A DNA stretch of 64,000 bases from contig OZ020519.1 in assembly GCA_963971425.1 (NCBI GenBank), positions 20,977,397 through 21,041,396 of the forward strand, in the 5' to 3' direction. Source of the DNA: Bryoerythrophyllum caledonicum. Taxonomy: Eukaryota; Streptophyta; Bryopsida; Pottiales; Pottiaceae. Position 1 is the stretch's first letter, and each line of letters starts with the position of its first letter. The translations under genes and the position numbers were made by a program. Under the pieces are notes generated by a model, which saw only the letters and a program-made list of their open reading frames with translations, had not been told where the DNA came from and ran no database searches. Below are positions 1 through 64,000 of the stretch, one piece after another.

Positions 1-2542
1 ATGAACCCCCCTCCCGAGCCAGTAGATAAGAGCCCACCTGTGCCTAGTCCTACTTATGACTCTGGTTCTCATGCTCCAACTCAGTCTAGAGGAACCAAGC
101 GCGATTCCTCCTACGAGCAGTTAAGCCAAGGAATCCCTGTTTTCACATCGGCTGAGGAGCATGATGGCCAGGTTGGGGAGTGGATTAAAAACTTCTCACT
201 AGAGGAAGTCCTTGGTGGCGACACGGGCAGCTTGAGTCCTTTATTTGACGAGTTAAAGAGCTTCATTTCCAAGGTACTATCCTGATCAACTGCTTTGCTT
301 TGATGAAGATTTTATTTAATTATATTTTCGAAGATGCGCAGTCCGTACTGTTAGTTGTCAAGTCCAATGACCTTACTGAACCTCGCAATTCTCGAATCAA
401 GCTAACCAACTCTAGAATATATTCAGAATGTGCGTCAAAATAGTCAGCAATTAATGAGCAAGTTCAATGTGATCAGTTCTGAACTACATTCTAGATGTTC
501 TAGTTTCAAAGCTCGTAATTTTTAGTTTCGGTACAGAGTCCTTGGATTTGAGGCCTGGTTTTTTTTTTTTTTTTTTCATCGATAATTGATTCTGAACCGC
601 CATAATTGACTTGCTGCATTCTGGACCTGAGCCAATCAAATCAAGTTCTACCGTCACGGCTTTGTTCTGTTGTTTTAAATCTAATCGAATTTCCTTTGTC
701 AAGTCTTAGTCAAATTCAGTAGACAATTTAGTTGGACAGTTTCCATTTTAGCTGAATTTTAATTATCAGAACAAAACCAGTTGAAATTTATATTTTTGAG
801 AGATTAGTTTTCATTGCTTGGTGTTTAAAATTATTGTACATATGAGCCCCCGTTCGGTAGAATTTTTGACTACTTCCTTAAGTCATTAACCAGTTTCTTA
901 CTACTGTCATGTGGTTGATTTGATTACAATTGATGATTTTCTTCTTTTAATATTTTATAGCTCCAAGTCATGTAATTTGTGCATGCATACATCGATTTAT
1001 CTAGAGTTTTTTCACGTAATGAATATTGATTATTCATGCGCAGCACTCAAGTGTCAAAGCCCGACTCTATAAGGGATCTGCTGCGGAAGTACCCTGTGTG
1101 GACTTGATTCTTGCAGATCTTCCAGAGGGCCTTCCTGTCCCAGGAATTTCGAATCCACCCTCGTCTGTTCCCGCTTGGAACATAGAATCTGAGGATTGGT
1201 TTCAAACAATCTTTGATTTCGCAGACCATCACCTCCAAGACGATGGGGCGATAATTTTGTTCCATCCTTTTCGAATGACTACAAAGTCAAACATTCTTGG
1301 GTACTGTTCCACGTATGGATTTGTTGTTCGCAAGGAGTGGTGGGGGATGAACAAGATTCACCTGACGTCCCCAATTAATCAAGCCTTGACTGTGAGTTCA
1401 TTTTTGATATGACCTAAGGCTAATTTGATTGATAGATGTATCTTATGTTATGTCATGTTAGCAATCCCAATTTGTGAAACTAATCTTCCATTTCATTTGT
1501 TGGAATGTGCTTAATGATTCTTATCTTCTTTTTAAGTAAACTAATTCATAGTTTTTGTAATCTGCAGACCATGAGGTTTGGGATCACCTTAGTTGTGAGG
1601 AGCATTCCGGGGGGGTCTGCTTCCAGATTTTGCTTTCAACACATCCCTGCACTAGACCGTCACGGGGTTGATGTGGCACGGGATGACATCCTCCAGAACT
1701 TGGTGTCAAGAGAGGATTAGTTAATGGATGGATCCACCCCATGGCGTGGTCCTCGTGAAAAATCGGTCGTCCTTATGCAGATGCTCATTCAGGCATCTTC
1801 TTCGCCAGGGGATGTTGTTCTAGACTGCTCTACAGCTATAGGTACGTATAACATCTCTTCTTATTTAAATAAGTAATTGTTGACCATTTCATGTTAATTA
1901 ATTTTTATGGTGTTTGAAAACTGAACTTCATTGTTTTCTTATTTTGCAGGAGCTTCTATTCATGCCTGCCGCAATGTGAACCGTCACATTGCGGCATTAG
2001 AGGCTGATAAGGCAATATTTGAAGCCTTGATCGCTCCTCTAATTCGATCTGCTCCTGCCATAGAAGTGAAATCAAGAGACGCTGTCATTTCCGAGGATCC
2101 TGATAGCGAAGTCATTGTTGTTCAGAAGATCGTGAAGAAGTCAAGGTTTAGTAAGTGAGTATAGCTACAATTTCTACTACTAGTGTTATCTTTTCTGATT
2201 TGCTTTTATATGTAGCGGTTTTATGATCATGTTGCCATTTGCATTTGCAGAAGCGGTAATTTGAGATACCCTATTCACCGCCCTTTTTTTTGTGACCCTC
2301 ACTTCTATACAAGCCCTCCAAAGTCCTGGCAACTCCCTTCATACGCAAATGACGTTGCCAATGAATTAGCGGAAGGTTCATGTCGTACATTTAGACCTAA
2401 GAAGTTGATGCTAAGAGGTATAGAGTATGTTGATTTAGAAGCTGTTGAGTCTGAGGATGAAGGCTCCTCAGATGCAGATAGTACAGATTCTAAAGTCTCT
2501 GTAGCATTATCTGATAATCGTGATTTCGATTATATGACTTAG
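1..2542 (+). CDS. Multi-exon DNA amino-methyltransferase-like protein, with one in-frame stop
   Basis: Proposed coding exons are up to 273, 1044-1391, 1568-1841, 1950-2154 and 2251-2542. All introns are GT-AG and all joins keep phase. Exon 2 holds VDLILADLPEG, at the place where amino-methyltransferases carry catalytic motif IV (D/S-P-P-Y/W). Exons 3-4 hold GDVVLDC followed by GASIHACRNVNRHIAALEAD, which resembles the SAM-binding motif I region. Motif IV before motif I is the beta-class order, used by bacterial m4C/m6A enzymes and, as I recall, by the plant N4-cytosine enzyme DN4MT1 of Marchantia. The catalytic PP-aromatic is missing (LPE), so the protein may be inactive. A TAG at 1718-1720 interrupts exon 3, although the same frame stays open and homologous-looking on both sides. 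It could be a pseudogene, a base error, or a variant with another splice. The gene may begin before position 1, and a further exon may lie within 430-515. The tail is acidic and serine-rich. Confidence 0.55.
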
Positions 2543-3074
2543 CTAGAATTTTGTATCTTATTGCTTTGCCAATAATATATTCTTGCATTTGATTGTTCAG
2601 TGTTCTTTTAGTGCGGTAATCTTCATGATTTTCCTTAGTCAGTGAATTATATTTTGTACTGTCTTCATAAAAATAGTCATCATTTTCTATTCCTTAGTTC
2701 AAGTCATCTATATTTTTAAATGTACACACAATGGTTTCGTATTGTATATCTCTACATTTTGCAGTTATAGCTCCGTCATTGATATATTCTATTTGATGTT
2801 ATTTTAAATTATATTTACTATGATCCATTTTAGTGGCACATACAATATTCTTACACTCTATCATTCAATAAGACATAGAGGTACTCTACCTCATTATCCA
2901 CCATAGCATCATCCATGTAACAAAATTTAAATCAAATCCAAAAAACAAAAAACAAAATTAATTTGAAAAAATTGATCAAAACATGAAACATAGACTAGGG
3001 AATCGGGAATAACGGGAAAACAAACCCAAAAATTTAAAGATGAAAAATATAAATTACCAATACATTGTTAAGAA
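2543..3074. other. AT-rich spacer, including the likely 3' UTR of the methyltransferase-like gene
   Basis: No ORF with coding character is seen on either strand. The first roughly 100 bases after the stop contain several AATAATATA-like stretches that could serve polyadenylation. The rest is low-complexity AT-rich DNA with nothing recognisable. Confidence 0.5.
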
Positions 3075-3447
3075 TTACAAAAAATAAGAAGATAGAGTGG
3101 AAGAAGAATGGAAGAATGAAAAAATGAGAAGATAGAATGGAAGAAGAATGGAAGAATAAAAAATATAAAAATAAATAATGGAAGAAGAATGGAAGAATAA
3201 ATAAATAAGAAGATAGAATGGAAGAAGAATGGAAGAATAAAAATTTAAAAAATAAATAATGGAAGAAGAATGGAAGAATAAAAAAATAAGAAGATAGAAT
3301 GGAAGAAGAATGGAAGAATAAAAAAATAAGAAGATAGAATGGAAGAAGAATGGAAGAATAAAAAAATAAGAAGATAGAATGGAAGAAGAATGGAAGAATA
3401 AAAAAATAAGAAGATAGAATGGAAGAAGAATGGAAGAATAAAAAAAT
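3075..3447. repeat. 40-bp purine-rich minisatellite
   Basis: A unit rich in GGAAGAAGAATGGAAGAAT recurs about nine times. The last units, starting at 3291, 3331, 3371 and 3411, are essentially identical with a 40-bp period. Earlier units vary in length because of differing A/T linkers. The plus strand is nearly pure purine apart from scattered T. The open frames on the minus strand (Phe/Ser/Leu-rich) are by-products of the repeat, not a gene. Confidence 0.9.
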
Positions 3448-3633
3448 TGCACTGTCTATTTTGTATTATAATAATTACACCCTCGCATTCTGAAATTTCC
3501 CCCAAGTGCCTGAACCACGGATATAGGTACGATTTTTTCCCTAAAATATTGAATTATTGTCAAAATAACTACTAAAACCGCGGTCATAGGGTATGCTTCA
3601 CGAGACAGAAATTTCCAAAATTACAGAAAAGTT

Positions 3634-3668
3634 ACCGCTCACCGCTCACCACTCACCGCTCACCGCTC
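3634..3668. repeat. Five tandem ACCGCTC heptamers
   Basis: ACCGCTC is repeated five times in a row with one variant (ACCACTC in the third unit). It sits in an otherwise unremarkable 450-bp spacer (3448-3912) that becomes rich in TTCCGG toward the right, like the M elements, but I could not align it to them. Confidence 0.85.
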
Positions 3669-3912
3669 GCTAAATAGCTTTTCCCATGGCATTTCCGGTT
3701 CCGGCTGTAACCGCCCTCCGGTTTTGCAACTTCCGGGAAGGGTGCCGTAACTATCTTCATTAGGGATTCCGGCGCAGCACTAAAATCTTATTCCCTTTCA
3801 TGAACTACTTATGCTCTTTTAGTCAACTAACTAACTAATTTTTCTAATTTTTTTTCTTATTTTCTTCCGGGATTGTCTTAAGTTCCGGAAGTATGTGGGG
3901 ACAGCTTCCCAC

Positions 3913-4817
3913 AATTCCTCACATTAATGCATTAAGTTTCTTACTCCAAATTAATTTCTAAATGCCTTACATACACTTAGAATTATTACATTAATATTCA
4001 CAATGTCACTTTGACATAGTTAGGATCTTTCCTAACTTTATCTCTTGAAGTTTTAACATTATTAAGTATTCATATTTCACTCATATGTAATACATTAAAT
4101 TTAATTCATCACACACACACACAATTTCATATCACATAATTAATTAGAATAGTATTCTAATTTTTACAATGAAAATCTAAATAAATAATTCATTCATTTA
4201 TGCATAGGAATTTATTCACAATTAATACATCATGCATATATTTGCATTCACAAAACACAATATTAAATTTATTCAATGAAGTTCAAATATTATTGTAATT
4301 ATTCATATGATTCAAGTCACACACAAGACTCTACACATGCAAATTCAATAATAATTATATATTAATAATTTCACACACAACATAATACTCTTATAACATA
4401 AGAGATTTCTTCAATTACTAGCTTTTTTCACCTAAGCTAGGGCTCACTCCAACCTTCCTCCAAGGAATTTCTATGGTAATGGCCAAGAATGCTAAAAATT
4501 CAAGCTAGTCATTCTACTCAAACCCAAGAGGCACACCTCTTGGAAAAACGGTTTTGCCTATAATTAACCATTGAGATTAATTCCACTAAATCCTCACATC
4601 TATTCATATCTAGATATGAAAGGGTACACCCTTCCCAAAGGGTGCGAGTTCAACCCTTTTCCCATTAATCCTTCTATCTTAGATATGAAGAGGTACTTTT
4701 CAATTAATTAAGTACTTAATGTAAACTTAATCATTAATTATTTAATTCTCCATATACCTACAATCCTTTTTACACTTAATTTTCTGAAAAAAGCTATTTT
4801 TAGGATTTAGGCTCTAC
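3913..4817 (-). repeat. Truncated A/D-type gypsy LTR (probable 3' LTR of element A)
   Basis: The interval is closely similar to 24470-25361 in the 5' LTR of element A and to the reverse complement of the first ~900 bp of LTR D. On the minus strand it begins TGTAGAGCC at 4817, the LTR start. It breaks off near 3913, about halfway through, so the U5 end is lost. Confidence 0.8.
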
Positions 4818-5370
4818 ATGCACGATCTTGAATAAACTTATATGTTGAGTGTGCACTGCTGGTCGTTGGTTATGAGTTCATGATTGAGTCGCATGGTTGA
4901 TTGAATGCTGCCCTCATGTTAAGCACAAAAAACTAATAAGAATAAAAAAAACAAACATAAGAATCGGAGTTAGAGTCAAGGAGATAATTAGGATTATATG
5001 TTTGTAGAAAATAGGGAAGTCTGTCTGCTGCCAACTGGTTCCAGGGTCACACCTAAGCCTGAAACTGATCATTAAGGGTCTAATCAAGTTCGGAATGCAG
5101 AATTAAACCCTTAAGAGTTGGAAACATTGCATTCGGAGCCTTAGAACAAAAGTTACTCTTGTTCAAAGGTGGGTTCAATCAAAAGGCTGGATTAAGTCAC
5201 CACCTCACTAATCAACCACAAGGGACCTAAGTGAATATGAGATGTGTCACCATGCTTGTATAAGTTGTGTATGAATGGGCTGAGGATTGGTTACACAAGG
5301 AACTAGGCCCTTGTATTAGGATCTTGTGTTCAAGATAAGCCACCCTTTAGGGGCGGTTTATTGGGCTCAC
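4818..5370 (-). repeat. Fragment of element X (first ~550 bp)
   Basis: Read on the minus strand from 5370 it starts TGTGAGCCC and runs parallel to 28674-29220, sharing GGTGGCTTATCTTGAACAC and GCACTGCTGGTCG-type blocks in inverse orientation. It stops exactly where the gypsy LTR begins (4817). Relative to element C, this fragment replaces the polypurine-tract region just before the LTR. Confidence 0.75.
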
Positions 5371-7176
5371 ACCTCCATATAGCTTTCTTCCTTTACCTTT
5401 TTAAGGATTGTGGAATGTCTTTTATTTACTTTTCCACACTTCCATCTTTAATAAGTAAGTCTCATACATACGTAAGTCTTTACGTTTCTTCTTAACTTAA
5501 CTTGTTTACTTTAGTCTTCCACTTAGACGTTAATATTTTTCCTTTTAGCTTTAAATTTTCCATTCTCTTCTAGATCTTCTCTTTTTTACTTTTATTGTTC
5601 TTCAAATACTTCTCTTCATTTTAATTTTTCTTTTTAATCTTTGTTTAGGCTTCACTTGCCATCACTGTTGTTTTTTTTTCATTCTTTCTTCTTCACTTTC
5701 TATTCTTCTTCATCATTTCATTTTTTTAAAATTTTAAATTATAAATTATTTTTATTTTTATTTTTATTTTTTCGGAAAATTAGCACTCATTAGTACTCAC
5801 ATCAATAAATTAGTATGTTAGTAGATTGTGTCTTCCCTACTAATTACTAATTCTATATTGCTAATTTCCTTTCTTTCTTTTCTCTCTTCTATTTTACCTT
5901 CAATTTCAGTTGAAGTATCATACTACATACAATTCAAATAGTGTGTATAACACCTCACTACTAATTGTGCTAACTATCTTTTTCTATTCTAGCCTATTCT
6001 CTCTTAACATAAGATTCTCTCATTATGTTTTTATATTCTCTCTCATTTTTTCCTTTCAACTACTTTCTCTCAATCTTATCATGTTCTCTCTTGTGTCTTC
6101 CTTTCTTCTAAATTCCCATTTCTTCCAATTTTTATTTTTGCAACATATTTTTAGACTTAGAAGTTTAGGTACTACTCTATTTAACTAGACTTGCTAAATC
6201 ATTAAGTTTTTGAGATTTATTTTCAACTCTATCATATCATGATTAAATCCACTCAGACTTCTTTTTTTGAGTTAAGAAATTCTAAACTAGAATGTTTTCC
6301 ATCCATTTTATTTCATCGTTCACTACTAGACCGAACTTAATTTTTTTCTTATGTATTAAGTCTCTCTTGAGATACTATAGGTATATTCTTTTCTAATTGT
6401 TCTTTTGTTATAAAATTCTCTCAATGCATTACCTAGACTTCAGGTTCTATTCAAATTTTTCTTTTTGAAAATACTAACTTCGTATTTTACTTCTTGTTTT
6501 TCTAATTTTATCTTTTCTCTTGAGACATCTTAAGGTGCTATCCTAGTTGTTCTTTTTATTCTAACTTGGATTATCTTTTCTAAGATTCTCTTTACATATC
6601 CTCTTTCATTAAATATATATATATATTTTTAATTTTTTTTAATTTTTTTTTAAATGCTTCATGAGCTCATCAATCCTTATTTGTCACAAAGTTGATAGCT
6701 ACGCTCTTTTGTTCGAAAAGCTTACTGTGTTCAATACGATGCATGTAGTCCTCTGGCTCTGTCAGCAGTTTATAGTTGATCTCTGGTGACATCTGCTACA
6801 CGTTGTTACTACGTGCAAATAGATCAAGCGTGATCCACTCCTGAGATAATTGAGCTCGGAACTCGCGCATGGTGATGTTGTGAATATTTTGGTTCATATC
6901 TTCATGTGTAATCAACACTGTGTGTTCGCGAGCACGTATCATCTCTGTCAATGACTCCGTCTTTTGTACGTCCCCGTCCATCTTCACATAGACTGTTTAA
7001 TATCTTCCATACTCAGCTCATCGCTGTCCACCACGATCTTTATCTGCTCGATATACAGCCCAACTTCTTAATCAAAAACATCATCAGCACGTGGCATTCC
7101 AGCAGCTCGTTATTAATTGCTAGAGGTGATTCTCTCCACGGTGACGGGTAGCCAAGCCCGTGCGTGCTAGCGCATT
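5371..7176 (-). other. Long non-coding 3' region of element A
   Basis: The region is pyrimidine-rich on the plus strand and holds no credible gene. From 5371 to about 5650 it aligns with 38690-38960 of element C (shared CTCCATATAG, TAAGTCTCATACATAC-like and TTTTAGCTTT blocks), which shows that it belongs to the retroelement. The remainder to 7176 is AT-rich with short homopolymers and an (AT)n run near 6610. Confidence 0.65.
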
Positions 7177-7431
7177 GTCCCATATTGTTTGATGCGCCCT
7201 TGACGCGCCAGTATATAATGGCTTGTTGGCACACACTCCTTCAGTTTGGCCTTGGTGGCCTGGTGATCGTTGGACGCGAGTAGACGCTGCCGTGGCAACC
7301 TGCGGGTGCTAGTGCCGTGTCTCTACTCATCCAAACGACACCCGCCCCACCACGCCACGTAGTGTAGTACAGGTGCAGGTGTAGATATAGGTTTGCAGTT
7401 GGAGCAAAAAAAATTATTTTTTTATTTTTTT
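7177..7431 (+). ncRNA. Putative Pol III-transcribed structured RNA (copy in element A)
   Basis: GTCCCATATTG at 7177-7187 resembles the plant snRNA upstream element (RTCCCACATCG). It is followed after 24 bp by TATATAA at 7212, the spacing typical of Pol III snRNA genes. Transcription would start near 7240 and end in the T7 runs at 7417-7431. The body begins GGCCTTGGTGG exactly 36 bp after the TATA start, as in the second copy at 40218. It can fold into a long hairpin: TGGTGG (7253) with CCACCA (7347), TTGGA (7270) with TCCAA (7330), GAGTAGA (7278) with TCTACTC (7322), GGCA (7294) with TGCC (7313), and ACC-TGCG-GGT as a UNCG-capped tip. It does not match U6, U3, 7SL, 5S or MRP RNA as I remember them. 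The element's own genes lie on the opposite strand. Expression is inferred, not shown. Confidence 0.55.
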
Positions 7432-8018
7432 AACATTCTTGCACTTTGCTGCACCTATAACATTCTTCAAACTTTTATAATTTCTCACAGTTGGAACACC
7501 TAGTTTCGGTCTTTTAATCTTCAAACTCTTTCTTCACAGCTTGTGTGTTCTGAATGTAGCATATTATATCTGAATGGGATCTTCTCAAAATTTGTAGGCT
7601 TTGCTCGAGGTCTTTCTTCAGATTTCTTCTATCTTGAGGTGATTTTTGAAGTTTTTAGTCCACTTTGGGGTTCCTTAATCATACTTAAAATCTTCGTGCT
7701 TTTGTATCAGTTCTTCATGTGTGTGTGCATGAGAAGCATGCGATAGTCTAACAATTGTAAGTCACTATATCTTAGCTGATGTTGTGCAAAGTTGTCTATA
7801 CTTCATTGTTAATTTTTGATTCACACTCATGTGCACTTGATAAACCATTCTTAACGTCGAAAGTTAAACTCACAACATCCGGAAATCATAGTCTTCATCA
7901 ATAGTTCAGGATAATCTTAGGTCTCAAAATCGCAGCTCTACTTAGCTAGCCAATTCTGACTAACAAATAAAACTTGTTCATGAGCATAATCAGTTGCTTT
8001 ACTCCACCACAAACAAGT
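7432..8018 (-). other. Spacer between the RNA locus and ORF3 of element A
   Basis: AT-rich sequence with no coding signal. It corresponds in position to 40456-40870 of element C, with only weak similarity. Confidence 0.5.
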
Positions 8019-11000
8019 CTAACCATCGTTCCTTCGCTTGTCATGTCGCAGACGCTTGTGCTTAGCTTCATCTTCAGTCTCCAATTCACTCAGAAGACTC
8101 TGCATGTCCGCTTCTTCCAAGTTGCGACACACATCTTCATCTTGTAACAGGTTAGTCTTACGGGTCCGTTGAAAATTCAACCATAATGAGATATCCTTGT
8201 ACCTCTTTGGCTCGAACTCCAATGCGAACGCGGAACTGGATGGTGACAGGAACTGAGTGATGATCATGCACTCAAACATCCAAATCCACCGCGCCGGATG
8301 CTGTTGGAACTTAATCCACATCAAAAACTCCACCTTCTTCTCGTTGAAACAATTAACATTCACCACGATCCTGTAGAATGAGCACATATACGACAGCATA
8401 TCGCAAAACGTTGCAGCTCTAAAACAAACTGGATCTGTATGGTGACGGTGAGCTTCAAAAAAGGTTCGGTAAGAATTCACACACTCTTCTAATGTGTCGA
8501 ATGCCCCCGGAATAATGGGCTAGTTGTATGGCACTATCTCCAATTTTGCCCATACTGCCCACTTATAACGCCGTTGCCCCTGTAGCGGACATAGAGATGT
8601 GCGTCGACAGCTACCGCTGTTGGGACAATCACCGGCCAACTTTGAGTAAGCAAGGGATACACTACGTCCCATGGTCGCCATTGCTTGGGCGACACACCAA
8701 AATCTTCAAGCAGCCACTCCATCGCAGTCCACGTAGCAAAGGGCTTCTCTGAAGCTTCATCAAACATAAGGTCATAATTGCCCAAATATCGCTGCTTGAG
8801 GAAGGATCCCGTCAATAGTAGGGATATCTTCACATGTGGTGGCACCTTGAAGTCGAATGGAGGTGGAGCAAAAAGCACCTGCTGATAAGTATTTTCTATA
8901 CTATGGACAACCACTTGTTGCCCATCCACTATCTTCTTGAGACGTTGACACACTTTGGTGTACTCATGGACGTATTGTCCCGTAGAGAGTTCTCCTCTCT
9001 GAGCAACTGCCTCTCGAGCTTGTACATGAGTCAAGGTACTTAGGAGCGCATTCTCATCACGTATCTCGTGATAGAGAGTTTCAATCACCTGTCTCCACTC
9101 TGGAGGATTCGCTGGAGCCACCCTGTTCTCAGGGATCTTCACCATTCTAAAAACTTCATCAGGCTTATCCAGCGCCCTCTTGAAGGCAAGCTGATGCTCT
9201 AGTGTCGTGTAATAAAGCAAAACTTTAGCACCCCGATCTCCTATCGGGTGTGTAAACTTACTTACACTTGTAAGTTGCAAAGCACCTCGTGCTAGCATTT
9301 CACAGATCAAGTTTCTCATATTGGGATAATGTTTTGCACTATCCCATATGACATCAAACTCCGCATCTTGGAGTGTTGCTCCTAGAGCTATCTGGGTCAT
9401 GCGAAGGAAGGTCTCCCGCTGTAACTCGTAATTACAAAAAAGGGAGAAAGGAGGAGGGGATTGCAACTCATGCTGCCACAAGCACTCTTGCATTCGCATC
9501 TTTGCCCCACACTCAGTCACGACTCTTGACCGAAGTTGATCTCGCTCCTTAGTCAGAGTCTCCACCTCCTTCTGTAACTTGGAGAGGACACTCCTCTCTC
9601 GAGGACGACTACTCACTCCTTTGACTTGTTTCTTCAAGTCTCCTACCGCTCGCGCATGTTGCCCTTCAAATCAGCAACATCCTTGGTATGTTGTTTTTGC
9701 AAATCCGTGACTTCTCTTGCATGCCGTTGCTTGAGCTCCACCAGTTCTTTAGCCAACTGCTCCCCACGGCTTTGCTCATGCTCATATAGATCTTTTGTTG
9801 TACGTACTCCTACAACTGCTGCATCACGTTTGGTCATGAGGTCTTGGACCTCCTTCTTATGTCCTTGGGCTTGTCTCACTTGTTCCTGCAAGTCGGCACA
9901 TTTCTTCCTCCAGTGTGTCACGTGAGTGACTTATTGTGCTACCTCTTTCTTCAATTCGTCCCTCTCGTTCGCTAACTCCTCATTCAGCTGGTCCTTAGCT
10001 TTCCTCTGTACCTGTTCTTCAGCATGCTTGTGTTTCTAGTCATCGGCTTCTTGTTGTACCTTCCGCACATCTGTTACAGCTCGTGACTTCTCCTTGTCAA
10101 GAGCAAACTTCAATTCTTCTGTGGCGCGGAAGATGGCCTCGTTAGTCCTTTGATACTCCTTTATCAAATCATCCTTTTCTACGACCAACAACTCTAATTG
10201 TTTTTTGCCCACTGGCAAGATAGCATCATCTTTGGTCGACTTTCCTCTGGATGAGCTAACGACTCTCTTGTCCACTTTGGCCTTACCCTTCGAGGCCTTT
10301 GAAGTCGTCACTTCCACAGCTGCCTTCAAACTGGTGGCTGGGTCTACGGTTTTTGTAGAAACAACTTCTTCTGCCTTAGAAGTCGTATCCTCTCCATCTT
10401 CCAAGTCGATGACGACTTCCACTTTCTCCTTATCAGCCTCTCAGCTCTTGGTTCCTTCTGTCTCCTCCAAGGCAACAACTAGATTTCGAGGTGTAGGTCC
10501 AATATTGGTAGGTGCTTCCCGTCGTGCCTTCTTCTTGGTGCTCTTCTGTACGTCTGAGGTGGGAGTCCAGTGCTCTTCGCTCTCGGGCTCAGGTTCGGGC
10601 GTCTCTCCCATTTGGAGCCTCCGGGATAAGCCTGTTATGCACATCAAGCGCCCCTGTCTCTCCTTCATCCTCTGATTCCTCTTCTGCTTTCTCATCTTGC
10701 CTCGGTCGCTTCTTAATAGTTGGTGTTGTCTTCTTCTTCTCCTCCATCCACTTAGATGAAGCTTGCTTCCGTAATTCAGGACAAAACTTAGAAAGGTAGG
10801 TGGTGCAGAAGTAGGACTTCGTGTGGCAGGTGGTCTTGCTCGCCATCTCCAACTTGATGTGCACATACATGATCTTGCTCCAGTTAAATCTATCACCATG
10901 CCAAGCCCTGTAAGCTGCTGCAAGCCCTTCAAATGAGATCACATTTGGGCCTGGTAGTGATAGCAGCAATCTTTGATTCACGAAGTGAAGCCAGTCCTTC

Positions 11001-11473
11001 CACCGTGACTTGGCCTTAGTCACTGTGTAACCTTTCTTCGTATCTTTCTTGTCAATCTTCGCGCTCTCTGGTGCATCAAAGATGTTCAGCAGGGTCTCAC
11101 GGTCCAAGAGGGGAATATTCACAAGTGTCAGCCCGTTGTCACTCAGTCCAGGAAAGTGGCTCTTGATGGTCGCAAGGTCGAACGCCACCACCTGGTCTTC
11201 AATGACGAATTTGTCAAGGGTCCCTCTGTCACTGGCGATGATGAAAGCTCGTGCTCGTTGAAGATTCGGTTCGGGCCATCTCTGCATGATAAACGGCCAC
11301 AATCCTGCGCTCTCCAAATTCTGGCGATTGGCTGTCATTGCCTTCTCCGTCAAGTAGTGCATTTCAGATAAGACCAACAGGAAGTCGGTTTTCCTGCTCT
11401 TGGCTGTCGTCATCTTGTCTTGTGTGTCTGCTCTGGTGCAGGCCTCATCAATACTCCAACTTGGCATCACCAT
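8019..11473 (-). pseudogene. ORF3 of element A: large coiled-coil protein downstream of pol, broken
   Basis: About 1,150 codons follow pol on the same strand. The layout is an N-terminal globular part (11473 to about 10750, with RWKDWLHFVNQ and GDRFNWSKIMYVHIKLEM), an acidic and Lys/Glu-rich linker, a long predicted coiled coil (10420-9550, many charged heptads), and a C-terminal globular part with LICEMLARGALQL, HPIGDRGAKVLLYY and HRHHTDPVCFRAATF. The same order and anchor residues recur in element C, which supports real coding history. Frameshifts near 10660, 9640 and 8520 and several stops, among them a TAG where copy C has Trp, show it is dead. No signal peptide or transmembrane segment is visible, so it is not an obvious envelope protein. 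The N-terminal part vaguely recalls plant transposon-protein domains next to Athila-type elements, but I do not firmly recognise the family. Confidence 0.7.
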
Positions 11474-13333
11474 GGTAAGAAGGTTCCTTCGATATTTGTC
11501 TTCTTTGTCACTCTTCTTCTATTTTCGTTATTTCCTCACTGTTCACTCGGTAGAACTTATTGATGACTGTGTTCTATCAACTTAATCACAAAAATGTAGT
11601 TTTGACTTCCACACTTTTTATTTTTTCACATGCAGACTGAAATACATTAAGTTCACTTAAGCGCTAATCTTACTAAAAAGACTAAGACTTTTACAAACTC
11701 TTTTTTCTTTCTTGATTACACTCCATTCTGACGATTCAGTCTGCTAACACCATTCCCACACACACAACAACTTAAATGACTTTAGATTTAAGTCTGATTT
11801 TTTTGTTTTCTTAGAAAAATTGTTAAGGTTCCTGTTAACTCATACACGACAGAGAGATTACAGTGAATACTCCCCATCGTGTTGGAGTATACGTTTGCTC
11901 AACTTAGAGACTTCACCTTCTCACAACTGTGTTCATTCATGATAATTTCATTTGATGCTTCTCTGATTCATAACTACTTTACGATTCCGAAGATTTTTTC
12001 TTAACTGTCATAACATTTCTTAGTTCGATTGAACTTTTCAGTTTAAACTTCTTGACGATTACACACAAGATGAACTTACTAACTTTGTTCTTCAATTTCC
12101 GCGGCATTCACTGTACTACTTTCTACGAGTGAGCCAGCACTGTTTACCTCAACAGGGTTTGGTCTTGGCTCCCAACCGCAGTTTCTTCTCCTCTGTCACA
12201 CACACTTCCGTTAGTCTGTGCAAAAATCAACTTACAAGGTTGGTGTGGAAATCGACTTCTAGCCATCATAAAATGTTTGAAGCACATACCTCAGTTGCTT
12301 GTCTCGACGCAGGACGTTCACGCACTATCTCGCGAGTTTTGTTCTCAATTACAAAGTCAAGTTTCCCTACTCTCTCACAACACATGGTTTTCTACACTCT
12401 CAGTTTCCCCCATGCTCTCTCAACTTCGCAGCTATGGTGGACATCAATAGGCACAAAGAGAACTCCCTTTACTTGTTCTTGACGAGCCTGCATGATGATT
12501 AATTCAACGAGTGTAACGTACCAGATCAACGGAACGTGTCAATATCTCTGATTTTGACACCATTCATCATTGTCAAGATCAAATCTTCGTTTTCTTGTGA
12601 TTTTTTCACGATCATGTTGCCTGGCATCCATGTGGAAAGTAGCTTCAACAGTGTTTGTTTCGTCTCGGCCATTAACTTTTCCCTTACTTATCTGGTTTCC
12701 CTTAAGTGCACAATCTCAGCTTCAATAAACTTATACTCACGACTTTTTGTTAAAGTTAAAGTACATACTCATGCCATCATGTCTAAAAAGTTTCACCACT
12801 TGTAAATTTGAGAATTCTTCTCAAAAATTTCTTTTTATTTTCGTTTTTATTTTTTAACATAAACAAATGGTTATTTTAGTGATCTCTCAAAAATCTTCTA
12901 AAATCCAAAAAAAGTTTTTATTATGAAGTCGTATGTATTTAATTTATTCAAACTCATAATGCTTCTAAATCTTTTAGATATTTTTCCACTTTCATTCAAG
13001 AAATGTAGAGTCATTTAATCACTTAAAAATGAACTTGTTGAGGGTACTTTCCCAATTTGTTGCTTTAATTTTCACTTTCTTCATGAGGCACTATTATGTA
13101 ATTTCATTTTCATTTTATTTTTTATTTACCACACAAGTAACTTTATTAGCAACTTGTGACCTATCCCATCAAGTAAGAAATTTTTTAATGCAAAGTTATA
13201 AAATCACCCTTGGTTTGACTTCAAAACTTTGCCATTATTTCTTACTTTCACCTGGGTAGTTTAGGGTCATTCCGGACCACATAAATGGTCACATCTTGGA
13301 GGTCCTGCCCCCTTCTTAATGCTTAACTTGCCC
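11474..13333 (-). other. Non-coding interval between pol and ORF3 of element A
   Basis: About 1.9 kb of AT-rich sequence without convincing ORFs. The matching interval of element C is 44317-45804; just after pol both contain a TTTAGxGTCxTTCCGGAC block (about 13260 and 45705). ORF3 translation must therefore rely on splicing, a subgenomic RNA or internal initiation. No splice pair could be fixed by eye. Confidence 0.55.
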
Positions 13334-16080
13334 TCAAGTTACATATTTTTTCAATCTGTAACCGTTGTATCTTATTGCATGGGTATTCCCTGCAAAATCT
13401 TGTAACTCAACAGATCCATTAGGATAAGACTTAAGTATTCGATATGGACCAAATCACCTCATTTTAAATTTCCCTGGAAATTTCTGGATTCTACTATCAT
13501 AGAGTAAGACTAGATCGTTATCTTTTAAGATTTTTTGTTGTACCTTACTATCATAGTAAGTTTTCCGTTGCTTTTGAATTGCTTCCATATTCATAAAAGC
13601 TTGTGCTCGAATCTCATCGAGTCGCTCTAAATTATCTAGACGTTCCCTTAAGGAAGCCAAATCTCCAAATCTTTGAGAAATAGCAACCTTTAATGATGGT
13701 AGTTCCACTTCAATTGGTAACATGGCTTCCAAGCCATAGACCAATGAAAATGGAGTAGCCTTAGTTGTAGTTTTAATGGTACAACGGAAGGCCCACAAAG
13801 CATTAGTTAACTCATAATCCCAATTTGATGCATTTCCCTCTAATGTTTTTGTTATTATTTTACAAAGAATACCATTAGACTTCTCGGTTTGCCCATTAGG
13901 TCTGGGGTGATAGGGAGATGACTTACGATGCTTATTAAAATATCGTTGTAATATTTTTGCAATAGTATCATTAATAAAGTGAGTCCGTCTATCACTTACA
14001 ATCTCCTTGGGGCAACCAAATCTAGCAACAATATTTTCATAAATAAACTTTGCTACAGTATCTGCATCATTTGTCTTAGTGGCTACGGCTTCAACCCACT
14101 TAGTTACATACTCTGTGGCAACTAGGATGTAACGTTTTTGTCCTACCCGACTAGGTGGCTTACTGGGGCCTACAAAGTTTATTCCCTATTTCTCAAAAGG
14201 AACATGGGCTAAAATTGGTGTCAAAGGCATAGCCTTAGTAGCTGTAGGTTTACCAACTCTTTGGGAAGGATCACATTTCTTAACGTAGGTAGTGGCATCG
14301 GAAAAAAGCGTAGGCCACCAATAGCTTGTTCTTAACACTTTTTGAGCCATAGCCCACCCCGCAAAATGTCCACCACAAGCATCTGTGTGACAACCTTGAA
14401 AAACCATAGGCACTTCACTAGGATTTACACATCTTCTAAGTATATCATCTTTTCCTCTTTTATAAAGAACTCCACTGATCATAGTATAAGGTAAGGGTTG
14501 GTGTACTAACCTTGTTTTATCTTTATTAGTGTAGTCAATAGGGAAAATTCCTTTAGTTAAATAATAGATAATATCTGCATATTCTCGAGGAATTATGTCA
14601 AGTATTTCTATACCATCTTTAACTTCAAAGATATGTGCATCTGGAAAGCTGTCATCAATAGATTCAGGATTGATTGTCTCACTAAGTCTAGATAAGAAAT
14701 CTGCATTTTGATGGATCTTCCCAGGTCTCACATTAATGGTGAAGTCAAATTCTTTTAAAAGTAGAACCCATCTTGCAATCCGTCCACTCAATTGAGGTTT
14801 ATTGATCATGTCCTTTAATGCATCATGATCAATGTGGAAAGTGAACTTATATCCCAATAAGAAATGTCTAAATTTTTGAACATAAAAGATCATCTCCAAA
14901 CCTTCAAGTTCAATGACAGAGTAATTTCTCTCAGCAGCATTTAATTGGCGACTGGCAAAATATATGGGTCTATCATGACCTTTACTATTTTTCTGACTCA
15001 AGGCACTTCCAATTGCCACTTTGGAAGCATCAACATAAACTTCAAAAGATTTATCCCAATCTGGAGGAATTAAGATTGGTGCTTTGCTAAGCCGGCGTTT
15101 TAACTTATTAAAAGCCTTAGTACTGTCATTTGACCAAACTTTAGGTATAAGGGTTTATTTAATTAAAGAATTCAAAGGAGAAACTATAAACAGAAATCTA
15201 TATATAAATCTTCTATAATACCCAGTGGCACCAAAAAGTTCCCTAAGTGCAGCTAAGTGTTCAGGGATCTCCATTGTAAGTATCATTGCTACTTTGTCAG
15301 GATCAACTGCAATTCCTTCTTTTGAGACAACATGACCTAATAACTTACCACATACAGTGGCAAATTCAGACTTAGCAGCATTTTTGGATATTCCATACTC
15401 TTGACAACTGTCAAAACATTGCTTTAATGCCTTTGGATGATCTTCCTTAGATCCAAATACACAGAAGTCATCTAAAAATATCTCCATGAATTTTCTTAGG
15501 TATTTTGTAAAGGCTTGTGTCATACTCTTTGGAAAGTGGCTGGTGCATTGTACAGTCCAAAGGGCATAACATTATATGCAAAAGTTCCCCAATCTGTGGT
15601 GAAGGTGGTTAATGGTCTATCCTCCGGAGCTATTTGAACTTGGTTATAGCCCGAAAATCCATCTAGGAAAGAATAGCACTCATGCCCAACTACACCATCT
15701 AGAACCGCATCAGAAAATGGTAAGGGAAAGAAATCTTTCTTGGTGGCCTTATTCAGCTGCCTAAAGTCTTGACAAATGCGAATCTTACCATTTTTCTTAG
15801 GTACTATGACAATAGGTGACACCCACTTGCAAAATGGTACTAGATAAATGAAATTACACACTAGTAATTTATCAATTTCCTCTTTGACCATTAAGAAATA
15901 CTTTGGGTTCATCATGTATTGTCTTTGCCTAACAGGTTTAGCATCTGCTTCTAGGATAATATGATGTTGACAAACTAATGGAGGTATGCCTTTTAAGTCT
16001 TTGTATGTCTAAGCAAAGGCATCTTTTTCTTTCTTAAAAAATTCCAACCACTCATCATATTCTTGAGGTTGTAGTCCGTC
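13334..16080 (-). pseudogene. Gypsy A pol: RT, RNase H and integrase portion
   Basis: Reading on from the M1 insertion, the frame gives the RT (VSPIVIVPKKNGKIRICQDF, then FLDDFCVFG at about 15450), RNase H (ASRQLNAAERNYSV, FHIDHDALK), and integrase with a zinc-binding HHCC region (GCHTDACGGHF ... KKCDP), ending KKYVT at 13334. Stops replace residues conserved in C and D, for example Trp near 16010, 14186 and 13454 and Gln near 15152. All of these fit C-to-T or G-to-A transitions. The integrase central region around 13800-14185 is also broken. The protein is highly similar to the sister copies and clearly non-functional here. Confidence 0.9.
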
Positions 16081-16648
16081 TCTGGGAAGTCGTCCCACCG
16101 GTTTCCGGAAGTTAACCTTAAATCCGGCATAAATAAAAAAAGTTAGTAGTAAAAGATAAGTAAAGTTGAGTAATGTAGTACGGAATCAGAAATTAGAAGA
16201 TAAGATAAGGGACGGACCGGTTAAGTCCTTAATAGCTCTAACAAAGTGCGTAATCCGGAATGCCAGTTGCGCCTGAATCCGGTTATAATCTGAGCCCCGC
16301 GGAGGTACCTAGAACCGGGAGAAGAATTCAAGTAATACCCATTGCGGAATCCGTCATAATGACGATGGTGACGTCAGAGCCGTTAAATAATTTTGATAGT
16401 GACATCACTACCGTTGGAAAATCCCGTACTTTAGGGCTCTTATAAAAAGGGCAACCGCCGGGGGATTACCAAAACAATTTTCTTCTCTTCTTCTTCTTCT
16501 TCTCTTTCCTAGCACTAGTCTCAATTCCTTTTTCTACCTCCTTCTGCTGGTTTCTTAGCTGGTTGCTCCTCAAGCATCCGGTAGTAGTGGAGAGTTCTGG
16601 TGAGGTCAGTGCGTGCAAGTACGACCGGAAGACTGTCGGGAGAACTCC

Positions 16649-18489
16649 ATGGCCGGCGAGCGATCCGGAAAACAAGAGAAGTTGAAGAGCACTGCCACCG
16701 GGGGACCACCTATCGTGAGAGTGATACCGGAATACCCGACGGCGGACCGGGACCTTCACACCTTGTTCCACTTCCTGGACAAGATGGGGTGTTTCGGTCT
16801 GATAGTGGCAGCCTGGGGAACGAAAGACGAGAAGGTCGTGACGGAATTGATCAGCGCTCCGGATAACCAGTATGACGGAAGTATTCGAGCGTACCCGGAG
16901 AAGTGGACCCGGGCAGACTAGAAGTGGACCTACGCTTTCGTCGATGGGGACATCAAGGTGGCGGAGCGGAAGGACGAACTCACAGACGGAGAGTTCCGGG
17001 GACCGGTTGATCCAAAGGAAGGATATTCCATTAATGACCTGACTGACCCAAGAGCCGGGATTGTGATAGGGTTTCTAACCCTATTCTTCACCCGGAGAAA
17101 TCCAAGCGCTTGGTACTGAAGTGGGCGGCAATGTTCTTAGGAGCCATGCAAGAGAAGATCACCGTCGACCGGGCTTCTCTCATGCAAGATTTGGTGGAGC
17201 GGCTGATCAACAACCTCCACTGGAACCGCAAGGCGGGGTCGCCTCTGCCGGCTTACGTGACGCACCTCTACCACCGGCATGAGTTGCTTAAACCGGAGGA
17301 GCACGACAAATATGAAGCTCTACTGACCATTCAGAGGTACGGAGGGGTCGAGGCTGATGAGGAGGAGGATGAAGAAACGGAGACAGCTCCTGCGCCAACA
17401 CCCAGACACGGAAGAGGAGTCGCTTAGTGCAACCGGAATCCCCACCCGGTGCGTTCCCCACCCACCTGTCTGGACCCGCCTCCGGAAGATGAAGAGGGAG
17501 CGGGACCTTCGAAGTGGCGAGGGCGATGTCCGACTCCAGATCTTCCAACACTCACCGGGAGGCACAAGGAGGACATCATGGAGCTGCTCCAGCATATCGC
17601 ATGGAGGGCCACCCGGATCAACCAACACCTGAATGACAGCACCGCCCTGATATACACCATCATGGGTGAGCTCTGGATTGAGAACTCAGAGGAAATCCTG
17701 CCACGATTGAAGAGCCTTGGGGAGAGCGATTTCCGGCTGGAGCAGATGGAGGCACAGCATTGAACCCTTCTCCAAGCCCGGGCAAAAATGCAGCAGGACC
17801 TTTCAAAGGCAGATGCAGCGTTGGAAGAAGCCCAAGTACTCCGGAAAGCTGCAGAAGACAAAGCTATCGCATCAGCTCAAGCATTGGGAGAGGTCCGGAA
17901 AGCGCTGAGCTTTCCGATTGACACTGTCAACTGGAGTCTTCTCTTCAACGAGTACCTAGAGAAGGAGGGTAAGGTGAACCGGGGCCAGGTCATCCGGTTC
18001 CTTATGGACCACGCCCGGAAGATGGAGAAGACATGGAGGCAGATGCAACTACTGGCCAACAACACAGCCAGTACCGTCGTTCCGGAGAAGCTAGCGGCGC
18101 CCAACCCCACCATCGACCTTACCTTGTCTCCGGAGGCAACCGGACCTTCACAGCAGGCACCTGAACCCTCCGGAAAGGGTAAGGGACCTATGGAAGAGCC
18201 AGAGGTAACACCGGAAACAGCTCCTCCCGGACCATGTGGCAGGGCACCTCCCAACAGTCCAGAGATGGCCAAGAAGACCCCCTTTTCTTCAACACTGTTC
18301 CAGGAGTCATCTCCCGGTTTTTGGATTCCTCTTTCTCTACCAACCTCCAGTCGCCGGAAGACGACTTCGCCCCTGTCCCGAGGCTATCCGGATACCGCCA
18401 CCAGCCCCAAGACAACACAGGGGACTCCCACCGGCACATCGGAGAAGGCCACGCAGGTGGCAGCTTCAACTAACCAATCAGAGCCTTAA
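16649..18489 (+). pseudogene. M1 long ORF, frameshifted
   Basis: The start ATG at 16649 follows a conserved leader. The N-terminal half contains VIGFLT.. and, after a one-base frameshift near 17090, KWAAMFLGAMQEKITVDR and LPAYVTHLYHRHELL. This order is shared with M2 and M3 (KWACTFLGALRGKIVV, VVHLY). After an acidic linker with further frame breaks comes a coiled-coil segment (17788 onward) with VNWSLLFNEYLEKEGKV and VIRFLMDHARKMEKTW, then a Pro/Thr/Ser-rich tail to 18489. A TAG at 16919, the two frameshifts and a TGA at 17761 kill it. The function is unknown, and it is the most diverged of the four M copies. Confidence 0.7.
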
Positions 18490-19661
18490 GCTCCAGCTTC
18501 TGAAAGTCGACCGGTACCGGATCCCACTCCGGACAAGGTAGGTGGCACGAAGCAGACCGTGGGAGCATCTCCGATATGCCGGAGTGGACGGAATAAGAGG
18601 ACTCCGTAGTTAGTTTTATTAGACGACTAGTTAGTTCCGATCATCAGACTTGTCGTAGCAATTAACGATGGGGCTCCAGATTGCACCCGGCTATCGACCT
18701 ATCTGTTACCTAGTTTGTGCAACAAAAGTTGTTTCTTTGTAAGGTACAAGGTCCGTTGATGTAGTACATGTTGTGCAAGTTTCTTTGAAGAGAGGGATAT
18801 TCGTTATACTTAGGAGTGAACCGGCTTAGATTTCCAGCAGGAGAGCATCCGGAATAGCTGGAGGAGATTGTAGAGGTGTTCCTGGTCACCTACAGAGTCC
18901 GGAAGAATCCAGGAGGGGAGGAGATATATTGCAGAGGTGTTCCTGGTAGTCTCTAGGGCACGGAAGAATCCGTGTAAACCCGAGTTTCGGTCCAACACCG
19001 GAGTTTACCCCCACAATAGGAAAGCCTGCTATGTGAGTCTAGAAGGAGTCCTTCCAAGTAAACTATATCCAAATCTCCGGAGGGCTACAAAAGTGCTACC
19101 GGAGCGTCGTTGTAGTCCGGAATTACCTTTCTGTGACCGCATCTGGAAGGCCTTCCGGATGACGTGAGAATTAAAGTCCGGTAGCAACCCCATACCATCG
19201 GTTAGTAGATTAGGGAGAGTGAATGTCCGGTCACTATAAACTCCGGGGCAGTGGGTGTCTAGCCACTTAAAGTCACAAGGCAGTGGGGAATCCGGCCACT
19301 TACACAAAATAGGATTAGTGGCCTTGCGGACACTCGTTTAAACCTTCCGGAAGCCGCTCTGAGGAGGAATAGAGGTAAATCAAACTACCCTCATGTTTTC
19401 CGGAAATCATTTCCGGAAATAACTGTATATACCTTCTGCAAACTAATCCGGTACGATCTGTGTGAGTTCCAGAAGCCGGAAGGATACGGACTCTTTACGG
19501 AATAGAATAACTAGCCTAGGTGATCAATATTTTAGTGGTTTTGAATAATCTGAAAGGATAAAAAGATCTCTGTGGGAACGAAACTGGAGTGGTTTACTTT
19601 AGACGCACTTAGTGACGGTTGAGTGCAGTCCGGAGGAATACTGACTCTGCAAACTACGACA
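18490..19661 (+). repeat. 3' non-coding region of M1
   Basis: Aligns with 32446-33620 of M2 and with the minus strand of 53640-52327 in M4. Shared landmarks are GCAGAGGTGTTCCT, GTGACCGCATCTGGAAGGC, CAGTGGGTG..CTAGCCACTT and TCTCTGTGGGAAC near the end. It contains many CCGG sites and several short inverted repeats (CAGTGG/CCACTT), and no ORF. Confidence 0.75.
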
Positions 19662-19666
19662 TTGTC

Positions 19667-20358
19667 ATATATTTTTATTGGCTTAGGATCTTCTTTAGTT
19701 CCTAAGTATATTTCTACGGTATTTTTTATTAAGGGTCTGACACTAGGTGTCTTCTTTACACCGAGTAATTCCTCTGAATCACTTACATAAGGAAGTTCCT
19801 TATCTGATTCTTTTTCAATTGGCACATTATATATTGGGGCATTTTTCCATGCCTCTATGGCTATATCTGAGTCATCCATCTGACTAGGAGGAACAAAGTA
19901 TTTTCCAGGACCTAAACTTTTAATAGTAGGCATATCTTGGACTAAAATTAGTGTCACCCAGTTCAAATTCAGAGTCTGCCTTTGTGGTCCAATCTGAATC
20001 TTCATTCTGAGTTTCTCCGTGGTACTCTACTGGAAATATAGGTAGCATTTTTTTACTTTTACCCTCCCCTATTGTTAACGTCCCTTTATCCCTGTCATCT
20101 TTAGCTTTGGCTAAGGATAACCAAGGTCCGCCAAGGAGAATAGGCTATGTCAATATAGACTCGGTTACTTTAAAAACAATATAATCAACTTTATAGTCAA
20201 TCCCACCAATTATGGTATTTAATTGCAACAATTTACCTAATGGTTTCACTCGGCTTTGGTCTGCCATTCTTAAGATAATAGGAGTAGGTACTATGTTAGT
20301 TATACCTAACTCTTCCATAGTGTTAACATTCATAAGATTAACACTACTCCCACTATCA
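19667..20358 (-). pseudogene. Gypsy A protease to N-terminal pol segment
   Basis: From 20358 downward the minus strand encodes DSGSSVNLMNVNTMEELG, the aspartic-protease active site (D-S-G) and its flank, then LQLNTIIGGID. A frame break follows near 20140, then PTIKSLGPGKYFVPPSQ and DPKPIKIYD, where M1 interrupts it. The 20358 end is an abrupt junction with the inverted-repeat segment rather than the natural continuation seen in C and D. Confidence 0.85.
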
Positions 20359-20580
20359 CGGTTGTCTACATAGACGGACAACGGCCCAAGGACAGCGGAC
20401 GGACGGACAGTAGGACGGACGGATAGGACGGACGGATAGGACGGACAGCACTTTTTGGCGGACAGTTGCGTGTAAAAAAAAATTATAAACCCTAAATCAA
20501 ATTTTCAACTGACCCCCTAGTAAAACACATGTGCACGACACGTCAGACAGCTTTCCACGTCACATCAAGAGGCGGGCGCG
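20359..20580 (+). repeat. Left long terminal inverted repeat
   Basis: Partner of 25785-26009 in inverse orientation. The terminal part includes the palindrome GTCTACATAGAC and GGACGGATA repeats. Then come a CTTTTTGGCGGACAGTTG block and CACGTCACATCAAG shared with the partner. Confidence 0.85.
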
Positions 20581-20667
20581 TGCCTTCGGACCGCGCACGC
20601 AGCATTTGGGGCCGGGCGCGTATCCCTCAGGGCCGGGCGCGTGCATATCACGGTCGGGCACGTATGC

Positions 20668-20867
20668 NNNNNNNNNNNNNNNNNNNNNNNNNNNNNNNNN
20701 NNNNNNNNNNNNNNNNNNNNNNNNNNNNNNNNNNNNNNNNNNNNNNNNNNNNNNNNNNNNNNNNNNNNNNNNNNNNNNNNNNNNNNNNNNNNNNNNNNNN
20801 NNNNNNNNNNNNNNNNNNNNNNNNNNNNNNNNNNNNNNNNNNNNNNNNNNNNNNNNNNNNNNNNNNN
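20668..20867. other. Assembly gap (200 N)
   Basis: Exactly 200 N, the usual placeholder for a gap of unknown length. It separates GC-rich subterminal repeats from gypsy A gag. Any frame read across it is meaningless. Confidence 0.99.
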
Positions 20868-21995
20868 AGCGGGATCAACCAAAGGGTCATCATGAGTAGG
20901 AGGGGTTGAAGGTGGTGAGGATAATGAGGACCTACTAGAGGTAGAATTAATAGAAGTGTCAGAAGGAGAAGTCTTCTCAGAAGTACCTGAGGAATGTCCA
21001 GCTGGACTCTCTACTCGTGATGGTGGTTCTGAGTGTTCTTCTTCTTTATTAACACTGTTAAGTTTACTTTCACCTCCTTTAGGCTCACTATGCCCACTTA
21101 CGTCGAACTCTTCCTCTTTAATATGATTATACTTAACTTCCTCTTCCTCCACACTAGATTGGTCAATCTCTTCTTGTATGTCAAAATTTAAGGTAATAGG
21201 CCTAAGAATTTGGCTAAATGCTTCTAACATCTCCTTACCAAAACTCATGTTTTTCTTCCTCATTTTCCAATGGTTTGGCATTAAGAAAGTGGTCAATAGA
21301 TTCTTTTGCTTCAATGTGAGTAAATATTGGTGTTTCCAATTTTGACTCAAATCTTTGGGCAAAAAAAACTTGGACAAGGAGTCTCAAAGTCTGTTTGGTT
21401 TGAGGAGTCACCTACTTCGTACGTACAATCAATTGTTAAGGAGTTTGGTATGGGGGTTCTAAACAATTGTTCTAACTCATCAAGTTGTTGAGCGTTAACG
21501 TTAAGTATATCTTTATTAATAAATTTTCCATCTATTTCTTCCTCTTCTGAGGATCCTTCCTTTTCTAAGGAATTAGACCAAGCTTTCTCGCTTTGGGTCT
21601 CCCAATTTTCTTATTTTGAACTACTTGAACAACAAGAGCGGGTGGTATATTTTTTATCTTTTCTTTTTCTTACATATTCTTTTTTATGATTTTTTAAGGC
21701 TGCGAGTACAAGCAGAGTACGGTACTCTGAGCTATCTTTGATCCTGACTCAGAAGAATTTGGAGGGTTGGGCAGTGTTTTATATGTTTTCTCCCTTTTAC
21801 TTTGACTCAATGCCTTTTCTAAGGCTTTTGGTATTTCATCTTCTAGTTTGAAGGGAGAAGGAGTTGTAACAGTGTTAAAGGTAGGATTGTGTATTCCCAA
21901 TACTAAAGAGGGTTGTTTTTCTCTGCTCTTTTCTTATAATGTTGAGCTCTCTCAACTTTTTGATTTTCTCTTTTCTCTTTGTCTTTTCCTGACAT
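20868..21995 (-). pseudogene. Gypsy A gag, N-terminal part
   Basis: Starts at the ATG at 21995 (MSGK.., matching D at 57919) and runs to the gap. It shows HNPTFNTVTTPSPFKL, an acidic stretch, and the Ser/Pro-rich segment SSLSSPPSTPPT just before the gap. Frame breaks near 21915, 21700 and 21380 make it non-functional. The capsid-like part and zinc knuckles present in D are missing, either hidden in the gap or deleted. Confidence 0.85.
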
Positions 21996-22301
21996 TAGTA
22001 ATCCCCATAGAATTTTTATCTTAATTTTAATTTTAATTTTTTTTTTAATAAAATTGATTTATCCTTACTAGGATATCAATTGGCGCTTTCTTTCCGTTCT
22101 CAGCAACTCATGGTTGTACTTCAACCTAACTTTTTCTTAAGTATTATGCTTATAACAACCCAATTTTTCCAATCTAAGTTCTCATGAATTTTAAAATGCT
22201 TAAAATCACTATTCTTTAATTATTTCCCCTATGGAATAATTAAGTATTTCAAATGTTGGCTACTCATTTATTTAGTTATACTTACCTTTTAATTTTTATT
22301 C

Positions 22302-22580
22302 TTAATTTAAACAAAGGTAAATCACTTCCTCCGTCAAATTTATTTCCTTAACATCTTCATGGATATGCCCAGGATAACTTAATATAGTCAACAATTCTCC
22401 CATCTCCTCAGCAGTTACCCATTGACTTAACTTGCCAAGTAATCCGTCTATCCCATCCTCAAGTATTTTTAACTCCTTCCGATCATTAGGTGCAAGAGTT
22501 TTATAACGTTGAACTTTGGATATTATGCGTCTTATTAATCTAGATCTTTTACTCAGAGAACACTCCCCTGGGTGATCCAT
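22302..22580 (-). CDS. Leader ORF c of gypsy A
   Basis: A 92-aa basic protein with IIRR/VQRYKTLAPNDRKELK-type sequence, nearly identical to 57574-57852 of element D (RKELKILEDGIDGLLG, EEMGELLTIL). It overlaps ORF b by 32 bases in another frame, exactly as in D. Conservation of an open frame between two separately inserted copies argues that it is translated. Its role is unknown; a small helical protein seems likely. Confidence 0.7.
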   Translation of the reverse strand: MDHPGECSLSKRSRLIRRIISKVQRYKTLAPNDRKELKILEDGIDGLLGKLSQWVTAEEMGELLTILSYPGHIHEDVKEINLTEEVIYLCLN

Positions 22581-22866
22581 AAAGAATTTGGTAATTATAC
22601 CAAGATGTTAAAGTAAAGTTTTCTACTTTTATCATTAATGGTAAAGGTTCAATAATTAACTCCCTCGGATATTTAAACTTTTGTAAAAGACCATTAAAGA
22701 TATCAATTTTTTTTTTTGAATTTTTATTATTTTCCCTAATTCTTTCTATCTCCTTCCTCAAAAGGTTAAATAATTTTAATTCATTATATTTTATTTTTTC
22801 ATAAACTATCAACAATCTTTTCAACCTAGTTCTTAAGTCCTTAGGTGTCTTGTTCTTAAGACTCAT
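22549..22866 (-). CDS. Leader ORF b of gypsy A
   Basis: A 105-aa Lys/Glu-rich, probably helical protein (LKRLLIVYEKIKYNELKLF, KYPRELIIEPLPLM) conserved with 57288-57605. The start codon lies three bases after the stop of ORF a (TAATCAATG in both copies), which suggests re-initiation after termination. The function is unknown. Confidence 0.7.
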   Translation of the reverse strand: MSLKNKTPKDLRTRLKRLLIVYEKIKYNELKLFNLLRKEIERIRENNKNSKKKIDIFNGLLQKFKYPRELIIEPLPLMIKVENFTLTSWYNYQILYGSPRGVFSE

Positions 22867-22869
22867 TGA

Positions 22870-23364
22870 TTAAAGACATAATAAATCAAAAGCTACAGTC
22901 ACGGGAAGTACTGGGTCTTTGGACAAGGAATCTGGAAAAAACACCTTAGTTTGGAAATTAAGTGTACTATAAATAAAAATATAAGTTTCTTTATCAAACT
23001 TAAATCCGTTCCAAGCTCCAATACCTTTAGAAATTAAGGGTTGGGATTGAAGCTTTAATCTACCGTATTGAGCAAAAAGAAATTGTAATTGGTATTTTAA
23101 ATATAATGTCTTTTTCTTGACAATTACTTCATTAAATCCTTCGCCTTTATTCCACACTTTATTTAGAATGATTTGCTTAATTTCTATCGGTAGTTGTTCA
23201 AACTTTTCCTTCAAGTTTTTATCAATTTTTGGGTGCGCTCCATAAAATTGAAAACCTTGACCATAATACGCACCTCTATAAACACGATATAGAGCGCTAA
23301 ATAAATATGGTCCTTTGAAGAAATCACTTAGACTTTCTTCATTAATTTCCCATGGGAAAGACAT
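22870..23364 (-). CDS. Leader ORF a of gypsy A
   Basis: A 164-aa ORF, the first after the primer site, intact and about 95% like 56790-57284 of D. Features include FKGPYLFSALYRVYRGAYYG and LPIEIKQIILNKVWNKGEGF. It occupies the place of the extra ORF1 known before gag in Ogre-type Tat elements, but I cannot assign a domain. It has no signal peptide or membrane segment. Confidence 0.7.
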   Translation of the reverse strand: MSFPWEINEESLSDFFKGPYLFSALYRVYRGAYYGQGFQFYGAHPKIDKNLKEKFEQLPIEIKQIILNKVWNKGEGFNEVIVKKKTLYLKYQLQFLFAQYGRLKLQSQPLISKGIGAWNGFKFDKETYIFIYSTLNFQTKVFFPDSLSKDPVLPVTVAFDLLCL

Positions 23365-23560
23365 GCTCTCTTAACCTTGTCTCCCATAGAATCTCATACT
23401 AGAAATGTCCAATTCACTTTGGATCAAACCTTTAATTTTTGTATTTTTTATGATGAACCTTCTCATTCATTTCTACACTTTAATTCACAGTAATACTTAA
23501 GAATTCAACTCAAATAATGACAACTTTCTTTAATAAAAAATTACTTGACACTTGGCGGTA

Positions 23561-23581
23561 CCATCCCCAACATGGTCACCA
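23561..23581 (-). promoter_or_regulatory. Primer-binding site of gypsy A (degenerate tRNA-Asp type)
   Basis: On the minus strand TGGTGACCATGTTGGGGAT follows the LTR end by 5 bp. It resembles the tRNA-Asp-complementary site of plant Tat/Athila elements (TGGCGCCGTTGCCGGGGAT) with several changes. Element D has a closer match. Confidence 0.65.
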
Positions 23582-23586
23582 AAAAA

Positions 23587-25361
23587 TGTAGCCCAAAAAT
23601 TCCACTCTCCAAAAAATCCAAGAATCACTTTTGATCCAAGTTCCTCGTCCCATGATGGTCTAGCGTCAACCGTTAAATAGTTTGTCTTTAATTGTAGGTC
23701 AGAAGTTATCTTTTATTGAATTACTTAAGTTTATGCATTTGTTTTTAGGGAATTAAGCCTTAAAATGCCTCACACTTAGCATTTCACTCTTAAGGTATTA
23801 ATCCTAAGGATCTATATGCTTAGGTAAAGCCTTGCTCCTCTAAAGAGCCTTGCTCTTGAATTAACTATGAATGTGCATGTTGGTTAGTTCTTAATTCTTG
23901 CCATCTTCGGCTCATGGATACTATCCATTGCACTCATTGTTTGCTCCTTAATTAATTCCATTTAAATTTACAAAGTTACCTCATACAATTTGCTTTACAT
24001 TTCACGTGCGTCCAATCCACTCACGCATTCATCACAAGTATTAAGTTCAAACAACCTACAAGTTAGATTAAGTTCTTAAATAATCCTATTCTAAGTCCCA
24101 ACTTAAGTCTAACTATCTCTTAGTCCTTAACACTTGAATGCCAAAAGAGTATCTTCACTCTTATACTTGTATGACTTAAGTTTTCTAACTCAAACTTAAG
24201 TTCTATCGTCCAAACTTAAGTTTTCCCTCACTGTAGACTTAAATCCTAACACTTAGACTTAAGTCCTATCATTTATACTTAAGTTTTCCTTCACTCTATA
24301 CTTAAGTCCTATCACTCTAGGCCTAAGTTTTATCACTTAAACTTAAGTTCTATTCCACTTTAGACTTAAGTTTACTTATTTACACATGCATAAGACTCCC
24401 GTCTTATGACTTAATACTTAAGTTTCCACATTCAAACTTAAGTCTCACATTAATTACTTATGCATTTCTCACATTAATGCATTAAGTTTCTTACTCCAAA
24501 TTAATTTCTAAATGCCTTACATACACTTAGAATTGATACATTAATATTCACAATGTCACTTTGACATAGTTAGGATCTTCCCTAACTTTATCTCTTGAAG
24601 TTTTAATATTAAGTATTCATATTTCATTCATATGCAATACATAAAATTTAATTCATTAATATATACAATTTCATGTCACATAATTAATTAGGATATTATC
24701 CTAATTTCTACAATGAAGATCTAAATAAATAAATAATGCATTTATTCATAAGAATTTATTTACAATTAATACCTCCTGCATACAGTTGCATTCACAAAAC
24801 ACAATATCAAATTTATCCAATGAAGCACTAATATTATTGCAATTACACATATTAATTAAGTCACACACAAGACTTTACATATGCAAATTCAATAATAATT
24901 ATATATTAATAATTTCACACATAACATAATACTCTTACAACATAAGAGATTTCTTCAATTGCTAGTTTTTTCACCTAAGCTAGGGCTCACTCCAATCTTC
25001 CTCCAAGGAATGTCTATGGAAATGGCCAAGAATGCTAAAAATTCAAGCTATTCATTCTACTCAAATCCAAGAGGCACACCTCTTGGAAAAACGGTTTTTT
25101 CAACAACTAACCGTTAAAACTAACTTCACTTGATCCTTGCATCCATTCATATCTACTTATGAAAAGGCACACCCTTTCCAATGGGTGCGAGTTCAACCCT
25201 TTTCCCATTATCTCTTATTTCTTAGATATAAAGAGACAGTTTTTGGGTAATTAACTATCTAATGTAAACTTAATCATTAATTATTTAATTTTCCATATAT
25301 CTACAACCCTTTTTACACTTAATTTTCTGAAAAAAGCCATTTTTAGGATTTTGGCTTTAAA
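23587..25361 (-). repeat. 5' LTR of gypsy A
   Basis: A 1,775-bp LTR homologous along its length to LTR D (54614-56565). On the minus strand it ends ..GGGCTACA at 23587. Its start is eroded (TTTAAAGCC instead of TGTAGAGCC). It carries many ACTTAAGT/ACTTAAG palindromes at 24170-24440, the A-type counterpart of the array in LTR D. No target duplication could be identified. Confidence 0.85.
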
Positions 25362-25784
25362 CTTTCTCTTCCCCAAAATGTTCGCCGATCAAATTGGAAG
25401 CGGAAACACAATGAAGAATCCTCAAGCTCAGATGATTAAAAGATGACGGACACGAGGGTACTACAAGTTAAAAGTGTCTTTAGTGGTGTGGTGATTGCAT
25501 GGTACAATAGTACCGCGGTTTTAAAATATGTACTCGGTGTTGAGAGTGCCCATTCATGAAAGCACCACATTGAAATAAATAATTTTAATGTTAGAGCACC
25601 CTGGTACAATTGTATTTTTTCATATTCTCTAAACCTTAGCCCTTTTGAGAGGCAAACGTAGTGTGCGATCGCGCACGCCCGGCCCCTAACTGCGCGCGTC
25701 CGATAGGCAAGTGCGCGCGCCACCGACAATGGTACGCGCCAGGCCCCTGATAATGCGCGCCCAGCCCCTAACGGAACGCGCTCG
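25362..25784. other. Unassigned sequence between gypsy LTR and right inverted repeat
   Basis: Starts AT-rich. From about 25660 it becomes a GC-rich array of GCGCGCCCRGCCCCTAA-like subterminal repeats that continues into the inverted repeat. It is likely the interior flank of the inverted-repeat element. No gene is seen. Confidence 0.5.
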
Positions 25785-26009
25785 ACCTTGACGGTACGCG
25801 CCCGCCTGCCCCTTGATGTGACGTGGAAAGCCGTCTGACGTGTCGTGCATACATGTTTTACTAGAGGGTAAGTTGAAAATTTGATTTAGGATTTATAATT
25901 TTTTTTTACACACAACTGTCCGCCAAAAAGTGTTGTCCGTCCTGTCTGTCCGTCCTACTGTCCGTCCATCCGCTGTCTTTGGGCCCATGTCCGTCTATGT
26001 AGACAACCC
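25785..26009 (-). repeat. Right long terminal inverted repeat
   Basis: Inverted partner of 20359-20580, ending GTCTATGTAGACAACCC at 26009, immediately next to the left end of M2 (TGTGTGGGACTCC). Confidence 0.85.
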
Positions 26010-26542
26010 TGTGTGGGACTCCGTTCCCACATGGTGCCGGAAGTTAACCTTAAATTCCGGCCAAAACAAAAAAATTAGTTAATTAGTTACGATAGTTTGT
26101 GTTAGAATACAGCCTATAGTCTTGATATAATAATAAAGTCGGATGGGCTTGACTGCAAACCCTTATTTAGCCTAAAGCTGCTAAAAATGAAGCCGAAGTA
26201 GTTACCGGAATTCCAGGTTAGTCAGTTATCCGGAACCGTCAGTCGGAACTGTCACCGTCAACTGTCATCATGATGTCGTACTAACGGCCAAGCTACAAAA
26301 AGCTGGGGTTCGGTGGGAGACTCTTTCTTCTCACTTCGTCTTCGCGTGTCGAGTTTTCTCTCCTTTCACCTCTATCTATCTCTCTCCCGTCCTCCTTCAC
26401 TCTTACGGTTATTCGAACCGCTTGCCGTTGGGATTTGAAACTTAGACGGTTAGAACGGACGTACGTCCGTTAGGGAGAGCTTTTGTGAGGTTGGTGCGTG
26501 CAGGGACAATCGTGAGAGACTGTGAGGTGATAGGCAAGTCTC

Positions 26543-28606
26543 ATGAAGTCCTTGCCGATGGCGAAGATGAAGAGGACGGATAGGGATGGGCGCGGCCGGA
26601 GAGACGAAGAACCGGCAGTTGCACTCCCTCCCTTAACCCGCGTCCTCCCGGAAATCCCAGAAGACGCAGACAAACTCAGCATGCTGAAGGATAGCCTGAA
26701 GTATATGGGTTGTGAGGGTTTGCTTGAAGTCCTTTGGGGCATCCGAGAGGAGGTCTACGTCCGAGAACTTGTAGGCACCCCGGACGATAAGTACAAGGGG
26801 TTGATGAAAGCCTATCCGGAAGTCTGGAGAGTCCTGGAATGGTCTCAGGCATACGACTTCTGAGCCGGCCGCACCAAGGTGTCGGAAAGGCGGGACGAGT
26901 TTCTGGCGGAGGAATTTGGAGGACTAGCGGACCCAAAGGATGGCTACAACCTCCAAGACCTTCGGCACCTGGATGCCCAACTTGTGCTAGGGTTTTTAAA
27001 CCCTATCTTCCATCCAGAAAAACCAAGACGGGTAGTGGTGAAGTGGGCCTGCACTTTCCTTGGAGCACTCCGGGGGAAGATCGTCGTCAACTAGGGAACG
27101 TTGATGACCGAGCTGATCAACCGTCTCGTGGCCAATCTCCAGAAGGTGAAGAAATCGTCGACACCTCGGGCCTCCTATGTGGTGCACCTCTATGCTCATC
27201 ACCAGCAGCTAACTAAGGCGGAAATCCGGAAGTACGACGAAGTCCTTAACTTCCAGAGGTATGGAAGGGATGAGTGAGAGGAAGAAGAGTCTAGAGCGAA
27301 GAAGCCTGTACCGGAAGCAGCAACCACAGGCACTCCGGAAGGCCTGAAGGCTCCAAAGAGACCTCCGGGGAAGGAGCCCGAGGCGGAGAGTCCGAGCATC
27401 TGCAGCTTTGGAGCATCATCCGAAAAAGACGAGCTCGGACCTACAGGAGGGACCAGCCGGAAGAAGAGGAAGGTTGACCGGGACGACTGCAGGGGTCAGC
27501 TTAAACTGATGGATGAGCTCACACGCAATATCGGCTAGAGAATTGGGCTCCTTAAGGAGACCAACTTCATCATCACCACCGGCGTGGAGCAGATCTTCTA
27601 GAGTCTGGACGTCTACCGACTAGAGGACGCCATCAACAGGGTGGAGGAACTCCGGAGCTGGGAGGTGGCCACGAAGGCGCTGCACACCCAGATCTCTTCC
27701 ATGTTCAAGGCTAATACGGAGATGGAGAGGAAGATGAAGCAGTTCCTCGCGGAGGCAGCCCTGGCGGTGACGGCCCGGAAACTGGCTGAGGCGAAGGCCA
27801 ATGTGTCCGTAGCGGCCCTGATAGAGGTTTGGGCGGCCCTGGAATTCCCGGTGGATGTGATCAACCGGAGCCGGCTCTTCACCGATCTGGTGGAGAAGAA
27901 GAAGAAGGTCACCAGGGCCAACATCATCCGGTTTCTTCTAGATCAAGCAGAGAAGATGGGACGGAGTTGGGAGCAGATGAAGCTGTTGGTCGATAACATC
28001 ACCGAGGAGCTTCCGGAAGACGCAACAACACCTGGACCGGAAGGCACCACGACACCAACCCGAACTACGGCCCCTCCGGAATTACCGACCAAGACCACTC
28101 CAACTCCGAGCACCTTAGCGAATCCGGAGTCTCTCGACACTCCGTCACCTCAGACATCAACGGAGGGTATCGTACTTCCAAATCCGAGTACAAGTGAGAT
28201 CCTGAAGAAGCTTCTGGATCTTCTATCGCCACCCAATATGCACCTGCTAGATCCTCCAACAGAAGGCGAGTTTCCGGTACCACCCAAGTCGGTGTCCTGG
28301 AGGTTGGCGCCCGGACCTGGCAGTCTGTCCGGAAGCTACAGAGATATTGTCCAAGAGACCAGGTCAGCTTCCGCGACGGAACTGCCAGCACCGCCGGTTC
28401 CGGAAGAATCACCGGAACAGTCCCCTCCACCGCCGGACGCCAGGACTCCGATGGTTGATGTTACTCCAACGACCAAACCATCGACCCGAAAGACCAACCT
28501 TTTGCCTGCAACGTCAAAGAAGGCGAAGGGCAAGCAGCGCGCTCCGGTGGACATCTCCCCTTCCCGCAGGAGTGGGAGAAATTGGGGTCCATATGCTCCG
28601 ACTTAG
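26543..28606 (+). pseudogene. M2 long ORF, interrupted by stop codons only
   Basis: One frame of about 688 codons from ATG 26543 to the stop at 28606, broken by stops at about 26861, 27092, 27275, 27536 and 27599. The order is a basic N-terminus, a globular region with REEVYVRELVGTPDDKY and VVVKWACTFLGALRGKI, an acidic linker, a predicted coiled coil (about 27641-28000: MEELRSWEV.., VINRSRLF, IIRFLLDQAEKMGR), then a Pro/Ser/Thr-rich tail ending SPSRRSGRNWG. At least four stops stand where a sister copy has Arg, Trp or Gln and are explained by single C-to-T or G-to-A changes. I recognise no enzymatic domain. A structural (Gag-like) or DNA-binding role is possible. Confidence 0.75.
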
Positions 28607-29517
28607 GTTAGTTAGGTTTTGTACTTCTGTTTCAGTAGTAGATTCCGGATCAACAGCAACTAACGATGGGACCTGTGAGCCAAATAAACCGCCCCCTAAT
28701 GGGGTGGCTTATCTTGAACACAAGATCCTACATATGGGATGCAGCCCCTTGTGCAAACATACTTTAACCATTCATACAAGCATGATGACCCAAGGCGTGG
28801 TCACTTAAGAGGGTTCGTTAATAATTAGTGATGTGATGGCTGAATTGAGCCTTAGGTTGAATCCAACCTTTAGACAAGCGTAAATTCCGCCTCAAAGCTT
28901 TGTTTCCAATGTTTTAAAGCTCCACTAGGTTCAATTTTGCCTTGTGAACTTGATTAGCACCTTAACCACCAATTCCAGGCCCAAGTGCGACCCTAACAGC
29001 AGCAACCAGCAGACAGGCTCCTCTTTTTATGTTAAAAGTTTAATTCTTCATTATCTTCGTGATTATGACTCCGTTTTTTACGTTTGTTTTTTGAATTCTT
29101 ATTAGTTTTTCTTGCTTAACACGATGGCAGCCTTCAATTGATCATTTGACTCGACCCTGGACCTCCCAGCCAGCGACCAGCAGTGCACCTTCAACATATG
29201 ATTTTATTCAAGATCATGCACCACATTCCTATGCATGTATCACATTCATTCACACAAGAATCCACCCCAGCCTTACTAAGAGTGAGCCTCCAGCTATGTT
29301 CACTTACTAATGGCGCTCTAATCGGTTATTTAGTTGAATATATAGCAAACCCTAATTCTACCGAAAAATTGGCAGCGCTTCCGCGTGGTTTTTGTATTTA
29401 GAAAATTAGGGTTCAAGTCATACACATGGAATTGAAGAGGTTCGAGGGAGAAAAGAAAAAGGGCTCCCTGAGTTAATTCGGTTCACCCTCCATCCTTAGC
29501 CTTCGACTTGCTTGGTC

Positions 29518-29673
29518 AGCTCGTGATCTTGCTCCTCTTGTTAAGCTCGTGATCTTGCTCCTCTTGTTCAGCTCGTGATCTTGCTCCTCTTGTTCAGCTC
29601 GTGATCTTGCTCCTCTTGTTCAGCTCGTGATCTTGCTCCTCTTGTTCAGCTCGTGATCTTGCTCCTCTTGTTG
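29518..29673 (+). repeat. 26-bp minisatellite inside element X
   Basis: Six near-perfect tandem units containing GCTCGTGATCTTGCTCCTC with a 26-bp period, directly before the 185-bp array. Confidence 0.95.
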
Positions 29674-29683
29674 GTGCTCTTCA

Positions 29684-31248
29684 CTCCGCAGCCCGTATCT
29701 TCGTCGTCACAGCTCCAATCCGCCCGTTCTTGAGCTTGTTGGAAAGCCAACGTTCTAATCTATCTACTCCTAAAATCTTAGCCCGATTGGACAAGAACTC
29801 CGCTACTGACGAGGGAAAACCTGAGGCCGTATGAGATCCGCCACCGATCCTCCAGCTGGTCGTCCTCACTCCGCCGCCCGTATCTTCGTTGTCACAGCTC
29901 CGATCCGCGTGTTCTTGAGCTTGTTGGAAAGCCAACGTTCTAATCTATCTATTCCTAAACTCTTAGCCCAATTGGACAAGAACTCCGCTACTGACGAGGG
30001 AAAACCTGAGGCCGTATGAGATCCGCCACCGATCCTCCAGCTGGTCGTCCTCACTCCGCCGCCCGTATCTTCGTTGTCACAGCTTCGATCCGCATGTTCT
30101 TGAGCTTGTTGAAAAGCCAACGTTCTAATCTATCTATTCCTAAACTCTTAGCCCAATTGGACAAGAACTTCGCTACTGACGAGGGAAAACCTGAGGCCGT
30201 ATGAGATCCGCCACCGATCCTCCAGCTGGTCGTCCTCACTCTGTCGCCCGTATCTTCGTTGTCATAGCTCCGATCCGCATGTTCTTGAGCTTGTTGGAAA
30301 GCCAACAATCTAATCTATCTACTCCTAAACTCTTAGCCCAATTAGACAAGAACTCCGCTACTGACGAGGGAAAACCTGAGGCCGTATGAGATCCGCCACC
30401 GATCCTCCAGCTGGTCGTCCTCACTCTGCCGCCCGTATCTTCGTTGTCACAGCTCCGATCCGCACGTGTTTGAGCTTGTTGGAAAGCCAACGTTCTAATC
30501 TATCTACTCCTAAAATCATAGCTTGGTTGGACAAGAACTCCGCTACTAACGAGGGAAAACCTGAGGCCGTATGAGATCCGCCACCGATCCTCCAGCTGGT
30601 CGTCCTCACTCCGCCGCCCGTATCTTCGTTGTCACAACTCCGATCCGCGTGTTCTTGAGCTTGTTGGAAAGCCAACTTTCTAATCTATCTATTCCTAAAC
30701 TCTTAGCCCAATTGGACAAGAACTTCGCTACTGACGAGGGAAAACCTGAGGCCGTATGAGATCCGCCACCGATCCTCCAGCTGGTCGTCCTCACTCTGTC
30801 GCCCGTATCTTCGTTGTCATAGCTCCGATCCGCATGTTCTTGAGCTTGTTGGAAAGCCAACAATCTAATCTATCTACTCCTAAACTCTTAGCCCAATTAG
30901 ACAAGAACTCCGCTACTGACGAGGGAAAACCTGAGGCCGTATGAGATCCGCCACCGATCCTCCAGCTGGTCGTCCTCACTCTGCCGCCCGTATCTTCGTT
31001 GTCACAGCTCCGATCCGCACGTGTTTGAGCTTGTTGAAAAGCCAACGTTCTAATCTATCTACTCCTAAAATCATAGCTCGGTTGGACAAGAACTCCGCTA
31101 CTAACGAGGGAAAACCTGAGGCCGTATGAGATCCGCCACCGATCCTCCAGCTGGTCGTCCTCACTCCGCCGCCCGTATCTTCGTTGTCACAACTCCGATC
31201 CGCGTGTTCTTGAGCTTGTTGGAAAGCCAACTTTCTAATCTATCTACT
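29684..31248 (+). repeat. 185-bp satellite-like array inside element X
   Basis: Seven complete units, starting at 29831 and then every 185 bp to 30941, with partial units on both sides. The unit contains GATCCGCCACCGATCCTCC and TTGGAAAGCCAACGTTC. A period of 185 is not a multiple of three, so the ORFs on both strands change frame at each unit and are not genes. Units at 30201 and 30756 appear identical, and the pairs 30386/30941 and 30571/31126 differ only slightly, which shows a duplicated three-unit (555-bp) block. Confidence 0.95.
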
Positions 31249-32266
31249 CTCCTATTTTCGCAACGATTGAATCACATTCCAGCCCACAGGAGGGGGAAAT
31301 CTGAACCCTACCTCTCTCTCTCCTTCCACACACCTCTCTCGGTTTCCTAGCTCCTACCACACACCTCTCTCACTCCTACCTCCCACCTTTCGAATGAGCG
31401 CCCCCCAAGGGGGTAACCCCATGACCCTTGCTCCCTTCTTTGTTCCCAAGGTCGTTCCCTTCGTCGTTCACAGCCGCCAATTTGGGTGGGCACATTAATG
31501 GTCACACTAAACAACTAGTAACTAAATAGCAATAATTCACTAGCCACCCTTGCATTTAACACAAGTGGGTGTCCCACTAACCAAGGAATATCTAAATCTA
31601 AACTTTGACTCCATGCCACATGTGTGTGCATGATCTCAATAAGTGAGCTATTAGCTAATTTTCAAAGGTGCAAAAATCTAATCTAACCTACCTAAATTGA
31701 ATTCCCCTTGCTTGGGGTAATTCCTAATTTACTTAGTGATTGATGAGGATTCTTTTCCACTTCTTTTGGACCCTTTTGACTAATTTTTAAGGGCTTTTAA
31801 CGCCCCATTCTTTTTTCTTTTCTCCTCACCATCCTCCTTCTTCTTCTCCCATTTTTTTGGTTTCGTGATTTCTTCATCCTGACCGAATACGGTCTACAAC
31901 TCGATAGGAGGTAAATTCTTCTCCACCACTACTCATTTTAATTCTTTTCTAATTTTCTTTTGTCTTTTTTCCCTTCTCTCTTTGCATTTCTTTTCTGGTT
32001 TATTCCCTTTTTTTTCTTCATTTTTGGCTAACTACATAAATTTCACGATTGCCCATAAATGGCTCCTCTTTTAGTGAGGGGAAAGGCCACTTGGCCATTT
32101 CAATCAAAAAACCACGAGCTAGTCCATGGGATAACCCATTTTCACCACTCATTAGCCTTAATGGACCCGACGTGAGGTCCATTCATCACCGTGAGCCGTT
32201 TTTGCGGCTCACAGGACCCAAAGTGCACCTGACTGCTGATGGAATGGACTGCCAGTTTTGTAGTTA

Positions 32267-32427
32267 ACACCATATTCATTACATTGGGAGATTTCCATGA
32301 TTTTGATCTAGTGCACATTCAGCTCGACTCGAGCTGAATGTGCATAGTGGGTACATTTTAGAGCTCAAGAGCAACATACGTATTAAATTGGGAGGCTCAC
32401 AATCTCCCAATATAATGAATATGGTGT
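32267..32427. mobile_element. 161-bp MITE in M2
   Basis: 27-bp terminal inverted repeats beginning ACACCATATTCATTA match at 26 of 27 positions. Both ends are flanked by TAGTTA (32261-32266, 32428-32433), a possible 6-bp duplication, or a shorter TTA/TA duplication with extended similarity. The centre holds a perfect palindrome with 15-bp arms TGCACATTCAGCTCG (32312-32326 and 32330-32344) and a 3-base loop. It has no coding capacity. Confidence 0.8.
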
Positions 32428-32445
32428 TAGTTAGAATAGGAATTC

Positions 32446-33620
32446 CGGAGACGGAGCTGTTCCGTGATTTTTGGATATGAGATCCGATTTGGAACTATTC
32501 CGGATTTCTCGGATCTTTTAGATAAGATCTAGCGGACTTCCCATAGGATAGCTACAAGGAAAGCTAAGTTTAGAAGGAACTTAGTTAGTACTTAGTAGGG
32601 AGGTTTTGGAAAAAACCTTTTCATCTTGTTCTTCTTACCTGGCAATACACGTGATATTTTCGTACCAGACTTGCTATCTTGTGCTTATGGTGTGATGTGA
32701 GGAACTTGGGAGAGACGGATCCATTCTTGTGTGTATAGTTACGTGCATGGTTCTTCCGGAATAGAGTAACTCATGTGTTCTGTCGGAGGGGGAAACTATC
32801 TAGGTTAGTGTCAGGAGATCCCCTCGGAGAGTTGGAGAGAGCTATTGTAGAGGTGTTCATGGTAGTCTCCAGGGTCCGGAAGTAGCCAGGAGGGGAAGAC
32901 ATGAGCTGCAGAGGTGTTCCTCGTAATCTCTAGCCAAGGAAGATTTTGTGTTAAATTGAATTCCGGTCAGTGCCGGAGTTCTCCCCTAAGATAGGAAAAA
33001 GCCTGATATAAAGATCTAGACAGAATATCCATAGCAAGCGGTGAGCCTCAATTCCGAGGGAATTGCAACCTTACTTACCGGAATGCCGTTGTAGTCCAGA
33101 CTTGTCTCTGTGTGACCGCATCTGGAAGGCCTTCCGGGTGTCGTGAGAGTCTAAGTCTAGTAGCAGCAATCAAATCTTCAGTTAGCCGAGTAGAGAGAGT
33201 GGTGTTCGGTCACTATAAATTCCGAACAGTGGGTGCCTAGCCACTTTAAGTCACACGGCAGTGAGAAATCCAGCCACTTATACAAATCAGGATCAGTGGA
33301 CTCCGGCCACTTGCTTAAAAACTCTAGGAGCTTCTCTGAGGAGGAACAGAGACAAATCAAGCTACCCTCCAGACTTTCGAAAATACTTTCCGGAAACTCT
33401 TGTACAAAATCCGGACTCCGGAAGGATCCGGATCTACCCTACGTTAGTAAAGATTATAGCTAACTTATAAACGACTTGCCGTAATAAGTTTCGTAATCCG
33501 GAGTATTTGGAAAAGAACATTAGGTCTCTGTGGGAACAAAACCGGAGCCGTTATTTTGGAAAAGCACTTAGTGATGATTGGGTGCATTCCGGAGGGATAC
33601 TGTCTCTACAAACTGCAATA
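32446..33620 (+). repeat. 3' non-coding region of M2
   Basis: Collinear with M1 18830-19661 and the M4 minus strand. It contains GATCTTTTAGATAAGATC, GCAGAGGTGTTCCT, GTGACCGCATCTGGAAGGCCTTCC and TCTCTGTGGGAAC. Many CCGG sites and no ORF. Confidence 0.75.
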
Positions 33621-34041
33621 CTCGCCATAGCTCGGACCACATTAACCGGTCTGCTTGTAGCACCCGCTTCTCCGCAGGGGAGAAACTCTTTACTGATACA
33701 TGAAAAGATGCGGAACGAGGCCGATATCCCTTCACGAACTCCCCCTTCAATTTCTCGACATCGCTTCAAATAGGTAATCTAACCTCAGTCATGGGCACCA
33801 TACGGCAAAGGGGAATGGCAAGATCTCTAGCGATTAAGCAGATGCTGCTCTGGAGGATGTCATAAGAGGTTCCACGGATGGACCTCCACAACGACTGAAG
33901 TGTTGAAGCTAGCCCAAGCTCATCAACAAGGTCAGGAACGGTTGCCTCGTCCTCCACAATCTCGAGGACTTCACGTGCAAAAGTACCTGTAGGTTCCATA
34001 GAATCAACCTGCAATAGAAACTCCTTAGAAACCGAGGCCAT
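33621..34041 (-). pseudogene. Gene fragment of unknown function cut by M2
   Basis: ATG at 34041 opens a frame with MASVSKEFLL, a leucine-rich helical region (VPDLVDELGLASTLQSLW, DILQSSICLIARDLAIPL), a TGA at 33766-33768 consistent with a C-to-T change from an Arg codon, then continued coding-like sequence in the same frame (FVKGYRPRSASFHVSVKSFS, EKRVLQADRLMWSELW) until the right end of M2 at 33620. It is not a transposon protein I recognise. The W..LW pattern before the break faintly recalls the stretch preceding the catalytic domain in methyltransferase-like proteins such as the one at 1-2542. That link is a guess from memory. Confidence 0.45.
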
Positions 34042-34518
34042 TTTCTGAGTCCATCAGAACAATAAACAACAACAGGCACATCTCTCAATTTGCACAACCT
34101 TCTTCAACTGTGCCTCAGCACATGCAATGCATTCATCATTTCATCACCGCACCCTCAGCATGCACTCACGATCTCACGTCACCTTCACTCAACATGCACT
34201 TACACACTCTCTCAGCCTAGAACACTTCACTCTCTCTCTCAGCATATACTCACACACTCACGTCACCCTTCCCTAGGCACGAGTACACTCACCTCACCTT
34301 CCCTAGGTACAAGCACACACCCCCTTCCCGACATAAACCGACCTCACTAATTCCTAACTGGACCTCCCCTCCTCAACATAAATCAAGCATGAACGTGCAT
34401 AAGCATGCACATTAATGTGCATGCATATCTAACGTGCGCTGAAGTTTGAGTTGATGCGTGACAAAGTCCTCTCCAGCAGGAAGGGGTTCCCTGAATTTTT
34501 TCAATAAACCGTGACCCC
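34042..34518. other. Spacer with simple repeats and a 22-bp palindrome
   Basis: CACTCAC/CTCTCT-rich low-complexity DNA with two CACCTTCCCTAGG(C/T)AC units, and a perfect 22-bp palindrome at 34403-34424 (half-site GCATGCACATT). It could hold the promoter of the minus-strand fragment at 34041. Confidence 0.5.
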
Positions 34519-36584
34519 TGTAGAACTCCGTTCCCACTTGGTGCCGGAAGTTAACCTTAAATTCCGGCCAAAACAAAAAAATTAGTTAATTAGTAACGAT
34601 AGTTCTTGCTAGGATACAACCTATAGTCTTCATGTAAGAGTAAAGTCGGATAGACCTAACTGCAAACCCTAATTGAGCCAAAAGTTGCTATAAGCGGAGC
34701 CAGAGTAGTTACCGGAATTCCAAGTCAGTCAGTTATCCGGAATCGTCAGCCGGAGATGTCACCATCAACTGTCATCATGAGCCGTACTAACAGCCAGACT
34801 ACTTAAGGCTGGGGTTTGGTGGGAGATTCTTTCTTTTCACTTCGTCTTCGCGTGTCGAGGTTTTCGCTCCAACTCTCTCTTTCTTTCTTTCTCTCTCTCT
34901 TTCTCTCTCACTCTTGCGGTTTTTCAAACCGCTTGCCGTTAGGGTTTGAAGCTTAGACGGTTAGAACGGACGTGCATCCGTTAGGAAGAGTTTTTGTGAG
35001 GTTGGTGCGTGCAGAGATAATCTTGAGAAACTGTGAGGTGATGGGCAAGTCTCATGAAGTTTGTGCCGATGACAAAGAAGAAGAGGACGGATAGGGATGG
35101 GCGTGGCCAGAGAGACGAAGAGCCGGCAGTTGCGCTCCCTCCCTTAACTCGCGTTCTTCCGGAAATCCCAGAAGACTAGGACAAGTTCAACATACTCAAG
35201 GAGAGCCTGAAGTTTATGGATTGTGAGGGTTTTGTCAAAGTTGCGTGGGGCATCCGGGAGGAGGTCTACGTTCGGGAGCTTGTAGGGACGCAGGACAAGA
35301 AATACAAAAGGCTGATGAGAGCCCACCCGGAACTCTGAGGAGTTCCAAAATGGTCTTAGGCATACGATTTCCGAGCCGGCCGCACCAAGGTGGCGGAACG
35401 GCGGGACGAGTTTCCGGCTGAAGAATTCGTGGGATCAGCGGACCTAAAGGATGGCTACAACCTGCAGGAACTTCGGCACCTGGACGCCCAACTCGTGCTA
35501 GGATTTTTAAACCCTATCTTCCATCCAGAAAAGCGGAGACGGGTGGTAGCGAAGTGGGCATGCACTTTCCTCGGAGCACTCCGGGGGAAGATCGTCGTAG
35601 ATTGGGGAACCTTGATGACCCTGATGATCAACCGCCTCGTGGCCAATCTCTAGAAGGTGAAGGAATCGGCAACACCTCTGGCCTTGTATGTGGTGCACCT
35701 CTACTATCACCACTAGCAGCTAATTCCAGCAGACGTCAAGAAGTACGACGAAGTTCTTAACTTCCAGAAGTATAGAGAGGAGGAGTCAGAGGAGGAAGAG
35801 TCCGGAGGGAAGGAGTTTGTGCCGGAAGCAGCAACCACAGGCACTCCGGAAGGCCGGAGGGCTCCAAAGAGACCTCGGGTGAAAGAGCCCAAGCCGGAGA
35901 GTCCGGAGACCCTCACCTCATCCGCGTCGTCCGGAGAAGACGAGTCCGGACCCTTAGCGGGAACCAATCTGAAGAAGAGGAAGGTTGACCGGGAGGACTC
36001 CAAGGGTCAGCTCAAGCTGATGGATGAGCTCACACGCGATATCGGCTAGAGAATTGGGCTCCTTAAGGAAACCAACTACATCATCACCACCAACGTAGAG
36101 CAAATCTTCCAGAGTCTGGAGGTCGACAGATAGGAAGACGCCATCACCTGGGTGGAGGAACTCCGGAGCAGAGAGACTAACACGAAGGCGTTGCATACCC
36201 AAATCTCCTTCATGTACAAGGCCAGCACAGAAATGGAGAAGAAGATGAAGGAGTACCTCGGAGAGGCAGCCGTGGCGATGATGGCCTGGAAGCTGGCTGA
36301 GGCAAAGGCCAATGCTTTCGCAGCTGCCCTGTTAGAGGTCCGGACGGCTTTGGATTTCCGGGTTGACGTAATCAACCGGAGCCGGCTCTTCACTGAACTG
36401 TTTGAGAAGAAGGAGAAGGTCACCATGGCCAACATCATCCAGTTTCTCCTAGATCAAGCGGAGAAGATGGGACGGACCTGGGAGCAGATGAAGCTGTTGG
36501 TCGACAACACCACCGAGGAGCTTCCGGAAGACCCAGCAGCACCTGGACCGGAAGGCACTGCGACCCCAACACAAACTACGGCCC
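34519..36584 (+). mobile_element. Element M3, left part, cut by gypsy C
   Basis: Starts TGTAGAACTCCGTTCCCAC and follows M2 closely through the leader and ORF until gypsy C's LTR begins at 36585. The rest of M3 should lie beyond the other end of gypsy C, outside this window. Confidence 0.8.
35054..36584 (+). pseudogene. M3 long ORF, 5' three quarters, multiple stops
   Basis: Same protein as M2 in one frame from ATG 35054. Stops occur at about 35175, 35336, 35354, 35651, 35714, 36047 and 36131. At least four of these positions carry Trp or Gln in M2 or M4, so transitions explain them. Well-preserved parts are VVAKWACTFLGALRGKIVVD, the coiled coil from 36152, and IIQFLLDQAEKMGRTWEQM. Cut at 36585 by the gypsy LTR. 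Confidence 0.75.
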
Positions 36585-38571
36585 TGTAGAGTGATTTTTC
36601 ACCACTCTAATAAAACACCCAAGTGTACCCACACCTCATAGGATTCGTTACGGGGATGATCATACGCCTAGTTTTAAGTAATTGGAGATTAATTGTGTCG
36701 TTAAAGCTATCTTTTTGGTTAATTCTTAAGGTTATCTATCTATTTTTAGGAAATTAGGGATGTTAGCATCACTCTTAAGGGATCCACAAACAAAGTCTAA
36801 ACCCCAAGGATCTCTCGTGCCTTAAGACGGAACATTAGTCCTTTTAAGATTGTGCTTATGCCACTAATCCTTAAACACTTGCCACACTGGGCTAATGGAA
36901 GTTTCCATTAAGTCTCATTGCATTGGTTCTTTAATTATAATCTTTAAGAATTCACATTCTTACCTCATGCAAAAACGCTCCACTTTTCACGTCCGTCCAC
37001 TCGGTCCACGTGATCACGTTCTTAAGACAATGGTTAGTCTCAAAAAATCCCATACACAAGTTAACTTAAGTCTTAAAGAGTTCACCTCTTAAGTCTCCAC
37101 TTAAGTTCACTTACCCACAATTATCCCTTAAAGACCACGGTGTTCCACACTTACTCGTACCACTTTGTCTTTAAGATGTCTGAATTTTACTTAAGGCTTC
37201 TCTCTTGGTCGGGTCCATGTTCTTAAGAACACAGTTTCTGTCCTTGAATTCTTAAGCACTCACTTTCTCACTTAGGACTGATTCTTAAGAACCTGCACTA
37301 TCTAGACCAATTCGGTCCTACAGTGTTCTTAAGTTTCTGTCTTTAAGACTTCCAGAATCGGGAGTGCATCTCACTGAATGCAAATGTTGTCCCGTATTCT
37401 CAATTATACGAACCTTTAAGTCCAAGCCCTTAAACTTAAGCGTCTCATGGTACTTAAGGTCTCACTCTTCATAAGCTTATGTATCCAAACTTGGACTTAA
37501 GATTCTTAAGTTTCTATGTTTTCTTCTTAAGTCTTTCTTTGGGATTTATTCCTTATTTTCTCTCTTATGATAGATTCTTAAATACTCACAACTTAGCCTA
37601 CCTTAGAGAATCCCTTCTATTAAGGTTAGACTTAATGCCAATTTTTTTGTATGCATAATATGACACTCTTGCCATGCATCAAGGTATGCCACTTGATGTT
37701 TATTGCACAAATTGCATTTACATGAATAAGAACTCCACTCTTATTCTTATGATACTCAAGTTATGCTCACTCACACTCGAGATCTTATTAAGTACTTATG
37801 CATTACACATCTCATGCACTAAGTCACTTAATTTCACATTATCTCCATTAATCTTCACACTCATGATTAATGCTCCAACACACACACACACAAGGTCACA
37901 CCCACGACCTTAGTAGTTAGGGTATTTCCCTATCTTATTCCATGAAGAATAAATATACAATGCATTCATGTATAAGAATTTTATCCACAATTAATACCTA
38001 ATGCATGCACTTGCATTTACAACACACAATGTCAAATTTATGCAATGAAGTTCACATAATATTGCAATTATACATATGACTCAAGTCACAAGACTCTACA
38101 TATGCAAATTCAATAACAATTATATATTCATATATAAAATTAAATACTCTTACAACATTAAGAGTCATCAACTAGCTCTTTCACCTAAAGCTAGGGCTCA
38201 CTCCAATCTTCCTCCAAGGAATTTCTATGGTAATGGCCAAGAATGCTAAAAATTCAAGCTAGTGATTCTACTCAACATCCAAGAGGTACAACTCTTGGAA
38301 AGAGGTTTTCCCTAGTATTAACCATTAAGATTAATTCCACAAAATCTTCACATCTCTTCATATCCATTCATGAAAAGGTACAACCTATCCAAAGGGTGCG
38401 AGTTCAACCCTTTTCCCATTATTTCCTTATTCTTGGATATGAATAGGTACTTTCCAATTAATTAAGTACTTAGTGTAAAATTAATCATTATTTTTTAATT
38501 CTCCATATATCTACAACCCTTTTTACACTTAATTTTCGGAAAAAATCTATTTTTATCATTTTGGCTCTACA
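36585..38571 (-). repeat. 3' LTR of gypsy C
   Basis: 1,987 bp, starting TGTAGAGCC and ending ..CTCTACA on the minus strand (TGTAGAG / CTCTACA terminal inverted repeat). It shares blocks with the A and D LTRs in the right half, but its left half is diverged and rich in TTCTTAAG instead of ACTTAAGT. Confidence 0.85.
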
Positions 38572-40217
38572 TAGCCCTCCTCTTAGCTTGGAGACGTCCT
38601 CGTCGACTTCAACGACCTTTGTCCTTGAACTTGATCTTTCGCACTCCATCTTCCTTTCTATCATTTTCTTGTAGTCTCTTTAAGCTCCATATAGATTTCT
38701 TCTTACTTGTCTTTATTCTCTAAGAATTGTTGATTTTCTTTATTTGCTTTCCATTGTTCTCCTCTTTAATGAGTATGTCTCATACATACTTGGCTTCAAG
38801 TTTCTCTTTTTAACTTAACTATTTTAGTTAAGTCTTCCATTTGTTGGTTTCCATAATTTTTCATTTTAGCTTTGAATTTTTTCATTCTCTTTTAAATCTT
38901 CATTTTTAATTTTTATTGCTTTTCAAATTTTTCTTTTCAATTTATTTTTTCTTCCATATCTTCCTTTACACTCCACTTGCAATCATTTTTTATATTTTTT
39001 TACTTATTTTTTTCTTTTCACTTCATTCATCATTTTTTTCAAATTAAAAAATTAGCATTCATTAGTCCTCACATCTCTTGATTAGTAAATTAGTAGTGCA
39101 TCCTCACAACTGATTACTAATCCTAGATTACTAATTTTCTTTCTACACTCTTTTATTTCTATTTTTCTAACTTGTGTGAGCTACCCTATCATACACTTCA
39201 AGTAGTGTGTGTATTACTTCACCACTAATCGTCTCATCTACATTACTCACATTGTTTTTCATAGCCTTTTTGCTTTATCTCTCAATATTATCATGTTCTT
39301 TCTTATTTTTCCCTCTCATGATACTCTCTCATTAGAATTATCATGTTCTTTCTTATTTTTTCCTTTCAGGATAATCTCTCAATATAGTTATCATGTTCTC
39401 TCCTTCTTATTTTTTTCCTTTCATCTATATGCCTTAAGTTTATTTTTTATTTATGATTATTATTTTATTTTATTTTTATTATGTTTTTTTAAATTTATTT
39501 TATTTTTTATTTTTTATTTTTACAAATTCAATTGAATTTGCTCTTTCCTTAAGACACTATCCATCCACATATTCTTAAAACTCTCACTACATGTAAGTCT
39601 TAAGATTTTTGTTTTATCCAAAGTGTGATTGACTTTGGTTTTGTTCTTAAAGAAACTCACTCATTAGAGGTTTTTAAGAACTGACTTACTTAAGGAAAAT
39701 AAGGATCTATCCTATTTGTTCTTTGCCTTAAGGAACTAATTTTCTCTTGCTCGTCTGGTTCTTAAGGTTCTAGTCTGCTCAGGGTTGTAACTTAAACTCT
39801 CACTTGCCTTAAGGTCACATGAAGAGATGATCTCACTCAAAATAGGAATCATACAAATTTGTACTTAAAGGGATCTTTTCTAAAATTTTGAACTTAAGGA
39901 GTTGGACTTTAAAGTATAAACTTACTACGTACTGGTTTTTTAATTAGAAAAATTATCTGTTCTTTCAGCTGGTTTGTTTCTTCCCGAACTTGTTTTTAAC
40001 CACGTACAGACAGAGCTCTGTCTGTATTGACACGTTCTTTATAAGTCATAGACTCCGAAAACCAATCTTCTTTTTCCATTCTTTCCTAGGTTCTTCATAC
40101 ATCTTTGATCCTTGTTATTCCTCATACTGCAAATTTGTGAAAATGTGTTGTGCACTTCACCAGATATGGAAACAGTGATAGAAGTTTCTATTTTTCTCCA
40201 TACTAGGATCAACATTT
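38572..40217 (-). other. 3' non-coding region of gypsy C
   Basis: Holds the polypurine tract next to the LTR, then AT-rich sequence homologous to 5371 onward in element A. No gene is seen. Confidence 0.6.
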
Positions 40218-40455
40218 GTCCCATATCGTTTGGTAAGGCTCCTGCGGCTCACGATATATAGGCTAACAGACCTGATACCTTCATCTAGCAGGCCTTGGTG
40301 GTCGGTTAACGTGTGCCGCGGGTACATACTGTCGTGGCAACCTCCGGGTGCTAGTGCCGGGTATGTATCTTTCACACGTGGCTTATCCCACCACGCTTGA
40401 CTAGAGTGCTGACTCCTGTAGTTACAGGCAGTTCAACATGGTTTTTTTTTTTTTT
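40218..40455 (+). ncRNA. Putative Pol III-transcribed structured RNA (copy in element C)
   Basis: GTCCCATATCG (40218-40228) matches the plant snRNA upstream element RTCCCACATCG at 10 of 11 positions. TATATA follows after 26 bp (40255), a Pol III-type spacing. The body starts GGCCTTGGTGG at 40291, 36 bp after the TATA start as in the first copy, and a T14 run at 40442-40455 would terminate it, giving about 160 nt. Pairings are TGGTGG (40296) with CCACCA (40388), ACGTGTG (40309) with CACACGT (40373), TACATAC (40323) with GTATGTA (40361), GGCA (40336) with TGCC (40355), and ACC-TCCG-GGT at the tip. A second small hairpin CCTGTA/TACAGG precedes the terminator. It lies antisense to the host retroelement. 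No known RNA family was recognised. Confidence 0.6.
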
Positions 40456-40870
40456 CATAACTTACTGTTTAATATTTCCTTCTTTGTGTATACACTTCCA
40501 AGTCACCGAACCTCCTTTCAGCTGACTTCCACTTGTATATTTTTTAATTTTCGTAGCACACTCCTAGAATTCTTCATTCCCAGATAGTTTCTCCTTTTAA
40601 TTAGTTGTTGACTCCATTTCTTCGTGTTCATAATCTTATGACATCGTATCATGCAGCTAATATCATTCATATTTTCAGAAGATTGCAGCTTTACAGGTTT
40701 TTGTTCAGTCTTTCAAAATCAGCTATCGCCTCATTATCCTGGCTTCCACAATAAGCCATATCCTAAGTTCTCGAAGCTGCAAACTTCTAAACTCTAGCTG
40801 CAATCACAAAATTCCATCATAATATTTACATTGTCTGCACAGAGCTTCTCCTAAAAAAACTCATGTCTAC
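40456..40870 (-). other. Spacer between the RNA locus and ORF3 of element C
   Basis: Mixed AT-rich sequence with no ORF of note. It is the counterpart of 7432-8018. Confidence 0.5.
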
Positions 40871-43800
40871 TCAAGATCTTGGTATGGCTTCAAGTCGAGG
40901 ACGCTTGTGCTTGTACGCATCCTTGAACTCACACTCTTGGAGAATCAACTGCAGCTCAGCCATCTCCACATTACGACGAACATCCTCATCATGCTTGAAG
41001 AGATACGTCTCGTGTGCCTTCTGGTAACTCAACCAGGCAACCAGCTGCTCTTGACGCTTGCTGGAATTCTCCAAGGCAAACACCGAGCTCGCACCGTGGC
41101 GGAAGTTGGTAATTACCATACACTCCAAAGTCCTCATATGGCGACTTGGCATCTGTTGCATCTTCGTCCATAGGTGAAACTCGAGCTTGGTCTGGTCAAA
41201 TCTGTTGACATTCACCACGCACTTGTATCGCATATACATATGAGATAGGATGTTGTAAAACACTGCAGCTCGAAAACACACAGGGTCCGTGTGTCTTCGG
41301 TGAATCTCAAAAAAGGCTCGATAGGAATCACTGCATTCCTGGGGAGAAGAAAAACTCCCTGGAATCTGTGGCCAGTTGTAAGGCACTGTGTCAAGCTTAC
41401 TCCAGGGCGCCCACTTGTAACGCCGATATCCCTTCAAGGGACACTGGTGGTAGCTCATCGTGATCGCTGCTGGTGGCACCGTTGACCACGTCTGGGATAC
41501 CTTGGGATATAGTTGATCCCACTGTCTCCAGACTTGCGGTGACAAGCCAAAGTCCTCCAACAGCCAATCTATGGCTTGCCATGAGGGAATGGCACCTCCT
41601 CCTCGCTATTAAACAGATTCTCGTACTCTCCGAGAAATCGTTGCTTGTTCAACGATCCGGTCACTGGTAGTGGCAAGCCTCCCTAGATCGTGTGTCTATA
41701 ATCTGGAGGGGGTGACATGAAAGTGGCCATCTGAACCGCATCTGCCACATCCACCGTTTTCTTCTTTGCTCCCTCGATCGCACGCTTAAGTCGGTGGTGA
41801 GCTCGGACCTTGGCGTAGAGATACTGCCCCATCGTGATCTCACCTCGCTGAGCCAAGTCCTCGCGCTCCTGGACTTGAGTCATGCATCCCACAAAGCTCT
41901 GCTCGTTCTGTAGCAGCTTTGTCAGCTTCTCCATCTGGTTCTTCCATTCTCCCAGATAGTCCGTGGAGAGGGGAACTGTCTTCAGATCAACCTCCGGAAT
42001 GACTACCATTCGTTGAGCTACATCCGGTTGATCATACTGCCTCCGCATCTGCAGCTGCCCCTCCAAGTGCCAGTAATATAGTAGCACTCTGGCTCCAATA
42101 TCACCGATCGGCACCAGCAGCTGTCTCGAGTCCTCCAGCTGAAGGTCTTGTCTCACAATCATTTCGCAGATTAAATTGTGCATATTGGCGAAGTTCGCCG
42201 CTACGGTCCACAGGTTCTGGAATTCTCCTCGGCTCAGCTTGTCTCCATGATTCAAACACATCATGGTTAAACAAGCGGTCCTCTGCAACTCATAGGCTCG
42301 GAAGAGTGCAAAGGTTGGCGGACTGTGTAAGTCCTGGCGCCAAATTGCCTCTTGGAGTTTGCTCTTCACTCCTCTATCTGTAGTCGTCTGTGCAGTCAAC
42401 CGGGCATTAGCCTCGGTGACATCTCGTACCTTCTCTTCCAACTCTGCTACCTGTGAAGAGTCAGGCGTAGCTACGGTCGACGCTTCCCTACTCGCCTGCA
42501 CCTCCCTCTTCTGTTGTGCTACGGATGTCGCTAACTCCTTCGCCAAATTTTTCTCAGCCTGATACTGCTCCTTCACCAGCTGGTGTTGACTCTTAGGACT
42601 CTCAATCTCGAGCAAGTATTCTTCAACTTGTCGCTCCTTCGCAGTGTGGAGATCCTTCCAGTGGGCAGCGCTCCCGGAAGCTTGCCGGAGCTCTTCTTGC
42701 AACGTGTGCCAATCTCGCACCTGTGCTTCCTTGTCTCCAGCTAGAGCTGAATTTTCCTTCTCCGACTCCGCCTTGAGGCGATGGTACTCCTGCTCCATGT
42801 GGCTCAGCTTCTTCTGCAACTCCTCGCATTGCTGTGCCTTAGTGGTCTATTCGTTGCACAAGGTCTCCCAGCGCTGAACTTCTTCAGTTGTTTGGGCCAA
42901 CTTCCCTCGCAGCTCACCTCGCTCCCTGTCCAGCAGCTCTTTAGCTCGCTCTGCTTCCAAGAGAGCCTTCTCTAGCCGGAGCTTCTCGCGTTGGAAGTCC
43001 TTCTGCATCTGATCCTTGGCCAACAAGATGTCCTTGTTGGTGGCTTGGTATTGAGCTACGAGATCATCCTTCTGGATCACCATCAGCTCGAGATTCGCCT
43101 TGTTCAACTCCCGAACCTCACCCTGTTTGGTGCTATCTGCCCCCTGCGATCTCTTCTCTGTTCGCTTGAGAGGAGCTTCATCTTCAGGGTCCTCCATTGT
43201 GGCAACCTCGGGAGCAGCGTACGGAACAATCTGCTTGGATGGTGTCTTGGACAGCTTCGCTGCTGCTGGTGGACGTGGTTCCTGTCCTGAGGTGATACTC
43301 AAGACACCTCCAGTGGAGATCGCGGGCTTCACCTTCTTCTTCTGCACTTTTGCCAACGGTTTCTTCCCCTTGTCTTTCGCTGGTGCAGGGGCTTCGGGTG
43401 ACCCTGGCGTCTCCTCTTCTGCGTCCTCCCTTGCTGGACTGGTCATGTCTTCATCTCCTACATCTTCTTCTTCTTCGGAAGCCTCTTCCGGTTCCTCCAC
43501 CATCTTGCGCAATCTCTTCTTCTTGGAACTCCTCCCTGATTCTTCTTCCACCTCGTGTGCTCCTCCAGTCAAGCTCTTCCTCAGTGGGGGACAGATTGCT
43601 GAGAAGTACGTGGTCCCATGGAAGAAAATGCTGTGGCGGGTATTCTTCCCTGCTAGCTCCAGTCGGAGATGCGCGTACATGATCTTGGACCAATTGAGTC
43701 GCTCTCCATTCTAGCTCTTGTACGCTGCAGCCAATGCGCTGGGTGATAATACCTCCGTTCCATCAAAAGCCATCAAGAGTCAAAGGTTGATAAATTTCAG

Positions 43801-44316
43801 CCATTCCTTCCACGAAGCCTTGGCCTTCCTGATCGAATATCCCCGTCCCACCTTGGCGTCGTCTGGCCTCTCGAACACCCGACTGAGCTCAGTCTTGGTT
43901 AGCAAAGGCAATCCCACCAGCGTAGGTCCCGTCTTTGGCAAGCTTGGGCAATGCTGCTGGACGACCTCGACGTCCAAGCGAACCACTTCACCGTTGATCA
44001 AAAATTCGTCTTGTGCGCCTCGCTTGGAGTTCAGCATGAAGGCCAGCACTCGCGGTAGATCTGCCTCCGGCCATTGCTGCTCGATGAATTGCAGGAGACT
44101 TGCCTTCTCCAAATTCTTACGGTTGCCCTCATACACCTTCTTTGGCAACTCCCTCAGCGGAGAAGGATCGATCTCGAAATCCTTCTTCGTCTTCCGTTTC
44201 TGGCTCATCTTGATTTCTCTGTCTGCTGTTCTCTTACAACCAACGCCACTCTGTGAATTTGGATTCACCATTTTGCACCTCTTTTTAGCAAGAAAACAGA
44301 ATTCTTCTCTTTGCAC
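40871..44316 (-). pseudogene. ORF3 of element C: large coiled-coil protein downstream of pol
   Basis: About 1,148 codons, in one frame from 44316 to about 41683 except for stops near 43775, 43712 and 42848 (each consistent with a transition from an Arg, Trp or Gln codon), then a frameshift near 41580. The N-terminal domain includes FLINGEVVRLDVEVVQQH, SWKEWLKFIN and LNWSKIMYAHLRLELAGK. An acidic linker (43600-43200), a long coiled coil (about 43100-42350) and a C-terminal domain (AYELQRTACL, NLICEMIVRQDLQL, LLVPIGDIGARVLLYYWHLE, RRHTDPVCFRAAVFYN) follow. It is collinear with 8019-11473 but much more diverged than the neighbouring pol. No transmembrane segment is visible. The function is unknown; it sits where Athila-type elements carry an env-like ORF. 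Confidence 0.75.
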
Positions 44317-45804
44317 TGTCTACTTCGTTTGCGCAGTCTTCTTCACGCTACAAAACACTCTTAAGACATGCATCTACACTCATAGAATTTCCTTTCATCT
44401 GTGCAGACTTATGTCTGAAGATTACATGCAAAGTGGTTACAACGGTTATGCCGTTTCTTGATTTCCCTTAACAAACTCTTCTGATTTTACTCTCGTAGAT
44501 AGTTATCTACTCTCAGTAAATTTTATTCCGTTAATTTCGCACCTTGGCAAGGAAGATCAGTTAAATTCTGCGGTCTTAAGCAACCTCATTCACCACGAAA
44601 TGGCATAATTCAACAATCCTCTGTTCTGTGAACTCACATTCAGAAGAACTTAACGACGAACTTACCAGCAAAAGTGTGACAATTTCTTCTCCGCTCTTGG
44701 TGACACCTCGCTTCCCGAATACAGAGCCACCAAACTCACGACTTGCAACAATTCTTCACGATACACTCCAACTCTCAACAATGCAACTGTCCTCTCAACT
44801 TCTATTTCAGCGACTGAACAATGCACTTGTGAATACTCTCTGATGAGCCATAGCCAAGTTTGGCAGCTTGTTTTCTTAACGGCTCATCAAGTTTTGCCAC
44901 TTGGTTTTAAGTCCCGTCCCCACTCGTCCTTATCATCACGTTTTTCAAGTCATTGCAATGATCCTTTTGACGTGATTGATTATTGTTCCCTCGAGTGAAG
45001 TGTCCACTTTTGTCCCTTCCATGGCACTTTAATTTGATCTTTCAACATGATGAGATTTCTCCACTTTATGACAAGGTTGTTTCTCACAGATTTCCTACCA
45101 ACTTAATCATCATTTTTATTTTCTTAAGTTTTTCCATTTTCCATAATTTGCTTCGGCTTACTTCTGTTTTAAGGCATCTCCTTGCTTAAGTTTATTATTG
45201 TCTCACAATTTTACTTTTTAAGATGAACTTCAGGGACAACCCCAGACTTACTGTCTTAAGGTGTTCACTCAAGTTCTTAAGACAACTGGATTTCTGACAT
45301 CCTCGCAAATAAGACACTCAAGTTCTTAAGTCATTTGTGTCTTTAAGACTATTTTGAGTTCTTAAGGCAACTGTAGATTTGACGTCTCTTGAGTGTTTGA
45401 AGACGGCTTAAGTTCCTTAAAACAGCTGTATCTTTAAGAGCACTGAAGTTCTTTAAGACCACTTGACATGATATCACACTTATGACCTTAATTCTGTGAC
45501 TTAACTTGAGATGACTTCTTAAGTACTGTTCCTTTATGCAAAATGATTTAGCTCTTAAGAATTTTTATTTTTGAATTTTATTTTTTCAATAATACCTTAT
45601 GACAAGGTTTTTCTCAAGAAAGTTTTTTGTGAATATTTTTTATGAATGATCATAAATTAACTATGACTTAAAACACAAAATTTTACACTTTCCCTTTGGT
45701 AGTTTAGTGTCGTTCCGGACTACTTAAAAATTCTTTCTTAAGATTTTCTTAAAATTTCCTTTAAGTAGGGGTGTAGCCCCCCTCTTTTAAAAGGTAACTT
45801 GCCC
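44317..45804 (-). other. Non-coding interval between pol and ORF3 of element C
   Basis: AT-rich, with repeated TTCTTAAG/CTTAAGAC motifs at 45180-45560. No convincing ORF. It corresponds to 11474-13333 in element A. Confidence 0.6.
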
Positions 45805-48800
45805 TCAAGTTACGTACTTTTTGAGCCTATAGCCATTATAGCGTGTTGCATGCACCTTACCTGCAAAATCTTGTAATTCCACAGAACCATTAGGATAAGA
45901 TTTAAGTATTTTGTATGGTCCAAACCATCTCATTTTAAATTTTCCTGGAAATTTTTGGAATCGACTGTCATAGAGTAAGACTAAATCATTTTCTTTTAGA
46001 GTTTTTGGTTGTAATTTACTATCATAATAAGTTTTCCTTTGTTTTTGTATAGCTTCCATATTCATGTAGGCTTGACCTCTAATTTCATCTAGACGTTCTA
46101 GATTATCTAATCTTTCTCTTAGAGATTGTTCATCATCTAATCTTTCAGAAATTGCCACACGTAGAGAAGGTAATGCCACTTCTATCGGGAGCATAGCTTC
46201 CAATCCATATACTAATTGCAAAGGGGTTGCTTTAGTTGTAGTTTTTATTGTACATCTATATGCCCATAATGCATTATTCAACTCATAATCCCAATTAGAT
46301 GCATTGCCTTGTAATGTCTTAGTGATAATCTTGCAGAGAATACCATTAGACTTCTCAGTTTGTCCATTAGCTCTAGGGTGATAGGGTGACGACTTACGGT
46401 GCTTAATAAAATACTTTTGCAACATTTTCTCAATAGTATCATTGATGAAATGAGTCCCTCTATCACTTACAATTTCTTTTGGACACCCAAACCTAGTGAT
46501 GATATGTTCATAAATGAATTTTGCCACAGTGTCTGCGTCATCATTTCTAGTGGCAAGGGCCTCTACCCATTTAGTCACATATTTGGTTGCAACCAAGATA
46601 TAGCGTTTTTGACCCTCACGACTAGGTGGTTTAATGGGACCTACAAAGTCAATTCCCCATTTTTCAAAAGGAATTTGTGCTAAAATTGGTGTTAATGGCA
46701 TAGCCTTAGTGGCTATCGGTTTACCAACTCGCTGGCAAGGATCACATTTTTTAACATAATTAGTGGCATCGGCAAAAAGTGTGGGCCACCAATAGCCTGC
46801 TCGCAATACTTTTTGAGCTGTAGCCCAGCCCGCAAAATGCCCTCCACAGACATCATCATGACATCCTACTAAAATCATTGACACTTCACTAGGATTTACA
46901 CATCGTCAAAGTATATCATCTTTGCCTCTCTTATAGAGAACACCACTAATCATGGTGTAAGGCAAAGATTGATGGACTAGTTTAATTTTATCTTTGCTAG
47001 TGTATTCAATAGGAAAAGTAGCCTTAGTTAAATAGTAGATGATGTCGGCATATTCTTTTGGAATTACATCAAGTACCTCCACACCCTCTTTAACAGAAAA
47101 GATGTGTGCATCTGGAAAGTTATCATCTATGGACTGTGGATTTATAGTCTCACTAAGTCTTGATAAAAAATCTGCATTTTGATGTATTTTCCCCGGTCTG
47201 ACATTAATGGTAAAATCAAACTCTTGTAATAATAAAACCCATCTTGCAATTCGACCACTTAATTGAGGCTTATTGATCATATACTTCAAGGCATCATGAT
47301 CAATATGAAAAGTGAATTTATATCCCAATAAATAATGTCTATATTTTTGAACAGAGAAAATCATGCCAAGACCTTCTCTTTTAGTTACAGAATAGTTCCT
47401 TTTTGGGGCACTCAACTGTCTACTTGCAAAGTAAATTAGTCTATCATGACCTTTGGAATCTTTCTGGCTTAACACACTTCCAATTGCCATATTAGACACA
47501 TCAACATATACTTCAAAGGGTTTTGTCCAATCTGGGGGAATTAGAACAGGTGCTTTACTAAGACGACGTTTTAACTTGTTAAAAGCTTTAGTGCAATCAT
47601 CTGTCCATACCCCCGGTAGTAAAGTTTGTTTTGTTAAGACATTCAAAGGTGCTGCTATAAAAGCAAACTTATAAATAAATCTTCTATAGTAACCTGTTGC
47701 ACCTAGAAAGCCTTTTAGTCCCGTGAGATGTTTGGGAATTTCTATTTTAATAATAATGTCTACTTTGTCTGGGTCAACCGATATTCCCTCTTTTGAAACA
47801 ACATGACCTAATAATTTACCACATACAGTGGCAAACTCAGACTTAGCAGCATTTATGGAGATGCCATACTTTCTACATTGATCAAAACATTTCTTTAAAT
47901 TTTGTGCATGATCTTTCTTAGAACCAAACACACAAAAATCATCTAAAAATATCTCCATAAATTTTCTAAGATATTTTGTGAAGGCTTGAGTCATAACTCT
48001 TTGGAATGTTGCCGGAGCATTGCACAATCCAAATGGCATGACATTATATGCAAAAGTCCCCCAGTCCGTAGTGAAAGTGGTCAATGGTTTATCTTCTAGG
48101 GCAATCTGCACTTGATTATAACCCGAGAATCCATCAAGGAAGGAATAACACTCATGACCCGCTACACCATCTAGGACTGCATCAGAAAATGGTAAAGGAA
48201 AGAAATCTTTCTTAGTGGCTTTATTCAACTGTCGAAAATCCTGACAAATATGGATCTTACCATTCTTTTTAGGTACTATGATAATAGGTGACACCCACTC
48301 ACTAAATGGCACAGGATAAATGAAATTACACTCCGGTAATTTATCAATTTCCTCTTTAACCATTAGAGAATACTTTGGGTTCATCCTATATTGCCTTTGC
48401 CTAATAGGTTTAGCATCCGCTTCTAGGATAATTCGATGTTGACAAACATCAGGAGGTATGCCTTTCAAATCTTTATAAGTCCAAGCAAAGGCATCTTTCT
48501 CCTTCTTAAAGAATTCCAACCATTCTTCATATTCTTTAGAACTTAATTCATCATATATTTTAATAGGCTTAGGATCTTCCATAGTGCCTAAATTTATTTC
48601 TATAGTATTTTTTACTAAAGGTCGAACATTAGGTGTTTTCTTATCACCTAGCAACTCATCCGAGTCTGACACATAAGGAATTTCCTTATCTGACTCTCCC
48701 TCAGTAGTAATGTTAAAAATATGAGCATTTTGCCATGCTTCAATAGCTGCATCCAAGTCATCAACTTGACTAGGAGGGACAAAATACTCTCCAGGACTTA

Positions 48801-51800
48801 AACCTTTAAACGTAGGCATGTCCTGGATAACATTAGTATCTTCAGGCTCAGATTCTGAGTTTGGATCAGTAGTCCAATCTGAAGCATCATCTTGAGTCTC
48901 ACCATGATAGTTTGCAGGAAACATGGGAAGAATAATTTTACTTTTGCCCTTCCCAATTGTCAAAGTTCCCTTGCCCCAATCGTCCTTGGCTTTAGCTAAT
49001 GACAACCAAGGTCTGCCAAGGAGAATAGGATATGTGGAAATAGACTCACTCACCTTAAAGACAATATAGTCAATTTTATAATCAATTCCACCAATTATTG
49101 TATTTAATTGTATCAATTTTCCCAAAGGTTTGACTCTACTTTGATCGGCCATTCTTAAAATAATAGGAGTAGGTGTTATGGTAGTTATGCCTAACTCTTC
49201 CATAGTATCAACACTCATAAGGTTGACACTACTCCCACTATCAATTTGGACTCCATCAATTAAAGTTCCATCTATAATTACATCGACTGTAGGTGCACCT
49301 GGATCTAGAGAGATATCATGAACGTGCACAATTTCAGGTTGAGATTTACTTGTTTCCTTATTTATTTTTTGTTTAGTTTTTTTAACATTGTCCTCCTCTT
49401 GTATTTTTGTTCTCTTTCTAATTAGAGAAGAGGTTAACTCATTCTTACAATAAGGTGACAATGCAAGTAATTGTCTCAAAGAAATTTGAGGTTGTAATCT
49501 ATCTAAATCTGTGAGAATATCATATGGATGCATACCCACTGCTAATCTCATAATCCTATTATGTTTTCTCTTTTTTAAAGACATAGATGATTCTTTCATT
49601 ATCTTTTCTGAAGGCATATAAAAAGTAGGTTGTTCCAACGGTTTCATGGAAGTACTTGGTTTTTCCACATCTGGAATTATAGATACAACTTTTTCTGGCA
49701 AAGGAGGTGTTATAGGTACTTGAGTAGGATTTTCATGAGAATCACTATTTGTTATTTCTATTAATTGTGATCATGGTTTAAGAATTTCTGGTCTTTTTAG
49801 TATAGTTGGCATATTTCTAGCAAGCACAGGATTAAGTTTTACTTTGCTATAATCACTCTCTGAACTACTAACGAGTTCTTTTTCAAGGGCCTTCTTGGCT
49901 TGTGATCTCGTGATAAAGACATCTTGAGGTGTATCAATTGCCATATAGTTTACATTTCTAGTATTAGAAGACTCTACTTCTTGAATTTGAATTTGTTTCC
50001 TAACATTAGGAAACTCAGTAATTATGGCTGTGCAAAAGGTAGAAACATGCCCCGTTTGCCCACATCTTCCACATAAGGGATTAAAACCAACTTGTTGGCG
50101 TGCATTTGTGCATTCCCTAGAATAATGACCTGGCTCTCCACATCTATAACATACTACTTCTTTGATTCTATCTTGGTTAGGTCCTCTCCAAACTTGGTGT
50201 TGACTATAACCATTATTTCCTCTCGGATGGTTATTTTTGTTTCCTGGTCTGGTAAAAGGTTGTTTGGATGTAATTCTATAAGGTTATTTTTGGTTATTAT
50301 TTTGAGAAGGTTGCTCTTGTACTAGGGCCTTTACTTCCTTGATATTTCTACAAGTAGTTATATCATGGCCCTTAGCACCGCAATAAGCACATTTAAGCTT
50401 AGGTGTTCCTCCTTTTGGATATTTACACTCGGTGGCCAAGTGTCCATGTCCCTTACAATTACTACACCAAATATTAGTTCGTTGATTAGTAGCCTTAGGT
50501 CGCTTATTTCTACCTTCATTAACTTGGACTGACAATTCTCTAAATTGTTTTTGTAAGGCTTGGAGCTCATTTTCCTCATGACTTGGAGGCATCAACGCAA
50601 GTTGTTGCTCTCTAGGATGAGGTGGTCCTTGTATAGTTAATTGGGGTTGACTAGATATTGACCTAGGATAATAATCTCTTCCACTATTATCCATCCCATA
50701 TTGAGTAGTTACAGGCAAAAGATATGGATCCTGATATGGAATCCTTTTTGTCTGTAACAACATATTAGATCGCTGCATAGCAGCTTCTCAATTTCTAGCA
50801 GCTTCATATGCTGCATTTAAATTTGCCGGGTTGGAAAGTTTAACCTGGTATATACACATAGGATCTAATAAACCTCTGGTAAAGGTATTAGTGATCCATG
50901 CTTCTGGCATATTATGATCTCGCCATCTATTCAATAAGTTTCTAAGCCGAGTATAATATCCGGCTATAGTTTCTGTGGGATACATTTGAAAACTTTGTAA
51001 CTGATCCTGCAAAGTCTTATGATAAGACTGGGGTCTGAACCTGGTCAAAAATGCTTCTTTTAAAGCATCCCAGTTTATTGGTTGAGGATCTAATGCTGCA
51101 TACCACCTTTGAGCTTCCCTAGTAAATTACCAGGAAAACTAGTGATATACTTATCAATTGCTAAATTATTAGCTATTGCTACTACTTGAAATTTTTCCAA
51201 GTAGGAATCTGGATCTTCTCCCAAATCACCATAGAATATGGGAAATGGAGCTATATTAAGCATCCTATGATGCGCCATAGCAAGGGGATTAACAAAAGGG
51301 TCGTCAGGAGTAGGAGGGGTTGAAGGTGGTGAGGATAATGAGGACCTGCTAGAGGTAGAACTAGCAGAAGAAGAGTCAAAAGGAGAAGTCCTCCCAGAAG
51401 TATGTGAGGAGAGTCCAGCTGGACTCTCTTCTCGCACTGGTGGTTCTGAGTGTTCTTCTTCTTTACTTTCACTATTAAATAAACTTTCACTATTAAATAA
51501 ACTTTCACCTTCTTTAGGCTCACTTTGCTCACCTACATCTAACTTTTCCTCTTTAATAGGATTATACTTAAATTCCTCTCCTTTTACACTAGATTGGTCA
51601 ATCTCTTCTTGTATGTCAAAGTTTAAAGTGGTAGGTCTAAGAATTTGGCTAAAAGCTTCTAATAACTCCTTACGAAACTTATGCTTTTCTTCTTCATTTT
51701 CCAATGGTCTATCATTCAGAAAATGGTCAATAGATTCTTTTGCTTCACTATGAGTAAATATTGGTATTTCCAATTTTGACTCAAATTTTTGGGCAAAAGG

Positions 51801-52326
51801 ACTTGGATAGGGAGTTTCAAAGTTTGTTTGGTGTGAGGAGTTACCTACTTCATATGTACGATTTATTAAAGATTGGGGTATGGGGGTTCTAAACAATCGT
51901 TCTAACTCATCAAGTTATTGATCATGAATGTTAGGTTTTTCATCTACTTCTTCCTCTTCTGAGGATCCTTCCTTTTCTAAGGATTTAGACCAAACCTTCT
52001 CACTTTGGGTCTCCCAATTTACTTCTTCCGGGCTACTAGAACAACAAGAGTGACTGGTATATTTTTTATCTTTTCTTTTTCCTATATATTTCTTCCTATG
52101 ATTTTTTAATGCTGCGAATACTAACTCTTCTGGGGTAAATTGTGGTGTCTTTGTGTCTGACTGAGGAGAATTTGGAGGATCGGGTAGTGTTTTATATGTT
52201 GTCTCCCTTTTTGTTTGTCTCAATGCCTTTTCTAAGGCTATTTCTATTTCCTCATCTAGTTTGAAGGGAGAAGGAGTTGTAACAGTGTTAAAGGTAGGAT
52301 TATGTACTCCTAACAGTATAGTTGGT
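45805..52326 (-). pseudogene. Gypsy C gag-pol polyprotein, lightly broken
   Basis: From the M4 junction (..TILLGVHNPTFN) it encodes the acidic N-terminal Gag, the capsid-like region (51250-50790), a first pair of zinc knuckles (WCSNCKGHGHLATEC, KCAYCGAKGHDITTC) and a second pair (VVCYRCGEPGHYSREC, CGRCGQTGHVSTFC) at about 50470-50030, protease DSGSS near 49240, RT with FLDDFCVFG near 47960, RNase H, and integrase with HHCC (GCHDDVCGGHF..KKCDPC), DFVGPI, VSDRGTHF and GQTEKSN. A 931-codon open stretch spans 49701-46906. Gag and pol share one frame from 51048 to the end, so no programmed frameshift is used. Lesions are a frameshift near 51090 and a few stops (about 51912, 50785, 50281, 49768, 46903). 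Confidence 0.9.
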
Positions 52327-54613
52327 TGTTGCAGTTTGTAGAGACAGTATTCCTCCGGAATGCTCCTAATCGTCACTAAGAGCTTCCCAGAGTAACCGCT
52401 CCGGTTTCGTTCCCACAGAGACCTAAATGTCTTCTTCCAATACCCCAGATTACTAACTTTACCCAAATAATCCAATTACGAATTAGCTATAGTTCTATAT
52501 CACTTATATTAGGTCCGGATCCGTCCGGATCCGGATGTTATATAATGGTTTCCGGAGTTGAGTCTCCGGAAATCAAGAGGGTGGTTTGATTAGTCTCTGT
52601 TCCTCCTCAAAGAGTCTCCTGGAGTTTTTAAGCGAGTGGCCGAAGTCCACTGACCCGGTTTTGTGTAAGTGGCTGGGTTTCCCACTACCCTGTGACTTAA
52701 AGTGGCTAGGTACCCACTGTCCGGATTCTTAGAGTGACCAAACAACACTCTTCCTACCATGCTAACTGGTAATTTGACTGTTGTTGCCGGACTTCGACTC
52801 TCACGACATCCGGAAGGCCTTCCGGATGCGGTCACACAGAGACTAACCCGGCTACAACGGCATTCCGGGGGGTATGACTGTAAATTTCCGGATCAAAGAC
52901 TCACGATTCGCTATGGTTACTTTATCTAGGTACTGGTATCAAGCTTTTTTTTCCTCTCTCAGGGGAGAACTCCGGTATTGACCGGAGATCAGTTTAGCAC
53001 GGTTTCCCGCACAAACTAGAGATTACCAGGAACACCTCTGCAGTTCATCTCTTCCCCTCCTGGCTACTTCCGGACCCTGGGAACTACCAAGAATACCTCT
53101 GCAATAGTTCTCTCCAGCTCTCCCGGGCGATCTCCTGACACTACCCTCGATAACTTCCCCCTCCGGCAAAACAAGTGAGTTACTCTAGTCCGGAAAAATT
53201 CCTCACACAACCACACCCTCCAGAAAGGATCCGTCACTCACAGGATTCATACGTCCCACGCAAACACAAGGTAGCAAATCCGGTGAAGAAAATGGTAACG
53301 TATGTTTCCGAGTGAAATGAACAAGACCAAGGTTTTTCCCAAAACCTCCTACTAAATACTCTCTGAATTCCCTAAATTCAGATTTCCTTCTACCTATGAC
53401 TATGGGAAATCCGCTAGATCTTATCTAAAAGATCCGAGAAATCCGGAAAAGTCCCAGATCGGATCTTAGATCCTAAAATCTCGGAACAGTTCCTAGACTC
53501 CGGACTTCCTTCTCTAACAAAACCTGGCTATTGATTCCGGTAGCAGCCGGGTGCACTTGGGGCCCCATCGTTAGTCGCTGCTGATCCGGACTCTTACCCT
53601 GAGAAAAAGAGTTAAACAAAAAGAAACTTACAACCTATTTTTACCCTAAGTAGGAGCACCGGGACCCCGATTTCTCCCACTCCGGCGGGAGGGGGAACTC
53701 TCCACCAGAATGCGCGCCTTACCCTTTGCCTTCTTTGAAGCCGCCGGCGAAAGGTTGGTCTTTCTGTTGGCTGGGCCGGTTGGTGAGGGAACAGACACCA
53801 CTGGAGTCCGGGCGTCCGGGGGTAGAGGGGGCTGGGCCGGAGATCCTTCCGGAAGCGGAGGTGCTGGGGTGCCTGCCGCGGAAACTGACCCGGTCTCTTG
53901 GACCAAGTCCCTGTAGCTTCCGGACGGACTCCTGGCTCCGGATGCTAACCTTCGTGACACTGACGTTGGAGGAGCTGGAAGGCCGCCCTCTGTCGGAGGA
54001 TCTGGAAGCCGCATAGTGGGTGGCGACAGGAGATCCGGAAGTGTCTTCAGGATCTCGCTGGTACTCGGATTAGGGGGCACAATCTCCTCCGTTGGTGTCC
54101 GTGGCGGAGTATCGAGGGACTCCGGGTTCGCGGAGGTTCCCGGCATTGGGGTGGTTTTGGGCGGTGGTTCCGGAGTGGCTGTTGTTCGAGTTGCGGTCGA
54201 CGTGCCTTCCGGTCCAGGCGCTGCAGGTTCTTCCGGAAATTCGACGACAATGTTGTCGACTAGCACCTTCATCTGCTCCCAGGTCCTTCCCATCTTGTCA
54301 GCCTGGTCAAGGAGGAACCGGATGATGTTGGCCCGGGTGACCTTCTCCTTCTTCTCCACCAGCTCGGTGAAGAGCCGGCTTCGGTTGACCACGTCGACAG
54401 GTAGGTCCGAGAAGGCCCGGACTTCCAGTAAAGCCGCTGCGGAAGCGTTGGCCTTCTCCTCGGCCAGATTCCGGGCCGTCACCGCCACCGCTAGGTATTG
54501 CATCATCTTCCTCTCCATATCGTTACTTGCTTTGTATAGAGAAGCGATCTGAGTGTGCAGCGCCTTCGTGCCCACCTCCCGACTCCGGAGTTCCTCCACC
54601 CGGTTAATGGCGT
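52327..54613 (-). mobile_element. Element M4, 3' part, inserted in gypsy C gag
   Basis: On the minus strand it ends ..CTGTCTCTACAAACTGCAACA at 52327, directly fused to gypsy C gag. It contains the ORF 3' end (53646-54613) and the complete GC-rich 3' region. It is itself cut at 54614 by gypsy D, so its left part must lie beyond 64000. Its uninterrupted 3' region shows the empty sites of X and the MITE found in M2. Confidence 0.8.
53646..54613 (-). CDS. M4 ORF, C-terminal part (open, truncated by gypsy D)
   Basis: About 320 codons without a stop, the best-preserved M coding segment. It has a coiled coil with KALHTQIASLYKASNDMERK, VVNRSRLFTELVEKKEKV and IIRFLLDQADKMGRTWEQM, then a long Pro/Ser/Thr-rich region (PPTMRLPDPPTEGG, SPSGSYRDLVQET) and a basic end SPSRRSGRNRG. 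The SRRSGR tail is shared with M2. High GC and many CCGG sites contrast with the AT-rich gypsy DNA. The upstream exon or frame is cut by the LTR at 54614. The function is unknown. Confidence 0.7.
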
Positions 54614-56565
54614 TGTAGAGCCTAAATCCTAAAAATAGTTTTTTTCAGAAAATTAAGTGTAAAAAGGGTTGTAGATATATGAAAAATTAAATAATTAATG
54701 ATTAAGTTTACATTAAGTACTTAATTAATTGAAAAGTACCTCTTCATATCTAAGATAGAAGGATTAATGGGAAAAGGGTTGAACTTGCACCCTTTGGGAA
54801 GGATGTACCTTTTCATATCTAGATATGAATAGATGTGAGGATTTAGTGGAATTAATCTCAATGGTTAATTATAGGCAAAACCGTTTTTCCAAGAGGTGTG
54901 CCTCTTGGGTTTGAGTAGAATGACTAGCTTGAATTTTTAGCATTCTTGGCCATTACCATAGAAATTCCTTGGAGGAAGGTTGGAGTGAGCCCTAGCTTAG
55001 GTGAAAAAGCTAGTAATTGAAGAAATCTCTTATGTTGTAAGAGTATTATGTTGTGTGTGAAATTATTAATATATAATTATTATTGAATTTGCGTGTGTAG
55101 AGTCTTGTGTGTGACTTGAATCATATGTATAATTACAATAATATTTGAACTTCATTGAATAAATTTAATATTGTGTTTTGTGAATGCAAATATATGCATG
55201 ATGTATTAATTGTGAATAAATTCCTATGCATAAATGCATTAATTATTTATTTAGATCTTCATTGTAAAAATTAGAATACTATTCTAATTAATTATGTGAT
55301 ATGAAATTGTGTGTGTGTGTGATGAATTAAATTTAATGTATTACATATGAGTGAAATATGAATACTTAATAATGTTAAAACTTCAAGAGATAAAGTTAGG
55401 AAAGATTCTAACTATGTCAAAGTGACATTGTGAATATTAATGTAATAATTCTAAGTGTATGTAAGGCATTTAGAAATTAATTTGGAGTAAGAAACTTAAT
55501 GCATTAATGTGAGGAATGCATAAGTAATTGATGAAATACTTAAGTTCAGGTGTGGAAACTTAAGTATTAAGACATAAGACGGGAGTCTCGTGCATGTGTA
55601 AACAACAAAACTTAAGTCTAGAGTTAGGAAGGACTTAAGTATGAATGACAGGACTTAAGTCTAAGTGGAAGAACTTAAGTCTGAATGATAAAACTTAAGT
55701 CTAGAGTGAAGAGGGACTTAAGTATAAGTGACAGGACTTAAGTCCAGAGTGAGAAAGAACTTAAGTATAGACGATAGGACTTAAGTATGAGTGTTAGGAC
55801 TTAAGTCTACTGTGGGATAGAACTTAAGTTTAAGTGATAAAACTTAAGTCTGGAGTGCGAAAGAACTTAAGTATAAACGATAAGGACTTAAGTCCAGGTG
55901 TTAGGACTTAAGTCTATTGTAAGGGAAAACTTAAGTCTGAGTTACAGAACTTAAGTCATGCAAGTGTAAGAGTGAAGATACTCTTTTTGCATTTAAGTGT
56001 TAAGGACTAATAGATAGGTTAGACTTAAGTCCGGACTTAGAGTAGAAATATTTAGAGGCTTAATCTAACTTATGTGTTGTTCGAGACTAACACTTGTGAT
56101 AAGTACGTGAGTACGTGAACCGTGGGATGTACGTGAAAAGTGGAGCGAATTACACGAGGTAAGTTTGTGAATTCTAAATGGAATTAATTAAGGAATCAAC
56201 CATGAGTGCAATGGATAGTATCCAAATGCCGAAGATGGCAAAAGTATAGGAAACTAACAAACGTGCATATTCATAGTTAACTCAAGAGCAAGGCTCTTTG
56301 AAGGAGCAAGGCTCTACCTAAGCACTTAAATCCTTGGGATTAATACCTTAAGAATGGAATGTTAAGGGTGATATGTTTTAAGGCTTAATTCCCTAAAAAC
56401 GAGTGCATAAACTTAAGTATTTCAATGGAAAGATAGCTTTTTGACCTCTAATTAAAGACAAACTACTTAACGGTTGACGCTAGACCATTCCGGGAAGAAT
56501 TTAGAATCAAGGATAGACTTGTGTGAGTCTTGGGTGTTTTGCGAAGGTGAAATTTCACGATTACA
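54614..56565 (+). repeat. 5' LTR of gypsy D
   Basis: 1,952 bp from TGTAGAGCC to ..CACGATTACA. It is followed by a short T run and the primer site. It contains a (GT)n stretch near 55307 and the ACTTAAGT array. It aligns in full with 23587-25361 (minus) and in part with 3913-4817. Confidence 0.9.
55610..55956 (+). repeat. Array of 17 ACTTAAGT palindromes in LTR D
   Basis: The 8-bp palindrome ACTTAAGT occurs 17 times without change. Spacings are almost always 20 or 23 bp (one of 21), close to two helical turns. The linkers between sites vary (for example CTGAATGATAAA, ATAAGTGACAGG). A less regular version lies in the A LTR at 24170-24440. Confidence 0.95.
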
Positions 56566-56571
56566 TTTTTT

Positions 56572-56592
56572 TGGCGACGATGCTGGGGATGG
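56572..56592 (+). promoter_or_regulatory. Primer-binding site of gypsy D (tRNA-Asp-like)
   Basis: TGGCGACGATGCTGGGGAT starts 7 bp after the LTR and matches the tRNA-Asp complement used by plant Tat/Athila elements (TGGCGCCGTTGCCGGGGAT) at 16 of 19 positions. Confidence 0.75.
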
Positions 56593-56789
56593 TACCGCCA
56601 AGTGTTGAGTAGTTTTTAATCAAAGAAAGTTGTCATTAATTACGTTGAATACTTAAGTATTACTGTGAATTAAAGTGTATTAATGAACAAAGAGGTTCAT
56701 TATAAAAAACACAAAAATTAAGGATTTGATCCAAAAGTGAATTGGACATACCTAGTGTGAGAACCCATGGGAGGAAAAGTTAGGAGAAC

Positions 56790-57284
56790 ATGTCTTTTCC
56801 ATGGGAAATTAATGAAGAAAGTCTAAGTGACTTCTTCAAAGGACCATATTTATTTAGCGCCCTATATCGTGTTTATAGAGGTGCATATTATGGTCAAGGT
56901 TTTCAATTTTATGGGGCACACCTAAAAATTGATAGAAACTTTAAGGAAAAGTTTGAACAATTACCGATAGAAATTAAACAAATAATTTTAAATAAAGTGT
57001 GGAATAAAGGTGAAGGATTTAACGAAGTAATTGTCAAGAAAATGACATTGTATTTGAAATACCAACTACAATTTCTTTTTGCTCAATATGGTAGATTAAA
57101 ACTTCAATCCCAACCTTTAATTTCTAAGGGTATTGGAACTTGGAACGGATTTAAGTTTGATAAAGAAACTTATATCTTTATTTATAGTAAACTTAACTTC
57201 CAAAGTAAGGTGTTCTTTCCAGATTTCTTGTCTAAAGACCCAGAACTTCCCGTGACTATAGCTTTTGATTTATTATGTCTTTAA
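56790..57284 (+). CDS. Leader ORF a of gypsy D
   Basis: 164 aa, intact, first ORF after the primer site (about 200 bp downstream). It is almost identical to 23364-22870 of element A, with changes mostly conservative. Composition is mixed and somewhat aromatic (FKGPYLFSALYRVYRGAYYG). No domain is recognised. Its position equals the extra ORF upstream of gag in Ogre elements. The stop is followed by the next start in TAATCAATG. Confidence 0.75.
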   Translation: MSFPWEINEESLSDFFKGPYLFSALYRVYRGAYYGQGFQFYGAHLKIDRNFKEKFEQLPIEIKQIILNKVWNKGEGFNEVIVKKMTLYLKYQLQFLFAQYGRLKLQSQPLISKGIGTWNGFKFDKETYIFIYSKLNFQSKVFFPDFLSKDPELPVTIAFDLLCL

Positions 57285-57287
57285 TCA

Positions 57288-57605
57288 ATGAATTTTGAAA
57301 ATGAAACATCTAAGGACTTAAGAACTAGGTTGAAAAGATTGTTAATAATCTATGAAAAAATTAAGTATAATGAATTGAAATTATTTAACCTTTTGGGGAA
57401 GGAGATAGAAAAAATTAAGGAAAATAATAAAAATTCAAAAAAGAGGATTGATATCATTAATGGTCTTTTAAGAAAATTTAAATATCCGAGGGAATTAATC
57501 ATTGAACCTTTACCATTAATGATAAAAATAGAAAATTTTACCCTAACAACTTGGTATCATTACCAAATTCTTTATGGAACAACCATGGGAGAGTCCTCTG
57601 AGTAG
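57288..57605 (+). CDS. Leader ORF b of gypsy D
   Basis: 105 aa, Lys/Glu/Asn-rich and probably helical, conserved with element A. Its start three bases behind the stop of ORF a suggests coupled translation. Its 3' end overlaps ORF c by 32 bases in another frame. Unknown function. Confidence 0.7.
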   Translation: MNFENETSKDLRTRLKRLLIIYEKIKYNELKLFNLLGKEIEKIKENNKNSKKRIDIINGLLRKFKYPRELIIEPLPLMIKIENFTLTTWYHYQILYGTTMGESSE

Positions 57606-57852
57606 AAGGTCTAGAATAATAAGACGCATAATAACCAAAGTTCAACGTTATAAAACTCTTGCACCTAATGATAGGAAAGAGTTAAAAATACTTGAAGACG
57701 GGATAGACGGATTACTTGGACAGTTAAGTCATTGGGTGAGTGCTGAGGAGATGGGAGAGCTCTTGACTATCTTAAATTATCCTAGGCATATCCATGAAGA
57801 TGTTAAGAAAATGAATCTTTCAGAGGAGGCTATTTATCTTTGCTTAAATTAA
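57574..57852 (+). CDS. Leader ORF c of gypsy D
   Basis: 92 aa, basic N-terminus (RRSRIIRRIITKVQRYK) and an acidic helical C-terminus. The same length, start and overlap occur in element A. It is in the same frame as gag, separated from it by a TAA and 66 bases. A shift from ORF b into ORF c would be an alternative to independent initiation. Confidence 0.7.
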   Translation: MEQPWESPLSRRSRIIRRIITKVQRYKTLAPNDRKELKILEDGIDGLLGQLSHWVSAEEMGELLTILNYPRHIHEDVKKMNLSEEAIYLCLN

Positions 57853-57918
57853 AAGTCTAAACATAAAAAATCAAAAATCGAAATTAAAATTAAGATAAAA
57901 ACTCTATGGGGATTACTA

Positions 57919-60900
57919 ATGTCAGGAAAAGACAAAGAGAAAAGAGAAAAACAAAAAGTTGAGAGAGCTCAACGTTTTAAGAAAAGGGCAGAGAAAAAAC
58001 AACCCTCTATAGTATTGGGAGTACACAATCCTACCTTTAACACTGCTACAACTCCTTCTCCATTCAAATTAAATGATGAATTAGAAAAAGCCTTAGCAAA
58101 GGCATTGGGACAAATTAAAAGGGAGAAAACATATAAGACACTGCCCGACCCTCCAAACTCTCCTCAGTCAGAATCAAAGAAGCTACAGTTTACTCAAGAA
58201 GAGTTGGTACTCGCAGCATTAAAAAATCCTAGAAAAGAATACATAGGAAAAAGAAAAAAGAAAAAATATACCACTCACTCTTGTTGTTCAGATAGCCCAA
58301 AAGTAGAAAATTGGGAGACCCAAAGCGAGAAAGCTTGGTCTAACTTCTTAGAAAAGGAAGGATCCTCAGAGGGGGAAGAAATAGATGAAAAACTTAATCA
58401 AGGTATACTTAACGTTCACGATCAACAACTTGATGAGTTAGAACAATTGTTTAGAACCCCCATACCAAACTCCTTAACAATTGATCATACCTACGAAGTA
58501 GGTAACTCCTCAAACCAAACAGACTTTGAGACTCCCTATCCAAGTCCTTTTGATCAAAGATTTGAGTCCAAATTAGAAACACCAGTATTCACTCATAGTG
58601 AAGCAAAAGAATCTATTGACCACTTTCTTAATGCCAAAACATTGGAAAATGAGGAAGACAAACACGAGTTTCGTAAGGAAGTGTTAGAAGCATTTAGTCA
58701 AATCCTTAGACCTACTACCTTAAACTTTGACATACAAGACGAGATTGACCAATCTGGTGCGGAGGAAGACGAGGTTAAGTATAATCTTATTAACGAGGAG
58801 GAGTTTGAAGTAAGTGGGCAAAGTGAGCCTAAAGGAGTTGAAAGTAAACTTAACAGTGTTGAAGAAGAAGAAGAACTCTCAGAACCACCATCACGAGTAG
58901 AGAGTCCAGTTGGACATTTCTTAGGTACTTCTGGGAGGACTTCTCCTTCTGACACTTCTTCTGTTAATTTTACCTCTAGCAGGTCCTCATTATCCTCACC
59001 ACCTTCAACCCCTCCTACTCCTGACAACCCTTTGGTTGATCCCGTTGCTATGGCGCATCCTAGGATGCTTAATATAGCTCCATTTCCCATATTTTATGGA
59101 GATCTAGGAGAGGATCCAGATTCCTACTTGGAAAGATTCCAAGTAGTGGCAATAGCTAATAATTTAGCAGTGGATAAGTATATCACTAGTTTTCCTGGTA
59201 ATTTACTAAAGGAAGCTCAGAGGTGGTATGTAGCATTAAATCCTCGACCAACAGATTGGGATGCTTTAAAAGATGCGTTTTTGGCCAGGTTTAGACCCCA
59301 GTCCTATCATAATACCTTGCAAGATCAATTACAAAGTTTTCAGATGTACCCTACTGAATCTATAGCAGGTTACTATACCAGACTTAAGAATTTGTTACAT
59401 AGATGGAGGGATAATGAGATGCCCGAGTCATGGATTACAAATACATTTACCAGAGGATTATTAGATCCTTTGTGTATCTATCAAGTCAAACTTTCTAATC
59501 CTGCAAACTTAACTGCAGCATATGAGGCTGCTAGAAATTGGGAAGCTGCTATGGAAAGATCTAACATGTTGTATCAAAATAGAAGAATTACACAACCAGA
59601 TCCTCAAAATATGCCTATACCTTACCCAATAGGAATGGATAGAAGTGGAAGAGACTACTATCCTAAAACAATAACCCAACAACCTCAATTAATGTTACCA
59701 GGACCACTCTTAGACAGAGAGAAGCAGTTAGCTTTAATGCCTGCTAACAATGAAGAAACTGAAATTCAAGCTTTACAAAAACAATTCAGAGAATTGTCAG
59801 TTCAAATTAATGAGGGAAAGAATAAGAGGCCTAAGGCTACAAACCAAAGAACTAATATTTGGTGTAGTAACTGTAAAGGGCATGGGCACTTAAGTACAGA
59901 GTGTAGATATCCTATTGGAGGAATCCCTAAACTTAAGTGTGCTTATTGTGGTGCAAAAGGCCATGATATAACTACTTGTAGAAATATAAAAGAAGTTAAG
60001 GCCTTGGTGCAAGAACAACCTGCACAAAGTAATAATAATAATCAAAAAGTCCCTTATAGGATTACCTCTAAACAACCTTTTACCAAACCCAATGATAACA
60101 GACGTCCCAGTGGGACCAATGAGTATAGTCAACATGCGGTTTGGAGAGGACCACCTAATCAAGATAGGAATAAGGGAGTTGTATGTTTTAGGTGTGGAGA
60201 GTCGGGTCATTACTCAAGGGAATGTCCAAATCCACGACAACAAGTGGGATATAACCCAGTTTGTGGAAGATGTGGACAACCAGGTCATGTTTCTACTTAC
60301 TGCACTGCTATTATCACAGAATTTCTTAATGTAAGAAAGCAAGTTCACATTCAAGAGGTAGAATCCTCTAATGCTAGAGATGTGAATTATCTGGCTGTGG
60401 TTACACCCGAAGATGTTTTTATTACCAGATCACAAGCTAGAAAAGCTAAGGAACAAGAGCCAATTAGTAGTTCAGAAAGTGATTACAATAAAGTTAAACT
60501 CAATCCTGTGCTTAGTAGACAAATGGCAACTGTACTCAAGAAACCTGAACCACCTAAACCCAATCCAGAAACGATAGACATAACAAATAGTGATTCCCAG
60601 ACCAACATTAGGCCAGAGCCTATACAACCAAAAGATGTATCTCCACCTAAAGATAAACCAAGTATTACAACAAAGCCGTTGGAACAACCTACTTTTTATA
60701 GACCTTCAAAGACCATTGTTAAAGAACCCTCATTGGCATTGAAAAAGAGAAAGCATCATAGAATGATGCGATTAGCTGTTGGGATGAATCCTTATGACAT
60801 CCTTACGGATTTGGATAGATTACAACCTCAGATCTCCTTAAGACAGTTACTTGCTTTGTCACCCTCTTGTAAGAATGAATTAACATCCTCTCTAATAAGG

Positions 60901-61356
60901 AAAAGAGCCAAAATAGTTGAGGACAATAATATTAAGAAATCTAAACCAAAAACAACCAAAGAGACAAGCAAACTTCAACCTGAGATTGTAAGTGTCCATG
61001 ATATCTCTTTTGATCTAGGAGCACCCACAGTTGATGTCATTATAGATGGGACTTTAGTTGATGGAGTCCAGATTGATAGTGGGAGTAGTGTTAATCTTAT
61101 GAATGTTAACACTATGGAAGAGTTAGGTATAACTAACATAGTACCTACTCCTATTATCTTAAGAATGGCAGATCAAAGCCGAGTGAAACCATTAGGTAAA
61201 TTGTTGCAATTAAATACCATAATTGGTGGGATTGACTATAAGATTGATTATATTGTTTTCAAAGTAACTGAGTCTATATCGACTTACCCTATTCTCCTTG
61301 GTAGACCTTGGTTATCCTTAGCCAAAGCCAAGATGATTGGGGTAAAGGAACGTTAA
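57919..61356 (+). CDS. Gypsy D Gag-protease (1,145 codons, open)
   Basis: Basic N-terminus, a long acidic/Ser-rich region (about residues 60-375), a Gag capsid-type domain (about 378-545: FYGDLGEDPDSYLERFQ, FLARFRPQSYHNTLQDQLQS, ESWITNTFTRGLLDP), four CCHC zinc knuckles at about 649-662, 674-687, 756-769 and 782-795, a linker, then the aspartic protease with DSGSS at residue 1053. The frame ends at 61356 after a one-base deletion near 61333; copy C reads through in one frame here. Gag packages the RNA and the protease processes the polyprotein. The long stretch before the capsid domain and the four knuckles make this Gag unusually large. Confidence 0.9.
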   Translation: MSGKDKEKREKQKVERAQRFKKRAEKKQPSIVLGVHNPTFNTATTPSPFKLNDELEKALAKALGQIKREKTYKTLPDPPNSPQSESKKLQFTQEELVLAALKNPRKEYIGKRKKKKYTTHSCCSDSPKVENWETQSEKAWSNFLEKEGSSEGEEIDEKLNQGILNVHDQQLDELEQLFRTPIPNSLTIDHTYEVGNSSNQTDFETPYPSPFDQRFESKLETPVFTHSEAKESIDHFLNAKTLENEEDKHEFRKEVLEAFSQILRPTTLNFDIQDEIDQSGAEEDEVKYNLINEEEFEVSGQSEPKGVESKLNSVEEEEELSEPPSRVESPVGHFLGTSGRTSPSDTSSVNFTSSRSSLSSPPSTPPTPDNPLVDPVAMAHPRMLNIAPFPIFYGDLGEDPDSYLERFQVVAIANNLAVDKYITSFPGNLLKEAQRWYVALNPRPTDWDALKDAFLARFRPQSYHNTLQDQLQSFQMYPTESIAGYYTRLKNLLHRWRDNEMPESWITNTFTRGLLDPLCIYQVKLSNPANLTAAYEAARNWEAAMERSNMLYQNRRITQPDPQNMPIPYPIGMDRSGRDYYPKTITQQPQLMLPGPLLDREKQLALMPANNEETEIQALQKQFRELSVQINEGKNKRPKATNQRTNIWCSNCKGHGHLSTECRYPIGGIPKLKCAYCGAKGHDITTCRNIKEVKALVQEQPAQSNNNNQKVPYRITSKQPFTKPNDNRRPSGTNEYSQHAVWRGPPNQDRNKGVVCFRCGESGHYSRECPNPRQQVGYNPVCGRCGQPGHVSTYCTAIITEFLNVRKQVHIQEVESSNARDVNYLAVVTPEDVFITRSQARKAKEQEPISSSESDYNKVKLNPVLSRQMATVLKKPEPPKPNPETIDITNSDSQTNIRPEPIQPKDVSPPKDKPSITTKPLEQPTFYRPSKTIVKEPSLALKKRKHHRMMRLAVGMNPYDILTDLDRLQPQISLRQLLALSPSCKNELTSSLIRKRAKIVEDNNIKKSKPKTTKETSKLQPEIVSVHDISFDLGAPTVDVIIDGTLVDGVQIDSGSSVNLMNVNTMEELGITNIVPTPIILRMADQSRVKPLGKLLQLNTIIGGIDYKIDYIVFKVTESISTYPILLGRPWLSLAKAKMIGVKER

Positions 61357-64000
61357 CAATAGGGGACGGTAAAAGTAAAATAGTGCTACCTATGTTTCCA
61401 GTGGAGTACCATGGAGAAACTCAGAATGAGGATTCAGATTGGACCACTGAGGCAGACTCTGAATCTGAACCTGGTGACACTAATAAAGTCCAAGATATGC
61501 CTACTATTAAAAGTTTAGGACCTGGAGAATATTTTGTTCCTCCTAGTCAGGTGGATGACTCAGATGCAGCCATAGAGGCATGGCAAAATGCCCCAATATA
61601 TAATGTGACCATTGAAAGAGAGTCAGATAAGGAACTGCCTTATATAAGTGATTCAGAAGAATTACTAGGTGAAAAGAAGACACCTAATTTCAGATCCTTA
61701 ATAAAAAATACTATAGAAATAAACTTAGGAACTAAAGACGATCCTAAGCCAATAAAAATATATGATGGATTACAACCTCAAGAATATGATAAGTGGTTGG
61801 AATTTTTCAAGAAGGAGAAAGATGCCTTTGCTTGGACATATAAAGACTTAAAAGGCATACCTCCAGATGTTTGTCAACATCGTATTACCCTAGAAGCAGA
61901 TGCTAAACCTGTTAGGCAAAGACAATATAGGATGAACCCAAAGTATTCCTTAATGGTCAAAGAGGAAATTGATAAATTACTGGAGTGTAGTTTCATTTAT
62001 CCCGTACCATTTAGCGAGTGGGTGTCACCTATTGTCATAGTACCTAAGAAAAATGGTAAGATTTGCATTTGTCAAGACTTTAGACAGTTGAACAAAGCCA
62101 CTAAGAAAGATTTCTTTCCCTTACCATTTTCTGATGCAGTTCTAGATGGTGTAGCTGGGCATGAGTGCTATTCTTTCCTAGATGGATTTTCGGGCTATAA
62201 CCAAGTTCAAATAGCTCCGGAGGATAGACCATTAACCACCTTCACCACAGATTGGGGAACCTTTGCATAAAATGTTATGCCCTTTGGACTGTGCAATGCA
62301 CCAGCTACTTTCCAAAGAGTTATGACACAAGCTTTTACAAAATACCTAAGAAAGTTTATGGAAATATTTTTAGATGACTTCTGTGTATTTGGATCTAAGG
62401 AAGATCATCCCAAAGCATTAAAGCAATGTTTCGACAGTTGTCGAGAATATGGAATATCCATAAATGCTGCTAAGTCTGAGTTTGCCACTGTATGTGGTAA
62501 GTTATTAGGTCATGTTGTCTCAAAAGAGGGTATTGCAGTTGATCCTGACAAAGTAGCAGTTATAATCACAATGGAAATCCCTGAACACTTAACTGCACTT
62601 AAAGGATTTCTTGGTGCCACTGGGTATTATAGGAGATTTATATATAGATTTGCATTTATAGCTGCACCTTTGAATGCTTTAACTAAACAAACCCTTATAC
62701 CTGGAGTTTGGTCAGATGACTGCACTAAGGCTTTTAATAAGTTAAAACGCCGGCTTAGCAAAGCACCAATCTTAATTCCTCCAAATTGGGACAAATCTTT
62801 TGAAGTTTATGTTGATGCTTCCAATATGGCAATTGGAAGTGTCTTGAGTCAGAAAAATAGTCAAGGTCAGGATAGACCCATATATTTTGCCAGTCGCCAA
62901 TTAAGTGCTGTTGAGAGAAATTATTCTGTCACTGAACGTGAAGGTTTGGGAATGATCTTTTTTGTTCAAAAATTTAGACATTACCTATTGGGATATAAGT
63001 TCACTTTCCACATTGACCATGATGCATTAAAGTATATGATCAATAAACCTCAATTGAGTGGACGGATAGCAAGGTGGGTTCTACTTTTACAAGAGTTTGA
63101 CTTTACCATTAATGTGAGACCTGGGAAGATCCATCAAAATGCAGATTTCTTATCTAGGCTTAGTGAGACAATCAATCCAGAATCTATTGATGATAGCTTT
63201 CCAGATGCACATATCTTTGAAGTTAAAGATGGTATAGAAATACTTGACATAATTCCTCAAGAATATGCAGATATTATCTATTATTTGACTAAAGGAATCT
63301 TCCCTGTTGACTACACTACTAAAGATAAAACAAGGTTAGTACACCAATCCTTACCTTATACTATGATTAGTGGAGTTTTGTATAAATGAGGAAAAGATGA
63401 TGTACTTAGAAGATGTGTAAATCCTAGTGAAGTGCCTATGGTTTTACAAGGTTGCCACACAGATGCATGTGGTGGACATTTTGCGGGGTGGGCTACGGCT
63501 CAAAAAGCTTTAAGAACAGGCTATTGGTGGCCTACGCTTTTTTCTGATGCCACTACCTACGTTAAGAAATGTGACCCTTGCCAAAGAGTTGGTAAACCTA
63601 CAGCTACTAAAGCTATGCCTTTGACACCAATTTTAGCCCAAATCCCTTTTGAGAAATGGGGAATAGACTTTGTAGGCCCTATTAAGCCACCTAGTCGGGT
63701 GGGACAAAAACGCTACATCCTAGTTGCCACAGAGTATGTAACTAAGTGGGTTGAAGCCGTAGCAACTAAGACAGATGATGCAGATACTGTAGCAAAATTT
63801 ATTTATGAAAATATTATTGCTAGATTTGGTTGCCCCAAGGAAATTGTAAGTGATAGAGGGACTCACTTTATTAATGATACTATTGCAAAAATGTTACAAC
63901 GATATTTTATTAAGCATCGAAAGTCCTCTCCCTATCACCCTAGAGCTAATGGGCAAACCGAAAAGTCTAATGGCATTCTTTGTAAGATTATAACAAAAAC
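61337..64000 (+). pseudogene. Gypsy D RT, RNase H and integrase, two in-frame stops, continues past the window
   Basis: RT motifs: WVSPIVIVPKKNGKICICQD, FLDGFSGYNQVQIA, then MPFGLCNAPATFQRVM and the catalytic FLDD at 62367-62378. RNase H: VYVDASNMAIGSVLSQ, YFASRQLSAVERNYSVTERE, FHIDHDALK. Integrase: HHCC zinc site (GCHTDACGGHF..KKCDPC at about 63450-63580), DFVGPI and VSDRGTHF aspartates, and GQTEKSN with the catalytic Glu. TAA at 62268 replaces a Tyr codon (a transversion), and TGA at 63387 replaces an Arg codon of the sister copies. FLDDF rather than YLDD(I/V) is the Tat/Athila form. The reading frame is otherwise intact to the last base. Confidence 0.9.

Follow-up and report, generated by a model that had tools for sequence, protein, structure and literature searches.

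An autonomous lineage of Athila/Tat-like Ty3/gypsy retroelements in the genome of Bryoerythrophyllum caledonicum probably carries an RNA polymerase III (Pol III) gene of the U6 type, antisense to its protein-coding genes, whose product is most likely a protein-binding accessory RNA. The promoter, fold, strand and position of this gene are conserved across the copies examined, and selection acts on its promoter, fold, strand, arm length and base letters as well as, by comparison of two diverged elements, on the letters of its apex. Transcription by Pol III and the ends of the RNA are predicted from sequence signals. The preliminary description had proposed a retroelement-borne antisense gene with a Pol III snRNA-type promoter, and this identity is supported by a promoter and fold that extend through the whole family, by the strand polarity that G-U pairs provide and by the promoter layout of the host's own U6 genes.

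Retroelements of the window and the RNA gene in two of them

The window, by which we mean the whole 64,000-nucleotide stretch analysed (C7:20977397-21041396 of a 437-Mb genome), is filled by nested retroelements (Table 1). The genome has 58 matches to the light-harvesting family PF00504, as befits a photosynthetic eukaryote. Elements A, B and C are mutually related members of Ty3/gypsy that encode reverse transcriptase (RT), RNase H and integrase (the last detected in A and C), and their pol genes have diverged to dS values of 0.94-1.73 (B or A versus C). We call them Athila/Tat-like because of their layout alone, the lineage features being those given in the accessible part of PMC6317226. The same part of that source describes a second, archaeal-type RNase H as the mark of the Tat clade (PMC6317226); in the pol of element C Pfam recognises one RNase H only, and no second. 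The extra ORFs of A and C share protein segments that are 32-56% identical, and those of element C have no Pfam match. A gag search returned no homolog among the 7989 candidates scored, and IMG/VR or GTDB contigs yielded no confirmed encoded relative of either the extra ORF or pol. The motif TGGCGACGATGCTGGGGATGG of element B is presumably of the primer-binding-site type.

Several further features of the window may be recorded here. An ORF lies between the primer binding site and gag both in B (56790-57284, + strand) and in A (22870-23364, - strand). The pol region of element A is split by a 3.6-kb GC-rich insertion (16080-19665), parts of which recur at 32812-33396 and 52549-53137, and an assembly gap of 200 N lies inside the same element at 20668-20867. 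A repeat family containing a proline-rich ORF with no Pfam match is found at 26012-28673, 34519-36584 and 53561-54613, and a 185-bp tandem array (29681-31249; 8.5 copies, 93%) adjoins a 26-bp array at 29511-29672.

Table 1. Retroelement features and RNA gene signals, given as positions in the 64,000-nucleotide window
Feature	Position	Strand	Basis or remark
Element A	25359 down to ~3914	-	Ty3/gypsy; strand of pol
Element C	~52330 down to 37876	-	Ty3/gypsy
Element B	from 54614	+	Ty3/gypsy
pol of element C (RT, RNase H, integrase)	45805..49701	-	Pfam
Extra 3' ORFs, element C	40871..43680	-	strand of pol, opposite to RNA gene; relatives P0001, P0002
Extra 3' ORFs, element A	8019..11473	-	between pol and 3' LTR
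3' LTR, element C	37876..38572	-	as far as alignable; start TGTAGAGCC after purine-rich AGAGGAGGGC
LTR at 3' end of element A	3914..4819	-	as far as alignable
Putative primer binding site, element B, TGGCGACGATGCTGGGGATGG	56572..56592	+	position and motif
Equivalent primer binding site, element A	23561-23581	-	3 mismatches against B
C copy USE, GTCCCATATCG	40218..40228	+	1 mismatch to plant USE RTCCCACATCG
C copy TATA box	40255..40260	+	26 bp after USE
C copy predicted start, TTCA	40283	+	28 bp after TATA start; from sequence
C copy GGCCTTGGTGG	40291	+	sequence
C copy long imperfect hairpin	40284..40404	+	MFE, shuffles, joint fold with A, 78 distinct copies
C copy near-invariant apex GTGGCAACCTNCGGGTGCTAGTGCC, UNCG loop	40334..40358	+	24/25 identical to A
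C copy T14 terminator (putative)	40443..40456	+	TTTT-free from predicted start to T14
A copy USE, GTCCCATATTG	7177..7187	+	2 mismatches
A copy TATA box	7212..7217	+	24 bp after USE
A copy GGCCTTGGTGG	7248	+	sequence
A copy hairpin	7247..7357	+	apex 7292-7316; single and joint folds
A copy T7 terminator (putative)	7417..7423	+	TTTT-free from predicted start to T7

In both A and C the extra 3' ORF and the 3' LTR enclose the RNA gene, which runs antisense to gag, pol and the extra ORFs. Alignment of the two elements by blastn yields an island at 75% identity (7248-7355 with 40291-40396) together with 17 bp around the USE, and no other alignment from ~6105 of element A up to the extra ORF; judged by its letters, the gene is a conserved island between diverged elements. 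Its GC content is 0.56-0.59 against 0.31-0.33 in the flanks. A USE with at most two mismatches followed by TATAWA at 22-28 bp occurs at the A and C sites only when both strands of the 64 kb are searched, and 40 shuffles gave three such sites in total (0.075 each). Each copy ends in a T-run behind a gene body that is free of TTTT, as is expected of a Pol III type 3 terminator; the TTTT-free stretch measures 174 nt in A and 158 nt in C, and among windows of these lengths in the flanks only 150 out of 2291 and 34 out of 1968, respectively, likewise contain no TTTT. The particulars of the preliminary description were borne out at this level: the USE-TATA gaps of 26 bp (C) and 24 bp (A), the identical distance behind the TATA box (36 bp to GGCC in both copies), the T14 and T7 runs, and the location of USE, TATA, UNCG loop and T-run on one strand, the + strand.

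The gene family and its promoter across the genome

The last 23 nt of the apex, with the N of the loop left free, occur exactly at 130 sites in the genome and the reversed control at none. This number is the full count of the pattern; 100 of the places were listed and 40 of these fetched as the apex-found set, the remaining 60 having been fetched previously or omitted (including the greater part of two tandem arrays on C8). Matches to the C gene number at least 40 at 94-100% (40 of 230 candidates scored) and those to the A gene at least 40 at 87-100% (40 of 180 candidates scored), plus one fragment. The resulting 122 records are made up of 120 loci and the window copies A and C. An apex with at most three mismatches is present in 105 of them, and the 17 that lack it are all 10-kb stretches adjoining the window. 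These 105 records stand for 103 loci (window C is L001, and L046 and L061 are one gene) and contain 78 distinct hairpins. Decayed copies are under-counted because those with more than three apex mismatches were left uncollected. In IMG/VR or GTDB contigs the apex had no match.

The first 40 copies were chosen by gene match, a choice that biases their gene divergence downwards (hairpin 1.8% against flanks of 8.3 and 5.7%); divergence was therefore taken from the apex-found copies, for which the apex itself is in turn uninformative. The 40 apex-found copies are not a random sample either, as sites already fetched by gene match were omitted and the best A and C gene matches are mostly absent. Overall, two groups emerge, a C-type divided into several subtypes and an A-type in which several promoters occur, beside outliers such as L083/L111 and L093; when split by tail motif the apex-found set comprises 31 C-type (including L083, L093 and L111) and nine A-type copies (including L118). 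Apex sites recur at near-exact spacing on C8:72282-107456 and C8:18057528-18088998 (17,576 bp twice and ~10,483 bp three times), which suggests that entire elements, or segments of them, stand in tandem there.

In every one of the 13 tested loci whose flank is long enough (L001-L008, with L001 being window C, L041, L046, L060, L121 beside L093, and L122 beside L111), the extra ORF is found 3' of the RNA and on the opposite strand, and the start of the 3' LTR lies beyond the gene on its other side in the three of three loci that reach that far. The gene therefore travels with the element lineage, and it predates the divergence of families whose extra proteins share ~40% identity. None of the loci was recognised as a free-standing copy, although the stretch retrieved for most of them was too short to show their context.

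Within the apex-found set, 38 of 40 copies have a USE with no more than two mismatches, and in 33 it reads GTCCCATATCG; measured against the published consensus, 34 copies have one mismatch, four have two, two have four and none is perfect. The TATA box follows 26 bp past the USE in 34 of the 40, the other six lacking a literal TATA in the interval, and a gap of 23-26 bp separates the two elements in all 20 copies of the A search. L093, the most diverged copy fetched, has a degenerate promoter. In L118 unrelated DNA replaces the promoter and the hairpin is intact. Mean pairwise difference among the 31 C-type copies is 0.035 in the USE, 0.116 in the TATA box and 0.16 in the spacer between them; from TATA to base it amounts to 0.27. 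The two strands of the base differ by 0.035 and 0.067, the arms by 0.13-0.14 and the flanks by 0.27 and 0.23, and the 3' tail, the poorly conserved distal part of the gene, by 0.20. In the nine A-type copies the base strands show no difference (0), the arms 0.07-0.09, the spacer 0.30, the tail 0.10 and the flanks 0.31 and 0.19; here the promoter boxes stand out less, because USE (0.157) and TATA (0.171) exceed the 0.122 found between TATA and base, L118 being included.

According to the accessible part of the literature, plant Pol III genes of this class possess a USE near RTCCCACATCG at around -70 and a TATA box at around -30, the USE being one helical turn closer to the TATA than in Pol II snRNA genes (PMC9845283). 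The retroelement gene has this type 3 layout of USE and TATA, which we compared with the U6 genes of the host. At least 38 U6 matches were obtained (48 of 34,896 candidates scored), and the upstream regions of 20 were read. If the motif closest to the published USE is chosen at any distance, the first TATA follows at 24 or 26 bp in 14 of the 20 (seven each), whereas five lack a literal TATA and one differs; the motifs depart from the consensus by two to four mismatches over the 20 genes. When AT boxes are allowed within a limited interval, a box is found 28-31 bp before +1 in all 20, and with a looser USE pattern defined by eye a USE-like element (for example ATCCCATAACGTTTG) precedes the box by 24-26 bp in 19 of them. 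Because these spacings agree, the retroelement gene can be said to have the host's own U6 promoter layout. CCCTAAA repeats are present upstream of several host U6 genes. Most of the host U6 genes read (L123-L142) begin with GTCTCTTCGGAGAC, the letters of the 5' stem being altered relative to angiosperm U6 (GTCCCTTCGGGGAC).

Hairpin, strand polarity and covariation

Folded singly, A and C each adopt the same + strand hairpin of ~115 nt (z of -2.7 and -4.3 against shuffles), with base, arms and apex in the same order, and the folds of the reverse strands are weaker by 10 and 14.5 kcal/mol. The base is formed by GGC, UGGUGG / CCACCA, GCY and the apex by UGGCA.CC-UNCG-GG.UGCUA. The hairpin of the preliminary description is thus present in both copies, its extent having been underestimated: the real one is longer and includes the base helices UGGUGG/CCACCA and GGC/GCY. 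The joint fold of A and C contains 38 pairs, of which 25 are unchanged, seven changed on one side, six changed on both sides and none broken. Its energy of -49.7 (null -34.7 +- 4.2) was reached by none of 120 nulls and the number of pairs kept by five of 120; the six two-sided changes among 38 pairs, taken from A versus C alone, do not rise above the null, 41 of 120 reaching that count. In these comparisons the null re-optimises the alignment by enumeration of gap positions, with the same freedom for real and null sequences. An alignment by MAFFT from sequence only had misplaced one gap and given three two-sided pairs (P 0.03 and 0.13), and was replaced by the enumeration.

The covariation argument of the preliminary description, in which GAGTAGA/TCTACTC in A faced TACATAC/GTATGTA in C with six of seven pairs changed, was overstated, its helices having been compared with a shift of three columns. 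Once they are placed by position, GAGUAGA/UCUACUC (A) faces GGGUACA/UGUAUCU (C), and all seven pairs are kept, two by two-sided and two by one-sided change, with three unchanged. The UNCG tip claimed alongside it holds in 72 of the 78 distinct hairpins (67 UCCG, three UGCG and two UUCG), the remaining six having other loops; apex-found copies are uninformative on this point because the search pattern admits UNCG alone.

Across the family the evidence for the fold is broader. RNAalifold applied to a plain MAFFT alignment of the 78 distinct hairpins returned 33 pairs, for which 2518 of 2561 cells (98.3%) are standard; read on the opposite strand, the same cells are standard in 79.2%, a fall that arises because 513 of the standard cells are G-U. 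The base, arm and apex helices reappear in the individual MFE structures of 77 of the 78, and the arms measure 32-33 / 27-29 nt in 104 of 105 records. For covariation, a tree was built from promoter and tail with the hairpin left out, and 2000 re-pairings served as null. Branches with a two-sided pair change number seven against 2.9 expected (reached by 28 of 2000), and four of them end paired against 1.2 expected (41 of 2000). The signal is carried by few splits, and for one of these four branches the reconstructed starting state is unpaired. One-sided changes keep the pairing in 83 of 122 cases (0.68), little above the null of 0.61. A clean example is pair 36-76, at which L083/L111 have G-C where the C-type has C-G. 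Of 34 stem changes among the C-type copies chosen by gene match, 22 preserve the pair (0.40 expected under a simple substitution model) and 12 break it. A statistical test on more copies, for which the preliminary description had called, hence finds pairing widely kept and an excess of two-sided changes that is modest; covariation in the hairpin family is real but modest. Pairing kept by compensatory change on the transcribed strand characterises a structured non-coding RNA, and the hairpin family shows such pairing on the antisense strand.

A candidate accessory RNA, its alternatives and known systems

The comparison with Rfam that had been proposed from the outset gave no family that matches the RNA gene. 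At gathering score nothing is reported in the window; a search of the gene at E=10 returned one chance match, Six3os1_3, on the other strand; and at E<=1 eleven loci, diverged copies included, gave SOX2OT exon 1 and SNORD75, both sub-threshold and neither over the RNA gene. ARAGORN found no tRNA, and no source gene was found, so that the gene may have been captured or may have evolved within the element. Capture of a SINE was considered and rejected: the + strand ends in T, without an A-tail, and internal A and B boxes were sought via ARAGORN alone.

We propose that Pol III would make an RNA of 160-180 nt ending in oligo-U, driven by the external U6-type promoter (USE and TATA) independently of the LTR promoter. 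The RNA would be a long imperfect hairpin in which apex and base are fixed and the stems between them may swap letters provided that pairing and length are kept, and it would act as a protein-binding accessory, either within an RNP or as a decoy. Such constancy of apex and base between exchangeable stems is what an RNA would show if its two ends bind protein and its stem has to be of a set length. It does not fit a guide RNA or a miRNA precursor, in which the stem letters would be conserved, or a loop-kissing regulator of copy number, in which the loops diverge; an accessory RNP or decoy is preferred because of this pattern and because a Pol III unit is independent of the LTR promoter that the host silences. 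The top candidate target would be the double-stranded-RNA and small-RNA machinery of the host, followed by a role as cofactor of the element's extra protein. The partner and the benefit of the RNA are matters of conjecture, and a decoy directed at host double-stranded-RNA and small-RNA proteins is a conjecture that we consider less likely than not.

The alternatives draw on the same observations. A Pol III-type hairpin gene in a retroelement could be the precursor of miRNAs or siRNAs cut by Dicer-like enzymes, for which bovine leukemia virus and foamy viruses supply published precedents in the accessible parts of the sources; we hold this to be improbable, as bulges interrupt the stem and the stem letters vary between subfamilies while apex and base are fixed, the reverse of miRNA conservation. 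Antisense control of copy number, whereby the RNA would limit the element's sense transcript by pairing with it, seems improbable to the same degree: the RNA is complementary to that transcript by its position, yet such control needs complementarity rather than kept stem pairing, and no part is more constant between A and C than the apex (24/25; 130 genome sites). Loops in loop-kissing systems diverge between families. That the promoter alone matters, as a chromatin boundary or opener with the RNA a by-product, would agree with a USE kept as well as the hairpin base in the 31 C-type copies, but it leaves the kept fold, apex and arm lengths unexplained and is less probable again.

A hairpin that serves the sense genomic RNA in its packaging, export or stability, with antisense promoter-like signals that are incidental, is very improbable. 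The conserved fold does fall within the genomic RNA's 3' untranslated part, and the reverse strand also forms a hairpin of its own; this is, however, the weaker fold by the 10-14.5 kcal/mol given above, standard pair cells drop from 98.3% antisense to 79.2% sense, the UNCG loop exists on the antisense strand alone, and USE, TATA, start motif and T-run match the antisense strand and the host U6 genes. The faintest prospect is a captured pseudogene of a host RNA (SRP, telomerase, U3, MRP or U6): the promoter is indeed of the host U6 type, but Rfam yields sub-threshold chance matches only and the plant telomere template CTAAACCCT is absent from the + strand of the window. An accessory RNA that binds protein thus remains our preferred reading. 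In its fullest form, in which a whole autonomous lineage has evolved a U6-type antisense accessory non-coding RNA that acts in trans after the fashion of viruses, continues to be produced under LTR silencing, counteracts or recruits an RNA-binding protein of the host and is the first in any LTR retrotransposon, the proposal is tentative and its chances fall slightly short of even.

Retrotransposons fill plant genomes and are generally viewed as acting via their proteins and one LTR-driven RNA. If the proposal is true, these elements possess an accessory function able to persist under LTR silencing, which would provide a handle on the persistence of giant elements. More than 100 copies in a single genome, together with an apex that hardly varies, should allow direct fishing for the partner protein, and the case suggests that ncRNA searches on repeat-masked genomes would overlook such genes.

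Other LTR retroelements with a Pol III promoter are the TRIMp3 elements Cassandra, Helenus and Ajax, which, as far as the accessible part of the source describes them, are short and non-autonomous and carry a 5S- or tRNA-derived promoter within the LTR (PMC10886601); the present lineage resembles them in having a Pol III promoter and differs in being giant and autonomous, with gag-pol present and a separate gene outside the LTR. Retand, Ogre and Athila share with it a long region between pol and the 3' LTR that holds additional genes, in Retand antisense; in the accessible parts of the sources these extra ORFs are protein genes and an RNA gene is unmentioned (PMC11963269, PMC6317226). The open-access papers searched yielded no description of a separate U6-type RNA gene in any LTR retrotransposon. 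Bovine leukemia virus and foamy virus, by the portions of the literature accessible, are retroelements that have a separate Pol III short-hairpin unit besides the main promoter, as here; unlike the retroviral Pol III miRNAs, the present gene has an external U6-type promoter, is antisense, belongs to a plant LTR retrotransposon and conserves apex and base rather than stem letters. Its promoter is like that of the host U6 genes, with a USE 24-26 bp before an AT box that lies 28-31 bp before +1, whereas the encoded RNA is unrelated and there is no Rfam U6 match at the retroelement gene. Adenovirus VA and Epstein-Barr virus EBER are Pol III decoy RNAs with other promoters and animal hosts; on their general description alone, the candidate RNA may be likened to them as a compact imperfect hairpin from a parasite's own Pol III gene. 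Parasite-encoded Pol III RNA is already known, and there is a real chance that the class is new among LTR retrotransposons.
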